Translations under genes and position numbers: made by a program
NCBI RefSeq assembly: GCF_026126425.1
Contig: NZ_JAFMPW010000011.1
Span: 1 to 64,000 of the forward strand
Direction of reading: 5' to 3'
Source: Muriicola sp. Z0-33
GTDB taxonomy: Bacteria > Bacteroidota > Bacteroidia > Flavobacteriales > Flavobacteriaceae
Length of the DNA stretch: 64,000 nucleotides
Shown here: positions 1 through 64,000 of the stretch, one piece after another
Position numbering within the stretch: the first letter of the stretch is position 1
Layout: each line of letters starts with the position of its first letter
The notes under the pieces: generated by a model
Database searches by the model: none
The model's input: the letters and a program-made list of their open reading frames with translations, nothing else
Told to the model about the DNA's origin: nothing

Positions 1-64
1 TAATATCTTGAACGTTGATCACTAAAAAGAATATATACAAACATAATCCTTATTAGTTGGGGTG

Positions 65-227
65 GTCACGCCTCTGGCGTGACGACCTCCGCGTCACAGG
101 CCGGCTTAGACCTGCCACGCTCTAAGCGTGGTACACCACGAGTGGTGTATATCCCACTATTTCAAGTGCCAAATTCCAAAATTATTGGAAATTTAAAATG
201 CCCTCCGTCGCTAACGCTATGGAGGGC
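65..227. repeat. Cluster of perfect hairpins downstream of tRNA-Ser
   Basis: Four perfect inverted repeats lie within about 160 bp: 65-72/76-83 (8 bp, loop TCT), 115-121/125-131 (7 bp, loop CTA), 132-139/142-149 (8 bp, loop GA) and 200-206/221-227 (GCCCTCC/GGAGGGC, 14-nt loop). A fifth, weaker one is TTCCAA/TTGGAA at 74-79 and 85-90 of the second hundred (174-179/185-190). The last hairpin sits directly after the tRNA 3' end on the minus strand and could terminate the tRNA transcript. The other three have no T-run and look like REP-type intergenic palindromes. No open reading frame of note overlaps them. Confidence 0.7.
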
Positions 228-229
228 GA

Positions 230-316
230 TGGCGGAGAGACCGGGACTCGAACCCGGGCGACACTTACGCGTCGACAGATTAGCAATCTGCTCCGTTACC
301 ACTCCGGCACCTCTCC
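230..316 (-). tRNA. tRNA-Ser (anticodon GCT)
   Basis: The minus strand folds as a type II tRNA. The acceptor stem is GGAGAGG paired with TCTCTCC, followed by discriminator G and an encoded CCA (230-232). The anticodon arm CAGATTGCTAATCTG gives anticodon GCT (reads AGC/AGU), there is a long variable arm, and the T arm is CCGGG-TTCGAGT-CCCGG. Length is 87 nt including CCA. A consensus flavobacterial promoter lies about 35 nt upstream (356-386). Confidence 0.97.
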
Positions 317-355
317 TGAAATATTTTCAAAGAACAGCATTGTAAAATGCGGTTG

Positions 356-386
356 CAAATGTAATTCTATCTATGTTGTGAAGCAA
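356..386 (-). promoter_or_regulatory. Promoter of tRNA-Ser
   Basis: Read on the minus strand there is TTG (386-384), a 20-nt spacer and TACATTTG (363-356). This matches the Bacteroidota housekeeping consensus TTTG-N19-21-TAnnTTTG. It predicts a start near 349, about 33 nt before the mature tRNA 5' end at 316. Confidence 0.75.
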
Positions 387-492
387 CTTTTTTAATAATT
401 ATTTGACACAAATATACTATAAGCTTAAAGTCATAAAAACTTTAAAAATAAATGTACATATGAACTATTTATCCTCCCGTGAGACAAATTCC

Positions 493-2859
493 CTATAGGG
501 TGATTACGGTTTCTACATTCGCTTTTTTTCCGCTTGGGTTAACACCCTTTATCCCTAAACGCAGTTTATTATACGTTTCCGGTACCGATAACTTAATTCT
601 GGCTCTACCCTCAACATCTGTAGTTATATTCGGATTCCAGTACAAGGTAGCTTCGCTATTTTTTAAAGTCCGTAAAGTAGGTCGCACCTCTTCATTATAG
701 GAACCAAAATCAATGGAATTGTGATATCCATTATACGTTAATTGGGTATGTTTTCTACTGAAATATGCCTCGTCCGAACCACTTCTGGTGTATATCAAAA
801 TAACCGCGCCCGCAGCTCTTGAACCATAGGCCGCAGCAGCAGGTCCTATTAGAATTTCTATCCGCTCTATATCCACATAAGGCACTATACTTATGATATC
901 TCTTAAAGAATTCGTCTGTTCTATAGGAAATCCATCTATTACCCAGAGTATTGGGCCCATACCGGCTGCTCTTGGCAGAACCAGCCTTGGATTCAACCCC
1001 CCCAGATCTGCTACATTAAATCCTGGAACATTTAAAAACATTTCTTCCAGAGTTTTTGGACGCTCACTGTCCTGTAATATCTTTCTGGTTGGTTCTATTC
1101 CATATTGAGAAGGACTAAATTCTTTTTCAGATTTGTCTGCAACTAAAATAATCTCATCCAGATTAACAAGGCCCTCTTCATCTTCAGCCAGGAAATCTGC
1201 AGCTGATTTTCTGGCAACAGTTATATCCTTCGCCATGCTTTTTGCATTTTTACTATGAACATTCTTCTTTATTTCTGCTAATGGCGGAGTTTCATTTTCA
1301 TAGGGAACCACCTTTACCAATTTTTCTTTTGTATTTTCCCCTGCAGTTCTAAAAACAGCCTTTGCTTCTCCTTCAAAATCCATATCGGATAGTTTAAAGA
1401 GTCCGTCAGAATTGGTAGTTACCTCCTTGGCAATAGCATTATCCTCGGGCATTATGATCACCTGAATTTTGGTATTTGTCAATAATCTTCCATTTAAATC
1501 ATACGCCTGTCCGTAAAAGTCCAACCCTTTCTGAAAGTTGTATTTAATTTTTCCCTTAGATTGTTTTGCATCTTGATTGGACAATTCATCCAACGATTTC
1601 GAACTGAGTAACTTTAAATCTCCTGAATATCGCTGATTTCTTAAATTGCCGTTCCCCTCCCCACTAAGCCATACATCTATTAGGTGTTCTTCACTCTCAA
1701 CAAGGCCACTCAGACTAACAGACAAAGAGGTTTGTACCGGTCTGCCTTCTTCATCTGTCACCACCACTTCAAAAGTAGATGCATTATCTATTCCGTCAGA
1801 TGGTTTTATATTTTGTACGGCTATACTATACTCGTCTTTCTCAATACTTATAGGTCTTTGTGCCCATACGTTGTCTGCCTCGTCCACTAAAATGATGTCT
1901 ATCACTCCCCGGGGAAGATCAGTTTTGGAGATCTCTATCTGCGAACTGATATTATCATTAAATTCGATCCTGGTTTCAAAAAAAGTAGCATTATCAGAAA
2001 CACCCTTCAGTATCATAGGTTTGCCTATACGTTCGGGTGAGGATGCTATCCTGACAAACGCCTTGTCAATTGCAAGGTTATTAATTTGTAAAGTATATCC
2101 GATATCCTGCACAACAGGTAATTGAAATAGAATTTGCTCTTTCTGGCTGATAGCATATGAAGTTCCTTTTTTTGGTGTGAAAATTGTGGTTCCGGCCCGT
2201 CCGTAACTTGTTACAGAAGCAACCACATTTCCTTTTTCATCTACAATTTGTGATCCGTCCAGATCACCATCATCAGATGCTATTACCACTTTATTCACTA
2301 AACCTGCAACCAGATTACCCCCTTCGGGAAAGGCACTAACCTTAGAGGGCATCTCACTTTTAATTTTGGCAATATCCTTGATTTTTCCAATTTGCAACTT
2401 CTTAGTCACCAAATGTTTAGCATCATAATTAAGCATCCACCGGGTATAGGCCCTGAAAAAATAATTCCCTCCTTTTAACCTTTTGGGAATCTGCATTGAA
2501 CCATCAGCAGTACCATCTGTAATTTTGTGATACTGACGCTTTACAAGGTTTCCTGTCTCATCTAATAATTCGATCTTCAAAACGCTACTGGCACTTCCTC
2601 TAAGTTGCTCTGGTCCTGTAAACAGATAGGCCTTGAAAAAAACATAATCGGTGGGTTGTACTTTGGTCTTGTCAAGATGAAGATCAATATGTTCTCGCCA
2701 TTGGAACAAAGAATCCGCAATTTGATTATTCTGCATGGCGGTTAATTCGCCATATTCCAAATCATAAAACGAGTCGACTTGGTTACTATTACGTTGCGCT
2801 GTTAGGGCGCTTACAAATAGGGAGACCATTACAAGAGAAAGTAGAAGTGTTTTTTTCAT
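493..2859 (-). CDS. Secreted MG2-like protein with TonB-type plug domain, no barrel
   Basis: 788 aa with a signal peptide (MKKTLLLSLVMVSLFVSALTAQ, cleavage near 21). The N-terminal half looks like macroglobulin-type beta domains (the segment around 55-75 has HLDKTKVQPTDYVFFKAYL). A carboxypeptidase-regulatory-like domain lies around 450-510. Residues about 570-695 are a TonB-receptor plug domain with WVIDGFP, IERIEIL and YGSRAAGAVILIYTR. Only about 90 residues follow the plug, so there is no 22-strand barrel. Such plug-only proteins are a known Bacteroidota type of unclear role, perhaps surface assembly or peptide handling. It lies 70 nt downstream of the 7TM-HD gene on the same strand and may be cotranscribed. 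Exact function is unknown. Confidence 0.8.
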   Translation of the reverse strand: MKKTLLLSLVMVSLFVSALTAQRNSNQVDSFYDLEYGELTAMQNNQIADSLFQWREHIDLHLDKTKVQPTDYVFFKAYLFTGPEQLRGSASSVLKIELLDETGNLVKRQYHKITDGTADGSMQIPKRLKGGNYFFRAYTRWMLNYDAKHLVTKKLQIGKIKDIAKIKSEMPSKVSAFPEGGNLVAGLVNKVVIASDDGDLDGSQIVDEKGNVVASVTSYGRAGTTIFTPKKGTSYAISQKEQILFQLPVVQDIGYTLQINNLAIDKAFVRIASSPERIGKPMILKGVSDNATFFETRIEFNDNISSQIEISKTDLPRGVIDIILVDEADNVWAQRPISIEKDEYSIAVQNIKPSDGIDNASTFEVVVTDEEGRPVQTSLSVSLSGLVESEEHLIDVWLSGEGNGNLRNQRYSGDLKLLSSKSLDELSNQDAKQSKGKIKYNFQKGLDFYGQAYDLNGRLLTNTKIQVIIMPEDNAIAKEVTTNSDGLFKLSDMDFEGEAKAVFRTAGENTKEKLVKVVPYENETPPLAEIKKNVHSKNAKSMAKDITVARKSAADFLAEDEEGLVNLDEIILVADKSEKEFSPSQYGIEPTRKILQDSERPKTLEEMFLNVPGFNVADLGGLNPRLVLPRAAGMGPILWVIDGFPIEQTNSLRDIISIVPYVDIERIEILIGPAAAAYGSRAAGAVILIYTRSGSDEAYFSRKHTQLTYNGYHNSIDFGSYNEEVRPTLRTLKNSEATLYWNPNITTDVEGRARIKLSVPETYNKLRLGIKGVNPSGKKANVETVITL

Positions 2860-2929
2860 ATCAACTACTATTTGATTATTGAAATATCACATCAAAAATT
2901 GTTCCGTAAACAGGCTGAAAATAAAATCA

Positions 2930-4978
2930 CTATTCCGGGTACTCTATCCTAAGGTGATAGATATTGGTAAGTTTCTGCTTTAATACTTTTTTTACAGATT
3001 CGATCTCTTTAAATGTAATATCCGAATTTAAGAATTGATTGGCCTCCATTTGCCCGGCTACAATTTTATCAACAAACTGGTTTATTATTTGGAAAGTAGG
3101 GTTGGTTAAACTCTTGGATGCCGCTTCCACAGCATCTGCCATCATTAAAATAGCAGTTTCCCTCGAAAAAGGAATCGGCCCGGGATACCTGAAATCCTTT
3201 TCATCTACATTTTCTTCTTTTTCCAGTTGCTTTTTATAGAAATAATACACAAAAGTGGTACCATGATGCACCCGAATAAAATCTATAACCCGGTCTGGTA
3301 AATTGTTTCTACGAGCAATTTCTATCCCATCAATCACATGATTAATAATAATTGTAGCACTGTTTCTGGGCGAAAGCTCGTTATGAGGATTTACACTGGT
3401 AATCTGGTTTTCGGTAAAGTACATGGGGTTATTCATTTTACCGATATCGTGGTACAATGCCCCTACCCTGATCAGCAAAGCATTGGCGCCTATTTCATTT
3501 GCTGCAGCTTCGGCCAGATTGGCCACCTGCAAGGAATGATGAAAGGTTCCCGGGGCTTTATTTGAAAGCTCTTTAAGGAGTTTGGAATTGGTATCCGATA
3601 ATTCTAGCAGGGATACATCGGAAACCATTCCGAAAATCTTTTCATATATATAGATCAGTGGCTGGGCAAAAAGGGTGATCATACCATTTAAAAAGAAAAA
3701 CCCGAAAGTAAACCAATGTACATTATCCAGATTGCCCTCATGAATAATGTGGAAAGCAAAATAACCAATGATGTATATAAGGGTAATCTGCCCCACTGAA
3801 AGAAACAGGTTTGCCCTCTTATATAATTCGGATACAGTAAGTATGGTGACTATCCCTGCAATGATCTGCAAGAAGATATACTCAAAGCTATTGGGTACCA
3901 CAAAACCAAGGATCAGTACGGTAAGTACATGGACAAAAAGACCCAGTCTTGCATCAAAAAAGGTTTTTAAAATTAATGGCAAAATACAGAGCGGCACTAC
4001 AAAAACATAGACAGGGTTGTATTTCACCACCATGGTAGTGATAAATACCATGTTTAAAATATTAAAGAAAATGAAGGTTACTTTAACATTGTTCCGATAA
4101 ATTTCCGAGCGGTACTTTTTTAAGAAAAGTAAGAGCATCATAAGCACCAGCGCTACCAATATGGTATACCCGAACAGAATAAAGTAATAGTTGTTCTCGG
4201 TCCAGAGTTCTGATTCGTACTCGGCTTTAAGAGAATTTAAAATGACAAGGTTACTGGCTTCAACCACCTCCCCCTTGGCAATTATCAGTTTGCCTTCATC
4301 CACATTACCACGAGTAACAGAAATCTTGGACAATTCGTCCTCTAACTCCTTTTTGGAAAGTACCGCATCATAACTTACGTTGGGTTTTATGATCTCAAAG
4401 AATAGCTGATTGTAATTAGCTTCAAAACTCTGCAGTCGTTGTTCCCTTAAAGATTCGGAAACAAAATCCGAAATATCCGCAAGCCTGAAAACATCATCGG
4501 TGCGTATTCTGCTGGCCTCATTGTTTTTAAGGAGGTAGAGTGTTTCAGCCCCTTCTATACGCTCTCCTTTGTCTAATATGCCGTATTCGTAAATTTTATT
4601 CAGCAGTTCACGCCCAGCATTTTTCAGGGTATTCAGCTGACCCCTGTTGAAATTTTCAGAAGTAAAGACATTGGGAAAGCGCTCATCATAGCTTCTGAAA
4701 ACCTCAGCAGCTGCAATCTCATCATAGTAATAATAATCTATCTGATTCTTTTCAACTTCCTGTTGTTCCGCAGCAATCTCATCGGCCGATTTTTTAATCG
4801 AAAAATCAAAAGGAGCATATAAGTTAGTGTACTGCCAGGGTTTCCCTTTTTGAAATTCGTATTTAAACTGGCCTCCCTTGGGAAAGAAAAAAACAATACA
4901 CCCCACAGACACGATATAAAGGAAATACTTGTATACAAGCGACTGTTTTCTGTAAACGGTATCCAAGGTTTTTCCCAT
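2930..4978 (-). CDS. 7TM-HD family phosphohydrolase (PgpH-like, probable c-di-AMP phosphodiesterase)
   Basis: 682 aa. Order of parts: one N-terminal membrane segment (about 17-34), an extracytoplasmic 7TMR-HDED-type domain (about 50-255), a block of seven membrane helices (about 260-470), and a cytoplasmic HD domain (about 475-680). The HD domain shows FHHSLQVANLAE, the metal-binding GALYHDIGKM, HVIDGIEIAR and later RVHHGT. This layout is that of Listeria PgpH, which hydrolyses cyclic di-AMP; that substrate is inferred from the family. It is divergently oriented from the thiolase gene, with a -7 promoter element at 4998-5005. Confidence 0.88.
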   Translation of the reverse strand: MGKTLDTVYRKQSLVYKYFLYIVSVGCIVFFFPKGGQFKYEFQKGKPWQYTNLYAPFDFSIKKSADEIAAEQQEVEKNQIDYYYYDEIAAAEVFRSYDERFPNVFTSENFNRGQLNTLKNAGRELLNKIYEYGILDKGERIEGAETLYLLKNNEASRIRTDDVFRLADISDFVSESLREQRLQSFEANYNQLFFEIIKPNVSYDAVLSKKELEDELSKISVTRGNVDEGKLIIAKGEVVEASNLVILNSLKAEYESELWTENNYYFILFGYTILVALVLMMLLLFLKKYRSEIYRNNVKVTFIFFNILNMVFITTMVVKYNPVYVFVVPLCILPLILKTFFDARLGLFVHVLTVLILGFVVPNSFEYIFLQIIAGIVTILTVSELYKRANLFLSVGQITLIYIIGYFAFHIIHEGNLDNVHWFTFGFFFLNGMITLFAQPLIYIYEKIFGMVSDVSLLELSDTNSKLLKELSNKAPGTFHHSLQVANLAEAAANEIGANALLIRVGALYHDIGKMNNPMYFTENQITSVNPHNELSPRNSATIIINHVIDGIEIARRNNLPDRVIDFIRVHHGTTFVYYFYKKQLEKEENVDEKDFRYPGPIPFSRETAILMMADAVEAASKSLTNPTFQIINQFVDKIVAGQMEANQFLNSDITFKEIESVKKVLKQKLTNIYHLRIEYPE

Positions 4979-4997
4979 AGGGTAAAGTATCAGTCTT

Positions 4998-5005
4998 CAA
5001 AAATA
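4998..5005 (-). promoter_or_regulatory. -7 promoter element for the 7TM-HD gene
   Basis: On the minus strand this reads TATTTTTG, a match to TAnnTTTG. Transcription would begin near 4991, about 13 nt before the start codon. No clear -33 TTTG is visible at the expected distance, so this is a partial promoter call. Confidence 0.45.
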
Positions 5006-5095
5006 GAAAAATATAATCTTAACCCGGTCTTTTGGTGGCATTACATCTTTCATTGCACATTAATTTCTTAATTTCGCGTCATAATAAATTTCAAA

Positions 5096-6274
5096 ATGAA
5101 AGAGGTAGTTATTGTATCTGTTGCCAGGACTCCAATTGGAAGTTTTATGGGAGGTTTATCTTCTATACCCGCACCTAAATTGGGGGCTATAGCTATTAAG
5201 GGAGCCCTGGAAAAAATTAATCTTAAACCAGAGGCTGTTGAGGAAGTACTGATGGGCCATGTTGTTCAGGCAGGTACCGGGCAGGCCCCAGCCAGACAAG
5301 CAGCAATATATGCAGGTATTCCTGATACTGTTCCCTGTACAACCGTAAATAAGGTGTGTGCCTCAGGGATGAAGACAGTGATGTTAGCTGCCCAATCTAT
5401 AGCACTGGGCCATACAGAAATAGTGGTTGCAGGAGGCATGGAAAATATGAGTATGATACCGCATTATATTCATTTGAGAAACGGGCAGAAATTTGGGCCC
5501 GCCAGCCTGACCGATGGGATGCAAAAAGACGGATTAGTAGATGTTTATGACCAGAATGCCATGGGCGTTTGTGCGGATGCCTGCGCTGTTGAACACAATT
5601 TCAGCAGAGAAGATCAGGACAATTTTGCCATACAGTCCTATCAAAGATCGGCCGCAGCATGGGAAGCAGGTAAGTTTGCACAGGAAGTAGTGCCGGTAGA
5701 AGTGCCACAGAGACGCGGAGAAGCTGTTTTGGTCAGTGAGGACGAAGAATTCAAGAATGTACGGATGGACAAGATTCCGGCTTTAAGACCGGCATTCACA
5801 AAAGAGGGTACCGTTACAGCTGCCAATGCATCTACTATTAATGATGGGGCTGCAGCTTTGGTTTTAATGAGTGCAGAAAAGGCAAATGCTATGGGCCTTA
5901 AACCCCTGGCCAAAATCAGCAGTTTTGCAGATGCGGCTCAGGAACCAAAATGGTTTACGACGGCTCCTGCAAAGGCGCTGCCAAAGGCATTGGATAATGC
6001 AGGGATTACCATAGACGAGGTAGACTTCTTTGAATTTAACGAGGCATTTGCGGTAGTTGGCCTTGCCAATATGAAGCTCCTGGGTTTACAGGATAAAAAT
6101 GTTAATGTTAACGGCGGAGCAGTTTCCCTGGGCCATCCTCTTGGCTGTTCAGGGGCCCGAATCCTCATTACCCTATTAAGCGTATTGGAGCAAAATAATG
6201 CCAAAATTGGTGCTGCTGCAATTTGTAATGGAGGTGGAGGAGCATCGGCCATGGTAATAGAACGCAATTCATAA
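5096..6274 (+). CDS. Acetyl-CoA C-acetyltransferase (thiolase)
   Basis: 392 aa, full length for a biosynthetic-type thiolase. It condenses two acetyl-CoA to acetoacetyl-CoA, or cleaves 3-ketoacyl-CoA, in the cytoplasm. The nucleophilic cysteine is C88 in TTVNKVCASGMK. The second catalytic pair is H347 in GGAVSLGHPLGCSG and C377 in the C-terminal ICNGGGGAS. NEAFA is the fourth family motif. It is followed after 19 nt by the NlpC/P60 gene, probably one transcript. Which direction predominates (ketone/leucine catabolism or synthesis) cannot be told from context. No consensus promoter is evident; TAATTTCG at 5069-5076 is a one-mismatch candidate. Confidence 0.93.
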   Translation: MKEVVIVSVARTPIGSFMGGLSSIPAPKLGAIAIKGALEKINLKPEAVEEVLMGHVVQAGTGQAPARQAAIYAGIPDTVPCTTVNKVCASGMKTVMLAAQSIALGHTEIVVAGGMENMSMIPHYIHLRNGQKFGPASLTDGMQKDGLVDVYDQNAMGVCADACAVEHNFSREDQDNFAIQSYQRSAAAWEAGKFAQEVVPVEVPQRRGEAVLVSEDEEFKNVRMDKIPALRPAFTKEGTVTAANASTINDGAAALVLMSAEKANAMGLKPLAKISSFADAAQEPKWFTTAPAKALPKALDNAGITIDEVDFFEFNEAFAVVGLANMKLLGLQDKNVNVNGGAVSLGHPLGCSGARILITLLSVLEQNNAKIGAAAICNGGGGASAMVIERNS

Positions 6275-6293
6275 ATGTCAGCTGAACAACAGT

Positions 6294-7046
6294 ATGCATT
6301 ACGGAATTTGTAAGCTTAGTATTGTACCTGTCAGAGATCTTGCCGATGACGCAAGTGAAATGACTACCCAACTGCTCTACGGAGATCATTTTAAGATCCT
6401 TGAACAACGTAAGAAATGGAGCAAGATCAGGGTTGCCTATGACAAATGTGAAGGCTGGATCTGCAATAAACAGGCATTAACTATTCCGGAAGAAGCATAC
6501 AAAAAAATAGAAGCTTCAAAAAAATCAAAATTTACAACAGATTTAGTTGGATATATCAGTTGCGAGAACGGAGTGCTCCTTCCAATAGTCATAGGAAGTT
6601 CTATATTAGAACCCCCTTTACTGCCACATACATTTGAAGGGAATTTCAACGAGAAGATCACCAGTAAGTCCGAACTCATAAATACAGCCCTACTCTACCT
6701 GAATGCCCCATATCTTTGGGGAGGAAAAACTCCATTTGGCATAGATTGTTCCGGATTTACCCAGATGGTCTATAAGATCAATGGCTTTTTTTTAAAGCGG
6801 AATGCATCGGAGCAAGCCACCCAGGGAGAAGCTCTGAGTTTTATTGAGGAAAGTGAAGCAGGAGACCTAGCTTTCTTCGACAATTCGGACGGTGAAATAG
6901 ATCATGTCGGTATTATAATGAAAAACAACTACATCATTCATGCTCATGGAAAGGTACGGATAGATAGGTTAGACCACACGGGTATTTTTAACACAGAAGA
7001 GAAAAACTATACCCATAAACTACGGGTAATAAAAAAGATCATATAA
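6294..7046 (+). CDS. NlpC/P60 family (C40) cell-wall peptidase with SH3-like N-terminus
   Basis: 250 aa. Residues 1-60 form a bacterial SH3-like domain (GICKLSIVPVRDLADDASE, then KWSKIRVAYDKCEGWI). The catalytic domain is about 125-250 with C152 in GIDCSGFTQ, H204 in IDHVGI and a third polar residue in IIHAHG (216-218). The family cleaves gamma-D-glutamyl-meso-DAP or similar peptidoglycan bonds. No signal peptide is visible, so it may be cytoplasmic (peptide recycling, as for YkfC-type enzymes) or exported by another route. The gene follows the thiolase by 19 nt and ends at a strong bidirectional terminator. Confidence 0.9.
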   Translation: MHYGICKLSIVPVRDLADDASEMTTQLLYGDHFKILEQRKKWSKIRVAYDKCEGWICNKQALTIPEEAYKKIEASKKSKFTTDLVGYISCENGVLLPIVIGSSILEPPLLPHTFEGNFNEKITSKSELINTALLYLNAPYLWGGKTPFGIDCSGFTQMVYKINGFFLKRNASEQATQGEALSFIEESEAGDLAFFDNSDGEIDHVGIIMKNNYIIHAHGKVRIDRLDHTGIFNTEEKNYTHKLRVIKKII

Positions 7047-7088
7047 AAAAACGCCCCCTGAACCAATAGGTCCGGAGGGCGTTTTTTA
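7045..7088. terminator. Bidirectional terminator between NlpC/P60 and TPR genes
   Basis: AAAAAACGCCC at 7046-7056 pairs with GGGCGTTTTTT at 7077-7087. An upper stem is formed by ACC/GGT and CC/GG around an AATA loop. The A-run on one side and T-run on the other let it serve both convergent genes. Confidence 0.85.
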
Positions 7089-7103
7089 TGTGGTGTTAGT
7101 CAA

Positions 7104-8366
7104 CTACTCTCCTAACAACTTCTTAATCCTCATAAAGTTATCATTGTCGCCCAGGGCGCCATAAATATTCTTTAATTGTGTCAGGATTCCCTGATTGTCA
7201 GGATTTCCTTTTAGAGCATCTTCCAATATTTTTGCGCCTACAACAAAAAGGTCATCCTTCTTTTGTTTAAGCTCATCGTACCTGGCAATATCTGCTCTGG
7301 AATTTCCAAGACTATTCATTTCATCTATTAAACCATTCCCCTCATTTACATAGGTAGTAGAAAGGTTTAGAGTAGCATTGACATAACCAGGGTCTATTTC
7401 AAGTGCTTTTTTGTAAGACGCCCTGGCATCTTCAATATTATTTTGCTCCATATTAATTACACCAATATTATAGTGCAAATCCGGGTTATCTGGTGCTACC
7501 GAAGCTGCTTCGGCCATTAGAACCTTAAACTTATCCTTATCACCTAACTTGTAGTATAGATTGGCCTCATTTAAAATAAGGTTCACGTCATCAGGGTTAC
7601 TGGCTCTGGCATCTGTAAAAGCAGCTTTTGCCTTATCGTCCTGTCCTAATTGAGAATAGATCAAGGCCATGTTCTTTACAATCTCCGCCTTCTTGGAAGG
7701 AGTCTTCTCATCAATTGGGTCTTTGTAAGTGCCAGACTTTACCATAAGGTCTCTCTGGTTCTTATCCATTATTTCAACTTGTCCAGACTCTGCATTGGTA
7801 GCCTTATATACCATCCCACTACCGTCATATCCTACCTCTTTCAATTCATTGTAATAGGTAAGTGCTTCTTCATAATGCCCTCCATTAACAGCACTGCTCG
7901 CCGCGTAATACAGATAAGAAGTATCTCTTGGGCTTAATGTATAACTCAGGTATAATTTCTCTGCTGCTTCTTTGAACCTCTTTTCACTATTGTCATCTAC
8001 GGCGGCATTTACCAAATCTGCAGTGATAGCTGCAATGCGTTGATTGGTTTCATCTGTGTATTTGGCTTTACCGCTTTTTTCTTCAACTTCTTTTACTTTT
8101 TTAAACGACTCAATTGCCGTGTCAAAAGCTGAAGCATCTCCCTTGCTTGCCAGATCTGCATACGCCTTTCCTCTTAAAAAATAATACTGTGCCTGTGTCT
8201 TATCGTCAGCACCACTTATCATCCCTGAAACTGCATCAAGTGAGGTTTTAGCTGCCATAGAGTCCCCATCTTTCATCGCCTTATCAGCTGCTTTTAATTC
8301 AGCTTTTTGCGAAAATCCGACCAGGGTAAAGGCCATGGCCGCAAGTAATAAAATTTTAGTTTTCAT
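7104..8366 (-). CDS. Exported tetratricopeptide-repeat protein
   Basis: 420 aa with a signal peptide (MKTKILLLAAMAFTLVGFSQ). The rest is mostly helical with TPR-like units: around 60-75 (AQYYFLRGKAYADLA), 130-180 (AAEKLYLSYTLSPRDTSYLY), 230-300 (MALIYSQLGQDDKAKAAFTD, then NLYYKLGDKDKFKVLMAEA), and the clearest at about 298-330 (LHYNIGVINMEQNNIEDARA). It is probably periplasmic and mediates protein interactions. It lies 31 nt downstream of gyrA on the same strand, an arrangement I believe is common in flavobacteria. No enzymatic motif is visible. Confidence 0.85.
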   Translation of the reverse strand: MKTKILLLAAMAFTLVGFSQKAELKAADKAMKDGDSMAAKTSLDAVSGMISGADDKTQAQYYFLRGKAYADLASKGDASAFDTAIESFKKVKEVEEKSGKAKYTDETNQRIAAITADLVNAAVDDNSEKRFKEAAEKLYLSYTLSPRDTSYLYYAASSAVNGGHYEEALTYYNELKEVGYDGSGMVYKATNAESGQVEIMDKNQRDLMVKSGTYKDPIDEKTPSKKAEIVKNMALIYSQLGQDDKAKAAFTDARASNPDDVNLILNEANLYYKLGDKDKFKVLMAEAASVAPDNPDLHYNIGVINMEQNNIEDARASYKKALEIDPGYVNATLNLSTTYVNEGNGLIDEMNSLGNSRADIARYDELKQKKDDLFVVGAKILEDALKGNPDNQGILTQLKNIYGALGDNDNFMRIKKLLGE

Positions 8367-8397
8367 ATTAAAAAAATTGAGTATTAGTGTTTATTAT

Positions 8398-10938
8398 TTA
8401 TTCTTCTTCGGAACTAGATTCCGCGCTACTATTATCAATAGCCGTGCCATCTTCCGTATTTACTTCTATATCCATGATGTCTAATTCATCAAGATCATCT
8501 TCGTCTTTCATTACTTTGGCTACCGCAGCAATGGAATCATTATCCTTTAGATTGATCAATTTAACGCCTTGTGTGGCACGCCCCATGGTCCGTAGATCAT
8601 CTACGCTCATTCTGATGGCGATACCAGACTTATTTATGATCATAAGATCATCAGAATCGGAAACATTCTTTATAGCCACCAGACCACCTGTTTTGTCGGT
8701 AATAGAAATGGTTTTAACACCTTTACCTCCCCTGTTGGTTATTCTATAATCATCTATACTTGATCTTTTACCATAACCATTTTCAGAGACCACAAGAATC
8801 TCATCGTCAAAATTATGTACCGAAACCATTCCAATTACCTCATCTTCAGCATTGGCAAGTTTAATTCCCCTCACCCCTGAAGCATTCCGACCCATTGGCC
8901 TGGTTTTACTTTCCTCGAAACGGATAGCTTTTCCGGATTTGAGTCCCAGGAAGATCTGGCTGGTACCTGTGGTAAGTTTTGCCTCAAGCAGTTCATCATC
9001 TTCCCTAATGTTTATGGCAATAATCCCATTTTGCCTTGGCCTGGAGTATTGCTCCAAAGAAGTTTTCTTTACAGTTCCCTTCTTAGTTGCCATAATGACA
9101 TAGTGGCTATTTACATATTCCTCATCTTTTAGATCCTGAGTACATATAAATGCTTTTACCGTATCGTCCTGAGCAATATTGATCAGGTTCTGAATAGCAC
9201 GACCTTTAGAGGTACGGCTTCCTTCAGGAATTTCATAGACCCTCATCCAATAGCATTGCCCTTTTTGAGTAAAGAACAACATATACTGATGGTTGGTACC
9301 TACAAACAGGTGTTCCAGAAAATCTTCATTCCTTGTAGAAGAAGCTTTTTGTCCTACCCCGCCCCTATGCTGTGTTTTATATTCACTTAAGGGCGTTCTT
9401 TTAATGTACCCAAGGCGCGAAATTGTAATCACCACCTGTTCATCCGGGATCATATCCTCTATACTAAGGTCTCCTCCCGCAAAGTTGATTTCAGACCTTC
9501 TTTCATCTCCGTATTTTTCTTTCACCTCTAAAAGTTCATCTTTGATGATTTCCATTCTGCGATCTTTATTCGCTAGAATGTCTTTCAGGTCTTCAATGGT
9601 CTTAAGTACCTCTTCGTATTCTGTTCTTAATTTATCCTGCTCCAGACCCGTAAGTTGTCTCAGACGCATCTCAACAATCGCCTTGGCCTGGATCTCACTA
9701 AGTTTAAACCTTTCTATCAAATTCTCCCTGGCTTCCTCCGCATTGGAAGATGCCCTGATAATTTTGATCACTTCGTCTATATTATCAGAAGCTATGATAA
9801 GTCCTTCCAGGATATGAGCCCGAGCTTCCGCTTTCTTTAATTCGAACTCGGACCTTCTGACTACTATTTCATGGCGATGTTCCACAAAGTAGTGAATGAT
9901 CTCCTTAATATTCAGCAACCTTGGCCTTCCTTTTACAAGGGCAATGTTATTAACGCTGAAAGAAGATTGCAGTGCAGTATATTTAAATAAGGTGTTGAGT
10001 ACTATATTAGGAATGGCATCTCTTTTAAGGATATAAACAATTCGCATCCCTTTTCTATCCGATTCGTCACGAATGGTAGAAATTCCTTCTATTTTCTTAT
10101 CGTTGACCAGGTCGGCAGTTTTCTTGATCATGTCTGCCTTATTTACCTGATAAGGGATTTCTGTCACTACAATACACTCTCTGCCCTGTACTTCTTCAAA
10201 GGTAGATTTTGCCCGCATGACAACTCGGCCCCTACCGGTATGGAAAGCTTCTTTTACGCCATCATAACCATAAATGATACCGCCTGTTGGAAAATCAGGG
10301 GCTTTAATATGTGTAATGATCTCATCTATCTCTATATCATTATTATCAATATAGGCCACGATGCCGTCAACAACTTCCGAAAGATTATGTGGAGGCATAT
10401 TGGTGGCCATCCCCACTGCAATACCAGATGCACCATTGATCAAAAGACTTGGAACCCTTGTTGGCAATACCGTGGGCTCTTCTAGAGAATCATCAAAATT
10501 TAACTGATGGTCTACCGTCTCCTTTTCAATATCTGCCAGCATGTCGTCCGCAATCTTCCGCATTCTTGCTTCCGTATATCGCATCGCTGCCGGACTGTCA
10601 CCATCTACCGATCCAAAATTTCCCTGTCCGTCTATCAGCATATACCGTAAACTCCACTCTTGTGCCATCCGCACCATGGAATCATAAACAGAAGTATCAC
10701 CATGAGGGTGATATTTCCCCAGTACTTCCCCTACAATACGGGCCGATTTTTTATGAGAACTTGTAGATCTGACACCTAATTCATGCATGCCGTAAAGCAC
10801 ACGTCGGTGAACAGGTTTCAATCCGTCCCTGACATCAGGGAGTGCACGTGACACAATGACCGACATTGAATAGTCAATGTAGGCAGATTTCATCTCATCT
10901 TCAATATTTATAGGAATTAATTTTTCGCCTTCCGTCAT
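8398..10938 (-). CDS. gyrA: DNA gyrase subunit A
   Basis: 846 aa. The breakage-reunion subunit of DNA gyrase introduces negative supercoils together with GyrB. The catalytic tyrosine is Y121 in AMRYTEARM. The quinolone-resistance region reads [12 protein letters not shown], with Thr at the E. coli Ser83 position and Asp at the Asp87 position. The C-terminal pinwheel domain has blades such as [12 protein letters not shown] and a GyrA-box variant QHRGGVG. The last 40 residues are very acidic, ending in SSSEEE. The TPR gene follows after 31 nt. It is divergent from clpC over a 262-bp gap. Confidence 0.98.
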
Positions 10939-11188
10939 ACTAAAATCTAATTGCTTTATTTGAGGTTAAAATATCATGCCAATATACACAAATTCGCAGC
11001 TTACATCGCAATTACAAAGCACTTTATTAAAATATTTATTAACACTAATAAAGGGGTAAATGGTTAACAAATTGGGTGTTAATTTTTTTGTAAATCGTGG
11101 TTTTTTTCGTCATTTAGACCAAGTTTATCGAATATAGGTACAGTATTTGACGTTCTTATAAATAGATTTACTAATTTTAATGTTGAAT

Positions 11189-11194
11189 AAGGAG
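11189..11194 (+). promoter_or_regulatory. Shine-Dalgarno sequence that fixes the clpC start
   Basis: AAGGAG ends 6 nt before ATG at 11201. Strong Shine-Dalgarno sites are rare in Bacteroidota, so this is informative. It lies inside the longer frame opening at 11180, which argues that 11201 rather than 11180 is the true start. Confidence 0.7.
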
Positions 11195-11200
11195 ATTTCT

Positions 11201-13750
11201 ATGGATGATAATTTTTCCCCTAGAGTAAAAGATGTAATCGCGTATAGCAAGGAAGAGGCACTACGGTTAGGTCACGATTTTATCGGGACAGAACACCTGA
11301 TGTTGGGTCTGTTGCGCGATGGTAATGGCAAGGCCATAAGTATCCTTGATGCCCTGGATGTGGATTTAGATCATCTGAGAAGGAAGGTTGAAATACTTAG
11401 TCCGGCTAACCCGAATACCGGTAATTCCCAAAAAGATAAAAAGAACCTGCATCTTACACGGCAGGCAGAAAGAGCTTTAAAAACTACTTTTCTGGAAGCA
11501 AAACTTTTTCAGAGTTCATCTATAAATACTGCACATTTATTATTGTGCATCTTAAGAAACGAAAACGATCCTACCACAAAGTTGCTTCACAAACTGAAAG
11601 TAGACTATGACGGCGTGAAAGATCAGTTTAAATCTATGATCACCAGCGATGATGATTATATAGATTCTCCAACTTCCGAGTCTTTCCCAAGTGATTCTGA
11701 TGAACCGGCTGAGGGCAAAGAAGGCTCTTTTGGCTCCACTACAAGTCAAAAAGGAAGTAAAAAATCTAAAACTCCGGTACTGGACAATTTTGGCAGGGAC
11801 CTTACCCAAATGGCCGAAGAGAATAAACTTGATCCGGTAGTTGGACGAGAAAAAGAAATAGAACGTGTTTCACAAATCCTGAGCAGAAGAAAGAAAAACA
11901 ATCCCTTGCTCATTGGAGAGCCCGGGGTGGGTAAAAGTGCGATTGCTGAAGGTTTGGCCCTAAGAATTATCAACAAAAAAGTATCCAGGATTCTTTATAA
12001 CAAAAGAGTGGTTACCCTGGATTTGGCATCCCTGGTAGCCGGCACCAAATATCGCGGTCAGTTCGAAGAACGAATGAAGGCGGTAATGAACGAATTGGAA
12101 AAGAATGATGATGTTATTCTTTTTATAGACGAGATTCACACCATTGTAGGTGCAGGTGGAGCAACAGGCAGTCTGGATGCTTCAAACATGTTTAAACCAG
12201 CTCTTGCCAGAGGTGAAATTCAATGTATAGGGGCTACAACCCTGGATGAATACAGACAATATATTGAAAAAGACGGGGCATTAGAACGACGTTTCCAAAA
12301 AGTCATCGTAGAACCTACAACTGTTGAGGAGACCATAGAGATCCTTAAAAACATTAAAGGTAAATACGAAGACCATCACAACGTTAATTATACAGATGAA
12401 GCTCTGGTTGCATGTGTTAAGTTGACCAACAGATATATGACAGACCGGTTTTTACCGGACAAGGCTATAGATGCTTTAGACGAATCAGGTTCCAGAGTGC
12501 ATATTGTGAATATGGACGTCCCAAAGACCATTCTCGAATTGGAAAAGCAATTAGATGATGTAAGGGAACTCAAGAATAGTGTTGTAAAAAAACAACGCTA
12601 TGAAGAGGCTGCCAAGTTGAGGGATGACGAAAAAAGATTGGAAAAAGAATTGGCCGTTGCCCAGGAAAAATGGGAAGAAGACAGCAAATTACACAGAGAA
12701 ACGGTTAGTGAGGATAATGTTGCCGATGTAGTATCCATGATGAGTGGCATTCCAGTAAATAAAATTGCCCAGACAGAAAGCAATAAACTTGCTGAATTAC
12801 CCGAACTGATCAAAGGAAATGTAATTGGGCAGGATGAAGCAGTTGCGAAAGTTGCAAAAGCAATTCAACGTAACAGGGCCGGATTGAAAGACCCGAACAA
12901 ACCTATTGGATCATTTATATTCCTTGGGCAAACCGGGGTGGGTAAAACTCAGCTGGCAAAGGTTCTGGCCAAGGAACTGTTCGACTCAGAAGATGCTTTA
13001 ATACGCATTGACATGAGTGAATACATGGAAAAATTTGCCATTTCAAGACTCGTTGGAGCACCTCCGGGATATGTTGGCTATGAAGAAGGAGGACAACTTA
13101 CAGAAAAGGTAAGACGCAAGCCCTATTCCGTTATCTTATTAGACGAAGTAGAAAAGGCGCATCCAGACGTTTTCAACATGCTGTTACAAGTGTTGGATGA
13201 TGGCTTTTTGACAGATAGCCTGGGAAGAAAAATAGATTTCAGGAATACTATAATTATAATGACATCCAATATTGGGGCAAGACAGCTTAAAGATTTCGGG
13301 CAGGGGGTTGGATTTGGTACTTCTGCTAAAAAATCTCAGGCAGATTCTCATCATAAAAGTGTTATTGAAGGCGCTCTTAAAAAGGCATTTGCCCCTGAAT
13401 TTCTTAACAGGATAGACGATGTTATTGTCTTTAACCCACTAGAGAGAGAGCATATTCATAAGATCATTGATATTGAATTGAACAAGCTCTATCTGCGAAT
13501 CAAAGAGATTGGATACGATTTAAAACTCAGCGATAAGGCAAAAGATTATATCGCCGAAAAAGGTTTTGATAAAGAATATGGAGCCCGACCTCTGAAAAGA
13601 GCTATTCAGAAATATATTGAAGATACTTTAGCCGAGGAAATAGTGAATTCCAAATTGGATGAAGGTGATAGTATTCATATGGACCTGGATGAGAAAAAAG
13701 ATGAACTATCTATAAAAATCAGCAAAGCCAAGAAGTCCTCCAAGGCCTAA
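11201..13750 (+). CDS. clpC: ClpC-type AAA+ unfoldase of the Clp protease
   Basis: 849 aa from the ATG at 11201 (MDDNFSPRVKDVIAYSKEEA). An in-frame ATG at 11180 adds seven residues, but the SD at 11189-11194 favours 11201. Parts in order: N domain with two Clp repeats (about 1-145), an acidic/Ser-rich linker, AAA-1 with Walker A GEPGVGKS, a UVR motif in the middle region (QRYEEAAKLRDDE), AAA-2 with Walker A GQTGVGKT, a VGFG tripeptide-type ClpP-docking loop and the D2-small domain. It unfolds substrates for ClpP. It is monocistronic, closed by the terminator at 13771. Confidence 0.95.
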   Translation: MDDNFSPRVKDVIAYSKEEALRLGHDFIGTEHLMLGLLRDGNGKAISILDALDVDLDHLRRKVEILSPANPNTGNSQKDKKNLHLTRQAERALKTTFLEAKLFQSSSINTAHLLLCILRNENDPTTKLLHKLKVDYDGVKDQFKSMITSDDDYIDSPTSESFPSDSDEPAEGKEGSFGSTTSQKGSKKSKTPVLDNFGRDLTQMAEENKLDPVVGREKEIERVSQILSRRKKNNPLLIGEPGVGKSAIAEGLALRIINKKVSRILYNKRVVTLDLASLVAGTKYRGQFEERMKAVMNELEKNDDVILFIDEIHTIVGAGGATGSLDASNMFKPALARGEIQCIGATTLDEYRQYIEKDGALERRFQKVIVEPTTVEETIEILKNIKGKYEDHHNVNYTDEALVACVKLTNRYMTDRFLPDKAIDALDESGSRVHIVNMDVPKTILELEKQLDDVRELKNSVVKKQRYEEAAKLRDDEKRLEKELAVAQEKWEEDSKLHRETVSEDNVADVVSMMSGIPVNKIAQTESNKLAELPELIKGNVIGQDEAVAKVAKAIQRNRAGLKDPNKPIGSFIFLGQTGVGKTQLAKVLAKELFDSEDALIRIDMSEYMEKFAISRLVGAPPGYVGYEEGGQLTEKVRRKPYSVILLDEVEKAHPDVFNMLLQVLDDGFLTDSLGRKIDFRNTIIIMTSNIGARQLKDFGQGVGFGTSAKKSQADSHHKSVIEGALKKAFAPEFLNRIDDVIVFNPLEREHIHKIIDIELNKLYLRIKEIGYDLKLSDKAKDYIAEKGFDKEYGARPLKRAIQKYIEDTLAEEIVNSKLDEGDSIHMDLDEKKDELSIKISKAKKSSKA

Positions 13751-13770
13751 AGCTGTAAGAAAATAATTAT

Positions 13771-13803
13771 AAGGGAGTCCTATTTGTAGGCTCCCTTTTT
13801 TGT
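13771..13803 (+). terminator. Terminator of clpC
   Basis: AAGGGAG at 13771-13777 and CCTA pair with TAGG and CTCCCTT, with loop TTTG and one bulged T. Six or more T follow. It is a typical rho-independent terminator about 20 nt after the clpC stop. Confidence 0.85.
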
Positions 13804-13913
13804 TTAATATTACGTCAAGTAGGAATAGTTATACAGTTTAATTCTGCCCAAAGCGTTATAAACGATATATACGCCTTTTATCTAATATTTTTCCTAAACC
13901 TTAGGCAACCGTC

Positions 13914-13921
13914 TACTTTCG
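13914..13921 (+). promoter_or_regulatory. Possible -7 element for the 133-aa gene
   Basis: TACTTTCG matches TAnnTTTG at all but one position and lies 28 nt before the ATG at 13950. No -33 element was identified, so this is weak. Confidence 0.3.
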
Positions 13922-13949
13922 TTTAGAGACACACTATAACTTATTGCAA

Positions 13950-14351
13950 ATGAAAATCGGACCACCGAAGAAGACTGTTGTCGTTCGCGAATATCATCTA
14001 GATATTGGAATCGTGCAGGTCTTTGAAAATCACATGGTTTCTATTTTCGATGAGGGGGCGACACTTACTTTAGAAAGGGCGTATCAAATCATTGGAATAT
14101 CGGAAATACATTTCAGGGATAAGAATTTTGGCATTATCAGCCTAAGAAAAAATTCCTACGCCATAGATCCAACTATTTACAACTACCTGAGAGAGTTAAA
14201 AAATCTAAAAGCTTTTGCTGTGGTATCTGTTAAGGAAATCGACATGCATAATTTTAAGATTGAAAAGCTATTCTATAAAAGACCCATGAAGTTTTATATA
14301 GATTACGACAATGCTTTGGCTTGGGTAAAACGCAGGGTAAAGAAAAAATAA
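13950..14351 (+). CDS. Small protein of unknown function, possibly SpoIIAA/STAS-like
   Basis: 133 aa from ATG 13950 (MKIGPPKKTV); a TTG two codons upstream (13944) is less likely. No signal peptide. It alternates strands and helices: HLDIGIVQVFENHMVSIFD, then LTLERAYQII, then NFGIISLRKNSYAID, then KAFAVVSVKEI, and a basic tail WVKRRVKKK. This pattern (strand, helix after LTLE, strand RK, then helix) resembles the SpoIIAA-like family of flavobacteria seen in stress or regulatory contexts, but I cannot confirm it. It is a single gene between clpC and nnr, converging on nnr. Confidence 0.65.
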   Translation: MKIGPPKKTVVVREYHLDIGIVQVFENHMVSIFDEGATLTLERAYQIIGISEIHFRDKNFGIISLRKNSYAIDPTIYNYLRELKNLKAFAVVSVKEIDMHNFKIEKLFYKRPMKFYIDYDNALAWVKRRVKKK

Positions 14352-14376
14352 ATATTTCCAGCACATCTGAAAATTT

Positions 14377-14408
14377 GGTAGCACCCTGATTAAGTGCTGC
14401 CATTGCAT
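14377..14408. terminator. Terminator between converging 133-aa gene and nnr
   Basis: GGTAGCAC (14377-14384) pairs with GTGCTGCC (14394-14401) around a 9-nt loop, with one G-T pair. A TTTTT follows a few bases later at 14408. It lies just past both converging genes; the T-run favours the plus strand. Confidence 0.55.
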
Positions 14409-14414
14409 TTTTGC

Positions 14415-15962
14415 CTATCCTTCTTCAGTATTTTCCTTTTGATCTGGCAACTCTGGTAACTTAAAAAGATCCATATAGGCCTTACCCAAAGCTTCAATAA
14501 TTTTTGTAGCCGTCAGCGCCTGATATCCCATTTCCTCCATTGCTATATCCCCTGCCCTGCCGTGAAGGTAAACTCCAAAAATAGCGGCCTGAAGTGGTTC
14601 GTAGTTTTGAGCTATCAGCCCGGTCAGAATTCCTGTTAATACATCCCCGCTACCGGCTGAAGCCATCCCCGGATTACCAGTTGCATTCACATATCCCCTG
14701 CCCTCATATATGGTTACACTATGAGCTCCTTTAATTACAACGATACAATCGTGCTTTTTGGAAAACTTAAAAACCTTTTCCAATTTTTCAAAATCATCTT
14801 TCCATTTTCCAACCAGGCGTTCTAATTCTCCAGGATGAGGAGTAAGAATAGTTTGTTTCGGTAGCAATTTTAGCAATTCTTTGTTGCTGGAAAGCAGATT
14901 TAGACCATCAGCATCAATTACCAACGGACTTTTATTTTCGCTTAAGAACTTCTTCATTGCGGCGGCCGTGGCATCTGCGGTCCCAAGACCAATTCCAAAA
15001 CCAACTGCCGCGTACTTTTCATTAAACTCTAATGCAGTAATATTATTTTCACCGACATCTGTTAGTACCATCGCCTCAGGAAATGCAGTTTGCATGGGGA
15101 TATATCCACATCCCGGAACCAAAGCAGTAACTAATCCACTTCCCGCTGTAAGACAGGCACGGGCCGCCAGAATTACGGCACCAATTTTTCCATGACTCCC
15201 GCCAATGATAAGGGCATGACCATAAGTACCCTTATGAGAAAACTTTTCGCGCCCTTTGTACATTGGAAGCACCTCATTTTTACCAATAAGTTCAAAATCT
15301 GTAATTGTTCCATTCAAGTATTCCGGATCTAAACCAATGTCCAGAATTTCCCATTGCCTGGAATAATTTCCGGTATCAGGAAGGAAAAATACCAGTTTTG
15401 GTGCCTGAAAACTAAGTACAAAATTTGCTTGTATAACGGCTTCCGGAACTTCTACCGCCTTACTCAAATACAATCCCGAAGGTACGTCTACAGATAAAAT
15501 GAATGCTCCACTTGTATTTAAGTACTGTATTAAATCTGCCACCCATTTGGCTAGAGCTCTGTTTAATCCAATACCAAACAAGGCGTCAACAATTATGTCA
15601 TCGCCACCAATTTCAGGGTATGGGGCATCCTCGTTCATAAAGTTGGGCCAAATCTTTCGGTCTTTTAAACGATCCAGATTGATCAGGAAATCCTTTGATC
15701 GCCTTTCACTATAGTTGACCACATTTACTTCAATATTGTAACCGTGTTCCTGCAGGTGACGGGCAAGAGCAATGCCGTCTCCCCCATTATTCCCAATACC
15801 ACAAAACAAATGTATTTTTACCTGAGCCCCCTGCATGCGCTGGTGCAGCCAATTAAAAATCTGTACTGCAGCACGTTCCATAAGAGCGTCGCTGGTAATT
15901 TGCTGTTTTTCAATTGTGAATTTATCAGCCTGGTAGATCTGCTGAGCGTTAAAAATCTTCAT
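14415..15962 (-). CDS. nnr: Bifunctional NAD(P)H-hydrate epimerase / ADP-dependent NAD(P)H-hydrate dehydratase
   Basis: 515 aa. A metabolite-repair enzyme that restores damaged hydrated NADH/NADPH. The N-terminal YjeF_N epimerase domain (about 1-215) has GIGNNGGDGIALARHL and VDALFGIGL. The C-terminal ribokinase-like dehydratase domain (about 230-500) has FSHKGTYGHALIIGGS, LVIDADGLN, LTPHPGE and GNPGMASAGSGDVLTGI. Both catalytic halves look intact. It is encoded alone on the minus strand, divergent from the thr operon, with the thr promoter starting about 50 nt from its start codon. Confidence 0.95.
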   Translation of the reverse strand: MKIFNAQQIYQADKFTIEKQQITSDALMERAAVQIFNWLHQRMQGAQVKIHLFCGIGNNGGDGIALARHLQEHGYNIEVNVVNYSERRSKDFLINLDRLKDRKIWPNFMNEDAPYPEIGGDDIIVDALFGIGLNRALAKWVADLIQYLNTSGAFILSVDVPSGLYLSKAVEVPEAVIQANFVLSFQAPKLVFFLPDTGNYSRQWEILDIGLDPEYLNGTITDFELIGKNEVLPMYKGREKFSHKGTYGHALIIGGSHGKIGAVILAARACLTAGSGLVTALVPGCGYIPMQTAFPEAMVLTDVGENNITALEFNEKYAAVGFGIGLGTADATAAAMKKFLSENKSPLVIDADGLNLLSSNKELLKLLPKQTILTPHPGELERLVGKWKDDFEKLEKVFKFSKKHDCIVVIKGAHSVTIYEGRGYVNATGNPGMASAGSGDVLTGILTGLIAQNYEPLQAAIFGVYLHGRAGDIAMEEMGYQALTATKIIEALGKAYMDLFKLPELPDQKENTEEG

Positions 15963-16014
15963 TCTTTAAAAATATTTGAAAATTTTGTGTTAGTCGGTAA
16001 AAATTGTGGAAATA

Positions 16015-16045
16015 TTTGAATAGCCCTTTAAAAATACTACTTTTG
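16015..16045 (+). promoter_or_regulatory. Promoter of the threonine operon
   Basis: TTTG (16015-16018), a 19-nt spacer and TACTTTTG (16038-16045) match the Bacteroidota consensus at every defined position. Transcription should begin near 16052, giving a 280-nt leader before thrA that contains the Thr-rich leader peptide. Confidence 0.85.
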
Positions 16046-16064
16046 ACACTCTATACGAAGTATT

Positions 16065-16160
16065 ATGGATTGCATCGTACACATGAACTTATCAATTTCT
16101 TCTTTCCGCAGTTGTGGCCGGATAGCTCTTACAACTAGCACTACTACCCCTTTGGGGTAA
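16065..16160 (+). CDS. thrL: Probable thr operon leader peptide (attenuator)
   Basis: A 31-codon frame begins 13 nt after the predicted transcription start and ends LTTSTTTPLG-stop. Five of six codons at 16131-16148 are Thr (ACA, ACT, ACT, ACT, ACC, with one AGC Ser). An in-frame ATG at 16083 would give 25 aa. A perfect hairpin TACCCC-TTT-GGGGTA (16145-16159) covers the last codons. A Thr codon run immediately upstream of thrABC is the hallmark of transcription attenuation in the E. coli thr system, and similar leaders are predicted in Bacteroidota. The role is inferred; the codon run is directly seen. Confidence 0.8.
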   Translation: MDCIVHMNLSISSFRSCGRIALTTSTTTPLG

Positions 16161-16224
16161 GCTGCAACATATATGTCCGTTTTCTCATTTATAGCATTTT
16201 GCTTTTACAATTTAAATTAACAAT

Positions 16225-16323
16225 ATGAAATATGCCATGGTTCACTACCTTACACTAAGCGAAGTATATTATGGCGAATTGCACGCTCCTGGCCCCAGGA
16301 TGGTCCAATTTTTAAAAGAATAA
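16225..16323 (+). CDS. Possible 32-aa small ORF between leader peptide and thrA
   Basis: ATG 16225 to TAA 16323, 32 codons, beginning MKYAMVHYLTLSEVYYGELH. An A/T-rich stretch precedes it, as is usual before flavobacterial starts, and its stop lies 10 nt before the thrA ATG. The composition looks peptide-like, but I recognise no family. It overlaps the weak terminator-like stem at 16290-16307, so it may instead be non-coding regulatory RNA. Confidence 0.3.
   Translation: MKYAMVHYLTLSEVYYGELHAPGPRMVQFLKE
16290..16313 (+). terminator. Candidate attenuator stem before thrA
   Basis: Bases 16290-16295 (TGG, mismatch, CC) can pair with GG, mismatch, CCA at 16302-16307, followed at once by A and TTTTT (16309-16313). 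A competing stem is TCCTG (16287-16291) with CAGGA (16296-16300). Mutually exclusive stems next to a T-run fit attenuation, but the stems are short. Confidence 0.4.
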
Positions 16324-16333
16324 ATTTATTCAG

Positions 16334-18778
16334 ATGAAGGTTCTAAAATTTGGTGGTACTTCCGTAGCCAATTCAGAAAATATAAGTAGAGTTCAGAAAA
16401 TAGTAGCCGCAGCGTCCTCAGAACAAACGGCTGTTGTTGTTTCCGCCCTCGGTGGCACTACCGATTTGTTATTACAGGCTGCAGACCTGGCAGCTTCGCA
16501 GCAGGGAGACCATAAGGAAATCCTGAAAGAAATAGAACGTCGGCATATTGTAACTATAAAAGAGCTGCTACCCATACAGGCCCAAAGCGCTGTACTGAGT
16601 AAAATCAAAAGCCAACTCAATAAATTGGAAGCATTACTAGATGGAGCGAATATGGTTGGGGAAGTTACGGCCAAACTTTCCGATAAAATTGTAAGTCACG
16701 GAGAATTATTGTCTGCTCATATAATAAGCGATTATTTTCAGACTTCAGGACTGGATGCCATTTTTGCGGACAGCAGAGAACTGATAAAAACAGATAATGC
16801 CTTTGGGAAGGCCGCTATCAACTTTGAATTAACCAATGCCAATTGTATTGCCTTCTTTCAGGAGGCAAAGCAAAAAATTATTGTCTTACCCGGATTTGTG
16901 TCGTCTTCAGTAAGTGGGGAGCCAACCACCCTGGGAAGAGGAGGATCTGACTATACCGCAGCGGTAATTGCTGCTGCTTTGGACGCCGAAGAACTTCAGA
17001 TCTGGACAGACGTCAGCGGCATGTATACCGCCAATCCTAAATTGGTGAAACAGGCCAAGGCACTATCCGAACTCTCCTATGAGGAAGCCATGGAACTTTC
17101 ACATTTTGGGGCTAAAGTGCTGTACCCCCCTACCATTCAACCCGTTTTTACAAAGGGAATCCCAATTCTTATCAAAAATACCTTTGACCCGCAGGCGAAA
17201 GGAACAAAGATTGCCAGGAATGAGAACACCAATGGTAAGACGGTAAGAGGTATCAGCAATATCCCCAATATAGCACTACTTTCCCTGGAAGGCCCCGGTA
17301 TGATAGGTATCCCGGGCATATCTAAACGCTTTTTTGAAGTGCTTTCTACAGCCGAAATAAGTGTGGTTCTGATTACTCAGGCTTCTTCAGAGCATTCTAT
17401 TTGCGTTGGGGTAGCCGATGAAGACGCCGACAAGGCAGCAGCCAAAATCAATGAAGCCTTTGAGTTTGAAATGAGTACTGGCAAATTGCTTCCTGTTGTT
17501 GTTGAAAAGAAATTAGCCATTATCGCTTTGGTTGGCGATAATATGAAAAGTCATCAGGGACTTAGTGGCAAGATGTTTAGTGCATTGGGCAAGAACAATG
17601 TAAACATCAGGGCCATTGCTCAGGGGGCATCGGAACGAAACATTTCAGCAGTAATAAACGGAACGGATGTAAAAAAGGCCCTGAACACCCTTCATGAGGC
17701 CTTTTTTGAAGACAATGTAAAACAGCTTAACCTTTATGTGAAAGGGGTAGGAAATGTAGGGGCAAAATTTTTAGAGCAGATTAAACAACAAAAGAATTTT
17801 CTGAAAAAGCAGTTGAAATTAAATATCAGGGTAATTGGGATTGCCAACTCACGTACCATGGTATTTAACGAAGACGGAATTTCACTGCAGGATTGGGAGG
17901 CACAGCTGAGTGAAGGCGAAAAAGCAGATAGTACATCTTTCAACAATAGAATTCAGGAATACAATTTCAGAAACAGCATCTTTGTAGACAATACGGCAAG
18001 TAAGGAGGTATCTGATAGTTATGAGCACTATTTATCTGATAGTATTTCCGTGGTGACCTGCAACAAAATTGCCTGCTCTTCTGAGTATGACAACTACAAC
18101 AAATTAAAAGAGTTGTCCAGGGAGTACAATGCGCCCTTCTTATTTGAAACCAATGTTGGCGCCGGATTACCTATTATAGATACCCTAAAGCATTTAATAG
18201 CTTCCGGGGATAAGGTAATGAAGATCCAGGCCGTTCTTTCGGGGAGTTTAAATTTCGTGTTCAATAATTTTAATGCTGATGTCAGCTTTCACGATATTGT
18301 TAAACAGGCCCAGGAACAAGGCTATACAGAGCCCGACCCAAAAATTGATCTCAGTGGAATAGACGTAATGCGAAAAATTTTGATATTAGCTCGTGAAAGT
18401 GGTTATAAGCTTAATATTGAAGACATTGAAAACAGGTCCTTTTTACCACAGGAAAGCCTTGATACCAGCAATAATGAAGATTTCTTTAGAACACTTAAGG
18501 AAAACGAAAGTAAGTTCCAGAATATCTACAAAGCAGCTGAATCTTCCGGGAGTAAACTTAAATATGTTGCACAGTTCGAAGATGGCAAGGCCTCTGTAGG
18601 GCTCCAGAATATTCCCGAAGGACACGACTTCTATTCTTTGGAAGGGAGTGATAATATTGTATTATTTTATACGGAACGTTATCCGGACCAACCCATGATT
18701 ATTAAAGGAGCTGGTGCAGGGGCCGAGGTAACTGCTTCCGGAATATTTGCGGATATAATAAGAATTGGTAACTTTTAA
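16334..18778 (+). CDS. thrA: Bifunctional aspartate kinase / homoserine dehydrogenase
   Basis: 814 aa, the usual ThrA fusion. The aspartokinase domain (about 1-290) starts MKVLKFGGTSVANSENI and has GRGGSDYTAAVIAAAL. A double ACT regulatory region (about 305-455) includes ALLSLEGPGMIGIPGI and NNVNIRAIAQGASE. The homoserine dehydrogenase domain (about 465-814) has the Rossmann motif VKGVGNVGAKFLEQI, VTCNKIA and ETNVGAGLPII. It catalyses the first and third steps of the Asp-to-Thr/Met pathway and is probably feedback-inhibited through the ACT domains. thrB starts 4 nt after its stop. Confidence 0.97.
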   Translation: MKVLKFGGTSVANSENISRVQKIVAAASSEQTAVVVSALGGTTDLLLQAADLAASQQGDHKEILKEIERRHIVTIKELLPIQAQSAVLSKIKSQLNKLEALLDGANMVGEVTAKLSDKIVSHGELLSAHIISDYFQTSGLDAIFADSRELIKTDNAFGKAAINFELTNANCIAFFQEAKQKIIVLPGFVSSSVSGEPTTLGRGGSDYTAAVIAAALDAEELQIWTDVSGMYTANPKLVKQAKALSELSYEEAMELSHFGAKVLYPPTIQPVFTKGIPILIKNTFDPQAKGTKIARNENTNGKTVRGISNIPNIALLSLEGPGMIGIPGISKRFFEVLSTAEISVVLITQASSEHSICVGVADEDADKAAAKINEAFEFEMSTGKLLPVVVEKKLAIIALVGDNMKSHQGLSGKMFSALGKNNVNIRAIAQGASERNISAVINGTDVKKALNTLHEAFFEDNVKQLNLYVKGVGNVGAKFLEQIKQQKNFLKKQLKLNIRVIGIANSRTMVFNEDGISLQDWEAQLSEGEKADSTSFNNRIQEYNFRNSIFVDNTASKEVSDSYEHYLSDSISVVTCNKIACSSEYDNYNKLKELSREYNAPFLFETNVGAGLPIIDTLKHLIASGDKVMKIQAVLSGSLNFVFNNFNADVSFHDIVKQAQEQGYTEPDPKIDLSGIDVMRKILILARESGYKLNIEDIENRSFLPQESLDTSNNEDFFRTLKENESKFQNIYKAAESSGSKLKYVAQFEDGKASVGLQNIPEGHDFYSLEGSDNIVLFYTERYPDQPMIIKGAGAGAEVTASGIFADIIRIGNF

Positions 18779-18782
18779 TTCT

Positions 18783-19706
18783 ATGGCAGCTATTAAAATA
18801 TTTTCCCCGGCAACTATAGCTAATATCTCCTGTGGGTTCGATGTCCTTGGTCTTGCCCTTGATGCAGTTGGGGATACCATGACGATAACCAAAGTGGCCG
18901 ACAAAGGAATCCGCATCACCAAAATAACCGGACAGGATTTACCTCTGGACGCATTAAAAAATGTTGCCGGAGTTGCTGGCCTTGCCTTGCTCGATGCCAG
19001 TGAATATGAAGGTGGTTTTGAAATTGAGATTAACAAAAATATCAAGGCAGGAAGCGGCATTGGTAGCAGCGCAGCCAGCGCTGCAGGGGCAGTTTGGGCT
19101 ATAAACGAATTGTTAGATCGGCCTTTTACACCTTTACAGCTGGTAGAATTTGCGATGCAAGGGGAGAAACTCGCCAGTGGTGTAGCCCATGCAGATAATG
19201 TGGCCCCTGCCCTTTTTGGTGGCTTTACACTTGTCAGAAGTTATGAGCCCCTGGATGTCGTTAGCATCCACACCCCCAAAGCACTTTTTGCAACAATTAT
19301 TCATCCACAGATAGAGGTAAAAACCTCGGATTCCAGAAAAATACTCAAGACCAACATCACCCTGAAGGACGGAATAAAACAATGGGGGAATGTGGGAGGC
19401 CTTATTGCCGGATTATATACAGAGGATTACGACTTAATAGGAAGATCCTTGGTAGACCATATCGTTGAACCCATCAGATCCATGCTCATCCCGGGTTTTG
19501 ATCAGGTAAAAAGCAATGCTATGCAATCCGGAGCCCTTGGATGTGGAATTTCTGGTTCAGGGCCATCCATATTTGCATTGTCCAGGGGTAGGAAAACGGC
19601 AGAACAGGTTGGGCAGGCTATGAAAGAAGTATACAAAGGAATAGGGATAGACTATGAGGTACATGTTTCCTCGGTCAATATTGAAGGAATTAAAAGAATA
19701 CCCTAA
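18783..19706 (+). CDS. thrB: Homoserine kinase
   Basis: 307 aa from ATG 18783 (MAAIKIFSPATIANISCGFD); an upstream in-frame ATG at 18765 would overlap the end of thrA and lacks family similarity. GHMP kinase: the N-terminal PATIANISCGFDVLG motif, the ATP loop IKAGSGIGSSAASAAGAVWA near 85-105, and C-terminal ALGCGISGSGPSIFAL. It phosphorylates homoserine to O-phosphohomoserine for ThrC. It sits 4 nt after thrA and 32 nt before thrC. Confidence 0.95.
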   Translation: MAAIKIFSPATIANISCGFDVLGLALDAVGDTMTITKVADKGIRITKITGQDLPLDALKNVAGVAGLALLDASEYEGGFEIEINKNIKAGSGIGSSAASAAGAVWAINELLDRPFTPLQLVEFAMQGEKLASGVAHADNVAPALFGGFTLVRSYEPLDVVSIHTPKALFATIIHPQIEVKTSDSRKILKTNITLKDGIKQWGNVGGLIAGLYTEDYDLIGRSLVDHIVEPIRSMLIPGFDQVKSNAMQSGALGCGISGSGPSIFALSRGRKTAEQVGQAMKEVYKGIGIDYEVHVSSVNIEGIKRIP

Positions 19707-19738
19707 CCACAACAATAACCAATAGATACCCTACAGAA

Positions 19739-21043
19739 TTGAAATATTTTAGTTTAAATAAAAAAGCGCCAAAAGTTTCTTTCCGGGAAGCCGTCATTAG
19801 AGGGATTGCTCCGGACAGAGGCCTGTATTTTCCCGAGGAAATTCCCCAACTCCCGTTGTCTTTTTTTGAAAATATTGAAGAAAAGTCTTCGCATGAGATA
19901 GCCTACGAGGCCATACACCCCTTTGTAAAAGAAGATATCCCGGATCAGGAACTTATGCGTATTATTGAAAAGGTGCTCGACTTTGATTTTCCGCTTGTTC
20001 CAATAGACGAAAACACGGCCACACTAGAACTTTTTCATGGGCCAACCATGGCTTTTAAAGATGTTGGTGCGCGGTTTATGGCCAATTGTCTGGGGTATTT
20101 TTCCGGAGATGAACAACAAGATATAACGGTTCTTGTAGCTACTTCGGGTGATACCGGAGGGGCGGTAGCCAACGGATTCCTGGGAGTAGAAGGGGTAAAA
20201 GTTGTTATTCTTTACCCTAGTGGTAAAGTAAGTGATATTCAGGAGAGGCAGTTGACCACGCTGGGGCAAAATATTACCGCCCTGGAAGTAGACGGTACTT
20301 TTGATGATTGTCAGCGCATGGTAAAGAATGCCTTTCTTGACGACGACTTATTATCCCAAATGAAACTAACTTCAGCCAACTCTATCAATATTGCACGATG
20401 GCTACCTCAAATGTTCTACTTTCTTTTTGCCTATAAACAAATGAAGTCTCAGGGAAAGGAACTTGCGTTTTCTGTACCCAGTGGTAATTTTGGAAATATT
20501 TGCGCAGGAATGATGGCATTTCAATTGGGAATGCCGGTTAAACATTTTGTAGCGGCAACTAATGTCAATGATACGGTACCTCAATTTATGAAAACCCGTT
20601 CTTATGACCCAAAACCATCAACAGCTACAATTTCTAACGCCATGGATGTTGGCGATCCGAGTAACTTTATCCGAATAAGGGAGATCTATAAAGACAATTT
20701 TGATGTTCTGAAAAACCACCTTCATTCTTATTCCTATACTGATGAGGCTACCAGAAAGGCCATGAAACACGTTTATAATAGTACAGGGTATATTATGGAC
20801 CCTCATGGGGCAGTTGGATATTTGGGTTTAAAGAAATATATGGAAACACATGACGGTACTTATGGTATTTTCCTTGAAACCGCTCATCCGATAAAATTTC
20901 TAGATGTGGTAGAAAGTACTTTAGCGGTATCACCGGAAATGCCCCCCCAGATTGCCCAACTTATGCATCGTGATAAGCAATCTATTCCGATTAAAGATTA
21001 TCAGGAACTAAAAGAATTTTTGACTGACAGCAATACGGTTTAA
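19739..21043 (+). CDS. thrC: Threonine synthase
   Basis: 434 aa using a TTG start codon at 19739 (translated start MKYFSLNKKAPKVSFREAV, which fits the family N-terminus; no ATG fits). The PLP-binding lysine is K107 in GPTMAFKDVGARF. VATSGDTGGAVANGFLG and FSVPSGNFGNI bind the cofactor phosphate. It converts O-phosphohomoserine to threonine, the last step of the operon. Its stop codon is only 6 nt from the stop of the converging peptidase gene, with no terminator between. Confidence 0.95.
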   Translation: MKYFSLNKKAPKVSFREAVIRGIAPDRGLYFPEEIPQLPLSFFENIEEKSSHEIAYEAIHPFVKEDIPDQELMRIIEKVLDFDFPLVPIDENTATLELFHGPTMAFKDVGARFMANCLGYFSGDEQQDITVLVATSGDTGGAVANGFLGVEGVKVVILYPSGKVSDIQERQLTTLGQNITALEVDGTFDDCQRMVKNAFLDDDLLSQMKLTSANSINIARWLPQMFYFLFAYKQMKSQGKELAFSVPSGNFGNICAGMMAFQLGMPVKHFVAATNVNDTVPQFMKTRSYDPKPSTATISNAMDVGDPSNFIRIREIYKDNFDVLKNHLHSYSYTDEATRKAMKHVYNSTGYIMDPHGAVGYLGLKKYMETHDGTYGIFLETAHPIKFLDVVESTLAVSPEMPPQIAQLMHRDKQSIPIKDYQELKEFLTDSNTV

Positions 21044-21049
21044 TAACCC

Positions 21050-22663
21050 CTAATCTAGTCCCGGCAACACAAAATCGTCTAGAGGACTGGGTGCTGTCAT
21101 AGTTGCTTCAATAGATTCGGTAGTACGGGGTGCCATTGCAGAAAGGTTAACCGGGCCATCTTCCGTAATCAGGATATCGTCCTCTATGCGAACAGCAATT
21201 CCCCACCATTTTTTGTCACATTTACTTCCTTCCGGGATATAAATACCCGGTTCTACTGTAATCACGGTATTGGCCTTAAATCTTTGGTAAGTCCCTTTAT
21301 CATGAACATCCAGGCCCAAATAATGAGATGTCCCATGTGGAAAGTAGGTTCTGGCCTCCTTTGCATCTGCTGCAATCCCTAAAGACATCAAGCGTTTAGT
21401 AACAACTTCTCTTGCCGCAGTTCCGGGGGCCTGAAATGATGCACCTACCTTACTTGCTTTAATTCCTGCCTCCTGGGCATCGTATACAATATCATAAATG
21501 AGTTTTTGTTCTTTGGTAAACTTCCCGTTTGCCGGGATGGTTCTGGTGACATCGGCTGTGTATCCATGATATTCAGCTCCAAGATCCATAAGTACCAAAT
21601 CATTGCCCACCATTGTTTTATTGTTCTCTATATAATGAAGTATGCAGCCATTGTTGCCACCACCCACAATAGAAGGATATCCTTCGTACTCAGAACCATA
21701 CTTTTTATACACAAATTCATGTATCCCCTGTATTTCTGCTTCAGACATATTGGGATGCATCGCCTTCATTACTTCAATTTGTCCTACCGCAGATATCTCA
21801 ACCGCTTTTCTCAATAATTTTATCTCCTCGGTAGTTTTCGTCTCTCTTAGGGTATTCATAATCTCTGTGATTATTGCCGAGTCCAGATTATTAGATTTCA
21901 ACATCAAATTTACCCTCTCCTTGATCTCAGAGCGCAAGCCATCGTTGTTTGCACTGGCAAAGCCAGTAAGCAAAGGGTCTTTTTGAAGGTCTTTATAATA
22001 TTTGATATACTTCCGTACGGTTTCTACTATTTCCCTGCTGTTCTCCGCGTTTGCCGAAGCAATCATGGAATACAGCTTTTGTTTTGTGGGGTTATAATCT
22101 GAAGGGTAATCTGTTTTTACCTTAAAAGCCTTTATCAGATTAAAGAGGTCGGCCTCCTCTCCGGTATTGCGATAATCGTTCTTAAAATCAAAAAATAAGA
22201 CTTTATCAAACTCTTTGAAATCCATATCAAGTGCGATAAACTGACTCCCTTCATATGCCTTCTTAAAACCCAGTACATTTTTGGCTCCTTCTGCTCCGAG
22301 TCTTTTACCATCCCATTGCTCTCTTCGGGCGTCTCTTTGCTGTACAAAAATAGATTCGTTATATAATTTTCCGTCCTGATCTTTCTGATCTTCTGAAAAA
22401 ATGAGGAGTACCCCATTGGGCTCTTTGTAACCCGTCAGGTAATAAAAGTCCGGGTCCTGATGATAAATATAATTGACATCATTGGCCCGGTTTCTCACTG
22501 GGTTTGAAAAAAACACCGCCACCGTATTGGCAGGCATCATTTCTCGGACAGCTTCTCTCCTCTCCTTATGGAATTCTGCAGATAAGTAATCTGTTGGAAC
22601 GCCTTGTGCTAAACTCACAAAGCCACTGAACATTAGCAAAACAATCATCAAAACCTTCTTCAT
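21050..22663 (-). CDS. Secreted Xaa-Pro aminopeptidase (M24B)
   Basis: 537 aa with a signal peptide (MKKVLMIVLLMFSGFVSLAQG). An aminopeptidase P N-terminal domain (about 30-190) is followed by the pita-bread metallopeptidase domain (about 270-500). The five metal ligands are visible in order: two Asp in DLGAEYHGYTADVTRT, His in FPHGTSHYLGLDVHD, Glu in TVEPGIYIP and Glu in VRIEDDILI. It removes N-terminal residues preceding proline, probably in the periplasm. It converges on thrC with a 6-nt gap. Confidence 0.94.
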   Translation of the reverse strand: MKKVLMIVLLMFSGFVSLAQGVPTDYLSAEFHKERREAVREMMPANTVAVFFSNPVRNRANDVNYIYHQDPDFYYLTGYKEPNGVLLIFSEDQKDQDGKLYNESIFVQQRDARREQWDGKRLGAEGAKNVLGFKKAYEGSQFIALDMDFKEFDKVLFFDFKNDYRNTGEEADLFNLIKAFKVKTDYPSDYNPTKQKLYSMIASANAENSREIVETVRKYIKYYKDLQKDPLLTGFASANNDGLRSEIKERVNLMLKSNNLDSAIITEIMNTLRETKTTEEIKLLRKAVEISAVGQIEVMKAMHPNMSEAEIQGIHEFVYKKYGSEYEGYPSIVGGGNNGCILHYIENNKTMVGNDLVLMDLGAEYHGYTADVTRTIPANGKFTKEQKLIYDIVYDAQEAGIKASKVGASFQAPGTAAREVVTKRLMSLGIAADAKEARTYFPHGTSHYLGLDVHDKGTYQRFKANTVITVEPGIYIPEGSKCDKKWWGIAVRIEDDILITEDGPVNLSAMAPRTTESIEATMTAPSPLDDFVLPGLD

Positions 22664-22714
22664 ATACTAATTTTAGAGCGGCAAAATATGAAAATTAATT
22701 GTAATAACTGTGAA

Positions 22715-22722
22715 TACTTTTG
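22715..22722 (+). promoter_or_regulatory. Candidate -7 element upstream of gcvT
   Basis: TACTTTTG is a perfect TAnnTTTG match; it would give a leader of about 200 nt. A second perfect match, TACATTTG at 22780-22787, overlaps the right arm of the inverted repeat at 22759-22785 and would give a shorter leader. Neither has a good -33 element, so which is used is unknown. Confidence 0.35.
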
Positions 22723-22758
22723 CCGATTACGATATTAAAAACATCCTGAGTACAACGC

Positions 22759-22785
22759 AATGTATCGCAAAATATTCGATACATT
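22759..22785. repeat. 9-bp perfect inverted repeat between pepP-like gene and gcvT
   Basis: AATGTATCG (22759-22767), a 9-nt centre and CGATACATT (22777-22785). No T-run follows, so it is not a terminator. Its position in the divergent 266-bp gap and overlap with a -7 motif suggest an operator. Confidence 0.5.
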
Positions 22786-22929
22786 TGCCTGCAAATTTGG
22801 TGCCATATAGGAGGTTTTACCCTTTAAGACTAAAAAGGCAATAAATATCTATTGCAAAACAGGCCGGAATATTTTCTCGCTTTACTGTATCAAATGGTAT
22901 CAAAATGATAATTATTAATATTGAAAAAG

Positions 22930-24015
22930 ATGAAAAATACAGCCTTATCCTCTACGCATGAAGCCCTCGGGGCCAAAATGGTACCATTTGCCGGCTACAA
23001 CATGCCGGTAAGCTATGAAGGTGTGAATGTGGAACACGAAACCGTGAGAAATGGTGTTGGCGTATTTGATGTTTCCCATATGGGAGAATTTCTGATAGAG
23101 GGCCCAAAAGCCATAGATCTTATTCAGAAGGTAAGCTCAAATGATGCATCTAAATTAACCGTTGGGAAGGCCCAATACAGTTATCTGCCCAACGAAAAAG
23201 GAGGAATTGTTGACGACTTAATTGTCTACAGGGTTAAGGAGGAAGTTTATTTGCTGGTGGTTAATGCCTCAAATATTGATAAAGACTGGGAGCACATTAG
23301 TAAATATAACACCGCTATTGGCGCCGATATGCGGAATATTTCTGAGAATTATTCACTGCTGGCCATTCAGGGACCAAAAGCCGTGGAAGCTATGCAGGCA
23401 CTTACCTCTGTTGATCTTTCCGAAATTAAGTTTTACAATTTTGTGGTAGCCGATTTTGCCGGAATAGAGCATGTTATTATTTCAGCTACTGGTTACACAG
23501 GTTCGGGTGGCTTTGAAATTTATTGCAAGAATGAGGAAGTTAAGCAAGTATGGGACAAGGTACTTGAAGCTGGAGCCGATTATGGAATCAAACCTATCGG
23601 CCTTGCAGCAAGAGACACCTTAAGGCTAGAGATGGGCTATTGCCTGTACGGCAATGATATTACTGACGAGACTTCTCCTTTTGAAGCCGGATTAGGCTGG
23701 ATAACCAAATTCTCAAAAGACTTTGTTAATAGTGAAGCGCTTGCAAGGGAAAAAGAACGTGGCCTGGAGAGAAAACTAGTGGCTTTTGAATTGGATGACC
23801 GCGGTATTCCAAGACAAGGATATGATATTGTTGACGGACAAGGGAAAAAGATTGGAGAGGTTACTTCTGGTACTATGTCGCCATCTCTGGCTAAGGGCAT
23901 TGGCCTTGGGTATGTTCCAAAAATATTATCCGAAGCCGGGAGCAAAATACATATTCAAATTCGCAAAAATGCCATCCCGGCAACGGTAGTAAAACTTCCA
24001 TTTTATAAGGGTTAA
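22930..24015 (+). CDS. gcvT: Glycine cleavage system T protein (aminomethyltransferase)
   Basis: 361 aa from ATG 22930 ([20 protein letters not shown]), matching the family N-terminus; a TTG three codons earlier (22921) is possible. It takes the aminomethyl group from lipoyl-GcvH and makes 5,10-methylene-tetrahydrofolate and ammonia. Motifs: [36 protein letters not shown] and [20 protein letters not shown], the folate-binding core. gcvH and gcvP are not in the window. The epimerase gene follows after 8 nt. Confidence 0.95.
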
Positions 24016-24023
24016 CCTGATCA

Positions 24024-24875
24024 ATGGCAAAAGGAAATGGCAAGATGGAAGCAGGCGGGAAGAAGATACTTATTTTAGGGGGTAGCGGATTCATAGGTAA
24101 TGCGTTGTATAAAGAATTATGCAATTACTTTGACACCTATGGCACCTATTTTTCAGCCCGAGAATCTTTTGAGCATAATCAACAATTCTTAAGGTACGAT
24201 ATGCAAGAGGACGACATTATTCGTATCCTCGAAAAAGTTCGCCCTCAAGTAATAATCTCTGCGCTTAGAGGAAATTTCGCTGCCCAAATTCAGGCACATG
24301 AGCATCTGATGGAGTACCTCCAGAAAGAAGATTGCATGCTTTATTTTCTTTCTTCCGCAAACGTCTTTGATGCCTATAGTAAATTTCCGTCTTATGAGTA
24401 TGATAAAACCTTATCTGAAAGTGTTTATGGTCGTCTTAAAATAAAGATCGAAAATATGATGTTAAGGCTGCCTAAAAAGAAAATGGCGATTCTCCGGGTA
24501 CCTATGGTTTTTGGCAATACTTCTCCCAGAGTTAAGGAGATGAAAAACTTTATCTGGAATAACGAACCAATAGAGGTTTTTCCTAACCTTATTATCAATG
24601 TAACCAATGACGATAAGCTAACGCAACAGATCCATTACCTGATAAATCGAAACAAAGGAGGTATATATCACCTGGGGAGTTACGACCTGGTGCACCATGA
24701 AGATTTTATAAAAGAGATCATGGAAAGGATAGGGAATTTTAACCCCATATTTAAACGGGTCTTTACCACCAATGAAGAGCGCTTTTTAGCAGTGCTTCCC
24801 AGAGATAATAAACTCCCAAAAAACCTGCAAACCTCATATCAGGAGATCATAGATCACCATGTAATTGCAAAATAA
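24024..24875 (+). CDS. NAD-dependent epimerase/dehydratase-like (RmlD-type SDR) protein
   Basis: 283 aa, extended short-chain dehydrogenase fold. The nucleotide-binding motif is ILILGGSGFIGNALYKEL near 16-33. An SDR-type serine region (YFLSSANVFDAYSKF, about 111-125) precedes YEYDKTLSE. The Tyr-x-x-x-Lys pair is imperfect (YEYDK), so catalysis is uncertain. It resembles dTDP-4-dehydrorhamnose reductase relatives that act on nucleotide sugars. It starts 8 nt after gcvT, probably one transcript; the functional link is not obvious. Confidence 0.75.
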   Translation: MAKGNGKMEAGGKKILILGGSGFIGNALYKELCNYFDTYGTYFSARESFEHNQQFLRYDMQEDDIIRILEKVRPQVIISALRGNFAAQIQAHEHLMEYLQKEDCMLYFLSSANVFDAYSKFPSYEYDKTLSESVYGRLKIKIENMMLRLPKKKMAILRVPMVFGNTSPRVKEMKNFIWNNEPIEVFPNLIINVTNDDKLTQQIHYLINRNKGGIYHLGSYDLVHHEDFIKEIMERIGNFNPIFKRVFTTNEERFLAVLPRDNKLPKNLQTSYQEIIDHHVIAK

Positions 24876-24944
24876 GCACCGCTATACTGCTGGTGTCAAA
24901 ATCTATATGTAATTTACTCTACAAATCAACTAACAGCATATCCA

Positions 24945-25232
24945 ATGGAAAAATTATCAGAAGAGGAAATCCAGGAAGGTCTTAAAGCTCTTGAAGGATG
25001 GGAATATGTAGATAACGGTATTGAATGCTCGTTCGAATTTAAAAATTTTAAAGAGGCATTTACCGTTATGACCAGAATTGCTTTTGAAGCAGAAGCCCAG
25101 AATCATCACCCAGACTGGAGTAATGTGTACAACCGCTTGTATGTTCGTCTTAGCACTCATGATGCTGAAGGAGTAACGGCATATGATTTTAAACTTGCAC
25201 AGAGTATTGAAAGCATCCTGGCCGGAGGCTAA
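24945..25232 (+). CDS. 4a-hydroxytetrahydrobiopterin dehydratase (pterin-4a-carbinolamine dehydratase)
   Basis: 95 aa, usual length. Active-site histidines H54 and H55 in AQNHHPDWSNVYN and H72 in LSTHDAEGVT are all present. It dehydrates the carbinolamine formed by pterin-dependent hydroxylases; some members act as cofactors for transcription factors. No phenylalanine hydroxylase gene is nearby. It lies 69 nt after the epimerase gene and before the yebC promoter. Confidence 0.93.
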   Translation: MEKLSEEEIQEGLKALEGWEYVDNGIECSFEFKNFKEAFTVMTRIAFEAEAQNHHPDWSNVYNRLYVRLSTHDAEGVTAYDFKLAQSIESILAGG

Positions 25233-25250
25233 CGCCCGTTGTAAATTACG

Positions 25251-25281
25251 TTGGAGGCACCATCAAAATTTGTTAAATTTG
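25251..25281 (+). promoter_or_regulatory. Promoter of yebC
   Basis: TTG (25251-25253), a 20-nt spacer and TAAATTTG (25274-25281). A transcription start near 25288 leaves a leader of about 20 nt before ATG 25309. Confidence 0.75.
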
Positions 25282-25308
25282 CTTTCCGTGAACAGGAAAT
25301 ACTAGAAA

Positions 25309-26019
25309 ATGGGAAGAGCATTCGAATTTAGAAAGGGTCGCAAATTAAAACGATGGGCAGCCATGTCTAAAGCCTTTACCAGAATTGGTAAGGACATTGT
25401 AATGGCCGTAAAAGAAGGCGGACCAGACCCATCCTCTAATTCCAGATTACGAGCGGTCATTCAAAATGCCAAATCTGTTAATATGCCCAAAGATAATATC
25501 GAGAGGGCTATTAAACGAGCCTCTGATAAGTCTCAGGGCGATTTTAAAGAAGTGCTTTTCGAGGGTTACGCACCTCACGGAATTGCTGTCCTTATAGAAA
25601 CTGCCACAGATAACAATACCAGGACTGTGGCCAATATTAGAAGTTACTTTAATAAATGCGACGGCAGTTTAGGAACTTCTGGTTCAGTAGAGTTTATGTT
25701 CGACCACAGTTGTAATTTCCGAATCAATTCTGATGGTATAGACCCTGAGGAATTGGAACTGGACATGATAGATTACGGTGCCGAAGAAGTCTTCGTTGAT
25801 GATGATGGAATCTTGATCTATGCTCCATTTGAGAGTTTTGGTGCCATTCAGAAGGAACTCGAAAACCGCCAGATTGAAATCCTTGAATCCGGATTTGAGC
25901 GCATTCCACAAGTTACCAAGGAATTATCCCAGGAACAAGTAGAAGACGTTGAGAAATTGCTCGAAAAGATAGAGGAGGATGACGATGTACAGAATGTATA
26001 TCATACCATGAAAGAATAA
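25309..26019 (+). CDS. YebC/PmpR/TACO1 family protein
   Basis: 236 aa, full length. It starts MGRAFEFRKGRKLKRWAAMS, with the family signature region DPSSNSRLRAVIQNAKSVNMPKDNIERAIKRA at about 40-71 and EVLFEGYAPHGIAVLIE following. YebC proteins bind DNA in several bacteria and, like TACO1, also help translation through difficult (polyproline) sites. Three-domain layout is intact. It has its own consensus promoter, so it can be transcribed apart from gcvT. No clear terminator is visible in the 200 bp downstream. Confidence 0.95.
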   Translation: MGRAFEFRKGRKLKRWAAMSKAFTRIGKDIVMAVKEGGPDPSSNSRLRAVIQNAKSVNMPKDNIERAIKRASDKSQGDFKEVLFEGYAPHGIAVLIETATDNNTRTVANIRSYFNKCDGSLGTSGSVEFMFDHSCNFRINSDGIDPEELELDMIDYGAEEVFVDDDGILIYAPFESFGAIQKELENRQIEILESGFERIPQVTKELSQEQVEDVEKLLEKIEEDDDVQNVYHTMKE

Positions 26020-26219
26020 ATTCCCGGAGCGCACTTCAAAAGGTGACCACTACTTCCCGCCACAATTTCCATTGACCAACCGAACCATTTGTGTGGCTCT
26101 TTCCAAATTTGTAAGCATAATACCACAGACCATGACACTCGTCATTGCTTGGCTGCTAATAGCTCAATATTTTTATTGAATGATATAGTGTTATTCAAAT
26201 AAATTATAAGCGATAAATT

Positions 26220-26705
26220 ATGAGAACATCAATAAAAACAATTTTAGTCAGTAGTATATGTATTCTTTTTGTTGCCCTTTCCTGCAGCAAAGATGATGAT
26301 GAAGAACTTACCAAAGACGGCGCATTTAGTATCAGTGAATTAGCTGGTAATTGGGATGCCACCAGGGCCAGTTTTAGTGGTAACAGTGCAAATATAGATG
26401 TGGTCGCTGATGGCGGTTCTGTAACAATGTCTGTCCGGAGTAGTGGCAGGTTTACGCTAACAATAGACCCTGTAGACCGAGCTGCTTATACAGTCAGCGG
26501 AGAAATGTTCTGGGAAAAGTTTGAAGGCAATTCATTTTTTGCCATCGTGTGGGACGATTATCCAGGAGACTGGGATACCTATGGGGCGACCCTTACGGCA
26601 ACCACTTTTGATTTAAACGGAGGGTTCGACTCCGCAGAGTACGATTTTGATAATGATGGCACCTTTGAGTCCGCTTCCATATCTATGACTTTTACAAGGT
26701 CTTAG
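26220..26705 (+). CDS. Small lipoprotein of unknown function
   Basis: 161 aa. A lipoprotein signal peptide ends in VALSCSKDDDEE, with the lipobox cysteine at 22; the acidic residues straight after Cys resemble a Bacteroidota lipoprotein export signal for the cell surface. The body looks like a small beta barrel of lipocalin-like character (FSISELAGNWDATRASF, then TVSGEMFWEKFEGN and ATLTATTFDLNGG), a pattern common in flavobacterial lipocalin-like lipoproteins. No catalytic motif is seen. It converges on the dockerin giant and shares its terminator. Confidence 0.75.
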   Translation: MRTSIKTILVSSICILFVALSCSKDDDEELTKDGAFSISELAGNWDATRASFSGNSANIDVVADGGSVTMSVRSSGRFTLTIDPVDRAAYTVSGEMFWEKFEGNSFFAIVWDDYPGDWDTYGATLTATTFDLNGGFDSAEYDFDNDGTFESASISMTFTRS

Positions 26706-26714
26706 CATAATTAC

Positions 26715-26752
26715 AAAAAAAACCCGCAGCAAATAAATTGCTGCGGGCTATA
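26715..26752. terminator. Terminator of the dockerin giant gene
   Basis: CCCGCAGCAA (26723-26732) and TTGCTGCGGG (26738-26747) form a perfect 10-bp stem with a 5-nt loop. The A-run at 26715-26722 gives eight U on the minus strand, so it mainly ends operon A. It may also stop the converging lipoprotein gene. Confidence 0.88.
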
Positions 26753-26768
26753 ATTAATATCACTTTTC

Positions 26769-29700
26769 TTAAGGTATATCCTCTCCTGCCGTATTGAAGT
26801 TTCCAGATAACAATGAAAAGTCTGGCAGGGTCACAAACCCATCTCCATTAAAGTCTGCCCGCGCATCAAAGCCGGGATCTCCCGTCTGCAGATTAAAGCT
26901 TTGAGACAAAATGGTGAAATCTGCCAGGGTCACAAAGTTGTCGTCATTAGCATCACCTGCATTGAGTACTGCAACCGTTTCCGTATTTGGGCCATCGGCA
27001 AGGATCACCGTCTGCACACGTTGCAGATGATTGCTTGTCTTAACTGCCATGAGGTAAGTTCCTGGTGGAATTCCATTAACTGTCGCTACCCCATCCGACG
27101 AACCTGTTGGCGTAAATTGCAAGAGCGGTGTACTACTACCCTGTTCATAAAAATCTACTCTAAGGTCTATACCGTAATTATTGGCCGCTCTTCCCTGAAG
27201 CGAATAGTTGATTGTTAAGTCAGCATTTACCGCATTCGGATCATAGAGCAGGCTAATTACATTGGATGTCATACTTACCTGTTGGCCTATAGTATAGGGT
27301 ACAAGAGAAGTTACTGCAACCAATTGGTTTAACCCTCCATCTGGTCCTGCATCCCCAGAAGTAGTTTCTAACAATGTAATGGGGATATCTACAGTACCTC
27401 CTGCGCCTATTACCCCAGTGTACAGCGTTTTACCAGACATAGCTTCATTGGCATAATAGGTCTCAACCGGCACATTGAAAGGCGGATCACCGGAAGCTAT
27501 GTAAAGCCTGGAATCCATATTCAACAAGGATACGTTATCACCTGGGTTCCCTGTTATAGTAACCACCTGATTTAGACTGTTTACGGTAGCCGGTCCGGTA
27601 CCGACACCCACAACCGAAATTGATGGGGTAGCCGGCGCGGCTTCTGCTATGATTGCCTGGCCACCACCTAGACTACCATCTTCATATAAGCTGCTGATAA
27701 GCGTAGTACCATCACTAAAGTTTATGGTTATAGTAGCGCCTGTTAACTCATATCCCGATACTGCTCCTGCGGCTCCTGCACCAGGAACTCCCTGGATACT
27801 GTTGGGATCTACGTCTGTTGTAAAATCAAAATACTCTCCAGGATCAAATTCGGTAAAATTCACTGTGATGATATCAAATCCGCCCTGCCTTGGTTGACTG
27901 AATGGGTCAACGGCCGGGTTGGCTGGAACTACCAGTCCTACTTCGGTGGCCCCTGTATTAGGGGTAAACGGACTCGCGGTGGCATCACCTCCGGAACCAG
28001 TAGGATCAAATACCATATCCGGAAGAATTCCCGTACTTAAATCTATAGAAATACTGGTTATCTGAGATCCACCTGTAGAGGTATTGGTTATTTGGAAACT
28101 ACTGGCAGAGAAGGTACTTGCATCAACGTCCATTCCCGGTGTAATTTCTACCAGGGCAGACGGTGCCAAAACGGCATTAGGATCAAATTCTAATACAATT
28201 ACATTTGAAGCAATACTGTTATCATTATTAGCTCCATTAGTCACCGCAATAAAATGATTTATACCGCCATCAGGCGTATTAGGCGCCCCCGGAGATTGGG
28301 TTAATACAACGGGTATGGTACCAACTCCTGAACCATCTAACTGAATGGTGTATAATTCTTTGGTCATGGCTTCGTTGGCCTCAAAAGGGTCAACGTCATA
28401 ACCTACATTGGGGTTACCCGGATCTATATACAAACGACCATCAACGCGCAATAAGGTAACAAAGGCATTTGGTTCTCCGTTGACCGTTACTACCTGGTTG
28501 GCTGTACTCACCAATCTGTTGGTTGCCAGTCCGTCTACGGTAATAACCGGTGCAATGAGGGCATTACTCGCCGCATCTACAATAGCGTCTGAACCACCCA
28601 AAGATCCTTCGTCAAACAAGCTTGACGTATAAACAACGCCACTGGCGAATTCTATGGCAACAGTAGCCCCAATAATTTCAAAACCTGAAATTGATCCTGC
28701 ATCCCCAGCAGTTAAATCGCCTTTAATTGAGGTAGGATCCATATCTACGCCAAAGGCAAAGGATTCTCCCGGATTGAAATCGGTGAAATCTAATGTCAAT
28801 TGATCGTAGCCTTCATCATTATTAACCCCGTTGTGCGGCAGTGCAAAAACACTTACACAATCTTCAGGGTCAGATCCTCCATTGGCCGGCACCGTAATAC
28901 CAACTTCCGCAGCCGTATTACCTGCACCACCCGCCGTCAGGCATTTGGCCCCATTATCCCCTGCCGTCCCAACAGGATCAAAAACCACATCCATCATATA
29001 ACCTGTCGGAGTAGTAATGGTAACATTCACGATATTATCATCACCAGTGTTTGTGAGCAAGAAAGAATCATTTCCAAAAGTTGAAGAGGTTAATCCGGAT
29101 CCTGCCGTTACCTGTACCAGGGCTGCAGGATTTCCTATTGGTTCTTCGGTAACATTCCATGTAAAGTTCACCACTGTATTTAGCGCAGGAGTACATCCAT
29201 CTGAAACCGAAACGGAGACATTGTATGGACTGTCTTCAGAAGCACCTGGCGTTCCACCAACAGCCTGTTGTGACTCAGGCCCATTTAGTGTGCTCGTTGG
29301 TACTCCATTGCTCACATCGTCTATATGTATAAGTGCAATACGGTCTACTCTATGACCTGCAGAACGCTCTGACATGGATATGGTAAAAGTACCTGGATTT
29401 GGGAAATAAGCATAGATGGGAAACGCATTGTTATCTATGGTATTTGTAGCCCAGGTATTTGCATTGGTATTGGTATAGACTTTAAAATAACCGCCAACAC
29501 CTGGACCTTCATTTCCATGATCTGGTCTGCCTTGTGCATTGCCTGCCGGCCAGTATAGGGTTTTGGTGGTATTTGCCGGATTGCTTAATTCATCAAAAAA
29601 TTGTTGCGAATTGGAAAGCGCTCCACCCTGTACACAGAAAAAGTGCACGTCAGGGGTATTGTTTATTTTAAACCAGGTATCATTCCGGTCAGTTGTACTG

Positions 29701-32700
29701 TCCGGAGGACCGATATCCGACTTCATAAAGAATCTATAAACACCTGGTGTTGAAATCTCTACATCATAATCCAAATTCTGCCCATTGAGATTGCCAAAAT
29801 GATTTGAACTTGCCTCTAGAAAGTCTGATCCACCTTCATTCAATGGGTTCCATCCACCGGCAGTATCCACAAAATCGGTTTCAGCTTCAATAATAACCAC
29901 CCCGCCACTTTCTATAAATGCTCCCGGAGTTCCACTACCACTGCCTTCATCTAATGTTCCACTGATTATTCCTGTTACAGGATCAATAGTTAAACTCGGT
30001 GGTAAATTGGTTGCCTGATAAGTTAAACCAGTACACGGATCTATATCTGAAGCAAGGATGGGAAGATTAATTACATCTCCCTCTACACTTTGTTGTGCTC
30101 CGGGGTTTGTAACTACTGGAGCTTGATTACCACCAGAAATACTTACATCAATAAGCTCGATAGCTTTCAGGGCCGGGTTTTCTCCTCCATGAATAAAAAC
30201 CAGGTCCAATGTCCCGTCCGAAACTGTAACGGTATGTGAAACCATTATGGCGCCAAGCGCCCCGGCCGTTCCAAAAGGATCAATACCCGTAAAGGCAGCT
30301 GGTACGGCGCCCTCTACCGATACATCAAATACCCGCTGTCCTCCAGCCGTTATATCACTAAATAATTCTGCAAAATATAATCTCACTTCTACTTCTGTCC
30401 CGGGGTCTACAGGGAAGGCCCAGGTCATTTCCGGAGCTCCAGTTGGGTCGAACCGTTCTGTCTGGAAAAGCTCTGCTGGAGTACCTGCAGGAATTGATGG
30501 GTGTGTTAAAACTATTGGTCCCTGATAAGCGCTACCTGCACTCTGATTATATACACCCCCAGGGGTAGTTGAAGCCGTTAAATATGGTGAGTTGCCCGCA
30601 TCACCAAAAGTGCCTGTGTCCACACTCCAATCCGGATTAGGGGCATCTGTTGCATTTACTAAATCACCTCCTGCATTTACACGATACAGCACTGCCGATG
30701 GTGCGGCACCACTAGTTAGGCTTATGTTTAATGAAGAGGAGCTTCCATAAGAAATATCCAGGGATGCCAGTTCTCCTTCTACTGTACCGGTATGAGCTAC
30801 CACAATAGCACTGCTTCCACCAGATGGGACTACGAAACTACTCCCGGATGTCACCAGTGTTCCGTTGATGCTAAAAACATTAAAATTGGTGGCATCGGCC
30901 CCGGTAAAGGAAATATCTGTTACAAAAATCCCCTGGTTCCCACCTGTATTATCAAGAATTATTGTTTCTGTAGACGTAGTCGGCACGGTCATAGATGCCG
31001 GTCCGGACAAAGCCCCGGCAACCAAAGGACTCCCGCTTGGGTTATCTGTGCCGTAAACCTCCATATTATTCTGATTGCCTCCACCCTGGTTGGGAGAACC
31101 TGAAGTAATCCATATACCATCTCCTGAAACCACAGCCTGCGTACCGTGTCTCGCATTGTTAAGATCGGCCAAGGCAGACCAGTTACCAGTACCTACATTA
31201 AGGGCATCCGTATTTACATAAGCCTGCCCACCACCTTCACCACCGATGACAACAACCTGATTCTGGAAACTCACGGTGGAAGACGCTGCCCTTGCATTCG
31301 GCAAGTCATCCACAGTACCCGCGGGTAGCCAGGTTCCGGTGGTAAAATCATAAACATCAACTTCCGGGATTAATGGCGCAAAGGTACCTCCGGTGCCACC
31401 AGATAAGCGACCACCAGCAGCATATAACCTATCTCCTACTACCGTGGCATGGAAGTGATCTCTGGAATGTGGAGCATCTGTTAAAGTAGTCCAAACTCCT
31501 GTAGCCGGATCAAATTCGTCGAACCAGGGTACGTAACCACCGTTGTGGCCAATTGTGTTTCCGGCAATCACATAGAACTTATCGTTATATAGGACCAGTC
31601 CGGCAGATCCTCTTTTTCGTCCGGCAGGGATTGCGGGGCCTTGCATCCAGCTATCGGCAATTGGATCATAAATGAAAATATTATCTGCAGGAGCTTCGTC
31701 TGGGAAGCCGTTGTCTTTAAATGAACCTATTACCCAGATCAATCCCTGATATTCTGTCGCCTGAAAATGATTAAATTCGAAGGGCGCCGTCGAGGCCGCT
31801 TCCGTCCAGGTATCTGTCTGATAGTTATATATATCTATCTTGTCAGAATTCTCTCGGCCACCGAAGAGGTAGAACTTATCCCCTACCTGTACGACAGAAT
31901 TCTCGTGTCTTGGGGTATGTTCTGTAAAATTGGTTATTGCTGTCCAGACGTCGCTAACCGGTGGACTAGCTGATATGATTTCAATAGCCTTGATACTCGG
32001 ATTCTGAGTTCCCTGTATGAAGTCTATATTCAATACGCCATCTACCACGGAAACCTCCATGGTCTCCACTTTCGCTATATTTATTTGTGATCCGTCTACA
32101 CTAGCCCTATAATCATCTAATTGCAGGACGCCTTCTACATTTACATCAAAAACTCTTGGGCTGGTAGCTTCGCCACTCCAAATTTCTGCAAAAAGCAGAT
32201 TCACAGTATAGGTCCCATTGGCAACCGGAAAAGCCCATTGCATATTATCTGGTACCGCCATAGTATTATAGCGTTCTGTAGAAAATAAACTGGTTGGATA
32301 TCCTGTAGTATTAACAAAAGACCCTGGAAGGGTTGCACCAAAGGTTATATCTTCGGCCGAAGTGTTGACATAGGTCGAAGGTGTCCCTGTTGTGGCTGTT
32401 CCGTTAGCATCTCCTGCTGATTGATCTTCTTCCCAGGCAACCGGTGAGGCATCATTAGAATTAGTTAAGTCGCCTCCAGTATTAATTCTGTATATCACAG
32501 AATTAACCGCATTTGGATCAACAACATTCCATGTGAAATTTGCAACTGCCGGGGCAGAAGATGGTTTGCTCACAGTTATGGCAACATTATAGAGCATTGC
32601 ATCATTAGGGTTTGCCGAAATGGTTCCAAGGATAGCACCATTTGTAGGCTCTATTGATAAGCCTGGTGGCAATCCTGTGGCCGCATAGGTGAATGTTTCA

Positions 32701-35700
32701 CCAGCGCTACCTCCGCTTGCAATAATACTTAATCCCGGGGTATCGCCAAGATTGTTTATCTGATTTGGAACCGTGGCAATAGTAATCGGAGGATTAGAAC
32801 TTCCGGCTCCAAGTATTTCAATTCCATTGATCAGCGGATTTTCTATAAAATGTTCAAAAAGCACATTAATAGTACCGTCTGTAAGGGTCACTGGATATTC
32901 TAACATCCCTCCCAGCTGATCGCCAAATGTGGTTATTAAATCCAGATTATCCTCTACCAATTGCCCTTCAATTGAAATGTCATAAACCCGGGTTCCGGGT
33001 GTTCCGGTTGGGCCATGGCCATTGCCCATATACAGGCGAACAAGGTAGTTTCCGTTAGGCAAACCAAATGTCCATTCCATTTCCGGTGCTGCTCCCGGAT
33101 CCCATCTCTCATTTGCGAAGATGGCTTGCGGTACATACGATGGAACCGATGGATGACTTCCTGATATGTTGTGTGTAGAGAGATTACCGGTATTAACATT
33201 GTAAGTAATTCCATTAAAAGTACCTCCCTGAGCCCCACCGGCTGTAATGCCTATCCAATCCGGATTAGGAGCATCCGTAGCCGTAATGGTGGCGCCATTG
33301 GCTCTAATCCTTAAAATTGGAACCAGGGCCTCGTTCACATTTACGGTAAAAGACTGCTCAACAAACAAATTATCTGTATCTGTAGCCCTTATAGTTATGA
33401 CCGTACTTGTCGGGGTTGCAGGATATGTAAGTGTTAAGTTAGTTCCGTTTACTGAGGCTCCGATGCTTGGATTAGTATTTGATTCCACTGTAAAGGTGAG
33501 ATTTCCTAAACCACCATCATCATTGAAAAAAGCATCTAAACCTATTAATTCATTAGCATCATTTACAATCCTGTTCAGGTCTTCTAACGTTTGGGTGATA
33601 AATGGTACAGCACCAGCTACATTAAGAAAATCCCATGCGGCGCCGTAGGCATCGTCAGTATCTGCAGTGCCAATAATACCCACCACTAATGGCTGGGCAG
33701 CACTTTGTAAACTCGTTAATACATCTCCCTGGAGCGTAAAGGGCGCGCCCAAATCATTAATGCTCCCGGCATCTATCTGATATCTGGCTTGTACACTACC
33801 AGTCGCCGAATTAATAACAAAGAACAGGTCTAAGTTTTCGGTAGTCGGGCCTGGATTGAATCCAATATCTGTAGAAGCAACATAGGTTACCCCCACTCCA
33901 TTATTTTCACCCACCACGCTGAGTTCATCGTTTTGGCCCAGCACCAACTTTACATAATCATCCTGGAAGCCATCCCCTATAAACATTCCTTGTGATTCTG
34001 TAGCTGAAAAAGTATGAAAAGGAGCAAACATACGTCCGTGGACTGTAAAACTGCCAGAACCACTGTCTGTGTTAATGCCGTATTGATAGGCCTTTTCCTG
34101 GGTATTATTGGTAGCATCTCCTGTGGTTTGATACATGGTAATTGCGCCAATGGCACCCCCTAAAATATCATCTACATCTGTGGTTGAAGCATTGGGGTCA
34201 TCTTGCCAATCTAAATAATTAGGGTTAGCATCCCCGTTGTTCATAAGGCCGGTAAATCCCAATCCCAGATATCCTCCAAGAGGAGTTCCCAGGAATAATT
34301 CGTTAATTACGGGAAGGTTAAATGGTGTGCCTAATTGCAAGGGATCTAAATTATCATTTATCCCATCGCCATCGTCATCCAAATCCAGCAAATCGGATAT
34401 TAGGTCTCCATCAAAATCTGTAGGTTGAGAAGCTCCAGAACACATATCTGTATTGTTCTGATCTTCATCATCATTGGTATAACCATCAGAATCATTGTCA
34501 CCATTTGGGTCATAACCGGTTTCGCCAGGAAGGATACAGGTTACAAAATCATTGGGTTCTAAGATCACTATATTATCACCGTTATAATTTCCTACCCAGA
34601 TTGTTCCCGGGAATATATCGCCGTCTCCCTGACAATCTAGTCCCAGGGCGTTCCCTGAAACACTAAATTTGTTTTGTTCGGTCGCAACAATATTACCACT
34701 GGCATCTCTGTCTACTCTATGTAGATTGCCACCTTTACCAGCAATAAGGTCGCCCTGCATAACACCACCGAAGTTAGAAGCAGTATATTCTGCAATGGCA
34801 TTGGTGTTGTTGCTCCAATTCACTACAATAATGTCATCCGGACCTTCAGGGTTTACTCCTGGCGTAAGTGTGGGTTGCCTGAAATCTGAATTATCGGTAT
34901 TTATCAAACTTGGATCTACAGGAGGCCAGTTGGCAGGTAAAGCTTTTAGAGGATCTGTCGCATCACCAGAACCGTTAGGATCATAGGGAACAGTTCTAAA
35001 ATATGAATCTGTAAATGGTTCGCCGGGGGCATTGGAGGTAGTGTGTGTACCCCGGGTAAATAGTCCCGCTCCTACATTAGCTCTTACAGGGCAAGGATGC
35101 CCTCCATATACAGAACCAAATGTATAGCTATCAATATCTGTGGTCACGAGGTTCAAATGATCACTATTGTTAACCTGGGGATCAAAAGGGGTTGAATTAG
35201 GTGCGGCATCAGGACCGCTACTACCGGGTTCCCCTGGCCGGTAATCATTATTGACCTGTGCCGGGTCTCCTTCAAATTCCGGGAATCCGCCCCATGTTCC
35301 ATTGGCTCCATTATCTGTAACATAAACATGCCCGTCTTGTGTAATCACATGATCATAGGTGTTTCTATAACCAGGAGAAAACATTTTTACAGGACTGCCT
35401 GGAACCAGCATCCCCATATTTAGTCCGTCATTACCTCCCCAGGGGTCATTAATGTCAATACCATCATATCCGGCAGCGTTCGGATCTGTAATTCCATTTG
35501 CGTTGGCCCTTGTTGGATCATCAAGGGTAGGGATATCATATTTATAATTCCTAGCGCCATCATTGAGAGTTGGCAAAGCTGCAATAGCATCCAGATCAAT
35601 GGCCAGTACCGCCCCGGATAAGGCATATTCTGTGATGTAAGCAAATTTAAGAGAGGGAGAACCTGCATTGGTAAAACCTCCACTACTAACAATTAGCCAA

Positions 35701-36353
35701 TCTACACCACTAATAGTCCTGAATTGTAAACCATTGGTAGCATGGTTCTCTTCAGATCTTGGGAGACCTCTAACAATATCAACGGCCTGCCAATTGCCAC
35801 CACTTTTTGTCAGTTCGGTAATAACTCCCGAGTTGGTGTCCAGGTTAACGTCTCCCCCGCCACCGCCGGCACCACGCCTACGGTCACTGGAAGAGACATA
35901 GACAACAGGGTTAGTGCTGGTCCCAGCTACCGTAATACCTGTAGATTGTCTTTGACTATTCCCATCTGCGGTACCATCATCATTATGATTGGGAATGCTC
36001 TGGACTAATGTCAATACCTCTGCGTTGGTAACCACATAATCTTGTGGACCATTGCGTTGGATGGTATACACTTTTACCAAACCATCTTCCTCTACGACGT
36101 ACAAATTACCATCTGGGCCAAACTCCAGTGCCGTGGAATTATTTACACCGGGGAATCCGTTAAAATTTAAATTGCTTGAGTCAAATGAAATCTGCGCTTG
36201 TATTTGCCCTATACTCAAGATGAGTAGGGCAAATAAAAGCATTCCTATTTTTAATCTCATTGATTGCTTAGATGCAATTGGAGATTGGTCCTCATTATTT
36301 AATATTAGCGCACACGCCTTGGTGCCATTTGCGTTTAAATCTCTCATTTTCAT
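26769..36353 (-). CDS. Giant secreted malectin/Kelch protein with C-terminal dockerin
   Basis: 3194 aa. Signal peptide up to about 54 (MRLKIGMLLFALLILSIGQ from Met32, which could also be the start, at 36260). Estimated order: beta-propeller like sorbosone dehydrogenases (55-600); Asp-rich thrombospondin-3-like repeats (618-671); jelly-roll region (672-915); cadherin-like (917-1008); malectin-like domains (1010-1182, 1283-1459, 1888-2068) with interspersed Ig folds; Kelch propeller (1470-1765); carbohydrate-binding-like domain (2150-2343); two tandem units of about 310 aa (2409-2729, 2730-3038); a beta-sandwich X-like module (3040-3130); then a dockerin pair, DANDDNFVTLAD (3134-3145) and DFNGDGFVTLPD (3167-3178). 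No T9SS sorting domain. It lies 19 nt after the cohesin giant. Probably a surface glycan-binding protein; no hydrolase domain recognised. Confidence 0.88.
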   Translation of the reverse strand: MKMRDLNANGTKACALILNNEDQSPIASKQSMRLKIGMLLFALLILSIGQIQAQISFDSSNLNFNGFPGVNNSTALEFGPDGNLYVVEEDGLVKVYTIQRNGPQDYVVTNAEVLTLVQSIPNHNDDGTADGNSQRQSTGITVAGTSTNPVVYVSSSDRRRGAGGGGGDVNLDTNSGVITELTKSGGNWQAVDIVRGLPRSEENHATNGLQFRTISGVDWLIVSSGGFTNAGSPSLKFAYITEYALSGAVLAIDLDAIAALPTLNDGARNYKYDIPTLDDPTRANANGITDPNAAGYDGIDINDPWGGNDGLNMGMLVPGSPVKMFSPGYRNTYDHVITQDGHVYVTDNGANGTWGGFPEFEGDPAQVNNDYRPGEPGSSGPDAAPNSTPFDPQVNNSDHLNLVTTDIDSYTFGSVYGGHPCPVRANVGAGLFTRGTHTTSNAPGEPFTDSYFRTVPYDPNGSGDATDPLKALPANWPPVDPSLINTDNSDFRQPTLTPGVNPEGPDDIIVVNWSNNTNAIAEYTASNFGGVMQGDLIAGKGGNLHRVDRDASGNIVATEQNKFSVSGNALGLDCQGDGDIFPGTIWVGNYNGDNIVILEPNDFVTCILPGETGYDPNGDNDSDGYTNDDEDQNNTDMCSGASQPTDFDGDLISDLLDLDDDGDGINDNLDPLQLGTPFNLPVINELFLGTPLGGYLGLGFTGLMNNGDANPNYLDWQDDPNASTTDVDDILGGAIGAITMYQTTGDATNNTQEKAYQYGINTDSGSGSFTVHGRMFAPFHTFSATESQGMFIGDGFQDDYVKLVLGQNDELSVVGENNGVGVTYVASTDIGFNPGPTTENLDLFFVINSATGSVQARYQIDAGSINDLGAPFTLQGDVLTSLQSAAQPLVVGIIGTADTDDAYGAAWDFLNVAGAVPFITQTLEDLNRIVNDANELIGLDAFFNDDGGLGNLTFTVESNTNPSIGASVNGTNLTLTYPATPTSTVITIRATDTDNLFVEQSFTVNVNEALVPILRIRANGATITATDAPNPDWIGITAGGAQGGTFNGITYNVNTGNLSTHNISGSHPSVPSYVPQAIFANERWDPGAAPEMEWTFGLPNGNYLVRLYMGNGHGPTGTPGTRVYDISIEGQLVEDNLDLITTFGDQLGGMLEYPVTLTDGTINVLFEHFIENPLINGIEILGAGSSNPPITIATVPNQINNLGDTPGLSIIASGGSAGETFTYAATGLPPGLSIEPTNGAILGTISANPNDAMLYNVAITVSKPSSAPAVANFTWNVVDPNAVNSVIYRINTGGDLTNSNDASPVAWEEDQSAGDANGTATTGTPSTYVNTSAEDITFGATLPGSFVNTTGYPTSLFSTERYNTMAVPDNMQWAFPVANGTYTVNLLFAEIWSGEATSPRVFDVNVEGVLQLDDYRASVDGSQINIAKVETMEVSVVDGVLNIDFIQGTQNPSIKAIEIISASPPVSDVWTAITNFTEHTPRHENSVVQVGDKFYLFGGRENSDKIDIYNYQTDTWTEAASTAPFEFNHFQATEYQGLIWVIGSFKDNGFPDEAPADNIFIYDPIADSWMQGPAIPAGRKRGSAGLVLYNDKFYVIAGNTIGHNGGYVPWFDEFDPATGVWTTLTDAPHSRDHFHATVVGDRLYAAGGRLSGGTGGTFAPLIPEVDVYDFTTGTWLPAGTVDDLPNARAASSTVSFQNQVVVIGGEGGGQAYVNTDALNVGTGNWSALADLNNARHGTQAVVSGDGIWITSGSPNQGGGNQNNMEVYGTDNPSGSPLVAGALSGPASMTVPTTSTETIILDNTGGNQGIFVTDISFTGADATNFNVFSINGTLVTSGSSFVVPSGGSSAIVVAHTGTVEGELASLDISYGSSSSLNISLTSGAAPSAVLYRVNAGGDLVNATDAPNPDWSVDTGTFGDAGNSPYLTASTTPGGVYNQSAGSAYQGPIVLTHPSIPAGTPAELFQTERFDPTGAPEMTWAFPVDPGTEVEVRLYFAELFSDITAGGQRVFDVSVEGAVPAAFTGIDPFGTAGALGAIMVSHTVTVSDGTLDLVFIHGGENPALKAIELIDVSISGGNQAPVVTNPGAQQSVEGDVINLPILASDIDPCTGLTYQATNLPPSLTIDPVTGIISGTLDEGSGSGTPGAFIESGGVVIIEAETDFVDTAGGWNPLNEGGSDFLEASSNHFGNLNGQNLDYDVEISTPGVYRFFMKSDIGPPDSTTDRNDTWFKINNTPDVHFFCVQGGALSNSQQFFDELSNPANTTKTLYWPAGNAQGRPDHGNEGPGVGGYFKVYTNTNANTWATNTIDNNAFPIYAYFPNPGTFTISMSERSAGHRVDRIALIHIDDVSNGVPTSTLNGPESQQAVGGTPGASEDSPYNVSVSVSDGCTPALNTVVNFTWNVTEEPIGNPAALVQVTAGSGLTSSTFGNDSFLLTNTGDDNIVNVTITTPTGYMMDVVFDPVGTAGDNGAKCLTAGGAGNTAAEVGITVPANGGSDPEDCVSVFALPHNGVNNDEGYDQLTLDFTDFNPGESFAFGVDMDPTSIKGDLTAGDAGSISGFEIIGATVAIEFASGVVYTSSLFDEGSLGGSDAIVDAASNALIAPVITVDGLATNRLVSTANQVVTVNGEPNAFVTLLRVDGRLYIDPGNPNVGYDVDPFEANEAMTKELYTIQLDGSGVGTIPVVLTQSPGAPNTPDGGINHFIAVTNGANNDNSIASNVIVLEFDPNAVLAPSALVEITPGMDVDASTFSASSFQITNTSTGGSQITSISIDLSTGILPDMVFDPTGSGGDATASPFTPNTGATEVGLVVPANPAVDPFSQPRQGGFDIITVNFTEFDPGEYFDFTTDVDPNSIQGVPGAGAAGAVSGYELTGATITINFSDGTTLISSLYEDGSLGGGQAIIAEAAPATPSISVVGVGTGPATVNSLNQVVTITGNPGDNVSLLNMDSRLYIASGDPPFNVPVETYYANEAMSGKTLYTGVIGAGGTVDIPITLLETTSGDAGPDGGLNQLVAVTSLVPYTIGQQVSMTSNVISLLYDPNAVNADLTINYSLQGRAANNYGIDLRVDFYEQGSSTPLLQFTPTGSSDGVATVNGIPPGTYLMAVKTSNHLQRVQTVILADGPNTETVAVLNAGDANDDNFVTLADFTILSQSFNLQTGDPGFDARADFNGDGFVTLPDFSLLSGNFNTAGEDIP
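26772..26960 (-). other. Dockerin type I coding segment
   Basis: Encodes residues about 3132-3194 of the 3194-aa protein. Two 12-residue calcium loops fit D-x-N-x-D-x-x-V-x-x-x-D exactly and are followed by helix segments FTILSQSFN and FSLLSGNFN, with a 21-residue link. Both repeats keep every calcium-ligand position. Confidence 0.88.
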
Positions 36354-36372
36354 ATGCTTTTAAGACGTGTTT

Positions 36373-39300
36373 TTATCTTTTAATGGCCATTTGCTCCTGG
36401 AATTCTTTTCCTTCCACATCTCGGGCCCTCACAAAATAAGTTCCCGCAGGTAAGTCCTGTACCTGAATTAAGTAAACACCAACATCTACATTATCATTGG
36501 CTTTTACACGCTTAATTAACCTTCCGGTCACATCATAAATGAGTATATCCTGAAGCTGGGCTGGGGTATCAAATACCAAATTTGCGTCCCTGTCTGCAGG
36601 GTTAGGTGAAATCATCACAGAACTAACTGGTTCCATAGAGGGTAAGAACAAACCTACCGTAAAGTTTACAGTTAAGGACTGCCCGGCTGCTCCTGTACCA
36701 CTTGCACCTTCATAGGGTGTAGCGGTTAGGGTATATGACCCTTGCGGAATCGTCTTAGCAGCATAATCTCCTGCGCTATCGGCGTAAAGTGCATATGGTG
36801 CAGCAGATTCTGTCCAAACTCTTGAAGCAGCACCTGTCATAACAAATTTCACACTACCCACCACGCCTGGGTCTGTATTGGCTCTGATATTTATTCCTAC
36901 TCCGTTACCAATATTATCACCATCATCAATTAAGAACAGGTCATTGTCTGTTACTCCGTCTACCAGGGTAAAGCTAATCACCTTGATGATATCATTTGGA
37001 TCTACTGCTTCTACCTGAATACTGGTAGATCCTGTGGCATCTTCATTATCCTTGACAGTTAATGTAACTGTTCTGACACCGGTGCTGGCATAGGTATGCA
37101 TGGCAGTTGGGGTGGCAGACACAAAGGTGTCACCGTCTCCAAAGTCCCATGAATATTCAACAATATCACCATCATTATCTATAGAGGCTGCTCCTGAGAA
37201 ATTCACTTTGAAGGGCACCACCGGATCTGCGTTGCCCGTTGCTACAGCAATTGGCGGCTGGTTCTGTGGAGGACCATCAATAACAGAGAAATTCACTATA
37301 ATAGTGGCACCTACATTAGGATTAGCCACCAATCTGTAATCCCCAACAGGGAATACCTGCCCTAATACATTGGTGCCTATATCTCCAAATAACGAGAAGG
37401 GAGCGGAAGAACCTTCTGCCTTGTTCTGGTTTATTGGACCCGTAAGGCTAAAGAAAATGCCATTAGGATTTAGATCAGGATTATATACTATTCCCCAAGG
37501 AATAGCACTTTGTTGAATTTGCAAGCCATCTGTGAGTGCAAATAATGGCAGATCTGTATTGGCATCCAATACAATTAATGCGGCATTAGAAGTTGGGGTG
37601 GTCACCGTAACACTTCTGTTTGCACTATTGCTGCATCCTGTGGCAGGATCGGTATATGAATAAGTAATCTGATGCGTACCTACTCCTGCAACTCCGGGAT
37701 CGAACTGATTTCCGCTTACTCCCGGGCCACTATAAGTGCCTCCCGCAGGGGATCCATCTAGTGTAATCGCCCCATCGGTATTAATAATAGGTGAAGGTAA
37801 TGCAGCCAAAGTAACTACTGGCCCCGCCGGATCGCTTAAGGTAACCGACTTCACAACAGAACATCCATTAGCATCTGTAACAGTTACAGTATGTGTCCCC
37901 TCATCAAGATTGTTAGCCGTTTGGTTGGTATTTCCATTGCTCCACAAATAAGTGAATGCGGCTGTGCCATTTTGTGGCTGTACCGTTGCGCTACCATCAT
38001 TGCCACCACAACTTGTAGGATCTGAAACTGCTGTAATACTGGCATTAAAGCCAATACAATTGGGATCCTGGTCTGTTATTTGGAAATTCACAGTTAAAGG
38101 AGTTCCCACGGTTCCTCCCAGACTATTACCAGAATATGGAGTAGCCAGAATGGTGTAATCTCCTATTACGAAATTACTTCCCGCATAATTACCTCCGCTA
38201 TCCCCATAAAGTGCGTAGGGCGCAAAATTCTCTGTTTGCCCTTTGGCCTTAGCACCACTGAGTTCTAGCCGTACACTTTCTGTATCATCGGTAGTATTTG
38301 CTCTAATGTTCAGGTTAGTTGTAGGTAAGGAGGTAATGTCTATAATATCCCCCTCCATTAACGGCCTGATATCCTGCTCATTATCGGCATTTACCAAAGT
38401 AAAGCTGATTACAGACAAGACTGTAGGTGCTTCATCCACAGTGACATCAAATGAACAACTGGCCTGGTTCCCAGCGCCATCTGTCGTTGTGATGGTTACC
38501 TCAACAAGTCCGGAAACAATGGTTCCGGCAGCCGGAACCTGGACTGTAGTTGCACCTGGGCAATTATCACCGGTTAAGGCCGCTGCAGTATAATCTGGCA
38601 AGGCAACCTCGCCGTTTTCATCTCCCTGAACATTGGTATTCCCCGGACAAACTACTACCGGAGGTTCCGTATCATTTACTGTAACATTAAATGTATTTTG
38701 ACCTACATTTCCACTGGCATCTGTGGCCGTTACCACAACCTCGGTGGTTCCTATTGGGAACACGCTTCCACTTGCAGGAACACTGCTGGCGGCTACACCC
38801 GGACAATTATCAGTGAAATCTGCCATGAAATCCACAACAGCTCCACATACACCTGGGTCATTACTTACAATAATATCTGCCGGGACACCTACCGTTGGCG
38901 CTTCAATATCGTTAACTGTGACATTAAAAGTACACAGGGCAGTATTCCCCGCTGCATCAGTGGCCATTATAGTCACTTCTGTAATTCCTACCGGGAAGAA
39001 AGAACCTCCTGCAGGTGATGCACTGGCTGTTACTCCCGGGCGGTCATCGTCCAGGGCAGCAACCATAAAGTCTACAATAGCCCCGCATTGTCCGGGATCA
39101 TTACTGACAACTATATCTGCCGGACAAGTTACCGTTGGATCCGTTGTATCGGGTTCTATGGATACATAAACTTCCCATTGCTGATTTGCTCCGGATTGTG
39201 AAGTTACATTGTAAAGTACAGGAACAACAGGATCAAAATTTTGAGCTTGTCCTGAAGGTGGATTTACAAGGGCAAACGGAGATACTCCAATGTTGGGTAT

Positions 39301-42300
39301 TAGTCCGGTTAAGCCCGTTGCAAAATCTACAACAAGATTTACAGTATGATCTCCGGCATTAATATCTGCAGCACCCACCTGACCTGGTATAGCAAAAGAT
39401 ACTATGTCATTTGCGGAAGATGCGGTGAAGTCGACCATTACAGTTTGTCCGCACTGAGCGCCGTTTCCGCTGGCATCTACTGCCGTCCAGGTAATGGTGG
39501 TAGCACCAACAGGATAAGGATCAGTCAGGGCCAACCCATCACCCCGAACACCAGTCACAAGAGGAGTAGGATCACAACTATCAGTTGCGGTGGCCGTTCC
39601 AATATCTACAAGCGGGATGACAATATCATTGCCGTCAAGACTGATTCTATTTACAGTTGGTGGGCATAAAATAACCGGAGGTGTACTGTCTGTAATGGTT
39701 AAAGGAACACCTGGGAAGCTTACCACACAATTGGTTAATCCGTCAGCTTGTACCACTATATCGTAAGTTCCTTCTGGAAGACCAGTAAAACTGTTACCTG
39801 CCTGGAAGGTTAACCCATTATCTATACTGTACTGCAGGTTATTTCCTGTCGCGTTTATTGTTATAGTACCATCATTAACTCCACAATCTGAGGGATTATT
39901 AGTAACAACACTAGATATAACTGGTACTTCCGGGGCTGTTAACGTCGCCTGATCAGAAGCCGTACAACTAGGGGAGCCTACTTCACGTACGGTCACGGTA
40001 TATATCCCGCCTGGCAAATCGCCAAAGGTATTGCTACCCTGGAATGGGCCACCTATACTGTATTCAAGGTTTACACCCGTGGCTGTAATCACAATCTGTC
40101 CGTCGTCAACATTACAATCTGACGGATCAGTAGTTGCTACATTAGAAATAACCGGTGCTGCAGGAGCTGTAAGATTAACTGAATTGGTCGCTAAACATGT
40201 AACAGATCCGTTTTCTAGTACTACAATATTATAACTACCTGCCGCAAGATCTGTAAAAATGCTATTTGCCACAAAAATGGTACCACCATCAATACTGTAC
40301 AATAGGTCTGTGCCCGTTGCGGTAATCATAATAGTTCCGTCATTTACCCCACAATCTGAAGGGTCGGTTGCGGTAATATTGTCTATAGTAGGCAATACAG
40401 GTGCCACTAAGGTCACCTGATCCGTAGCCTGGCAATTAACAGACCCATTGGCCTCTACCACTATATCATATGTTCCACCAGCAAGGCCAGTAAAACTGTT
40501 ACTTGCCTGGAAGGTAGTACCATTGTCTATGCTGTATAGCAGACTTGTACCAGTTGCCGAGATGGTAATTGTACCATCCTCTATCCCGCAATCTGTTGGA
40601 TCTGTTGGTGTTACGCTTACTAAGTTGACATCGCAAACTTCGAAAGTCACTATATCCTTAGCATCTGCATTGGTGAATTCTGTATGCAAGCCTTCAGCGG
40701 CCACAATGACCACGGTATTTGTACCTGGAACAATACCATCAGCGGCACCCAATTCCCAGAATAACTGCCCAATCTGGTCTGCCGTTGAGATTCTATCAAG
40801 TGGATCCAGGTTATTAGGATCAGCAGGGTTTACCCAGAGGTGAAAATGCTCATCAAACGGATTTAATAACAGCATGTTTGCTGCTGTCCACATAAATTGT
40901 ATTTCCGTGGTATTCAGCACCTCGGCATCTGCTGGGAAGGTAAAGTCTACATCAGGTCCGGGAACGGTAACAGATATAGTAGCAGTTTCTACATTTCCGT
41001 CACTATCCGTCACACTGGCATTGATATTGTGCGTCCCAACCGTAATCAATTCATCTGAAAAAGAACCTCCTGTACCAGCAAATTCTGGGGCTGTAGGAGA
41101 ACTCCAGCTTAAAGTGGAAGTCAGGGCTGCATCATCATCTTCAACATCTGTTGCGTTACCTTCAAAAGTTGTAGTAACGTTTCGGTCTATAGTTGCGCCA
41201 TTGAGTGGCATGGTTATAAACACTTCGGGTGGAGTATCTGAAGATGTACAGATGCTAAACCCTTTAACAGCCGGGTTTTGAGTGCCTTTAATAAAGTCGA
41301 TATTAAGCTCCCCGTCTACCACAGTAACTTTAAATGTCTCTACTCTGGCCACATTGATCTGACTACCGTCCACACTTGGTCTGTAATCATCCAATTCTAA
41401 GACACCTTCAACATTAACATCAAAGACCCTTGGTTCGCCTGCCTCTCCGCTCCATTTTTCGTTAAATAAGATGCTCACCTCAAAAACTCCATTCCCTGTG
41501 GGGAAAGTCCAGTTCATTTGCGGATCTGCACTCCAGCGTTCTGTTTGGAACAAATAATCAGGATAGCCAGTGGTATTGGAAACTAAAGGAGTGGTTGCTC
41601 CAAAGGTAGTATCTGTATTAGGTGGCGTAGTGTTGACATACGAAGAAGGTGTCCCCGTCTGTGCTGTACCGCCTGCATTGGCTGCAGACTGGTCTGCCTC
41701 AAAATTACCCGAAGCCGAGGCGTATAAGGGTCCTCCGGCATTTACTCTAAAAGCCACGTCGCAATTAGGCGCCGGCGGTCCTATAATAACTGTAATGGTG
41801 GCCGACCCTGTTTGCGGATCGGAACCATCACTATCTGTGACTTCTGCGGTAATTATATGTGTACCTACACTTAATGCTGTTGTATTAAAGCTAGCTCCAG
41901 AACCTATGGCATTATCTAAATTTGAAGTCCAACTTAGATTCGCTGCAATATCACCATCTTCAGGGTCATTTGCAGTAGCGCTGAAAGTGATGTCTGTACC
42001 CTGTTCTGCTGCAATATTATCAGCTGGCGAAGTAATGAACACCAATGGTGCGGCATTACTATTATTCGGAGTAAACTCAAATTCTGTAATGTTGGTACCT
42101 CCTGTAAATTCGAACCGAATGGTCTGCAAGCCTGGGCTCACAAAGGTGACCAGATCCGTATAATCAGCAAAGCTGCCCCAGCCATTGCTGGGTACCGTTA
42201 TACTGCCAATCGGCACAAACCCACCGCCGTTATCAACAAGGATGTTAAAGGTATTAGTGCCACCAGAACCGTTGGAAGCATTTACCCTGATATCATAGTT

Positions 42301-45300
42301 GCCCCCTGCAGGCACATCTATAAGGTATTCTACAAAATCGTTATTATCGATCCAACCTATGTTACCAGCATTTTCAATAGCTACTGAAAAATCTTGGCCC
42401 GGAGATCCAGATGGGGAACCTCCGTAATGCGGTAAAGGACTGGCGAAAGTCCTGGCCAGGATGACTCCAGGGGTTATGTCTTGAGCAACATTGATGGTAA
42501 ATGCCTCTACAACATCCGGGTTAGAACCATCATTGGCAATTACCCTGGCTTCGTAGGAACGGCCATCACCTATGCTGGTTGGCCAGTTTAAAGTATAGCT
42601 GCCAGCGCCATTATCGGTAAAGGTATAATCTGCCGGATCTACAACTGCGGCAGGCGTATAAGGGCTGTTATTTCCTAATGGCGCACTCTTGTCGTATATG
42701 ACAATAGTAGCAGCCGGATTAAAATCATCGTTAACCTGTACGTCAACATTTACAATACTGCCTTCGTCAATAGCAACATCTGCAATGGCGTCAACGGTAG
42801 GTGGTAAATCATTAGCCGGACTGAAATTAAAGTCCCGGATATTAACACCCCCTCCACCTGAAAAATCAAGGCGTAAAGTCTGAATCCCGGCATTGGTAAA
42901 TGTTACCACAAACTGGTAGGAAACATATGTTTGCCATCCCGTTACATTAGCGTCGAAACTGCCTATAGGTGAAAATCCTCCCCCATTTTCTTCTGACAAG
43001 GTGGTAGTTAGGGTGCCGGATCCACTACCTGCAAAAAATTCAACATTATAGTCGCCCGGTACAGGTACATCTATGACATATTCAACAAACTCTCCTGGCC
43101 CTATATATCCGATATTTTCTGCCGCATTATTTTCTATTGTGATTGTATATCCTGAAGGAGTTGGGTTACCGCCGTAAAAGGGTAGCGGAGCGCTAATTGT
43201 TTTAGCCAGAATGGAACCTGGAATATCCTGAGCGATATTGATATTAAAATCCTGAGTTACGGCAGGGTTTGTGCCATCATCTGTTGTTATTCTTGCTAAA
43301 TACGATCTTCCATCCGGAATCCCGGCAGGAAAATCCAATGTAAAATTACCCGCTCCGTCATCGGTCAAATTAAAACCGCCAATAGTACTGCCAGATGTCC
43401 AGGGCGTGGTATTGGCAAGCGGATTAGGAACCGCACTTTTATCATATACCACAACAGAGGTAGTCAGATTTGGATAATCTTCATCGGTAATCTGAATAGG
43501 AACATTAAAGGCCTCCCCATCGCCAGCTTCAACATCCGCTATCGGTGCAATGACTGGAGCCAAATTTGGTGGACTTAAATACAGCAATTCAAAATAATCT
43601 ATATTAAATAAGAATCCGCCGCCGCTGGTCCAATCAAAGCGCAATGTTTGTGGGCCCTGCGGTAAGTTTATATTTAGCGTTTGTATCTGGTAGTTACCAA
43701 AACCACCGGTGCCTACTGCCGTAAAAGTACCTGCCACATTCCCATCAGAGGATATGTTCATTGTAGCACCTGCTGAAGCGTTCGGAATCCCTACAAAAAG
43801 ATCAAATCGATAAATACCGGCAGTTGCCACATCAATCTCATACTCAGCATAATCTCCCGTGTTGGTAAAACCAATATTGGTAAAACCGGCATCTATTTCA
43901 ACGCCTATTCCTTTGCTATCACCGGTACCTCCTGGTTGCGTATTTGCCGGGCCCTGGTTGTCAAAAGATTCGGCTTCTATTCTTGTAATGGCAGTACCTG
44001 AGACCGGCTGTGCCACATCATTTACTGTAAGTACTAAATCACTCGATGTAGAATTGCCGTCCTCATCGCTGTATTGCACAGTTATGGTATATGTTCCACT
44101 ACCATCTCCATTTGCACCTCCCCCGTCTCCAAAGACCGGGTTAAATTGTAATTGCGAGATATAAGATCCTCCTATATTTTCAGTATTGTTTTCGGTAAAG
44201 AAACCATCGGCAGTCGTTGGGAACGGGTCTACTTGTTTTCCACTATTTGCTGACTGCAACAATTGCGGTTCGTTGGACACTGTGCTAGTACTAACCGTAA
44301 GATTATCCCCGTCCGCATCGGTTATGGAAAGGGGAATATTAAGATTACCACCTTCGTCTACCGATGCAGTCCCTGCCAGGCTAATTACAGGAGCTGTATC
44401 TGCCACCGAAACTGTAAAGTTTACTGCCGTGGAGGTTGTTGTGGTATTTATGTCGGAAGCTACAGCAGTTAAGTTATAGGTGCCTACTGCAAGATTGTTT
44501 AACGCAAAATCATAGGGTGCTGAATTAACTGTACCCAGAGATACAGGCCCGTCAAATAACTCTACCTGGGTAACCCCATTGTCATCATTGGCATCAACCA
44601 TCACGGTTAAATTGTCTCCTTCGGTAAAAGAAGCTCCATCTGCCGGGTTGGTAATGCTTACTGTTGGCGGAAGATCTACAGCGGGGTTGACATTTATATT
44701 CACCACTGAGGAAGTTGTACTTCCCGTAGCATCATAGGCCACAGCTGTTAAAGCGTAAGAACCAACAGATATATTATTCAAAGGAAGGTTGTAAGGAGCA
44801 GTATTGTCTTGGCCTAACAAAACAATACCATCGTAAAACTCCACGTTTACAATGCCAATATCATCGGTTGCGGTTACTTCAACCAATACGTTTGCCCCCT
44901 CGGTAAAAGTATCCCCATCATTTGGTGAGTCTATACTCACAACGGGGGGAAGGTCTATGCCATTAATCGTTACCGGAATATTTGAAGCAGTTCCTAATAC
45001 CGGGACACCTCCTCCGGTTATTTGTGTTTGTCTGGGAAAAACTGTATTAAAATCCAGTGATGTACTCCCAATCCCAAGGGTATTAAAGGTAATCTCCACA
45101 AAGTCGAAATCCGCTGTTAATTGCGCAAAAGCTCCAGATGCCAGGTCAATAGTACCTGCGTTATTATCAAATATTGGAGCAATAATAGGAATGGGTAATT
45201 GGCCAGCAGCAAGAAAATTCAAAGAGGTAACTTCCAGCAAGGTCTCATCAAAATCTAAGTGTACCTCGGCCCCATCTACAGTACCACCAATTATATCCAC

Positions 45301-45576
45301 GCTAATGGTTACTGTTATTGGATCTCCAACATCTACCACCGGTGCCAGAGGGCTACTTACAAAGTCTGCCTGTGCCTGCAAGGAAGGTGTTGCAAGAAGC
45401 AGAAAAAAGAGGGCAAGGATTGGCTGCCATATCCATTTTCTACCCGGATTTGGTAATGGTACTATTAAATTTTCAAGGCTTTTCTGAAGGGATGTCACTG
45501 AAAAGCATAACCTGTTGATTATGGATCTTAAAGATCCAAACTTCATGGTCCTTGGTGTTGGTGTAATCTTTTGCAT
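36373..45576 (-). CDS. Giant T9SS-secreted protein with N-terminal cohesin-like domain
   Basis: 3067 aa; a long n-region and signal peptide end near 69 (SLQAQ). Estimated order: cohesin-like domain (71-206: VDVGDPITVTISVDI, GAEVHLDFDETLLEV, VEITFNTLGIGSTSLDF); two Big_7-type Ig domains (208-393); three units each with a CBM6-like module (529-667, 787-915, 1039-1169); malectin (1270-1444); four SprB-like repeats of about 80 aa (1645-1965); HYR domains (1966-2380); modules of a recurring LVNAD-ATPY type (2384-2498, 2662-2770, 2864-2975); PKD (2782-2860, YSWDFGDGD); and a T9SS type A sorting domain (2986-3067: ISPNPA, DVTGRLIK, DLPAGTYFVRA). First gene of operon A. A scaffold/adhesin role is inferred from domains. 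No catalytic domain seen. Confidence 0.9.
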   Translation of the reverse strand: MQKITPTPRTMKFGSLRSIINRLCFSVTSLQKSLENLIVPLPNPGRKWIWQPILALFFLLLATPSLQAQADFVSSPLAPVVDVGDPITVTISVDIIGGTVDGAEVHLDFDETLLEVTSLNFLAAGQLPIPIIAPIFDNNAGTIDLASGAFAQLTADFDFVEITFNTLGIGSTSLDFNTVFPRQTQITGGGVPVLGTASNIPVTINGIDLPPVVSIDSPNDGDTFTEGANVLVEVTATDDIGIVNVEFYDGIVLLGQDNTAPYNLPLNNISVGSYALTAVAYDATGSTTSSVVNINVNPAVDLPPTVSITNPADGASFTEGDNLTVMVDANDDNGVTQVELFDGPVSLGTVNSAPYDFALNNLAVGTYNLTAVASDINTTTTSTAVNFTVSVADTAPVISLAGTASVDEGGNLNIPLSITDADGDNLTVSTSTVSNEPQLLQSANSGKQVDPFPTTADGFFTENNTENIGGSYISQLQFNPVFGDGGGANGDGSGTYTITVQYSDEDGNSTSSDLVLTVNDVAQPVSGTAITRIEAESFDNQGPANTQPGGTGDSKGIGVEIDAGFTNIGFTNTGDYAEYEIDVATAGIYRFDLFVGIPNASAGATMNISSDGNVAGTFTAVGTGGFGNYQIQTLNINLPQGPQTLRFDWTSGGGFLFNIDYFELLYLSPPNLAPVIAPIADVEAGDGEAFNVPIQITDEDYPNLTTSVVVYDKSAVPNPLANTTPWTSGSTIGGFNLTDDGAGNFTLDFPAGIPDGRSYLARITTDDGTNPAVTQDFNINIAQDIPGSILAKTISAPLPFYGGNPTPSGYTITIENNAAENIGYIGPGEFVEYVIDVPVPGDYNVEFFAGSGSGTLTTTLSEENGGGFSPIGSFDANVTGWQTYVSYQFVVTFTNAGIQTLRLDFSGGGGVNIRDFNFSPANDLPPTVDAIADVAIDEGSIVNVDVQVNDDFNPAATIVIYDKSAPLGNNSPYTPAAVVDPADYTFTDNGAGSYTLNWPTSIGDGRSYEARVIANDGSNPDVVEAFTINVAQDITPGVILARTFASPLPHYGGSPSGSPGQDFSVAIENAGNIGWIDNNDFVEYLIDVPAGGNYDIRVNASNGSGGTNTFNILVDNGGGFVPIGSITVPSNGWGSFADYTDLVTFVSPGLQTIRFEFTGGTNITEFEFTPNNSNAAPLVFITSPADNIAAEQGTDITFSATANDPEDGDIAANLSWTSNLDNAIGSGASFNTTALSVGTHIITAEVTDSDGSDPQTGSATITVIIGPPAPNCDVAFRVNAGGPLYASASGNFEADQSAANAGGTAQTGTPSSYVNTTPPNTDTTFGATTPLVSNTTGYPDYLFQTERWSADPQMNWTFPTGNGVFEVSILFNEKWSGEAGEPRVFDVNVEGVLELDDYRPSVDGSQINVARVETFKVTVVDGELNIDFIKGTQNPAVKGFSICTSSDTPPEVFITMPLNGATIDRNVTTTFEGNATDVEDDDAALTSTLSWSSPTAPEFAGTGGSFSDELITVGTHNINASVTDSDGNVETATISVTVPGPDVDFTFPADAEVLNTTEIQFMWTAANMLLLNPFDEHFHLWVNPADPNNLDPLDRISTADQIGQLFWELGAADGIVPGTNTVVIVAAEGLHTEFTNADAKDIVTFEVCDVNLVSVTPTDPTDCGIEDGTITISATGTSLLYSIDNGTTFQASNSFTGLAGGTYDIVVEANGSVNCQATDQVTLVAPVLPTIDNITATDPSDCGVNDGTIMITATGTDLLYSIDGGTIFVANSIFTDLAAGSYNIVVLENGSVTCLATNSVNLTAPAAPVISNVATTDPSDCNVDDGQIVITATGVNLEYSIGGPFQGSNTFGDLPGGIYTVTVREVGSPSCTASDQATLTAPEVPVISSVVTNNPSDCGVNDGTITINATGNNLQYSIDNGLTFQAGNSFTGLPEGTYDIVVQADGLTNCVVSFPGVPLTITDSTPPVILCPPTVNRISLDGNDIVIPLVDIGTATATDSCDPTPLVTGVRGDGLALTDPYPVGATTITWTAVDASGNGAQCGQTVMVDFTASSANDIVSFAIPGQVGAADINAGDHTVNLVVDFATGLTGLIPNIGVSPFALVNPPSGQAQNFDPVVPVLYNVTSQSGANQQWEVYVSIEPDTTDPTVTCPADIVVSNDPGQCGAIVDFMVAALDDDRPGVTASASPAGGSFFPVGITEVTIMATDAAGNTALCTFNVTVNDIEAPTVGVPADIIVSNDPGVCGAVVDFMADFTDNCPGVAASSVPASGSVFPIGTTEVVVTATDASGNVGQNTFNVTVNDTEPPVVVCPGNTNVQGDENGEVALPDYTAAALTGDNCPGATTVQVPAAGTIVSGLVEVTITTTDGAGNQASCSFDVTVDEAPTVLSVISFTLVNADNEQDIRPLMEGDIIDITSLPTTNLNIRANTTDDTESVRLELSGAKAKGQTENFAPYALYGDSGGNYAGSNFVIGDYTILATPYSGNSLGGTVGTPLTVNFQITDQDPNCIGFNASITAVSDPTSCGGNDGSATVQPQNGTAAFTYLWSNGNTNQTANNLDEGTHTVTVTDANGCSVVKSVTLSDPAGPVVTLAALPSPIINTDGAITLDGSPAGGTYSGPGVSGNQFDPGVAGVGTHQITYSYTDPATGCSNSANRSVTVTTPTSNAALIVLDANTDLPLFALTDGLQIQQSAIPWGIVYNPDLNPNGIFFSLTGPINQNKAEGSSAPFSLFGDIGTNVLGQVFPVGDYRLVANPNVGATIIVNFSVIDGPPQNQPPIAVATGNADPVVPFKVNFSGAASIDNDGDIVEYSWDFGDGDTFVSATPTAMHTYASTGVRTVTLTVKDNEDATGSTSIQVEAVDPNDIIKVISFTLVDGVTDNDLFLIDDGDNIGNGVGINIRANTDPGVVGSVKFVMTGAASRVWTESAAPYALYADSAGDYAAKTIPQGSYTLTATPYEGASGTGAAGQSLTVNFTVGLFLPSMEPVSSVMISPNPADRDANLVFDTPAQLQDILIYDVTGRLIKRVKANDNVDVGVYLIQVQDLPAGTYFVRARDVEGKEFQEQMAIKR
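44959..45366 (-). other. Cohesin-like domain coding segment
   Basis: Encodes residues about 71-206 of the 3067-aa protein. Features of cohesins: start after the signal peptide, a GDPITVTISV strand, an LDFDETLLEV strand pair (compare LxYDPxxLEV), a GTIDLASGAF strand and VEITFNTLG-GSTSLDF near the end. Profile confirmation was not possible. Confidence 0.65.
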
Positions 45577-45795
45577 AACTGTGGAGTGTTAATATTTAGT
45601 GTTTCGGTGTAATACGTTGTTGGTGCAACAACCAATGAGAAGTTGTTACATTTTACTGGTAATCTTAAATAATCAATGTGGTGTACAAGGAAAGACCGCA
45701 AAGAGACGGCAAAGGTCTGATGCGCAAAAAATAAAATGTCTTTTGTGTTGCTGGTAATGTAATTTTCTCCCATACAGGATTGATTTGGTTACTAG

Positions 45796-45833
45796 CATAA
45801 CCAAGACTAATTTCAAGGAGATTTGGGGTGTAA
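45796..45833 (-). promoter_or_regulatory. Element shared by the two giant-protein operons, copy A
   Basis: Plus-strand text begins CATAACCAAG and ends TTTGGGGTGTAA. The same layout occurs at 53218-53253. On the minus strand it reads as ACACCCCAAAT, a spacer, then TTAGTCTTGGTTATG. TAGTCTTG is a -7-like motif and TTTA sits 20 nt upstream of it. It lies 220 bp before the cohesin giant start codon. Confidence 0.55.
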
Positions 45834-45913
45834 ATCTCTTAAAATTCAGCAACGACGGGGGGAGGTCAATTCTGCAATTTTTTTTCTTACATATTTGCGA
45901 CGTAAGCTTAAAA

Positions 45914-45968
45914 TGTTAAAAAGGTAAAAAGAGCTCCTTATAACGGAGTTCTTTTTACATTTTTAACA
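45914..45968. repeat. Long near-perfect hairpin in the operon A upstream region
   Basis: Bases 45914-45937 pair with 45945-45968: 24 positions with one G-A mismatch (45923/45959) and one G-T pair, closing a 7-nt loop. The distal part is CTCC/GGAG and the outer parts are A-run/T-run, so either strand would give a U-rich 3' side like an intrinsic terminator. Flanking genes diverge here, so no annotated transcript needs it. Confidence 0.75.
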
Positions 45969-46372
45969 ATTTAAAGATTGGATAAAATCATTTAAATCCA
46001 CGATGAAAGAAGATTAATTCGATAAAATGCACAATTATCGGCTCAATGACAATAATTAATTCTCCTCCCAAATTGGGGCATATGTACTATATTACCCTAA
46101 GCCTAAATTCTGTAAGATTTTTCCTTTTTTTATGATGGCTGGCGCTAATATCCGATTACAAAATTTCTTTACAATTTCCAAAATGGAATTTTCCAAATAA
46201 TCAGTTTGATACCCCAATATGTCTTACAAATCCGAAGATTTTATTTAAAAACCAACAAAAATATTCTGACAAATACTGAAGGTGCCAGCCCTTTTTGAGG
46301 CTATTAATTCCTAAATGATTCAATTCTGTAAATTAAATTGTTTCTGCACGACCTAAACCTTAAACGCTCCTT

Positions 46373-46876
46373 ATGAAAACATTGCAGTTTTTTAGCCTTC
46401 TTTTATGTGGCTTATTCCTTAGCCCGGGTTACGCTCAGGAAATGCATCCGGAAAAAATAAAAGAACTCATTGTTCAGGTTGCTGATACCGTGCAAAGCAA
46501 CGGTAATACCCTCCAATTTTTGTACAAAGAGCGGATGCTGATATGTATTTATGACGAAAATGCAAATCGAATGCGGATCATTACACCCATAGTAGAGCGG
46601 GAGCAATTAAATGAAGATCAAATTCTGAATGCACTTGTGGCTAATTATCATTCTGCCTTAGATGTGAAATACGCCCTAAGTGATGAGATTATCTGGTCTG
46701 TCTTTACACATCCCCTAAAGGAACTCTATCCGCATCAGGTGCTGGATGCCATAGATCAGATATGGGCTGCTGCCAATACTTTTGGCACCACCTATTCTAG
46801 TACCCATCTTGTTTTCCCCGGGAATACGAAAAAACAGCAAGCCCTGCCATCAAAAAAAATACGGAATAAGACCTAA
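46373..46876 (+). CDS. Exported protein of unknown function
   Basis: 167 aa with a signal peptide (MKTLQFFSLLLCGLFLSPGYAQ). Mature part about 145 aa, mixed helix and strand: KIKELIVQVADTVQSNGNTL, then FLYKERMLICIYDENANRM and LNALVANYHSALDVKYALSD, with a basic C-terminus. I recognise no family; the helix-strand-strand-helix order is loosely like YbjN/secretion-chaperone folds, which is speculative. It is the only plus-strand gene between operons A and B and ends at the shared terminator at 46875. Confidence 0.7.
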   Translation: MKTLQFFSLLLCGLFLSPGYAQEMHPEKIKELIVQVADTVQSNGNTLQFLYKERMLICIYDENANRMRIITPIVEREQLNEDQILNALVANYHSALDVKYALSDEIIWSVFTHPLKELYPHQVLDAIDQIWAAANTFGTTYSSTHLVFPGNTKKQQALPSKKIRNKT

Positions 46877-46905
46877 AAAAAAGCCCCTCAGGAAGAGGGG
46901 CTTCT
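46875..46905. terminator. Terminator of operon B and the 167-aa gene
   Basis: AAGCCCCTC (46881-46889) and GAGGGGCTT (46895-46903) form a perfect 9-bp stem with loop AGGAA. The upstream A-run (46875-46882) yields eight U on the minus strand, right after the 1539-aa gene stop. Confidence 0.88.
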
Positions 46906-46909
46906 ATAT

Positions 46910-49900
46910 TTACTTTCTAACAATAAAAGGTTGCTGGTGTGTAAAGCCTTTGCTATTAACCACACTCAGGTAATACACCCCTGCCGGCAGGTCCCTAACC
47001 GGTAGTGTAAAGTCTTCACCTGCAGATAGGAAACCTGTGTCTGTGCTAGACATGGCCCTTCCTCTTACATCATGCACAGTAACAGAACGCATTTTAACCT
47101 TGGGATCGTCCACATCAATTTTGATTTGTTCTACCGCCGGATTGGGATATAATTTTATAGTAAAGAATACCGGGCTACCATCTATGAATTCAAAATTCAC
47201 GGTCCCTGATGTTCCAGGGGTACCCCCTTTATTATTTCCCGTATATGGCGTTGCTGTGAGGCTGTAACTACCTACCGCAAAAGTATGAGCAAAGTAATTC
47301 CCTCCATTATCACCAAAGAGCGCATATGGCGGTACATTTTCTGTTCTTGTATTGGACTGCGCCCCACTAAGGGAGAAGCCTACACTTTCTATACCTGATC
47401 CTACATTTGCCCGGATATTAAGATTGTTAGTTGGTAAGTTTGCCAGATCTATAACCGCACCTTCTACAATTGTCATCAAATCTGTATTACTATCGGCGTC
47501 GACCAATACAAAGCCTGTAACCGAATTATCTGTACAAATACCTAAATTATCCTGAACTATAACAAAAGTCTCACAGTAATCGCTGTTGCCACTACCATCA
47601 GTAGCAATAACTCTGATCGGAACAGTTCCAATATCAGAACAGGTAAAGGTGTCTTTGCTTAGGGAATAGGTAATTTCTCCACAAAGATCGGGGATCGGAG
47701 CGGCAATAAAATCCGAAGGTAAAACCGTCATACTTCCGTCTGGACCCAATTCAATGGCTAATCCATTTATACAAATGGGCGTTGGTGCCTTGGTATCATA
47801 TAAAGTGGTCATCAATGTTTTGGAGCAACCGTTGGCATCGGTAACTGTTACGCTGTAATCACCTAAATCAAGTCCTGTAGCCAGAGCCGTGTTTAGAGTA
47901 GCGTCATGACTCCAGTTAAATTGTAATGGAGCTTGAAAGCCTGATACAATTAATTCAATACTGCCATCCGCGGTGCCACAATCGGCCGGATTGTCAACTT
48001 CTCCAAAATTGGCTTCAAAATCCGCACAAACAGGATCAACATCCACCACTTCAAAGTTTACAGTAACCGTTGGCCCGCTGTTAGGGTTGGCTACAAGCGT
48101 ATATGAACCTTCAGGGAACATTTTACCCTGAATGTCTATTCCTATATCGCCAAATAGCGAATATGGGGGAGAACTGCCTTCAGACCTGTTTTCTGTAAGT
48201 GGCCCGGATAGGCTAAAACGTACTCCATTAGGGTTGAAAGCCGGACTAAAGATAATCCCAAAGGGAATATCGCCGGTAATGCTCTTATTAATCACCAAGC
48301 CTTCTGTTAGGCCAAATAATTCGGTATCTGTTGTAGCATCCACAACAATTAGCGGTGAAACTACGGCCGGGTTTACAAATTCGAAACTTACTGCAAGTCC
48401 GGTTCCTTCCGTACCTCCTAATCCATTTTCGGAATAAGGTGTTGCGGTCAGGTCATACGCTCCCAATGCAAATACATGGGCAGCATAGTTTCCGGCATTG
48501 TCACCGAAGAGTGCAAAAGGTGCAACATTCTCGGTTCTTCCATTACTCTGGGCACCACTGAGCTCAAGACGGACGCTTTCTGTATCTGCGGTCGCCTCTG
48601 CCCTGATGTTCAGGTTCATAGTTGGTAAGGTGGTTACATCAATAATATCACCGTTGGCAATAGGGCCAATATCTGTGTTGGTATCTGCATTGACCAGAAC
48701 AAAATCCAGAACTGTCAGTACCGTTGGTGGTAATTCATTAACAGTTACATTGAAGGTGCAACCTGCGAAATTTCCAGCCGCATCTGTTGCAGTTGCATTT
48801 ACCGCAGTAGTTCCCAGTGCGAAAAAAGATCCACTCATAGGTCCGGCTGATACACCAACTCCGGGACAATTATCAGTAGCGGTGGGTGCAAAATTTACTA
48901 TCGCGCCAGTCTCCCCGAATGGAACATCAACTGTAATATCTGCAGGGCAAACAATTACGGGTGCTTCATTATCATTAACCGTCACGTTGAATGAGCATTG
49001 AGCAATATTTCCTGCAAGGTCTGTAGCTGTTGCTGTTACCATAGTAGTTCCAACTGGAAAGAATGATCCGCTTGCCGGGCTAACAACAAGGGTAAGTCCT
49101 GGTCGATCGTCTGATGCCGTTACAGTAAAGTTTACTACGGCGCCACACTGGCCGGGATCATTGCTTACTACAATATCCCCCGGACAAATGATGGATGGCG
49201 CAGTGATATCCTGGGGAGTTGTAATTACACCATCGCCGTCATCTTCATCATCGGGATCGTCGACTACATTATTGTCACCGTCCGTATCCACACCATTTCC
49301 AGGAGAAGAATCAATATCAAATTCATTAAGTGCAATGACCTCGGCCAAATGGAGGTAATCACCACTAGGGTTTACAATGACCTCCAAAGTCAAAGTCGCC
49401 GTCGTACCGGGTAAAATCGGGTTTCCAAATTCCCATTCACCCCGCGGTGCAAAATGATAGGTACCTCCGTTGACCACTCCAGCACCAGTAGCCGAATAAC
49501 CATTAGGGAATAGACTTTTCACGGTCACCCCTGTGGCACTCCCCGGTCCCTTATTGGTGAGGGTAAAGGTGAAGTTAATCTTATCGCCGACAACCGGTGT
49601 AAGGTTGTCCACGCTCATTTCGAGTTCCAGATCTACCAGGATCTGTACTCTTACCGTAACGGTCCATGGCTGCATAGTACCATCCTCGGCCGTGACTGTA
49701 TAAATCACCGGATTGGTAAAATCTTGTGAAACCCCGGAATCAGGACTCACAGTAGCATCAAGTGAAACCGCAATGCTAGGAATAAGTGCTGTAACCACCG
49801 TGCCATTGGGTACCAAAATTTCTACGGTTTTCGCGGTGGCATCTATATCCGAAGTGCCAATTTGACCTGGGACTGTAAAAGATGTAATATCATTGGCCAT

Positions 49901-51529
49901 TGAAGGAGGCAATGGCGGTGTAAACGAATTCACAAAGGTTACAGTAACATCATCTCCTTGTGCAATAATAAATTGGATTTCATTTCCAGGAATATCCAGT
50001 GCAGAAACAGTTGTATTACCGTTGGCACTGGAGAATTGGATATCACTTACGTCATATCCTTCTGGTAGATTCTCTTCTCGGAACTGGAAGAGATTGCCTC
50101 CTGGCACGTTGAACTCCCCTCCCTCAGCTTCGGGCGAACTGATACCACTCTGACTTAGATAGAAGGTACCTAGAAGTCCACTTATAGAACTGTTATAAAA
50201 GAACTCAAACTGCTGATCGGCATCTGCCCCAGCTCCCGTTACCAGTTTTTTAATAGTAATACTAGCCAATCCAATGACCTCTACATCATCATTGGCTGAG
50301 TTATCACAACTGTCACCCGTGTTGATGGTATATGTTAAAGTGTGTACACCTTCCCCAGCAGCAGCCGGATCAAAAGAATAGGTCATCCCATTTCCATCAT
50401 CTGTTACGCCAGGACCAGAATATACTCCGCCTGATGGGCTTCCCCCCCCTAAACCTGGCTGAACGCCAGCATCAATAGAAAGATCTGCAATTGCCGTAAA
50501 AGTTACGGTAGGTAAAGGATTCACCGTCAGGGTTACCACACTACTGATCTCTTCACAGTCATCGTCAGACGTGGCCGGCGTACCATTGTCACTGGTCACC
50601 ACAACGCGATATTGATTTCCGTTCGCCGCTGCGCTCAAAGGACCTGCCAAAGTAAGTGTAGGATTTCCATCTGCTGAAGGGTTGACATCGTTGAAGGTAG
50701 CCCCACCGTCTTCACTGAATTCCCAGTTATAAGATAAGGTTCCTGCACCAGTGGCTTGTACTACAAAATCTATATTTGTAGCACCCTCGCATACCTGAGC
50801 ATCAATTGGCTGTGTATCTATGTTAACTGCACATTCCTCAACAACAAAGCTGCAGCCTGCTTCCGCGGCGGGGTTATAGGCCGTATCATCACTACTGTTC
50901 CAAAACGCCCTGTTGTGTACAATCGCCCTGATTTCAGCCGGAGTTCCCTCTAAAGGACTTCCTCCTGCGAGGGTGCAGCTAAATTGCCAATTGTCTTGTT
51001 CCTCCCCTGCGGCGGTTATGAGTCGCACCGCTGTATCTCCATTGGTCAGTGCAATGGGCAATTCTGAAGTAGAATTAGTAGTAGCTTCCCCATCCCAATT
51101 ACCGTCCGTCCCACCGGTGGCGATTTCGTTGTATTGAAGTCCGGCAATAAAAGTTGGCGCTCCAATACTGCCCTGGATTGCAAATAGCTGATCCCCGATA
51201 AGGGCATATGCTGCTGGAAATAAGCCGCTCATATCCAGGGTTACAATTGTACCTGTCGTTAAGGCCGAGGAGGCCTTCCAGGTAAACTCCCCGTCTCCGT
51301 TAAAGCTGGTGAAAGCTCCTGCGGTATTATCCCACCCACGGTCTGTAAAGATAATTTCGGTTCCTAATTCAACATCTACAAGTAAGACGAAGGCAAAACT
51401 ATCATCGGCATTTGTGGCGCCTTCAACATTACTCCCTATGAAAGCAATATCTCCTGCCGCTAATGTTGTTTGTGCACTTATATGAAAACTGCAAAGCAAA
51501 ACTGCAAGCAGTAAGGTAATTTTTTTCAT
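46910..51529 (-). CDS. Large T9SS-secreted surface protein with HYR, DUF11 and recurring modules
   Basis: 1539 aa; signal peptide MKKITLLLAVLLCSFHISAQ. Estimated order: a domain seen at the start of many exported proteins (20-215; AAGDIAFIGSNVEG, IIFTDRGWDN); Ig-like domains (230-420); SpaA/prealbumin-like fold (425-540); cadherin-like/DUF5018-type repeat (545-630, TSFTVPGQIGTSDIDATAK); DUF11-type (630-730, FTFTLTNKGPGSATGVTV); an Asp-rich stretch (745-770); two HYR domains (775-940); recurring LVNAD-ATPY modules (940-1055, 1057-1165, 1336-1450) with an SprB-like repeat between; T9SS type A sorting domain (1460-1539, LYPNPA, LPAGVYYLSVV). Last gene of operon B, 52 nt after the second collar gene. 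Shares HYR and module types with the cohesin giant. Confidence 0.88.
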   Translation of the reverse strand: MKKITLLLAVLLCSFHISAQTTLAAGDIAFIGSNVEGATNADDSFAFVLLVDVELGTEIIFTDRGWDNTAGAFTSFNGDGEFTWKASSALTTGTIVTLDMSGLFPAAYALIGDQLFAIQGSIGAPTFIAGLQYNEIATGGTDGNWDGEATTNSTSELPIALTNGDTAVRLITAAGEEQDNWQFSCTLAGGSPLEGTPAEIRAIVHNRAFWNSSDDTAYNPAAEAGCSFVVEECAVNIDTQPIDAQVCEGATNIDFVVQATGAGTLSYNWEFSEDGGATFNDVNPSADGNPTLTLAGPLSAAANGNQYRVVVTSDNGTPATSDDDCEEISSVVTLTVNPLPTVTFTAIADLSIDAGVQPGLGGGSPSGGVYSGPGVTDDGNGMTYSFDPAAAGEGVHTLTYTINTGDSCDNSANDDVEVIGLASITIKKLVTGAGADADQQFEFFYNSSISGLLGTFYLSQSGISSPEAEGGEFNVPGGNLFQFREENLPEGYDVSDIQFSSANGNTTVSALDIPGNEIQFIIAQGDDVTVTFVNSFTPPLPPSMANDITSFTVPGQIGTSDIDATAKTVEILVPNGTVVTALIPSIAVSLDATVSPDSGVSQDFTNPVIYTVTAEDGTMQPWTVTVRVQILVDLELEMSVDNLTPVVGDKINFTFTLTNKGPGSATGVTVKSLFPNGYSATGAGVVNGGTYHFAPRGEWEFGNPILPGTTATLTLEVIVNPSGDYLHLAEVIALNEFDIDSSPGNGVDTDGDNNVVDDPDDEDDGDGVITTPQDITAPSIICPGDIVVSNDPGQCGAVVNFTVTASDDRPGLTLVVSPASGSFFPVGTTMVTATATDLAGNIAQCSFNVTVNDNEAPVIVCPADITVDVPFGETGAIVNFAPTATDNCPGVGVSAGPMSGSFFALGTTAVNATATDAAGNFAGCTFNVTVNELPPTVLTVLDFVLVNADTNTDIGPIANGDIIDVTTLPTMNLNIRAEATADTESVRLELSGAQSNGRTENVAPFALFGDNAGNYAAHVFALGAYDLTATPYSENGLGGTEGTGLAVSFEFVNPAVVSPLIVVDATTDTELFGLTEGLVINKSITGDIPFGIIFSPAFNPNGVRFSLSGPLTENRSEGSSPPYSLFGDIGIDIQGKMFPEGSYTLVANPNSGPTVTVNFEVVDVDPVCADFEANFGEVDNPADCGTADGSIELIVSGFQAPLQFNWSHDATLNTALATGLDLGDYSVTVTDANGCSKTLMTTLYDTKAPTPICINGLAIELGPDGSMTVLPSDFIAAPIPDLCGEITYSLSKDTFTCSDIGTVPIRVIATDGSGNSDYCETFVIVQDNLGICTDNSVTGFVLVDADSNTDLMTIVEGAVIDLANLPTNNLNIRANVGSGIESVGFSLSGAQSNTRTENVPPYALFGDNGGNYFAHTFAVGSYSLTATPYTGNNKGGTPGTSGTVNFEFIDGSPVFFTIKLYPNPAVEQIKIDVDDPKVKMRSVTVHDVRGRAMSSTDTGFLSAGEDFTLPVRDLPAGVYYLSVVNSKGFTHQQPFIVRK

Positions 51530-51581
51530 GTTGGTTTATTTATAATGTTCTCGGCAGTTGAACTGCTTATATAACTTATTT

Positions 51582-52082
51582 TTAGTTCCTTGAAGGATAT
51601 ACCCCTGTTAGTGCAATACAATAATTGACAACAAGGTAGGGTTGCATATTGTTGACCGCCTGTCCTCCGCCAGTATTAGCTGTCGGTGCAGCACTAATAT
51701 CGGAGGTTGTTCCAAAGGCATTGGTACCGTCGCCCGCAACTACATTTCCGGTAGGATCATCGCTATCCCCCTCTGCCATTGCAGCAATTGCATGATTATG
51801 GGAAGGCATATTATTTACCCCAATCACGTTGGTCTCGGATCCTCCACGCTGTCCAATGGTACGAGTAGAAAACCCTGGGCCTGTTCCAAAGTGCATTGGT
51901 GCTCTACCTCTTAAATCTGGGAGACCAAAAGTGGTTCTCCCGTCTCCCCCGTAGATTGTCCCTAAAAGTGAAAATAAAGCTTCATTACTGGATATTGCCA
52001 GCAATGAACCATCACATAAAGCCCATCCCCGAGGGGCAAAGTTGAATCCAAATGCCTGAATTTGTCCTATAAATGGTTCCAT
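51582..52082 (-). CDS. Phage tail-collar / microcystin-dependent-protein family protein, copy 1
   Basis: 166 aa. Starts MEPFIGQIQAFGFNFAPRGW and has ALCDGSLL, IYGGDGRTTFGLPDLRGR, a central SHNHAI and C-terminal VVNYCIALTGVYPSRN: the short collar-domain proteins named after Mdp (microcystin-dependent protein), abundant in Bacteroidota chromosomes. No signal peptide. No other phage genes are near, so this is not a prophage remnant. Follows its paralogue by 22 nt and precedes the 1539-aa T9SS protein by 52 nt. A 76-nt stretch (51902-51977) is identical to the paralogue. Role in the host cell is unknown. Confidence 0.9.
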   Translation of the reverse strand: MEPFIGQIQAFGFNFAPRGWALCDGSLLAISSNEALFSLLGTIYGGDGRTTFGLPDLRGRAPMHFGTGPGFSTRTIGQRGGSETNVIGVNNMPSHNHAIAAMAEGDSDDPTGNVVAGDGTNAFGTTSDISAAPTANTGGGQAVNNMQPYLVVNYCIALTGVYPSRN

Positions 52083-52104
52083 AATATCTTTCTGATTTTA
52101 TTAA

Positions 52105-52605
52105 TTAATTTCTGGAAGGAAATAATCCTGTAAGAGCAATGCAATAGTTTATAACAACATATGGTTGCATATTGTTAACCGCCTGTCCTCCGCCAGTATT
52201 AGCCGTGGGGTCCGCATTAATATCGGAGGATGTTCCAAAGGCATTGGTGCCGTCTCCTGCCACTACATTTCCGGTAGGATCATCTGTATCCCCTAAGGCC
52301 TTTGCGCCAATTGCATGATTATGAGCCGGTAAATTAAATATTCCTAGAACGTTTGTCTCGGATCCTCCCCGCTGTCCAATTGACTTTGGCGTTAAGCCGC
52401 CTCCAGTCCCAAAACTCATTGGTACTCTACCTCTTAAATCTGGGAGACCAAAAGTGGTTCTCCCGTCTCCCCCGTAGATTGTCCCTAAAAGTGAAAATAA
52501 GGCCGTATTTTGTGCGATGGGCAATAACTGGCCATTACAAAGCGCCCAGCCCCGAGGGGCAAAATTAAAGCCAAAGGCCTGTATTTGTCCTATAAATGGT
52601 TCCAT
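52105..52605 (-). CDS. Phage tail-collar / microcystin-dependent-protein family protein, copy 2
   Basis: 166 aa, the same length as its neighbour and colinear with it: MEPFIGQIQAFGFNFAPRGW, ALCNGQLLPIA, IYGGDGRTTFGLPDLRGR, AHNHAIGAK, INYCIALTGLFPSRN. Differences cluster in the middle (around 30-35, 70-80 and 100-110). It lies 13 nt after the Tat-exported intradiol-fold gene, so it is the second gene of operon B. No export signal is visible; how it would reach the surface is an open point. Confidence 0.9.
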   Translation of the reverse strand: MEPFIGQIQAFGFNFAPRGWALCNGQLLPIAQNTALFSLLGTIYGGDGRTTFGLPDLRGRVPMSFGTGGGLTPKSIGQRGGSETNVLGIFNLPAHNHAIGAKALGDTDDPTGNVVAGDGTNAFGTSSDINADPTANTGGGQAVNNMQPYVVINYCIALTGLFPSRN

Positions 52606-52618
52606 AAATTTCTGTGTT

Positions 52619-53191
52619 TTATTTAGTGTTAAGAGCTATGTTAAACTCCATTGAAGTCTTATTAGCAAAAGTTTTTTTATTTGGGAAAAGCAAGGCCTCG
52701 CCCAATTGATTGTTTTTCTCCCAATGTTTTCCCGAGATAAATGCCTGGGTATTATTGAAAGACAATTCTGTGAAGTAAGCGTTATCCCCTTTAGTCACCT
52801 TAAAATAGATCTTATAGTTTTTGCCCATTTCACGGTTAGGAAAGTCCGTTATAAACTTGTATTCGCCAGCTTCATTAGTGCGGAGTTTTCCCCTGTGACG
52901 ATATTTAGTTGAATTGGGCGACAAATGCCATACTTCGAGCAGGCAATTGTCCAGAGTGGCAGCTCCTGCCTCATTAAATATTTTACCCCTTACTTCTATA
53001 TGTTCCCCAAAGGGATAAGAAGGAAAGGTGCGTAGATCATTTTTCTCTACTGCAAAAGGGTTATACCCTTTATAAGGACTTTCATTGGTTGTTAATGCTC
53101 TTAATGTAGTTGTTGAAGAAATACTGGCTATACCAGCTGTGGCCATAAGGGCTTTGCCAAGAAATGCCCTCCTTGGAGTAACTTTTTCCAT
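52619..53191 (-). CDS. Tat-exported intradiol-dioxygenase-fold protein, iron ligands missing
   Basis: 190 aa. Twin-arginine signal (TPRRAFLGKALMATAGIASI, Arg7-Arg8). The body matches the intradiol dioxygenase beta-sandwich: VRGKIFNEAGAATLDNCLLE, VWHLSPNSTKYRHRGKLRT, NEAGEYKFITDFP. In active enzymes a PAHIHF-type motif supplies two iron-binding His; here the place is NYKIYF (125-130), so both His are absent, while a Tyr (Y97) remains. It is therefore probably a binding or structural protein, not an aromatic-ring oxygenase. First gene of operon B, 27 bp downstream of the shared upstream element. Confidence 0.8.
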   Translation of the reverse strand: MEKVTPRRAFLGKALMATAGIASISSTTTLRALTTNESPYKGYNPFAVEKNDLRTFPSYPFGEHIEVRGKIFNEAGAATLDNCLLEVWHLSPNSTKYRHRGKLRTNEAGEYKFITDFPNREMGKNYKIYFKVTKGDNAYFTELSFNNTQAFISGKHWEKNNQLGEALLFPNKKTFANKTSMEFNIALNTK

Positions 53192-53217
53192 ACTTGGTTG
53201 TGTTTTTAAGTTAACAA

Positions 53218-53253
53218 CATAACCAAGCTAAATACATAAGTTTTGGGGTACAA
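53218..53253 (-). promoter_or_regulatory. Element shared by the two giant-protein operons, copy B
   Basis: Plus-strand text begins CATAACCAAG and ends TTTTGGGGTACAA, matching 45796-45833 at both ends with a diverged centre. On the minus strand, TTTTTG, then ACCCCAAAA in the spacer, then TTTAGCTTGGTTATG about 27 bp before the operon B start codon. The position suits a promoter whose spacer carries a regulator site. Confidence 0.6.
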
Positions 53254-53440
53254 AAACCAAATATTAAAAGCGCATTTAATCTATAAAAGCCCTGTTAACA
53301 GATAGTTTTTAGCTGCCATTTTGCAACAACAGAAAAGAAAGATAGTTTTACTTAGTGGAGAAATTACAGAAACTTTAACATAATCGTTGAAATACACTAT
53401 TTTGTTAAAAACAGAACCGCTTAACGTTTTTTTCTGCATT

Positions 53441-53983
53441 TCATCGAAAGCTGTATTCCGGGACTTTACCCACAACCCCTTTAAAAAAGTCCTGGTAATT
53501 TTTAAAGTCGGTCTCCATATTATCAGTAGGATATTGCAGCGGGGATATTTTAACCTGTTTCTTTCCAAAATCAAAGGCTACCAAAACAATTGGCACTTTT
53601 GCTGCTTTGGCAATATAATAAAACCCGGTCTTCCATTTGGTCACTTTTTTCCGTGTTCCTTCCGGCGATAACCCCAATCTAAATTCTTCTTTACTGTTGA
53701 ATATATCCACTACTGCAGTAACAGTATCGTTAGAAGTACTCCTGTCTATTGGGGCCCCACCCATCCATTTAAAATACCAGCCAAAAGGAGGTTTAAAGAG
53801 GCTCTTTTTTCCAATAAAGTTGATCTTTTTATTCACCACACGCCGCACCAGCAAACCCATAAAAAAGTCCATCCAATGGGTATGTGGCACCACTATTACC
53901 ACGCATTTCTTTGCCTCAGGAAATTCTCCTATAAGCTTCCAGCCCAAAATTTTGAAATAGATAAATTTGGCAAGTAGGTGCAT
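53441..53983 (-). CDS. PlsC-type 1-acyl-glycerol-3-phosphate acyltransferase family protein
   Basis: 180 aa, short for the family. The catalytic HX4D motif is H34-D39 (VPHTHWMDFF). Motif II-like KKSLFKPPFGWYFKWMGGAPIDRS includes the substrate region, and motif III is LSPEGTRKK near 104-112. It probably transfers an acyl chain in phospholipid or another lipid's synthesis. The short type resembles acyltransferases of flavobacterial ornithine/glycine-lipid or membrane-adaptation loci, but substrate is unknown. It follows the kdnB-like gene by about 106 nt on the same strand. Confidence 0.85.
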   Translation of the reverse strand: MHLLAKFIYFKILGWKLIGEFPEAKKCVVIVVPHTHWMDFFMGLLVRRVVNKKINFIGKKSLFKPPFGWYFKWMGGAPIDRSTSNDTVTAVVDIFNSKEEFRLGLSPEGTRKKVTKWKTGFYYIAKAAKVPIVLVAFDFGKKQVKISPLQYPTDNMETDFKNYQDFFKGVVGKVPEYSFR

Positions 53984-54089
53984 AAAAATGTTTTGTAAGC
54001 TTTATTAGATATCAAAAACCAAAGCTAAAGAAATTAAAGCAGGAGCAGTAATATGCGGTAAACAATAATGCAAGAAAACAGAATTAGGG

Positions 54090-55217
54090 TTAGATCTTGT
54101 TGTATATAGCCCTTAATTTTTCCGGGCTAATGATCTTGCGCCAATCTTTCCCAAGTGCGTTTTCCCATAGAGGTTGCATTCCCAGAGATACGCGGATCAT
54201 GGTTTCAAATTGGGCTTCACTTAGTCCTTTGCATATTCCTGTGGGTAATATTATTCCGTGTTTTTGTCTCATTTTGTTGAACAATGCTACTCCTTCCGGA
54301 TAAAATTCCTGAAGATGCTGAAAGACCAGGCAGTTACCAATTCCGTGTTTAACCCCTAAAACATAAGACAAGCCGTAACTCATGGCATGGGCCACCCCAA
54401 CCTGGGAGTAAGCGATACTCATTCCGCCATGCCAGGAAGCCATCATAAGTTTGTCGCGGGAAGCTTCAGGCGGTAAATCGCCCAGGAACACTTCCATACA
54501 TAAATCGAGCGCCTTTTCACCATAACTCTGACTAAACGCATTAAGATATGTGCCGTTTAAAGATTCTATGCAATGAATAAAACAATCCATCCCGGTATAA
54601 AACCACTGCTCTTTTGAAACGCCTGCCAATAATTCCGGATCCAGAATTACCTGATCAAAGGTGGTGTAATCCGAATTAATCCCCAATTTCATTTCCGGCC
54701 CCATCAATACCGTTGTTCTGGAAACTTCTGCTCCGGTACCGCTAATGGTAGGTATCCCCACATGGTATATTGACGGCTTCTGTACCAGGTCCCATCCCTG
54801 ATACTCTGAAGCACTGCCTTTATTGGTAAGCATCAACGCCACTGCCTTTGCCAGATCTAACAGGGTGCCCCCGCCAATCCCGACAATTCCGGAAGGAAGC
54901 TCGGAATACTCTTTTATTATTTCTGCAACTATGGTATCTACCTGTTCGGTCTTGGGTTCCTCTTCTGCCGATATAAAAATTATCTGGTCATTAAAAATCC
55001 TGGGGATTCTACTGACCAACTCCTGCTGCATAAAAACATCATCTATCAAAAACAGCATCGGGGCATCAGAATTTTTCCTGTGCGGCATTAGAATCTCACC
55101 TAATTGACCAAAACTACCAGCTCCGAAGATGACCCTGGGAACCATCGGAAAATTTCGGTACCTGGTATTTGCTTTACCTGTGACTGGCTGTACCTCTAAA
55201 TCTTTATTAAACTCCAT
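54090..55217 (-). CDS. kdnB: Iron-containing alcohol dehydrogenase, probable Kdo 8-dehydrogenase (KdnB-like)
   Basis: 375 aa. Group III metal-dependent dehydrogenase: NAD-binding GIVGIGGGTLLDLAKAVALM, TISGTGAEVSRTTVL, metal ligands Asp and His in YTGMDCFIHCIES and two His in GVAHAMSYGLSYVLGVKHGIGN. In Shewanella, KdnB oxidises C8 of Kdo so that KdnA can aminate it to Kdo8N for lipopolysaccharide. The assignment here rests on its place 4 nt after a HAD gene and one gene from kdsB. No KdnA aminotransferase gene lies adjacent. Another sugar or polyol oxidase is possible. Confidence 0.75.
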   Translation of the reverse strand: MEFNKDLEVQPVTGKANTRYRNFPMVPRVIFGAGSFGQLGEILMPHRKNSDAPMLFLIDDVFMQQELVSRIPRIFNDQIIFISAEEEPKTEQVDTIVAEIIKEYSELPSGIVGIGGGTLLDLAKAVALMLTNKGSASEYQGWDLVQKPSIYHVGIPTISGTGAEVSRTTVLMGPEMKLGINSDYTTFDQVILDPELLAGVSKEQWFYTGMDCFIHCIESLNGTYLNAFSQSYGEKALDLCMEVFLGDLPPEASRDKLMMASWHGGMSIAYSQVGVAHAMSYGLSYVLGVKHGIGNCLVFQHLQEFYPEGVALFNKMRQKHGIILPTGICKGLSEAQFETMIRVSLGMQPLWENALGKDWRKIISPEKLRAIYNKI

Positions 55218-55221
55218 AGCA

Positions 55222-55923
55222 TTAATTAAGGTGCTTTAGTATCTCAGTTATTTTGTTTACAGTTAGGTGGTTGTTGGTATATTGATCTATTGATACTTCT
55301 TCGTGTGCCCATGTGGTATGAAAGGGAACATGAATGGCTTGTGCTCCTATATTCACTATGGGTAATACATCTGATTTCAGCGAATTTCCAATCATTAGAA
55401 ATTCATTTACTGGCACTTCCAGATGCTCTAACAGATTAATGTAATTTTCTTCCTTTTTATCACTTAGTACTTCTACATGGTGAAAATATTTTGTCAGCCC
55501 GGATCTGTCTAATTTGCGCTCCTGATCCAGGAGATCTCCCTTGGTCAGTACAATTAATCTGTAGTCTTCTACCAATTGCTTCAGCACCTCTTCTACTCCA
55601 TGCAGTAGTTCTACCGGGCGGGCAATCATTTCTTTACCAAGATTCAAAATTGTTGTAATGGTTGCTAGGGGAACCTTATTGTCGGACAAATCCAGGGCAG
55701 TTTCAATCATAGAAAGTACAAAGCCTTTGATTCCGTAGCCATACAGTCTCAAATTCTGCATTTCCATTTTAAATAATTCCTGATCTATTTTATTCTTCGT
55801 TTCATAATTTTCCAGGAGGTCCGCAAATTTTTCTTCTGCCTCTCTAAAATAGGTCTCGTTTACCCATAAGGTATCATCGGCGTCAAAACCGATTACTTTT
55901 ATGTTGCTGTAATCTAAATCCAT
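55222..55923 (-). CDS. HAD superfamily hydrolase in the Kdo gene group
   Basis: 233 aa. HAD motif I is GFDADDTLW (nucleophile Asp14 and acid Asp16 by count), motif [10 protein letters not shown], the motif III lysine lies near KKEENY, and motif IV is [14 protein letters not shown]. The inserted helical cap is type C1. Its first ten bases overlap the end of kdsB and it ends 4 nt before the kdnB-like gene, so translation is probably coupled. It is not the small KdsC type; a sugar-phosphate phosphatase role in Kdo metabolism is inferred only from position. Confidence 0.82.
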
Positions 55924-56642
55924 GCTGCTTTCGCCCTTTCCAGATCTTCAGGGGTATCAATTTCAATACCACTGACATTTGTTTCAACCATTTTAATTTT
56001 TTTCCCATATTCCAAATACCGAATAGCTTCAATTTTTTCGGCTGCCTCTAAAGGAAGCATTGGTAATCTCCTGAAATCCATTAGTGCCCTTTTTCTAAAG
56101 GCATAAATCCCTTTATGCTTAAAATACGGGATATTTTTTGCTCCGGATCTCGGATATGGGATGGGGGAACGAGAGAAATATAAAGCAAAGTTTCTATTAT
56201 CCACAATAACTTTTACGGTATTGGGATTGTTTATTTCTTCTTCATTATCTATTGGCGTCATTAGAGAGGCAAGGTCTATCTCCTGCTCATCATCGTTTTC
56301 AAAAACTGCAAGTACACCGGCCAGACTTTTTTTGTCTGTAAAAGGTTCATCCCCCTGTACATTAACAATGATATCCGCGTTCATTTCCATTACCGCCTCT
56401 GCTATTCTGTCCGAACCACATTCGTGCTCCTCGATGCTCATAATAGCTTTACCTCCTGCATTTACAATGGTATCAAAAATAATCTTGCTATCTGTTACAA
56501 CATATACCTGATGAAATAACTTAGTTTTCAATGCCGCCTCATAGGTTCTTAGAATCACAGGTTTTCCAGCCAAATCCTCCATCAACTTGCCAGGAAATCT
56601 GGAAGCTGCATAACGCGCCGGGATCATTGCTATGATATTCAT
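55914..56642 (-). CDS. kdsB: 3-deoxy-manno-octulosonate cytidylyltransferase (CMP-Kdo synthetase)
   Basis: 242 aa, usual size. N-terminal nucleotide-binding loop [20 protein letters not shown], then [12 protein letters not shown] with the conserved Asp-Glu, [11 protein letters not shown] and [13 protein letters not shown] near the end. It activates Kdo (or Kdo8N) as the CMP sugar for lipid A core assembly in the cytoplasm. It lies 21 nt downstream of the DUF4126 gene and overlaps the HAD gene by 10 nt. In Shewanella the KdsB enzyme prefers Kdo8N; which substrate applies here is unknown. Confidence 0.95.
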
Positions 56643-56663
56643 TGTAGATTGTTTTGAAACTTG

Positions 56664-57233
56664 CTATGTCTTGGCTCTGGGCCTTAACTTTCTATAGATT
56701 GCAAAGATGATGATCAAAATTATGATAACCAAAATTGCGGCCAAAACTGGTGCAAAAATTGAAGCCACCGTAACTACTGCTGCCGTACTTGTTTCTACAG
56801 CAGACACCACCGGATTTCCCAAACCTCCTGTAGAGGCAGTGGAAACCAATCTTCCCGAAGCCGAAGCACCTTTAATGGCCGAAGCCGTCCCACCACCGGC
56901 AATTATTGCAAGAGACCAGGTTACCACCGGGTCCAGATTGGCAACGGTAGATACCATTACTGCGGTACCCGCTATTGCGGCAAGGGGTATTGCAATACTA
57001 TCCAGGAGATTGTCTACCCAGGGTATGAAATAAGCAAAGATTTCAATTACTGTTGCTACCCCTAAAGTAATTACAGCAGCAAGGCTGCCTACCCACTCCC
57101 AACTGTCATTAAGATCCCAAACTCCGAAATACGAAGCCAGACTTAAGGCAAATAGGGGTAGAAATACCCGGAAGCCTACAGATGCGGCCAAACCCACACC
57201 TAAAAAAATACTTATGATGGTCTCTGAAGTCAT
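56664..57233 (-). CDS. DUF4126 family membrane protein
   Basis: 189 aa with about four to five hydrophobic segments: about 5-35, 45-75, 80-110, 120-145 and a strongly hydrophobic helix 155-180 (ILVIIILIIIFAIY), with a basic tail RKLRPRAKT. Small-residue-rich helices with repeated GxxxG-like spacing (GLAASVGFRVFLP, TASAIKGASASGR) fit DUF4126, a family of inner-membrane proteins of unknown function. It has a -7 element at 57291-57298 and could lead the transcript into kdsB. Confidence 0.82.
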   Translation of the reverse strand: MTSETIISIFLGVGLAASVGFRVFLPLFALSLASYFGVWDLNDSWEWVGSLAAVITLGVATVIEIFAYFIPWVDNLLDSIAIPLAAIAGTAVMVSTVANLDPVVTWSLAIIAGGGTASAIKGASASGRLVSTASTGGLGNPVVSAVETSTAAVVTVASIFAPVLAAILVIIILIIIFAIYRKLRPRAKT

Positions 57234-57290
57234 CCTGAATAATTGTTTTATAAAAGCACTTAGGGCCGATTAATTTCGGAATACTACTTT

Positions 57291-57298
57291 CAAAAATA
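57291..57298 (-). promoter_or_regulatory. -7 promoter element for the DUF4126-kdsB-HAD-kdnB group
   Basis: Minus-strand TATTTTTG matches TAnnTTTG; start near 57284, about 50 nt before the DUF4126 start codon. No clear -33 element was found. Confidence 0.4.
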
Positions 57299-57327
57299 GT
57301 TCCAAACTAGGGCTTCACTAAAATAAG

Positions 57328-58767
57328 TTATTCCCCCCCAACAAAAAAATCGTTTTTAAAACCTATCAGGTAGAGTTTTTCCCTTGCCCTGGTCACAGCT
57401 GTATACAACCATCTGAGGTATTCTTTGTCTATGCCATTAGGCAGATAGGGTTGTTCAACAAACACCGTACTCCATTGCCCTCCCTGAGATTTATGACAGG
57501 TAATTGCATAAGAGAATTTTACCTGTAGCGCATTAAAGAATTTGTTGTTCTTTATTGCTAAAAATTTCTTGTAATTAGATTTCTCATGGGCGTAATCTTT
57601 CTGCACCTCCAAATAAAGCCTGTTGCCATCTTCATAAGGAAGAGAAGGAGTTTCGGCCATTATGGTGTCTAATATCAGTACGGTCTCAAAGGGTCTCTGG
57701 TTAGGATAATCTACCATCTGCACTTTTACCTCCGCAAATTTAAACCCGTATAATTCCTTAAATGCAAATATTTCTAATATCTCAATGATATCGCCATTGG
57801 CAATAAACCCGGCTTCAGAATTGGGCCGAAGCCAGAAATAGTTGTTTTTAACCACCATCATATAATCTCCCACCGCCAAATCGTTCTCCAGAAAAAGGAT
57901 TCTCTCCCTGATATTCTTATTATAAAGATTTGCGCGCTTATTGGAACGCACTATAAAAGCGGTCTCTTCACGGCCATGAAGCTGATAGGCCTCCTCTATG
58001 GCTTCTTGAATATCAAAACCTTCTACCAACCTTATTATATCTGTATAGGGATCTACATCGAACTGAAAAGCATCATAAAAATTCCCCTGAAGTTGTTCCC
58101 TGAGATTGGTGGCATTCATTAATATCCCCGAATCTTCAGATTGTCTTACCACCTCATCCAATTCCATAAAAACTACCTCCTTGTTGTAATTTCTAGCCAG
58201 TTTAGCCTCATCCAGGGCCGGACTTAAATCTAAATGCACCGGGGGTAATTGAGCGGTATCCCCTATGAGTATTAATTTGCAGTTGTGTCCGGAATATACA
58301 TACTGCAGCAAATCGTCTAAAAGAGAACCGTTCTCAAAAAGTTTGGAATCTGCAGGGGTATCCGGGATCATAGAGGCCTCATCAACAATGAAGATAGTAT
58401 CTCTGTGTTTGTTAGGTGCCATCACAAATTTTACGGCACCCCCCTTTTCCTTTTTAGGGAAGTAGATCTTTTTATGGATGGTAAAAGCTTTGGTATTGGA
58501 ATAATTGGACATCACTTTGGCCGCCCTCCCGGTAGGAGCCAAAAGCACCGCTTTCCTTTTTGTCTTCCAGAGGTTAGTTACAATATCTCCTACGATGGTC
58601 GTCTTACCTGTACCAGCAAATCCTTTTAACAAAAAGATTTCATCCCTGGTATCTGATAGAACAAAATTGGCCAATTTTTCTAATGCCACTTCTTGTTTTA
58701 TAGTTGGAAGGTGAGGAAATTTTTCCTTGAGAATCTTATAAAAAGAAGGGGCTGTAAGCGTAGTCAT
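57328..58767 (-). CDS. RecD-like superfamily 1B DNA helicase
   Basis: 479 aa. Motif I (Walker A) LLKGFAGTGKTTIV near 43-56, motif Ia APTGRAAKVM, motif II TIFIVDEASMIP, motif III LILIGDTAQLPPV, and near the C-terminus FSYAITCHKSQGGQW (motif V) and YTAVTRAREKLYLIG (motif VI). Size and motifs fit short Dda/Pif1/RecD2-like helicases that unwind with 5'-to-3' polarity. It is not RecBCD-associated here, so a general repair or replication-restart role is likely. It is divergent from the 58871 gene. Confidence 0.9.
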   Translation of the reverse strand: MTTLTAPSFYKILKEKFPHLPTIKQEVALEKLANFVLSDTRDEIFLLKGFAGTGKTTIVGDIVTNLWKTKRKAVLLAPTGRAAKVMSNYSNTKAFTIHKKIYFPKKEKGGAVKFVMAPNKHRDTIFIVDEASMIPDTPADSKLFENGSLLDDLLQYVYSGHNCKLILIGDTAQLPPVHLDLSPALDEAKLARNYNKEVVFMELDEVVRQSEDSGILMNATNLREQLQGNFYDAFQFDVDPYTDIIRLVEGFDIQEAIEEAYQLHGREETAFIVRSNKRANLYNKNIRERILFLENDLAVGDYMMVVKNNYFWLRPNSEAGFIANGDIIEILEIFAFKELYGFKFAEVKVQMVDYPNQRPFETVLILDTIMAETPSLPYEDGNRLYLEVQKDYAHEKSNYKKFLAIKNNKFFNALQVKFSYAITCHKSQGGQWSTVFVEQPYLPNGIDKEYLRWLYTAVTRAREKLYLIGFKNDFFVGGE

Positions 58768-58827
58768 AGGGCCTCAAAGATAATCAGGATTTTTGGGGGA
58801 AAAGCTTTTACGATTAAAAAAAAATTG

Positions 58828-58835
58828 TAGATTTG
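58828..58835 (+). promoter_or_regulatory. -7 promoter element for the 58871-rsmD operon
   Basis: TAGATTTG fits TAnnTTTG; start near 58842, about 30 nt before ATG 58871. The -33 region is A/T-rich without a clean TTTG at 19-21 nt. Confidence 0.5.
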
Positions 58836-58870
58836 TGATTAGCACTCAAAATAATTAACTCAACTAAGAA

Positions 58871-59521
58871 ATGAAAGTCGTAATTCAAATTGTTCTTTGG
58901 ATAGTATGTATTGTTCTAGGTTACCTTATCTATGGATCTGTAACAGGACCTATTGAATTTGCCAAGGTAAAACAAGAGCGTTATTCGCAGGTTATTGCAA
59001 AGCTTAAGGATATTAGAAATTCTCAGGAGGCATATAAAACTGTTACTGGTAAATACGCCAATGATTTTAACTCGCTTATAAGTTTTGTGGATACCGGAAA
59101 ATATACCATTACCCAACAAAGAGACTCTTCTTATATGGAATTTGATAAAGTGTATCAGATAGACCTTCTTAGAGAAGTTAAAATAATTGATACCCTGGGC
59201 TTTGTTTCTGTAAAAGATTCCTTATTCAAAAATGACGACCGCTACAAATCCATGATGAATGTGCCAGGTGCACAAGGAGGTGAGAAATTTACAATGAAAG
59301 CAGATGTGATTGATAAAAGTGGATACAGGGCACCTGTATTTGAAGCAAAAGTTGCTAAGAACGTTATTTTGGGAGATCAACCTGCAGATCTGCTAACCAG
59401 GGAAAATGCACAAATTAGTGTGGAAGAAGTCAATGGTAGCGAAATAAAAGTAGGTTCGCTAACAGAAGTGAGTACTAGTGGGAACTGGCCACCAATCTAT
59501 GACAAAAAAGGAGACCAATAA
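58871..59521 (+). CDS. Membrane-anchored protein of unknown function, pilin-like N-terminus
   Basis: 216 aa. One N-terminal membrane helix (about 4-24, VIQIVLWIVCIVLGYLIYGS), then a long helix with KVKQERYSQVIAKLKDIRNS and QEAYKTVTGKYANDFNSL. A hydrophobic helix continuing into an amphipathic helix with an EAYK-TGKY motif is like type IV pilins and pseudopilins, but no prepilin peptidase site (G-F/M-x4-E) is visible. The rest is beta-rich. It overlaps the DUF3822 gene by 23 nt and heads an operon that ends in rsmD. Function unknown. Confidence 0.75.
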   Translation: MKVVIQIVLWIVCIVLGYLIYGSVTGPIEFAKVKQERYSQVIAKLKDIRNSQEAYKTVTGKYANDFNSLISFVDTGKYTITQQRDSSYMEFDKVYQIDLLREVKIIDTLGFVSVKDSLFKNDDRYKSMMNVPGAQGGEKFTMKADVIDKSGYRAPVFEAKVAKNVILGDQPADLLTRENAQISVEEVNGSEIKVGSLTEVSTSGNWPPIYDKKGDQ

Positions 59522-60332
59522 TCCGGAGAATTCCCTGGATAATAGTTATCATAAATTGTCCATTCAGGTTAGCCTGAATGGACTTTCTTTTTGCGTTTTT
59601 GATACTATTGCCAATAGTATTCCGGTGAGCAAGCATATAGATTTTGGGAAAGAGCTATCTCCATACGAGGTTCAAAAGGAACTCAAAGAGCTGGTTGATG
59701 CCAGTAATATAGAGGACTACCGCTTTTCCGAGGTAGTGGTAATTCACAGAAACAATCTTTTTGGGCTGGTACCCAAAGCATTATTTAATAAGGAGGAACT
59801 ACCTAACTACCTTAAATTTAATACCAAAATACTAGCCAATGATTTAATAGCTTATGATGAGATTGAAAGTTATGACATGGTTAATGTATATGTTCCCTTT
59901 GTAAACATTAATAATTTCATTTACGATCTGTTCGGGGAATTTGAATACAAACACAATGGTACAGTGCTTATAGAGGCCTTGTTAAATACCCACTCTAATG
60001 GAAAAGAACCTATTTGTTATGTTCATGTCTCGGAACAGCAAATGGATATTACGGTACTCTCACAAAAGAAATTACTCTTCTACAATAGCTTTAAGTTCAC
60101 TACCAAAGAAGACTTTATATATTACTTGCTATTTACCCTTGAACAATTAAGCCTGGATACAGCAGCGGTGAAGCTACGCCTTTTTGGAGCCGTTGAAGAG
60201 ACCGATGAGATCTATGGCATTTGTTATGAGTATATACAACATTTATCTATTTTTATTCCTCCAAGTTCTAGCTATCCTATAGAAGGCATGGCCAATGACG
60301 CCATAGACTTTACTGTAATCAACGCTTTGTAA
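59499..60332 (+). CDS. DUF3822 family protein
   Basis: 277 aa from ATG 59499 (MTKKETNNPENSLDNSYHKL); an in-frame ATG at 59478 lies deeper inside the upstream gene and is less likely. It has the two-lobed beta-alpha pattern of this Bacteroidota family (LSIQVSLNGLSFCVFDTI at the start, YVHVSEQQMDITVLSQKKLL in the second half), which is related to actin-like ATPase folds; the phosphate-binding motifs are not obvious. It is typically encoded just before rsmD, as here, where the stop and next start share one base. Confidence 0.85.
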   Translation: MTKKETNNPENSLDNSYHKLSIQVSLNGLSFCVFDTIANSIPVSKHIDFGKELSPYEVQKELKELVDASNIEDYRFSEVVVIHRNNLFGLVPKALFNKEELPNYLKFNTKILANDLIAYDEIESYDMVNVYVPFVNINNFIYDLFGEFEYKHNGTVLIEALLNTHSNGKEPICYVHVSEQQMDITVLSQKKLLFYNSFKFTTKEDFIYYLLFTLEQLSLDTAAVKLRLFGAVEETDEIYGICYEYIQHLSIFIPPSSSYPIEGMANDAIDFTVINAL

Positions 60333-60874
60333 TGCGCATAATATCTGGCAAATATAAGGGCAGGCGTATCACAGCACCTAAAAAGTTACCAATAAGGCCT
60401 ACAACGGATATGGCCAAAGAAGCATTGTTTAATATTTTAAATAATTCTTATTACTTCGAAGATCTTGAAGTTTTGGATCTTTTTGCCGGGTCGGGGAATA
60501 TTAGTTATGAATTTGGCTCAAGAGGCGCTACAAAAATAGTGAGTGTTGATGCCAATTTTCGTTGTATTAAGTTTATTTCGGCCACAGCAACTGCATTAGA
60601 ATTAGAAATAGAAGCGGTTAAGAGCGATGTATTTGCCTACCTGGAAAAGACCACATCTAAATTTGACATCATTTTTGCAGACCCTCCATACGATCTGTCT
60701 CCCGATAAATTTGCTGAAATTCCTAAACTCACATTTGATAGAGCATTGTTACAAGAAGGGGGGGTGCTTGTTATAGAACACTCTAAACACACCGATCTCT
60801 CCCATCTGCATCATTTTACTCAACAACGGAAATACGGAGGTAGTGTATTCAGTTTTTTTGAAGCAGCACCATAA
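60332..60874 (+). CDS. rsmD: RsmD family 16S rRNA guanine-N2 methyltransferase
   Basis: 180 aa. It starts MRIISGKYKGRRITAPKKLPIRPTTD, the family's N-terminus. SAM-binding motif I is LDLFAGSGNISYEFGSRGA (about 50-68); the catalytic motif IV is FADPPYDL, with VLVIEHSKH later. It methylates G966 (E. coli numbering) of 16S rRNA. ATG overlaps the DUF3822 stop in TAATG, so translation is likely coupled. Confidence 0.95.
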   Translation: MRIISGKYKGRRITAPKKLPIRPTTDMAKEALFNILNNSYYFEDLEVLDLFAGSGNISYEFGSRGATKIVSVDANFRCIKFISATATALELEIEAVKSDVFAYLEKTTSKFDIIFADPPYDLSPDKFAEIPKLTFDRALLQEGGVLVIEHSKHTDLSHLHHFTQQRKYGGSVFSFFEAAP

Positions 60875-60903
60875 ATACTTTTATAGGGTTGGTATAAAAA
60901 AAA

Positions 60904-61214
60904 GCAGGTCATAAGCCGGATCCTGTATCCCCACCAAAGTGAGGCTCCTTATCATTTATCTGGACCTTTGGTTGCCCAAAAGCTCTAGCCGTCTACCCTT
61001 CAGCTCGGGCGTGCAACCCTCAAACACTGATATACATGACGTTGCACCACATAGAGTTTACCTGATTTCACTACAGCATTACCTGTACTTGCTTTCTGTT
61101 GCACTTGTCCGCCTCGCCAATGGCGAGTGACGGGTGTTACCCGCTATGTTGCACTGTGGTGTCCGGACTTTCCTCTCCCCGCCTGAATGGCGGATAGCGA
61201 TAAGGTGACCTGCC
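60904..61214 (-). ncRNA. rnpB: RNase P RNA, bacterial class A
   Basis: On the minus strand the conserved core GAGAGGAAAGTCCGGACACC is followed by CAGTGCAACATAGCGGGTAA and further P8-P11 and P12 segments. The 3' part ends GGATCCGGCTTATGACCTGC. The termini pair as P1 (GCAGGTC near 61214 with GACCTGC at 60910-60904), and a run of U follows at 60903-60896, serving as terminator. Length is about 311 nt. It processes the 5' ends of tRNA precursors. Promoter at 61228-61221. Confidence 0.95.
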
Positions 61215-61220
61215 GAAATA

Positions 61221-61228
61221 CAAAATTA
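61221..61228 (-). promoter_or_regulatory. -7 promoter element of rnpB
   Basis: Minus-strand TAATTTTG is a perfect TAnnTTTG match and ends 7 nt before the predicted RNase P RNA 5' end, exactly the expected spacing. Confidence 0.7.
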
Positions 61229-61293
61229 GTCTAATTGTTGATAAAAAAGAGTTTAATATATCTTAAAAAAAAGGCACAAACCATTGCTATTTC

Positions 61294-61301
61294 TATATTT
61301 G
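61294..61301 (+). promoter_or_regulatory. -7 promoter element of dnaX
   Basis: TATATTTG matches TAnnTTTG; start near 61307. The transcript would open with the 7-bp hairpin CCTCAGG-GGGTG-CCTGAGG (61309-61327) and reach the TTG start at 61350. Confidence 0.55.
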
Positions 61302-61349
61302 TATAAGACCTCAGGGGGTGCCTGAGGATTATGTTGTAATCTAGTTTAT

Positions 61350-63137
61350 TTGGAACCTTTTATTGTATCGGCCAGGAAGTACAGACCCCAGACATTTAAA
61401 GATGTTGTTGGGCAAGAGGCTATTACCAATACACTTACCAACGCCATTGAAAATAACCACCTGGCGCAGGCCCTGCTTTTTACCGGCCCCAGGGGAGTTG
61501 GCAAAACCAGCTGTGCACGAATCCTGGCAAAGCAGATAAATTCTGACGGTTCTGAGGCGGAAGATGAAGATTTTGCTTTTAATATTTTTGAACTCGATGC
61601 GGCCTCCAACAACTCTGTAGATGATATTCGAAGTCTTATAGATCAGGTGAGGATTCCTCCCCAGGTAGGCAAGTATAAGGTGTATATTATAGATGAGGTA
61701 CACATGCTTTCACAATCGGCATTTAATGCCTTTTTAAAGACCCTCGAAGAGCCTCCAAAGCACGCCATCTTTATACTGGCCACCACAGAGAAGCACAAAA
61801 TTATTCCCACTATACTGTCCAGGTGTCAAATATTCGATTTTAAGCGAATTACCGTGAAAGACGCTGCTGAATATTTAAAATATATAGCGGAGCAACAAGG
61901 CGTGGAAGCAGAGGATGATGCACTGCATATTATTGCGCAAAAAGCCGATGGAGCCATGCGCGATGCCCTCTCTATTTTTGACAGGGTAGTTAGTTTTTCT
62001 GGTAAGACATTAACGCGAAAAGCCGTAACAGAGAATCTGAATGTTCTGGATTATGACACCTATTTCGCTACCACCAACCTTATTCTTGAGCACAATATCC
62101 CGGAATTGCTACTTCTTTTAAACAATACCCTCGCCAAGGGGTTTGAAGGGCATCATTTTATTAACGGACTTGCCTCTCATTTCAGAGATCTGATGGTATG
62201 CAAACACGAGAACACCGTGCCTTTGCTAGAAGTTGGTGAAACGGCCAAAAAACAATATTTAGAGCAGTCTGCTAAAACTTCTGAAGATTTTCTCCTTAAG
62301 GCCATTGACATTGCCAACGATTGTGATCTGAAGTACAAGACCAGCAAAAACCAAAGATTATTGGTAGAGCTCACCTTAATGAAACTCGCCTCAATTAATT
62401 TTGACGAGCAAAAAAAAAATCCTAATTCCTTAGTTGAGGGTAAAACTAGCTTAATTCCCGCCTCCTATTTTAGCCAAATACAAGATCCGGAGCAACCAAA
62501 AGTTACTATCGATACAATATCGCCCTCAGTAGCCGGGGTACCTATTAGCGAGGTAGGCGAGAAAATCTCGGAAGAACAAGAGGAGCTCAAGGAACAATTG
62601 CCTGTGGCTGAACCCAATGATGATGATGTTTTGGTCTCAGAACCTCCAAAAAAAATAAGTATAAAGGAAAGGACCAAAAGAGTTTCCGGCTTATCACTTT
62701 CTAGTCTTAAAGCCAAAAAGGAACACGAGAAAATTAAAAAGGAAAATGAGATAGACGAAGCAGATTATCCTACGGCGCCATTTAAGGAAGAAGAAATGCA
62801 GCAGTATTGGGAAGAATTTGTTAAGAAACTGGATGACCAGGGCAGAAAGATCCTGGCCTCAAACTTAAATGTAGACCTGCCTAAATTAATAGACGAAACC
62901 ACCATTGGAATTGTACTTCCCAATTATACCATGAAAAAGGAAATTGAGCGAGAACAGCACGATCTGATGATGTACCTAAAGAAGAATCTCAATAATTATG
63001 CTATCACCCTCAAGGTGACGGTCAATGAAGAAACAGCCAAAAAGTTTGCCTTTACCCCGGAAGAGAAATACAACAAACTTCGGGAGAAAAACGCCACTAT
63101 AGATGTTTTGAGAAAGACATTCGACCTGGACCTATGA
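61350..63137 (+). CDS. dnaX: DNA polymerase III subunit tau/gamma
   Basis: 595 aa with a TTG start at 61350 (MEPFIVSARKYRPQTFKDVV matches the family). AAA+ domain (about 1-240): Walker A LFTGPRGVGKTSCARIL, Walker B YIIDEVHMLS, and the SRC arginine-finger motif ILSRCQIFDF. The usual four-cysteine zinc module between Walker A and B is absent. A collar domain III runs to about 350. An acidic/basic linker and a tau-specific C-terminal domain follow (460-595). A 10-A run (62410-62419) falls at codons 354-357, just at the gamma/tau boundary, with stops soon after in both other frames. The stop overlaps the converging TMEM220 gene. Confidence 0.95.
   Translation: MEPFIVSARKYRPQTFKDVVGQEAITNTLTNAIENNHLAQALLFTGPRGVGKTSCARILAKQINSDGSEAEDEDFAFNIFELDAASNNSVDDIRSLIDQVRIPPQVGKYKVYIIDEVHMLSQSAFNAFLKTLEEPPKHAIFILATTEKHKIIPTILSRCQIFDFKRITVKDAAEYLKYIAEQQGVEAEDDALHIIAQKADGAMRDALSIFDRVVSFSGKTLTRKAVTENLNVLDYDTYFATTNLILEHNIPELLLLLNNTLAKGFEGHHFINGLASHFRDLMVCKHENTVPLLEVGETAKKQYLEQSAKTSEDFLLKAIDIANDCDLKYKTSKNQRLLVELTLMKLASINFDEQKKNPNSLVEGKTSLIPASYFSQIQDPEQPKVTIDTISPSVAGVPISEVGEKISEEQEELKEQLPVAEPNDDDVLVSEPPKKISIKERTKRVSGLSLSSLKAKKEHEKIKKENEIDEADYPTAPFKEEEMQQYWEEFVKKLDDQGRKILASNLNVDLPKLIDETTIGIVLPNYTMKKEIEREQHDLMMYLKKNLNNYAITLKVTVNEETAKKFAFTPEEKYNKLREKNATIDVLRKTFDLDL
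62410..62419 (+). promoter_or_regulatory. A10 slippage-prone run inside dnaX
   Basis: Ten consecutive A. With one A added (or a -1 ribosomal shift) the frame reads K-K-K-S-stop, giving about 358 aa. With one A lost (or +1) it reads K-K-I-L-I-P-stop, about 360 aa. Either product keeps the ATPase and collar domains, like the gamma subunit. Confidence 0.6.
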
Positions 63138-63485
63138 TTTAGATCCAAACCGTATTCTCATGGCATATACAAGCATCACCACAGAAATAATTAAGGTGCC
63201 CAGGGCTTCCCTTCCTTTTTCTATGTTTACAATATCTCCTTCACCAATAGTAACTCCTTCAAATTGCTCCGGCCAATTCCAGAAAGTTCCTATAAGGTAA
63301 AGAACACATAATAGTGCCGCCAGGTTATAATTTAATTTGCCCATAAAGAAGAGTATAGATGCCAGGGCCGCTACTCCATAAATTAGATACCATATTAAGG
63401 CATCCGGGTCATTGTATTGTACCACGGCTCCATAAATAAACATGATCGAAAAAACTAGGGAAAGAATTTTGAATAAGGTCTTCAT
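63132..63485 (-). CDS. TMEM220-family small membrane protein
   Basis: 117 aa with four membrane helices (about 4-22, 30-47, 53-70 and 93-110). The signature FIYGAVVQYNDPDALIWYLIYG at 17-38 and GTFWNW after helix 3 fit the transmembrane-220 family found from bacteria to vertebrates, function unknown. Its stop overlaps the dnaX stop tail-to-tail by 6 bp. It lies 19 nt downstream of the phosphodiesterase gene on the same strand and is probably in its operon. Confidence 0.85.
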   Translation of the reverse strand: MKTLFKILSLVFSIMFIYGAVVQYNDPDALIWYLIYGVAALASILFFMGKLNYNLAALLCVLYLIGTFWNWPEQFEGVTIGEGDIVNIEKGREALGTLIISVVMLVYAMRIRFGSKS

Positions 63486-63504
63486 TGGTTCTCGGTTTTA
63501 ATTA

Positions 63505-64000
63505 TTAATCAGTGCTGTTATCGTCCAAAACATGTTCCTCTATCAGGGAACATATATCTACCGGTGAAAGAGGCGATACTGGCAGGCTGTTTTTTCTTGT
63601 TGAAATAAACACCGGGAAATCATCCGTATCTTCCGGTATTCTGCCATGAGAGCCCTTCACCAATTCTGCCTTAAGCGGAATAATGTTCATGACGGTCCTA
63701 AAACCCATCTTTTTCTTTAGCAATTTCCCTATTACCTTAGGCACTACCAACTTATCTGAGGGGTCTGTCAGCATTTCCACCGGGTCGTAACCGGGTTTTT
63801 TATGAATATCAACCATGCGAGCATAATCTGGCGCCCTGGCATCGTCTAACCAAAAGTAATACGTAAACCAGGAATCTTTATCGGCAACTACCACTAAATC
63901 TCCAGCTCTGTCGTGCTGCAAATGTTGCTGAGCAATTTCTTCCGGCCCCAATACCTGCTGAACGCCTTCAACACCCTGGAGCAATAGACGTACCTCATCT
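63505..64000 (-). CDS. Type I phosphodiesterase/nucleotide pyrophosphatase (alkaline phosphatase superfamily), partial
   Basis: Only the C-terminal part (about 165 aa) is in the window; the frame is still open at the right edge, so the N-terminus and most of the active site are missing. Seen: LVVVADKDSWFTYYFWLDD, then VDIHKKPGYDPVEML, GFRTVMNII and KGSHGRIPEDTDDFPVFI. The GSHG motif carries a conserved metal-binding His of the family, and the PVFI segment is its usual C-terminal strand. Flavobacterial members of this type cleave phosphate esters such as nucleotide pyrophosphates. Followed by the TMEM220-family gene after 19 nt. Confidence 0.82.
   Translation of the reverse strand, partial: DEVRLLLQGVEGVQQVLGPEEIAQQHLQHDRAGDLVVVADKDSWFTYYFWLDDARAPDYARMVDIHKKPGYDPVEMLTDPSDKLVVPKVIGKLLKKKMGFRTVMNIIPLKAELVKGSHGRIPEDTDDFPVFISTRKNSLPVSPLSPVDICSLIEEHVLDDNSTD

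Follow-up and report, generated by a model that had tools for sequence, protein, structure and literature searches.

Most of what is known of cohesin-dockerin coupling comes from Gram-positive cellulosomes, and cohesins and X-dockerins are tight, calcium-dependent binding partners. A T9SS sorting domain sends the protein that bears it to the cell surface by way of the type IX system. Three reports are relevant here. In Ruminococcus flavefaciens, ScaE is a cell-surface-linked protein with a single cohesin, which holds CttA or ScaB by their C-terminal X-dockerin (PMC5301203). For Candidatus Stygibacter (Cloacimonadota), a protein resembling a scaffoldin has been described in which tandem cohesins are combined with a type IX CTD (PMC8542988). 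A T9SS paper reported no cohesins or dockerins, in line with other Bacteroidetes (PMC5831590).

The window, that is, the whole stretch of DNA analyzed in this study, is 64,000 nucleotides in length and comes from Muriicola sp. Z0-33. An earlier note on this DNA had pointed to an ORF of 3067 aa and the next gene, 19 nt apart; the coordinates and the order of the two ORFs are as it gave them. They are named P0002 and P0001 here, and their features are as follows.

36373..45576, minus strand: P0002, cohesin-bearing T9SS type A protein, 3067 aa
44950..45381, minus strand: cohesin, P0002 residues 66-209 (family profile, E 3.7e-41)
43585..43977, minus strand: CBM6, P0002 residues 534-664, the best of three matches (Pfam, 2.6e-29)
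41281..41754, minus strand: malectin, P0002 residues 1275-1432 (Pfam, 4.8e-13)
36403..36612, minus strand: T9SS type A C-terminal sorting domain, P0002 residues 2989-3058 (PF18962, TIGR04183)
36354..36372, minus strand: intergenic gap between P0002 and P0001, 19 nt
26769..36353, minus strand: P0001, X-dockerin protein, 3194 aa
34545..36191, minus strand: propeller-like N-terminal region of P0001, common to paralogues with a sorting-domain tail
32004..32498, minus strand: malectin, P0001 residues 1286-1450, the best of three (Pfam, 1.7e-42 for the whole protein)
31098..31952, minus strand: Kelch repeats, P0001 residues about 1468-1752
26961..27224, minus strand: X-module, P0001 residues 3044-3131, directly before the dockerin (alignment with relatives)
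26799..26960, minus strand: dockerin with two calcium-loop repeats, at the extreme C-terminus of P0001 (PF00404)

P0002 precedes P0001 in transcription order on the same strand. No promoter-like or terminator-like site was found in the 19-nt gap, and the two genes are probably co-transcribed, judging from the sequence. P0002 begins with a hydrophobic signal and the cohesin, ends in the sorting domain, and carries Ig-like, CBM6, malectin, HYR, and PKD domains in between. P0001 has an N-terminal hydrophobic signal, the propeller-like region, three malectin domains, Kelch repeats, and the X-dockerin. The segment at 46910-53191 of the window, between an acyltransferase gene and the cohesin gene, encodes P0003, which is a T9SS protein of 1539 aa, and two proteins with phage tail-collar domains (51582-52605); a 190-aa ORF also lies there. 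In Pricia antarctica (G347) and in another genome (G250), the cohesin gene comes directly after the matching block.

Is the N-terminal domain of P0002 truly a cohesin? The earlier note had placed one at residues 71-206, for which PF00963 gives only a marginal match: the isolated domain reaches 4.6e-4 and 20.8 bits, under the cut-off of 24.1 bits. No PF00963 match was reported for full-length P0002. Because PF00963 found nothing in a search of the Muriicola sp. Z0-33 genome, a cohesin profile was built from relatives; its E-value of 3.7e-41 for 44950-45381 is that of a profile in which the window sequence is one of the rows. As a single-sequence query, the domain retrieved no relative from 149 genomes, while profile searches did find relatives, and phmmer against PDB sequences gave a chance match only. 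It is the fold and a homologue that speak for the assignment. The homologue in Pricia antarctica (7e-30) passes PF00963 with 28.3 bits, as does the Xanthomarina cohesin partner with 25.7 bits. An AlphaFold model made from the window sequence and its relatives has a pLDDT of 93.7 and a pTM of 0.84, and structural comparison ranks solved cohesins first (Foldseek, 6.3e-9; Z 15.2 over 132-135 residues). Judged by this model, the N-terminal domain of P0002 is a genuine cohesin with a jelly-roll fold. At the other end of the protein, the sorting domain exceeds both cut-offs, with 35.6 bits for PF18962 (cut-off 27) and 28.6 bits for TIGR04183 (cut-off 23).

Two further observations concern the same gene. 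A segment of about 90 aa (FTLVNAD...DI....G..I....LPT.NLNIRA) recurs in the C-terminal parts of P0002 (36373-45576) and P0003 (46910-51529); it has no Pfam match and is probably an undescribed surface-protein domain. Three diverged 151-nt repeats lie within the cohesin gene, at 39746-40601 of the window.

The dockerin of P0001 is above the PF00404 cut-off of 22.9 bits, with 1.4e-7 for the full protein and 38.3 bits in the genome search. Its loops, DANDDNFVTLAD and DFNGDGFVTLPD, both fit D-x-N-x-D-x-x-x-T-x-x-D by eye. Thus, the earlier reading of a two-repeat dockerin that keeps its calcium ligands is confirmed. Its best match among PDB sequences is the cellulosomal dockerin 2y3n_B (7e-9). An alignment revealed that about 88 residues ahead of the dockerin are also conserved across relatives. 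When the Formosa maritima relative was modeled, the whole dyad came closest to the solved X-dockerins of type II from ScaA, CipA, and CipB, with Z 15.2-15.8 over about 140 residues. The C-terminus of P0001, with its fold read from the Formosa relative and transferred to the window dyad by homology, is an X-dockerin dyad of the type that mates with type II cohesins. No T9SS sorting domain was found when the whole protein and its tail were compared with PF18962 and TIGR04183. The earlier view that one of the two proteins is a predicted T9SS export and the other is not agrees with this distribution of recognizable sorting domains.

The two modules were also modeled as one chain, using a relative in place of the window pair. 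In Formosa, they are in-frame neighbors, and the fused chain runs from the X-dockerin through a stop codon read as Ser and a signal peptide to the cohesin. The model has high per-domain confidence but a pTM of 0.56; its cohesin half matches solved cohesins with Z 15.6.

It was asked whether the genome encodes further dockerin proteins. The cohesin and X-dockerin profiles found one cohesin and two X-dockerins in it. The second X-dockerin, just such a further dockerin as the earlier note had proposed to look for, belongs to the following gene.

G000:C22:86042-88828 (L029:10037-12829, minus strand): P0005, GSDH-type sugar dehydrogenase with an X-dockerin, 930 aa

P0005 consists of a glucose/sorbosone dehydrogenase domain, a cytochrome-c-like domain, and a C-terminal X-dockerin that is 71% identical to that of P0001. 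The libraries recognized no T9SS sorting domain in it, and the adjoining 256-aa ORF is not a cohesin. It is the sole enzymatic dockerin protein found in the genome. The proposed assembly would therefore not be strictly "non-enzymatic", contrary to what had been suggested. No cellulase-type domain was found in P0001 or P0005.

Is the pair a peculiarity of this genome? By Pfam alone, cohesin and dockerin genes were found side by side in 6 of a sample of 397 genomes of the family. The X-dockerin profile then yielded 78 loci in the genome collection. Many genomes also have sub-threshold PF00404 matches, most of which are fragments of the second repeat within ORFs of about 1000 aa; these were not counted as dockerins. 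At 11 loci of flavobacteria or related bacteria, a cohesin gene of 248-287 aa comes immediately after the gene for an X-dockerin protein of about 1500-2000 aa (Xanthomarina, UBA3078, Formosa, two Mangrovimonas, four Hanstruepera, Lacinutrix, and a Bacteroidia MAG). These minimal cohesin partners comprise a signal peptide, a cohesin, and a sorting domain. The reverse order, with a giant cohesin gene followed by a giant X-dockerin gene, was found in the window, Pricia, G250, two Robiginitalea, four Arenibacter, and two uncultured Flavobacteriaceae. The giant genes are 19 to 33 nt apart or overlap slightly, and they occupy a syntenic location in several genera. The cohesin partners end in a T9SS sorting domain and the X-dockerin proteins usually have none. 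Thus, what had been regarded as an unusual pair is not unique to Muriicola sp. Z0-33. The earlier note had described both modules, and it had missed the X-module, the second X-dockerin, and this recurrence.

In 19 Bacteroidota genomes searched in full, most of which were chosen for holding an X-dockerin and not for a cohesin, there are 21 cohesins and 22 X-dockerins, and the numbers are equal in 18 of the 19 genomes. The remaining one is Muriicola sp. Z0-33, with its extra X-dockerin on P0005. Twenty of the 22 X-dockerin genes directly adjoin a cohesin gene; these adjacency counts are not independent, because the genomes are related. The two without a cohesin neighbor are P0005 and a gene near a contig end in G464. 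In the latter genome, a cohesin gene and a sorting-domain end are both truncated and lie on two contigs, a pattern that fits a gene split by the assembly. In a phylum-wide sample of 277 genomes, strong X-dockerin matches were found in three, including Muriicola sp. Z0-33, and all three also have cohesin matches. Distances among the cohesins are correlated with those among the X-dockerins (matrix comparison over 24 pairs, Mantel r 0.90), which was not used as proof because shared ancestry alone could produce it.

Cohesins and X-dockerins co-occur in unrelated phyla as well. Levyibacteriota and a similar MAG (L143, L153, L155, and L158) have cohesin proteins of 189-212 aa near X-dockerin genes, with an N-terminal hydrophobic helix that could be a membrane anchor. 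In a MAG labeled Pleurocapsa, a cohesin protein with a tail that resembles LysM by eye (L098:14546-16369) lies beside three X-dockerin genes. The pair may be used with other anchors outside the T9SS phyla.

What do relatives of P0001 have in place of the X-dockerin? Its N-terminal 550 residues have homologues, two of them elsewhere in the same genome. Among 44 distinct homologues, the tail is an X-dockerin only in 25, a sorting domain only in 14, neither in five, and both in none. Of the five with neither, two resemble a sorting domain by eye, and the others are truncated where the stretch ends. When sorting-domain tails were checked against curated libraries, five of seven passed; the two from the Muriicola sp. 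Z0-33 genome were sub-threshold. One of the five that passed is the tail of a homologue of P0005 in another genome (G075), 58% identical. Thus, a second protein family, unrelated to the first, shows the exchange too. Mangrovimonas aestuarii has two X-dockerin paralogues, each with a cohesin neighbor, and a third paralogue just downstream with a sorting domain. Neolewinella and G637 have chains of three genes, which encode, in this order, an X-dockerin protein, a protein with a cohesin and an X-dockerin, and a protein with one or more cohesins and a sorting domain. Each chain has a single sorting domain, on the last protein. An exception to the alternation is G617, where a cohesin, an X-dockerin, and a sorting domain are present in the same protein (L277:3229-10974, L276:13831-18195).

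I consider it likely that P0002 and P0001 form a two-gene surface-display unit, in which the T9SS-sorted cohesin protein anchors the X-dockerin protein. The cohesin protein is probably the surface anchor for the other, because the pair recurs in many marine bacteria and only the cohesin partner has an export-and-attachment tag. The cohesin/dockerin pairing, which had been proposed as an inference, is thus backed by the recurrence, the two gene orders, the alternation, and the fact that 18 of 19 genomes have as many cohesins as X-dockerins. The type IX secretion system, presumed in this genome from the sorting domains, would export P0002 and fix it to the outer surface via its C-terminal sorting domain, and P0002 would present a single cohesin at its N-terminus. 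P0001, with a Sec-type signal and no sorting domain found, would bind this cohesin in a calcium-dependent manner through its terminal X-dockerin. The anchor would hold the long glycan-binding protein, with its malectin, Kelch, and propeller-like regions, at the surface. P0005, the GSDH-cytochrome enzyme encoded elsewhere, would probably be held by the same anchor. P0002 would then supply attachment, and perhaps export, to partners without a sorting signal of their own. The export route of P0001 would be one of two: it may be carried through with the cohesin protein, or it may be captured outside.

The first route is a stronger form of the display-unit explanation. The X-dockerin protein would already be bound to its cohesin partner in the periplasm, and both would pass the type IX translocon together, with the cohesin protein giving the secretion signal in trans. 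The replacement of the sorting domain by an X-dockerin in the P0001-type and GSDH-type families argues for it, as do the smallest cohesin partners, which are little more than a cohesin and a sorting domain, and the three-gene chains with a sorting domain on the last protein only. However, a 3000-aa client with its carrier is a very large load, and capture after another export route would give the same genomic pattern. On balance, export in trans is quite possible, if short of probable. With a shade more reserve, I tentatively suggest that the X-dockerin is a portable secretion tag, by which proteins that have lost a sorting domain, or have never had one, are exported and anchored in trans, non-covalently, via the T9SS. 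It is also conceivable, but somewhat doubtful, that the cohesin protein is purely an anchor, like the anchoring scaffoldins of clostridia: the X-dockerin protein may exit otherwise, by an unrecognized signal, vesicles, or lysis, and then dock. Such surface capture fits ScaE-CttA, in which X-dockerin proteins with CBMs are held by a single cohesin that is linked by sortase (PMC5301203), but no other outer-membrane export signal was recognized by the libraries on the X-dockerin proteins studied here.

Alternatively, the pair may be an inherited operon in which the cohesin acts as a generic Ig-like module for adhesion, with the dockerin binding another target or stabilizing the C-terminus. The structural matches include a cohesin-like fold in a fibrillar adhesin (CLIPPER domain, 9ifr), and the giant pair is syntenic in several genera. 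This is unlikely, however, since the opposite gene orders, the near-equal counts per genome, and the occurrence in unrelated phyla suit binding partners better than passive linkage. A true multi-enzyme cellulosome is highly improbable: cohesin, dockerins, CBM6, and malectin do occur in one genome and one dockerin protein is an enzyme, but the whole genome has one cohesin and two dockerin proteins, neither with a cellulase-type domain. On these counts (1 cohesin, 2 X-dockerins), it was rejected, as there is no multi-cohesin scaffoldin and there are not many dockerin enzymes. Dockerin-bearing plant cell wall-degrading enzymes were not found, the lone enzyme being the GSDH-type dehydrogenase. Of the "cellulosome-like docking pair" of the earlier note, the pairing is supported, and it is nearer to a single-cohesin anchor with an X-dockerin client, as in type II systems or ScaE-CttA, than to a cellulosome.

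The pair is a recurrent two-gene unit of marine flavobacteria and related Bacteroidota, tied to type IX secretion. If the display-unit explanation is true, it accounts for the display of some large surface proteins without a sorting signal, and makes it testable whether the T9SS exports a partner non-covalently. At about 250 aa, the natural adaptors would also make simple surface-display tools in Bacteroidota. No earlier description of flavobacterial cohesin/X-dockerin pairs was found in the literature searched, which comprised papers outside subscription.

How does the pair compare with the known systems? The non-cellulosomal cohesin of Archaeoglobus fulgidus (PDB 2xdh) is a structural match (Z 13.4-13.5), but it is archaeal and has no T9SS. 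The closest prior description found is that of Candidatus Stygibacter, which likewise has cohesins with a type IX sorting domain and dockerin-bearing signal-peptide proteins (PMC8542988). As far as the available part of that report goes, it differs in its tandem cohesins, in having enzymes as dockerin clients, in being based on a MAG, and in its phylum, and no X-dockerin, gene pairing, or sorting-domain alternation was found there (PMC8542988). The closest fold is that of the type II cohesin/X-dockerin of CipA and ScaA (PDB 2b59, 4wi0, 3kcp, 5g5d), with the Z of 15.2-15.8 obtained for the relative. There, an X-dockerin links a client to an anchoring cohesin, as is proposed here, whereas the clostridial system differs in having scaffoldins with many cohesins and SLH-type anchors (PMC4217186). 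The closest functional parallel is ScaE-CttA, with a surface-linked single cohesin and a carbohydrate-binding X-dockerin protein, as is likely here. In contrast to the pair described here, ScaE-CttA is Gram-positive, with an LPXTG/sortase anchor and X-dockerins with three insertions (PMC5301203). The pair of the window belongs to a Gram-negative bacterium, has a T9SS sorting domain as the tag, and has an X-dockerin whose model is nearer to the type II dyads of ScaA and CipA.
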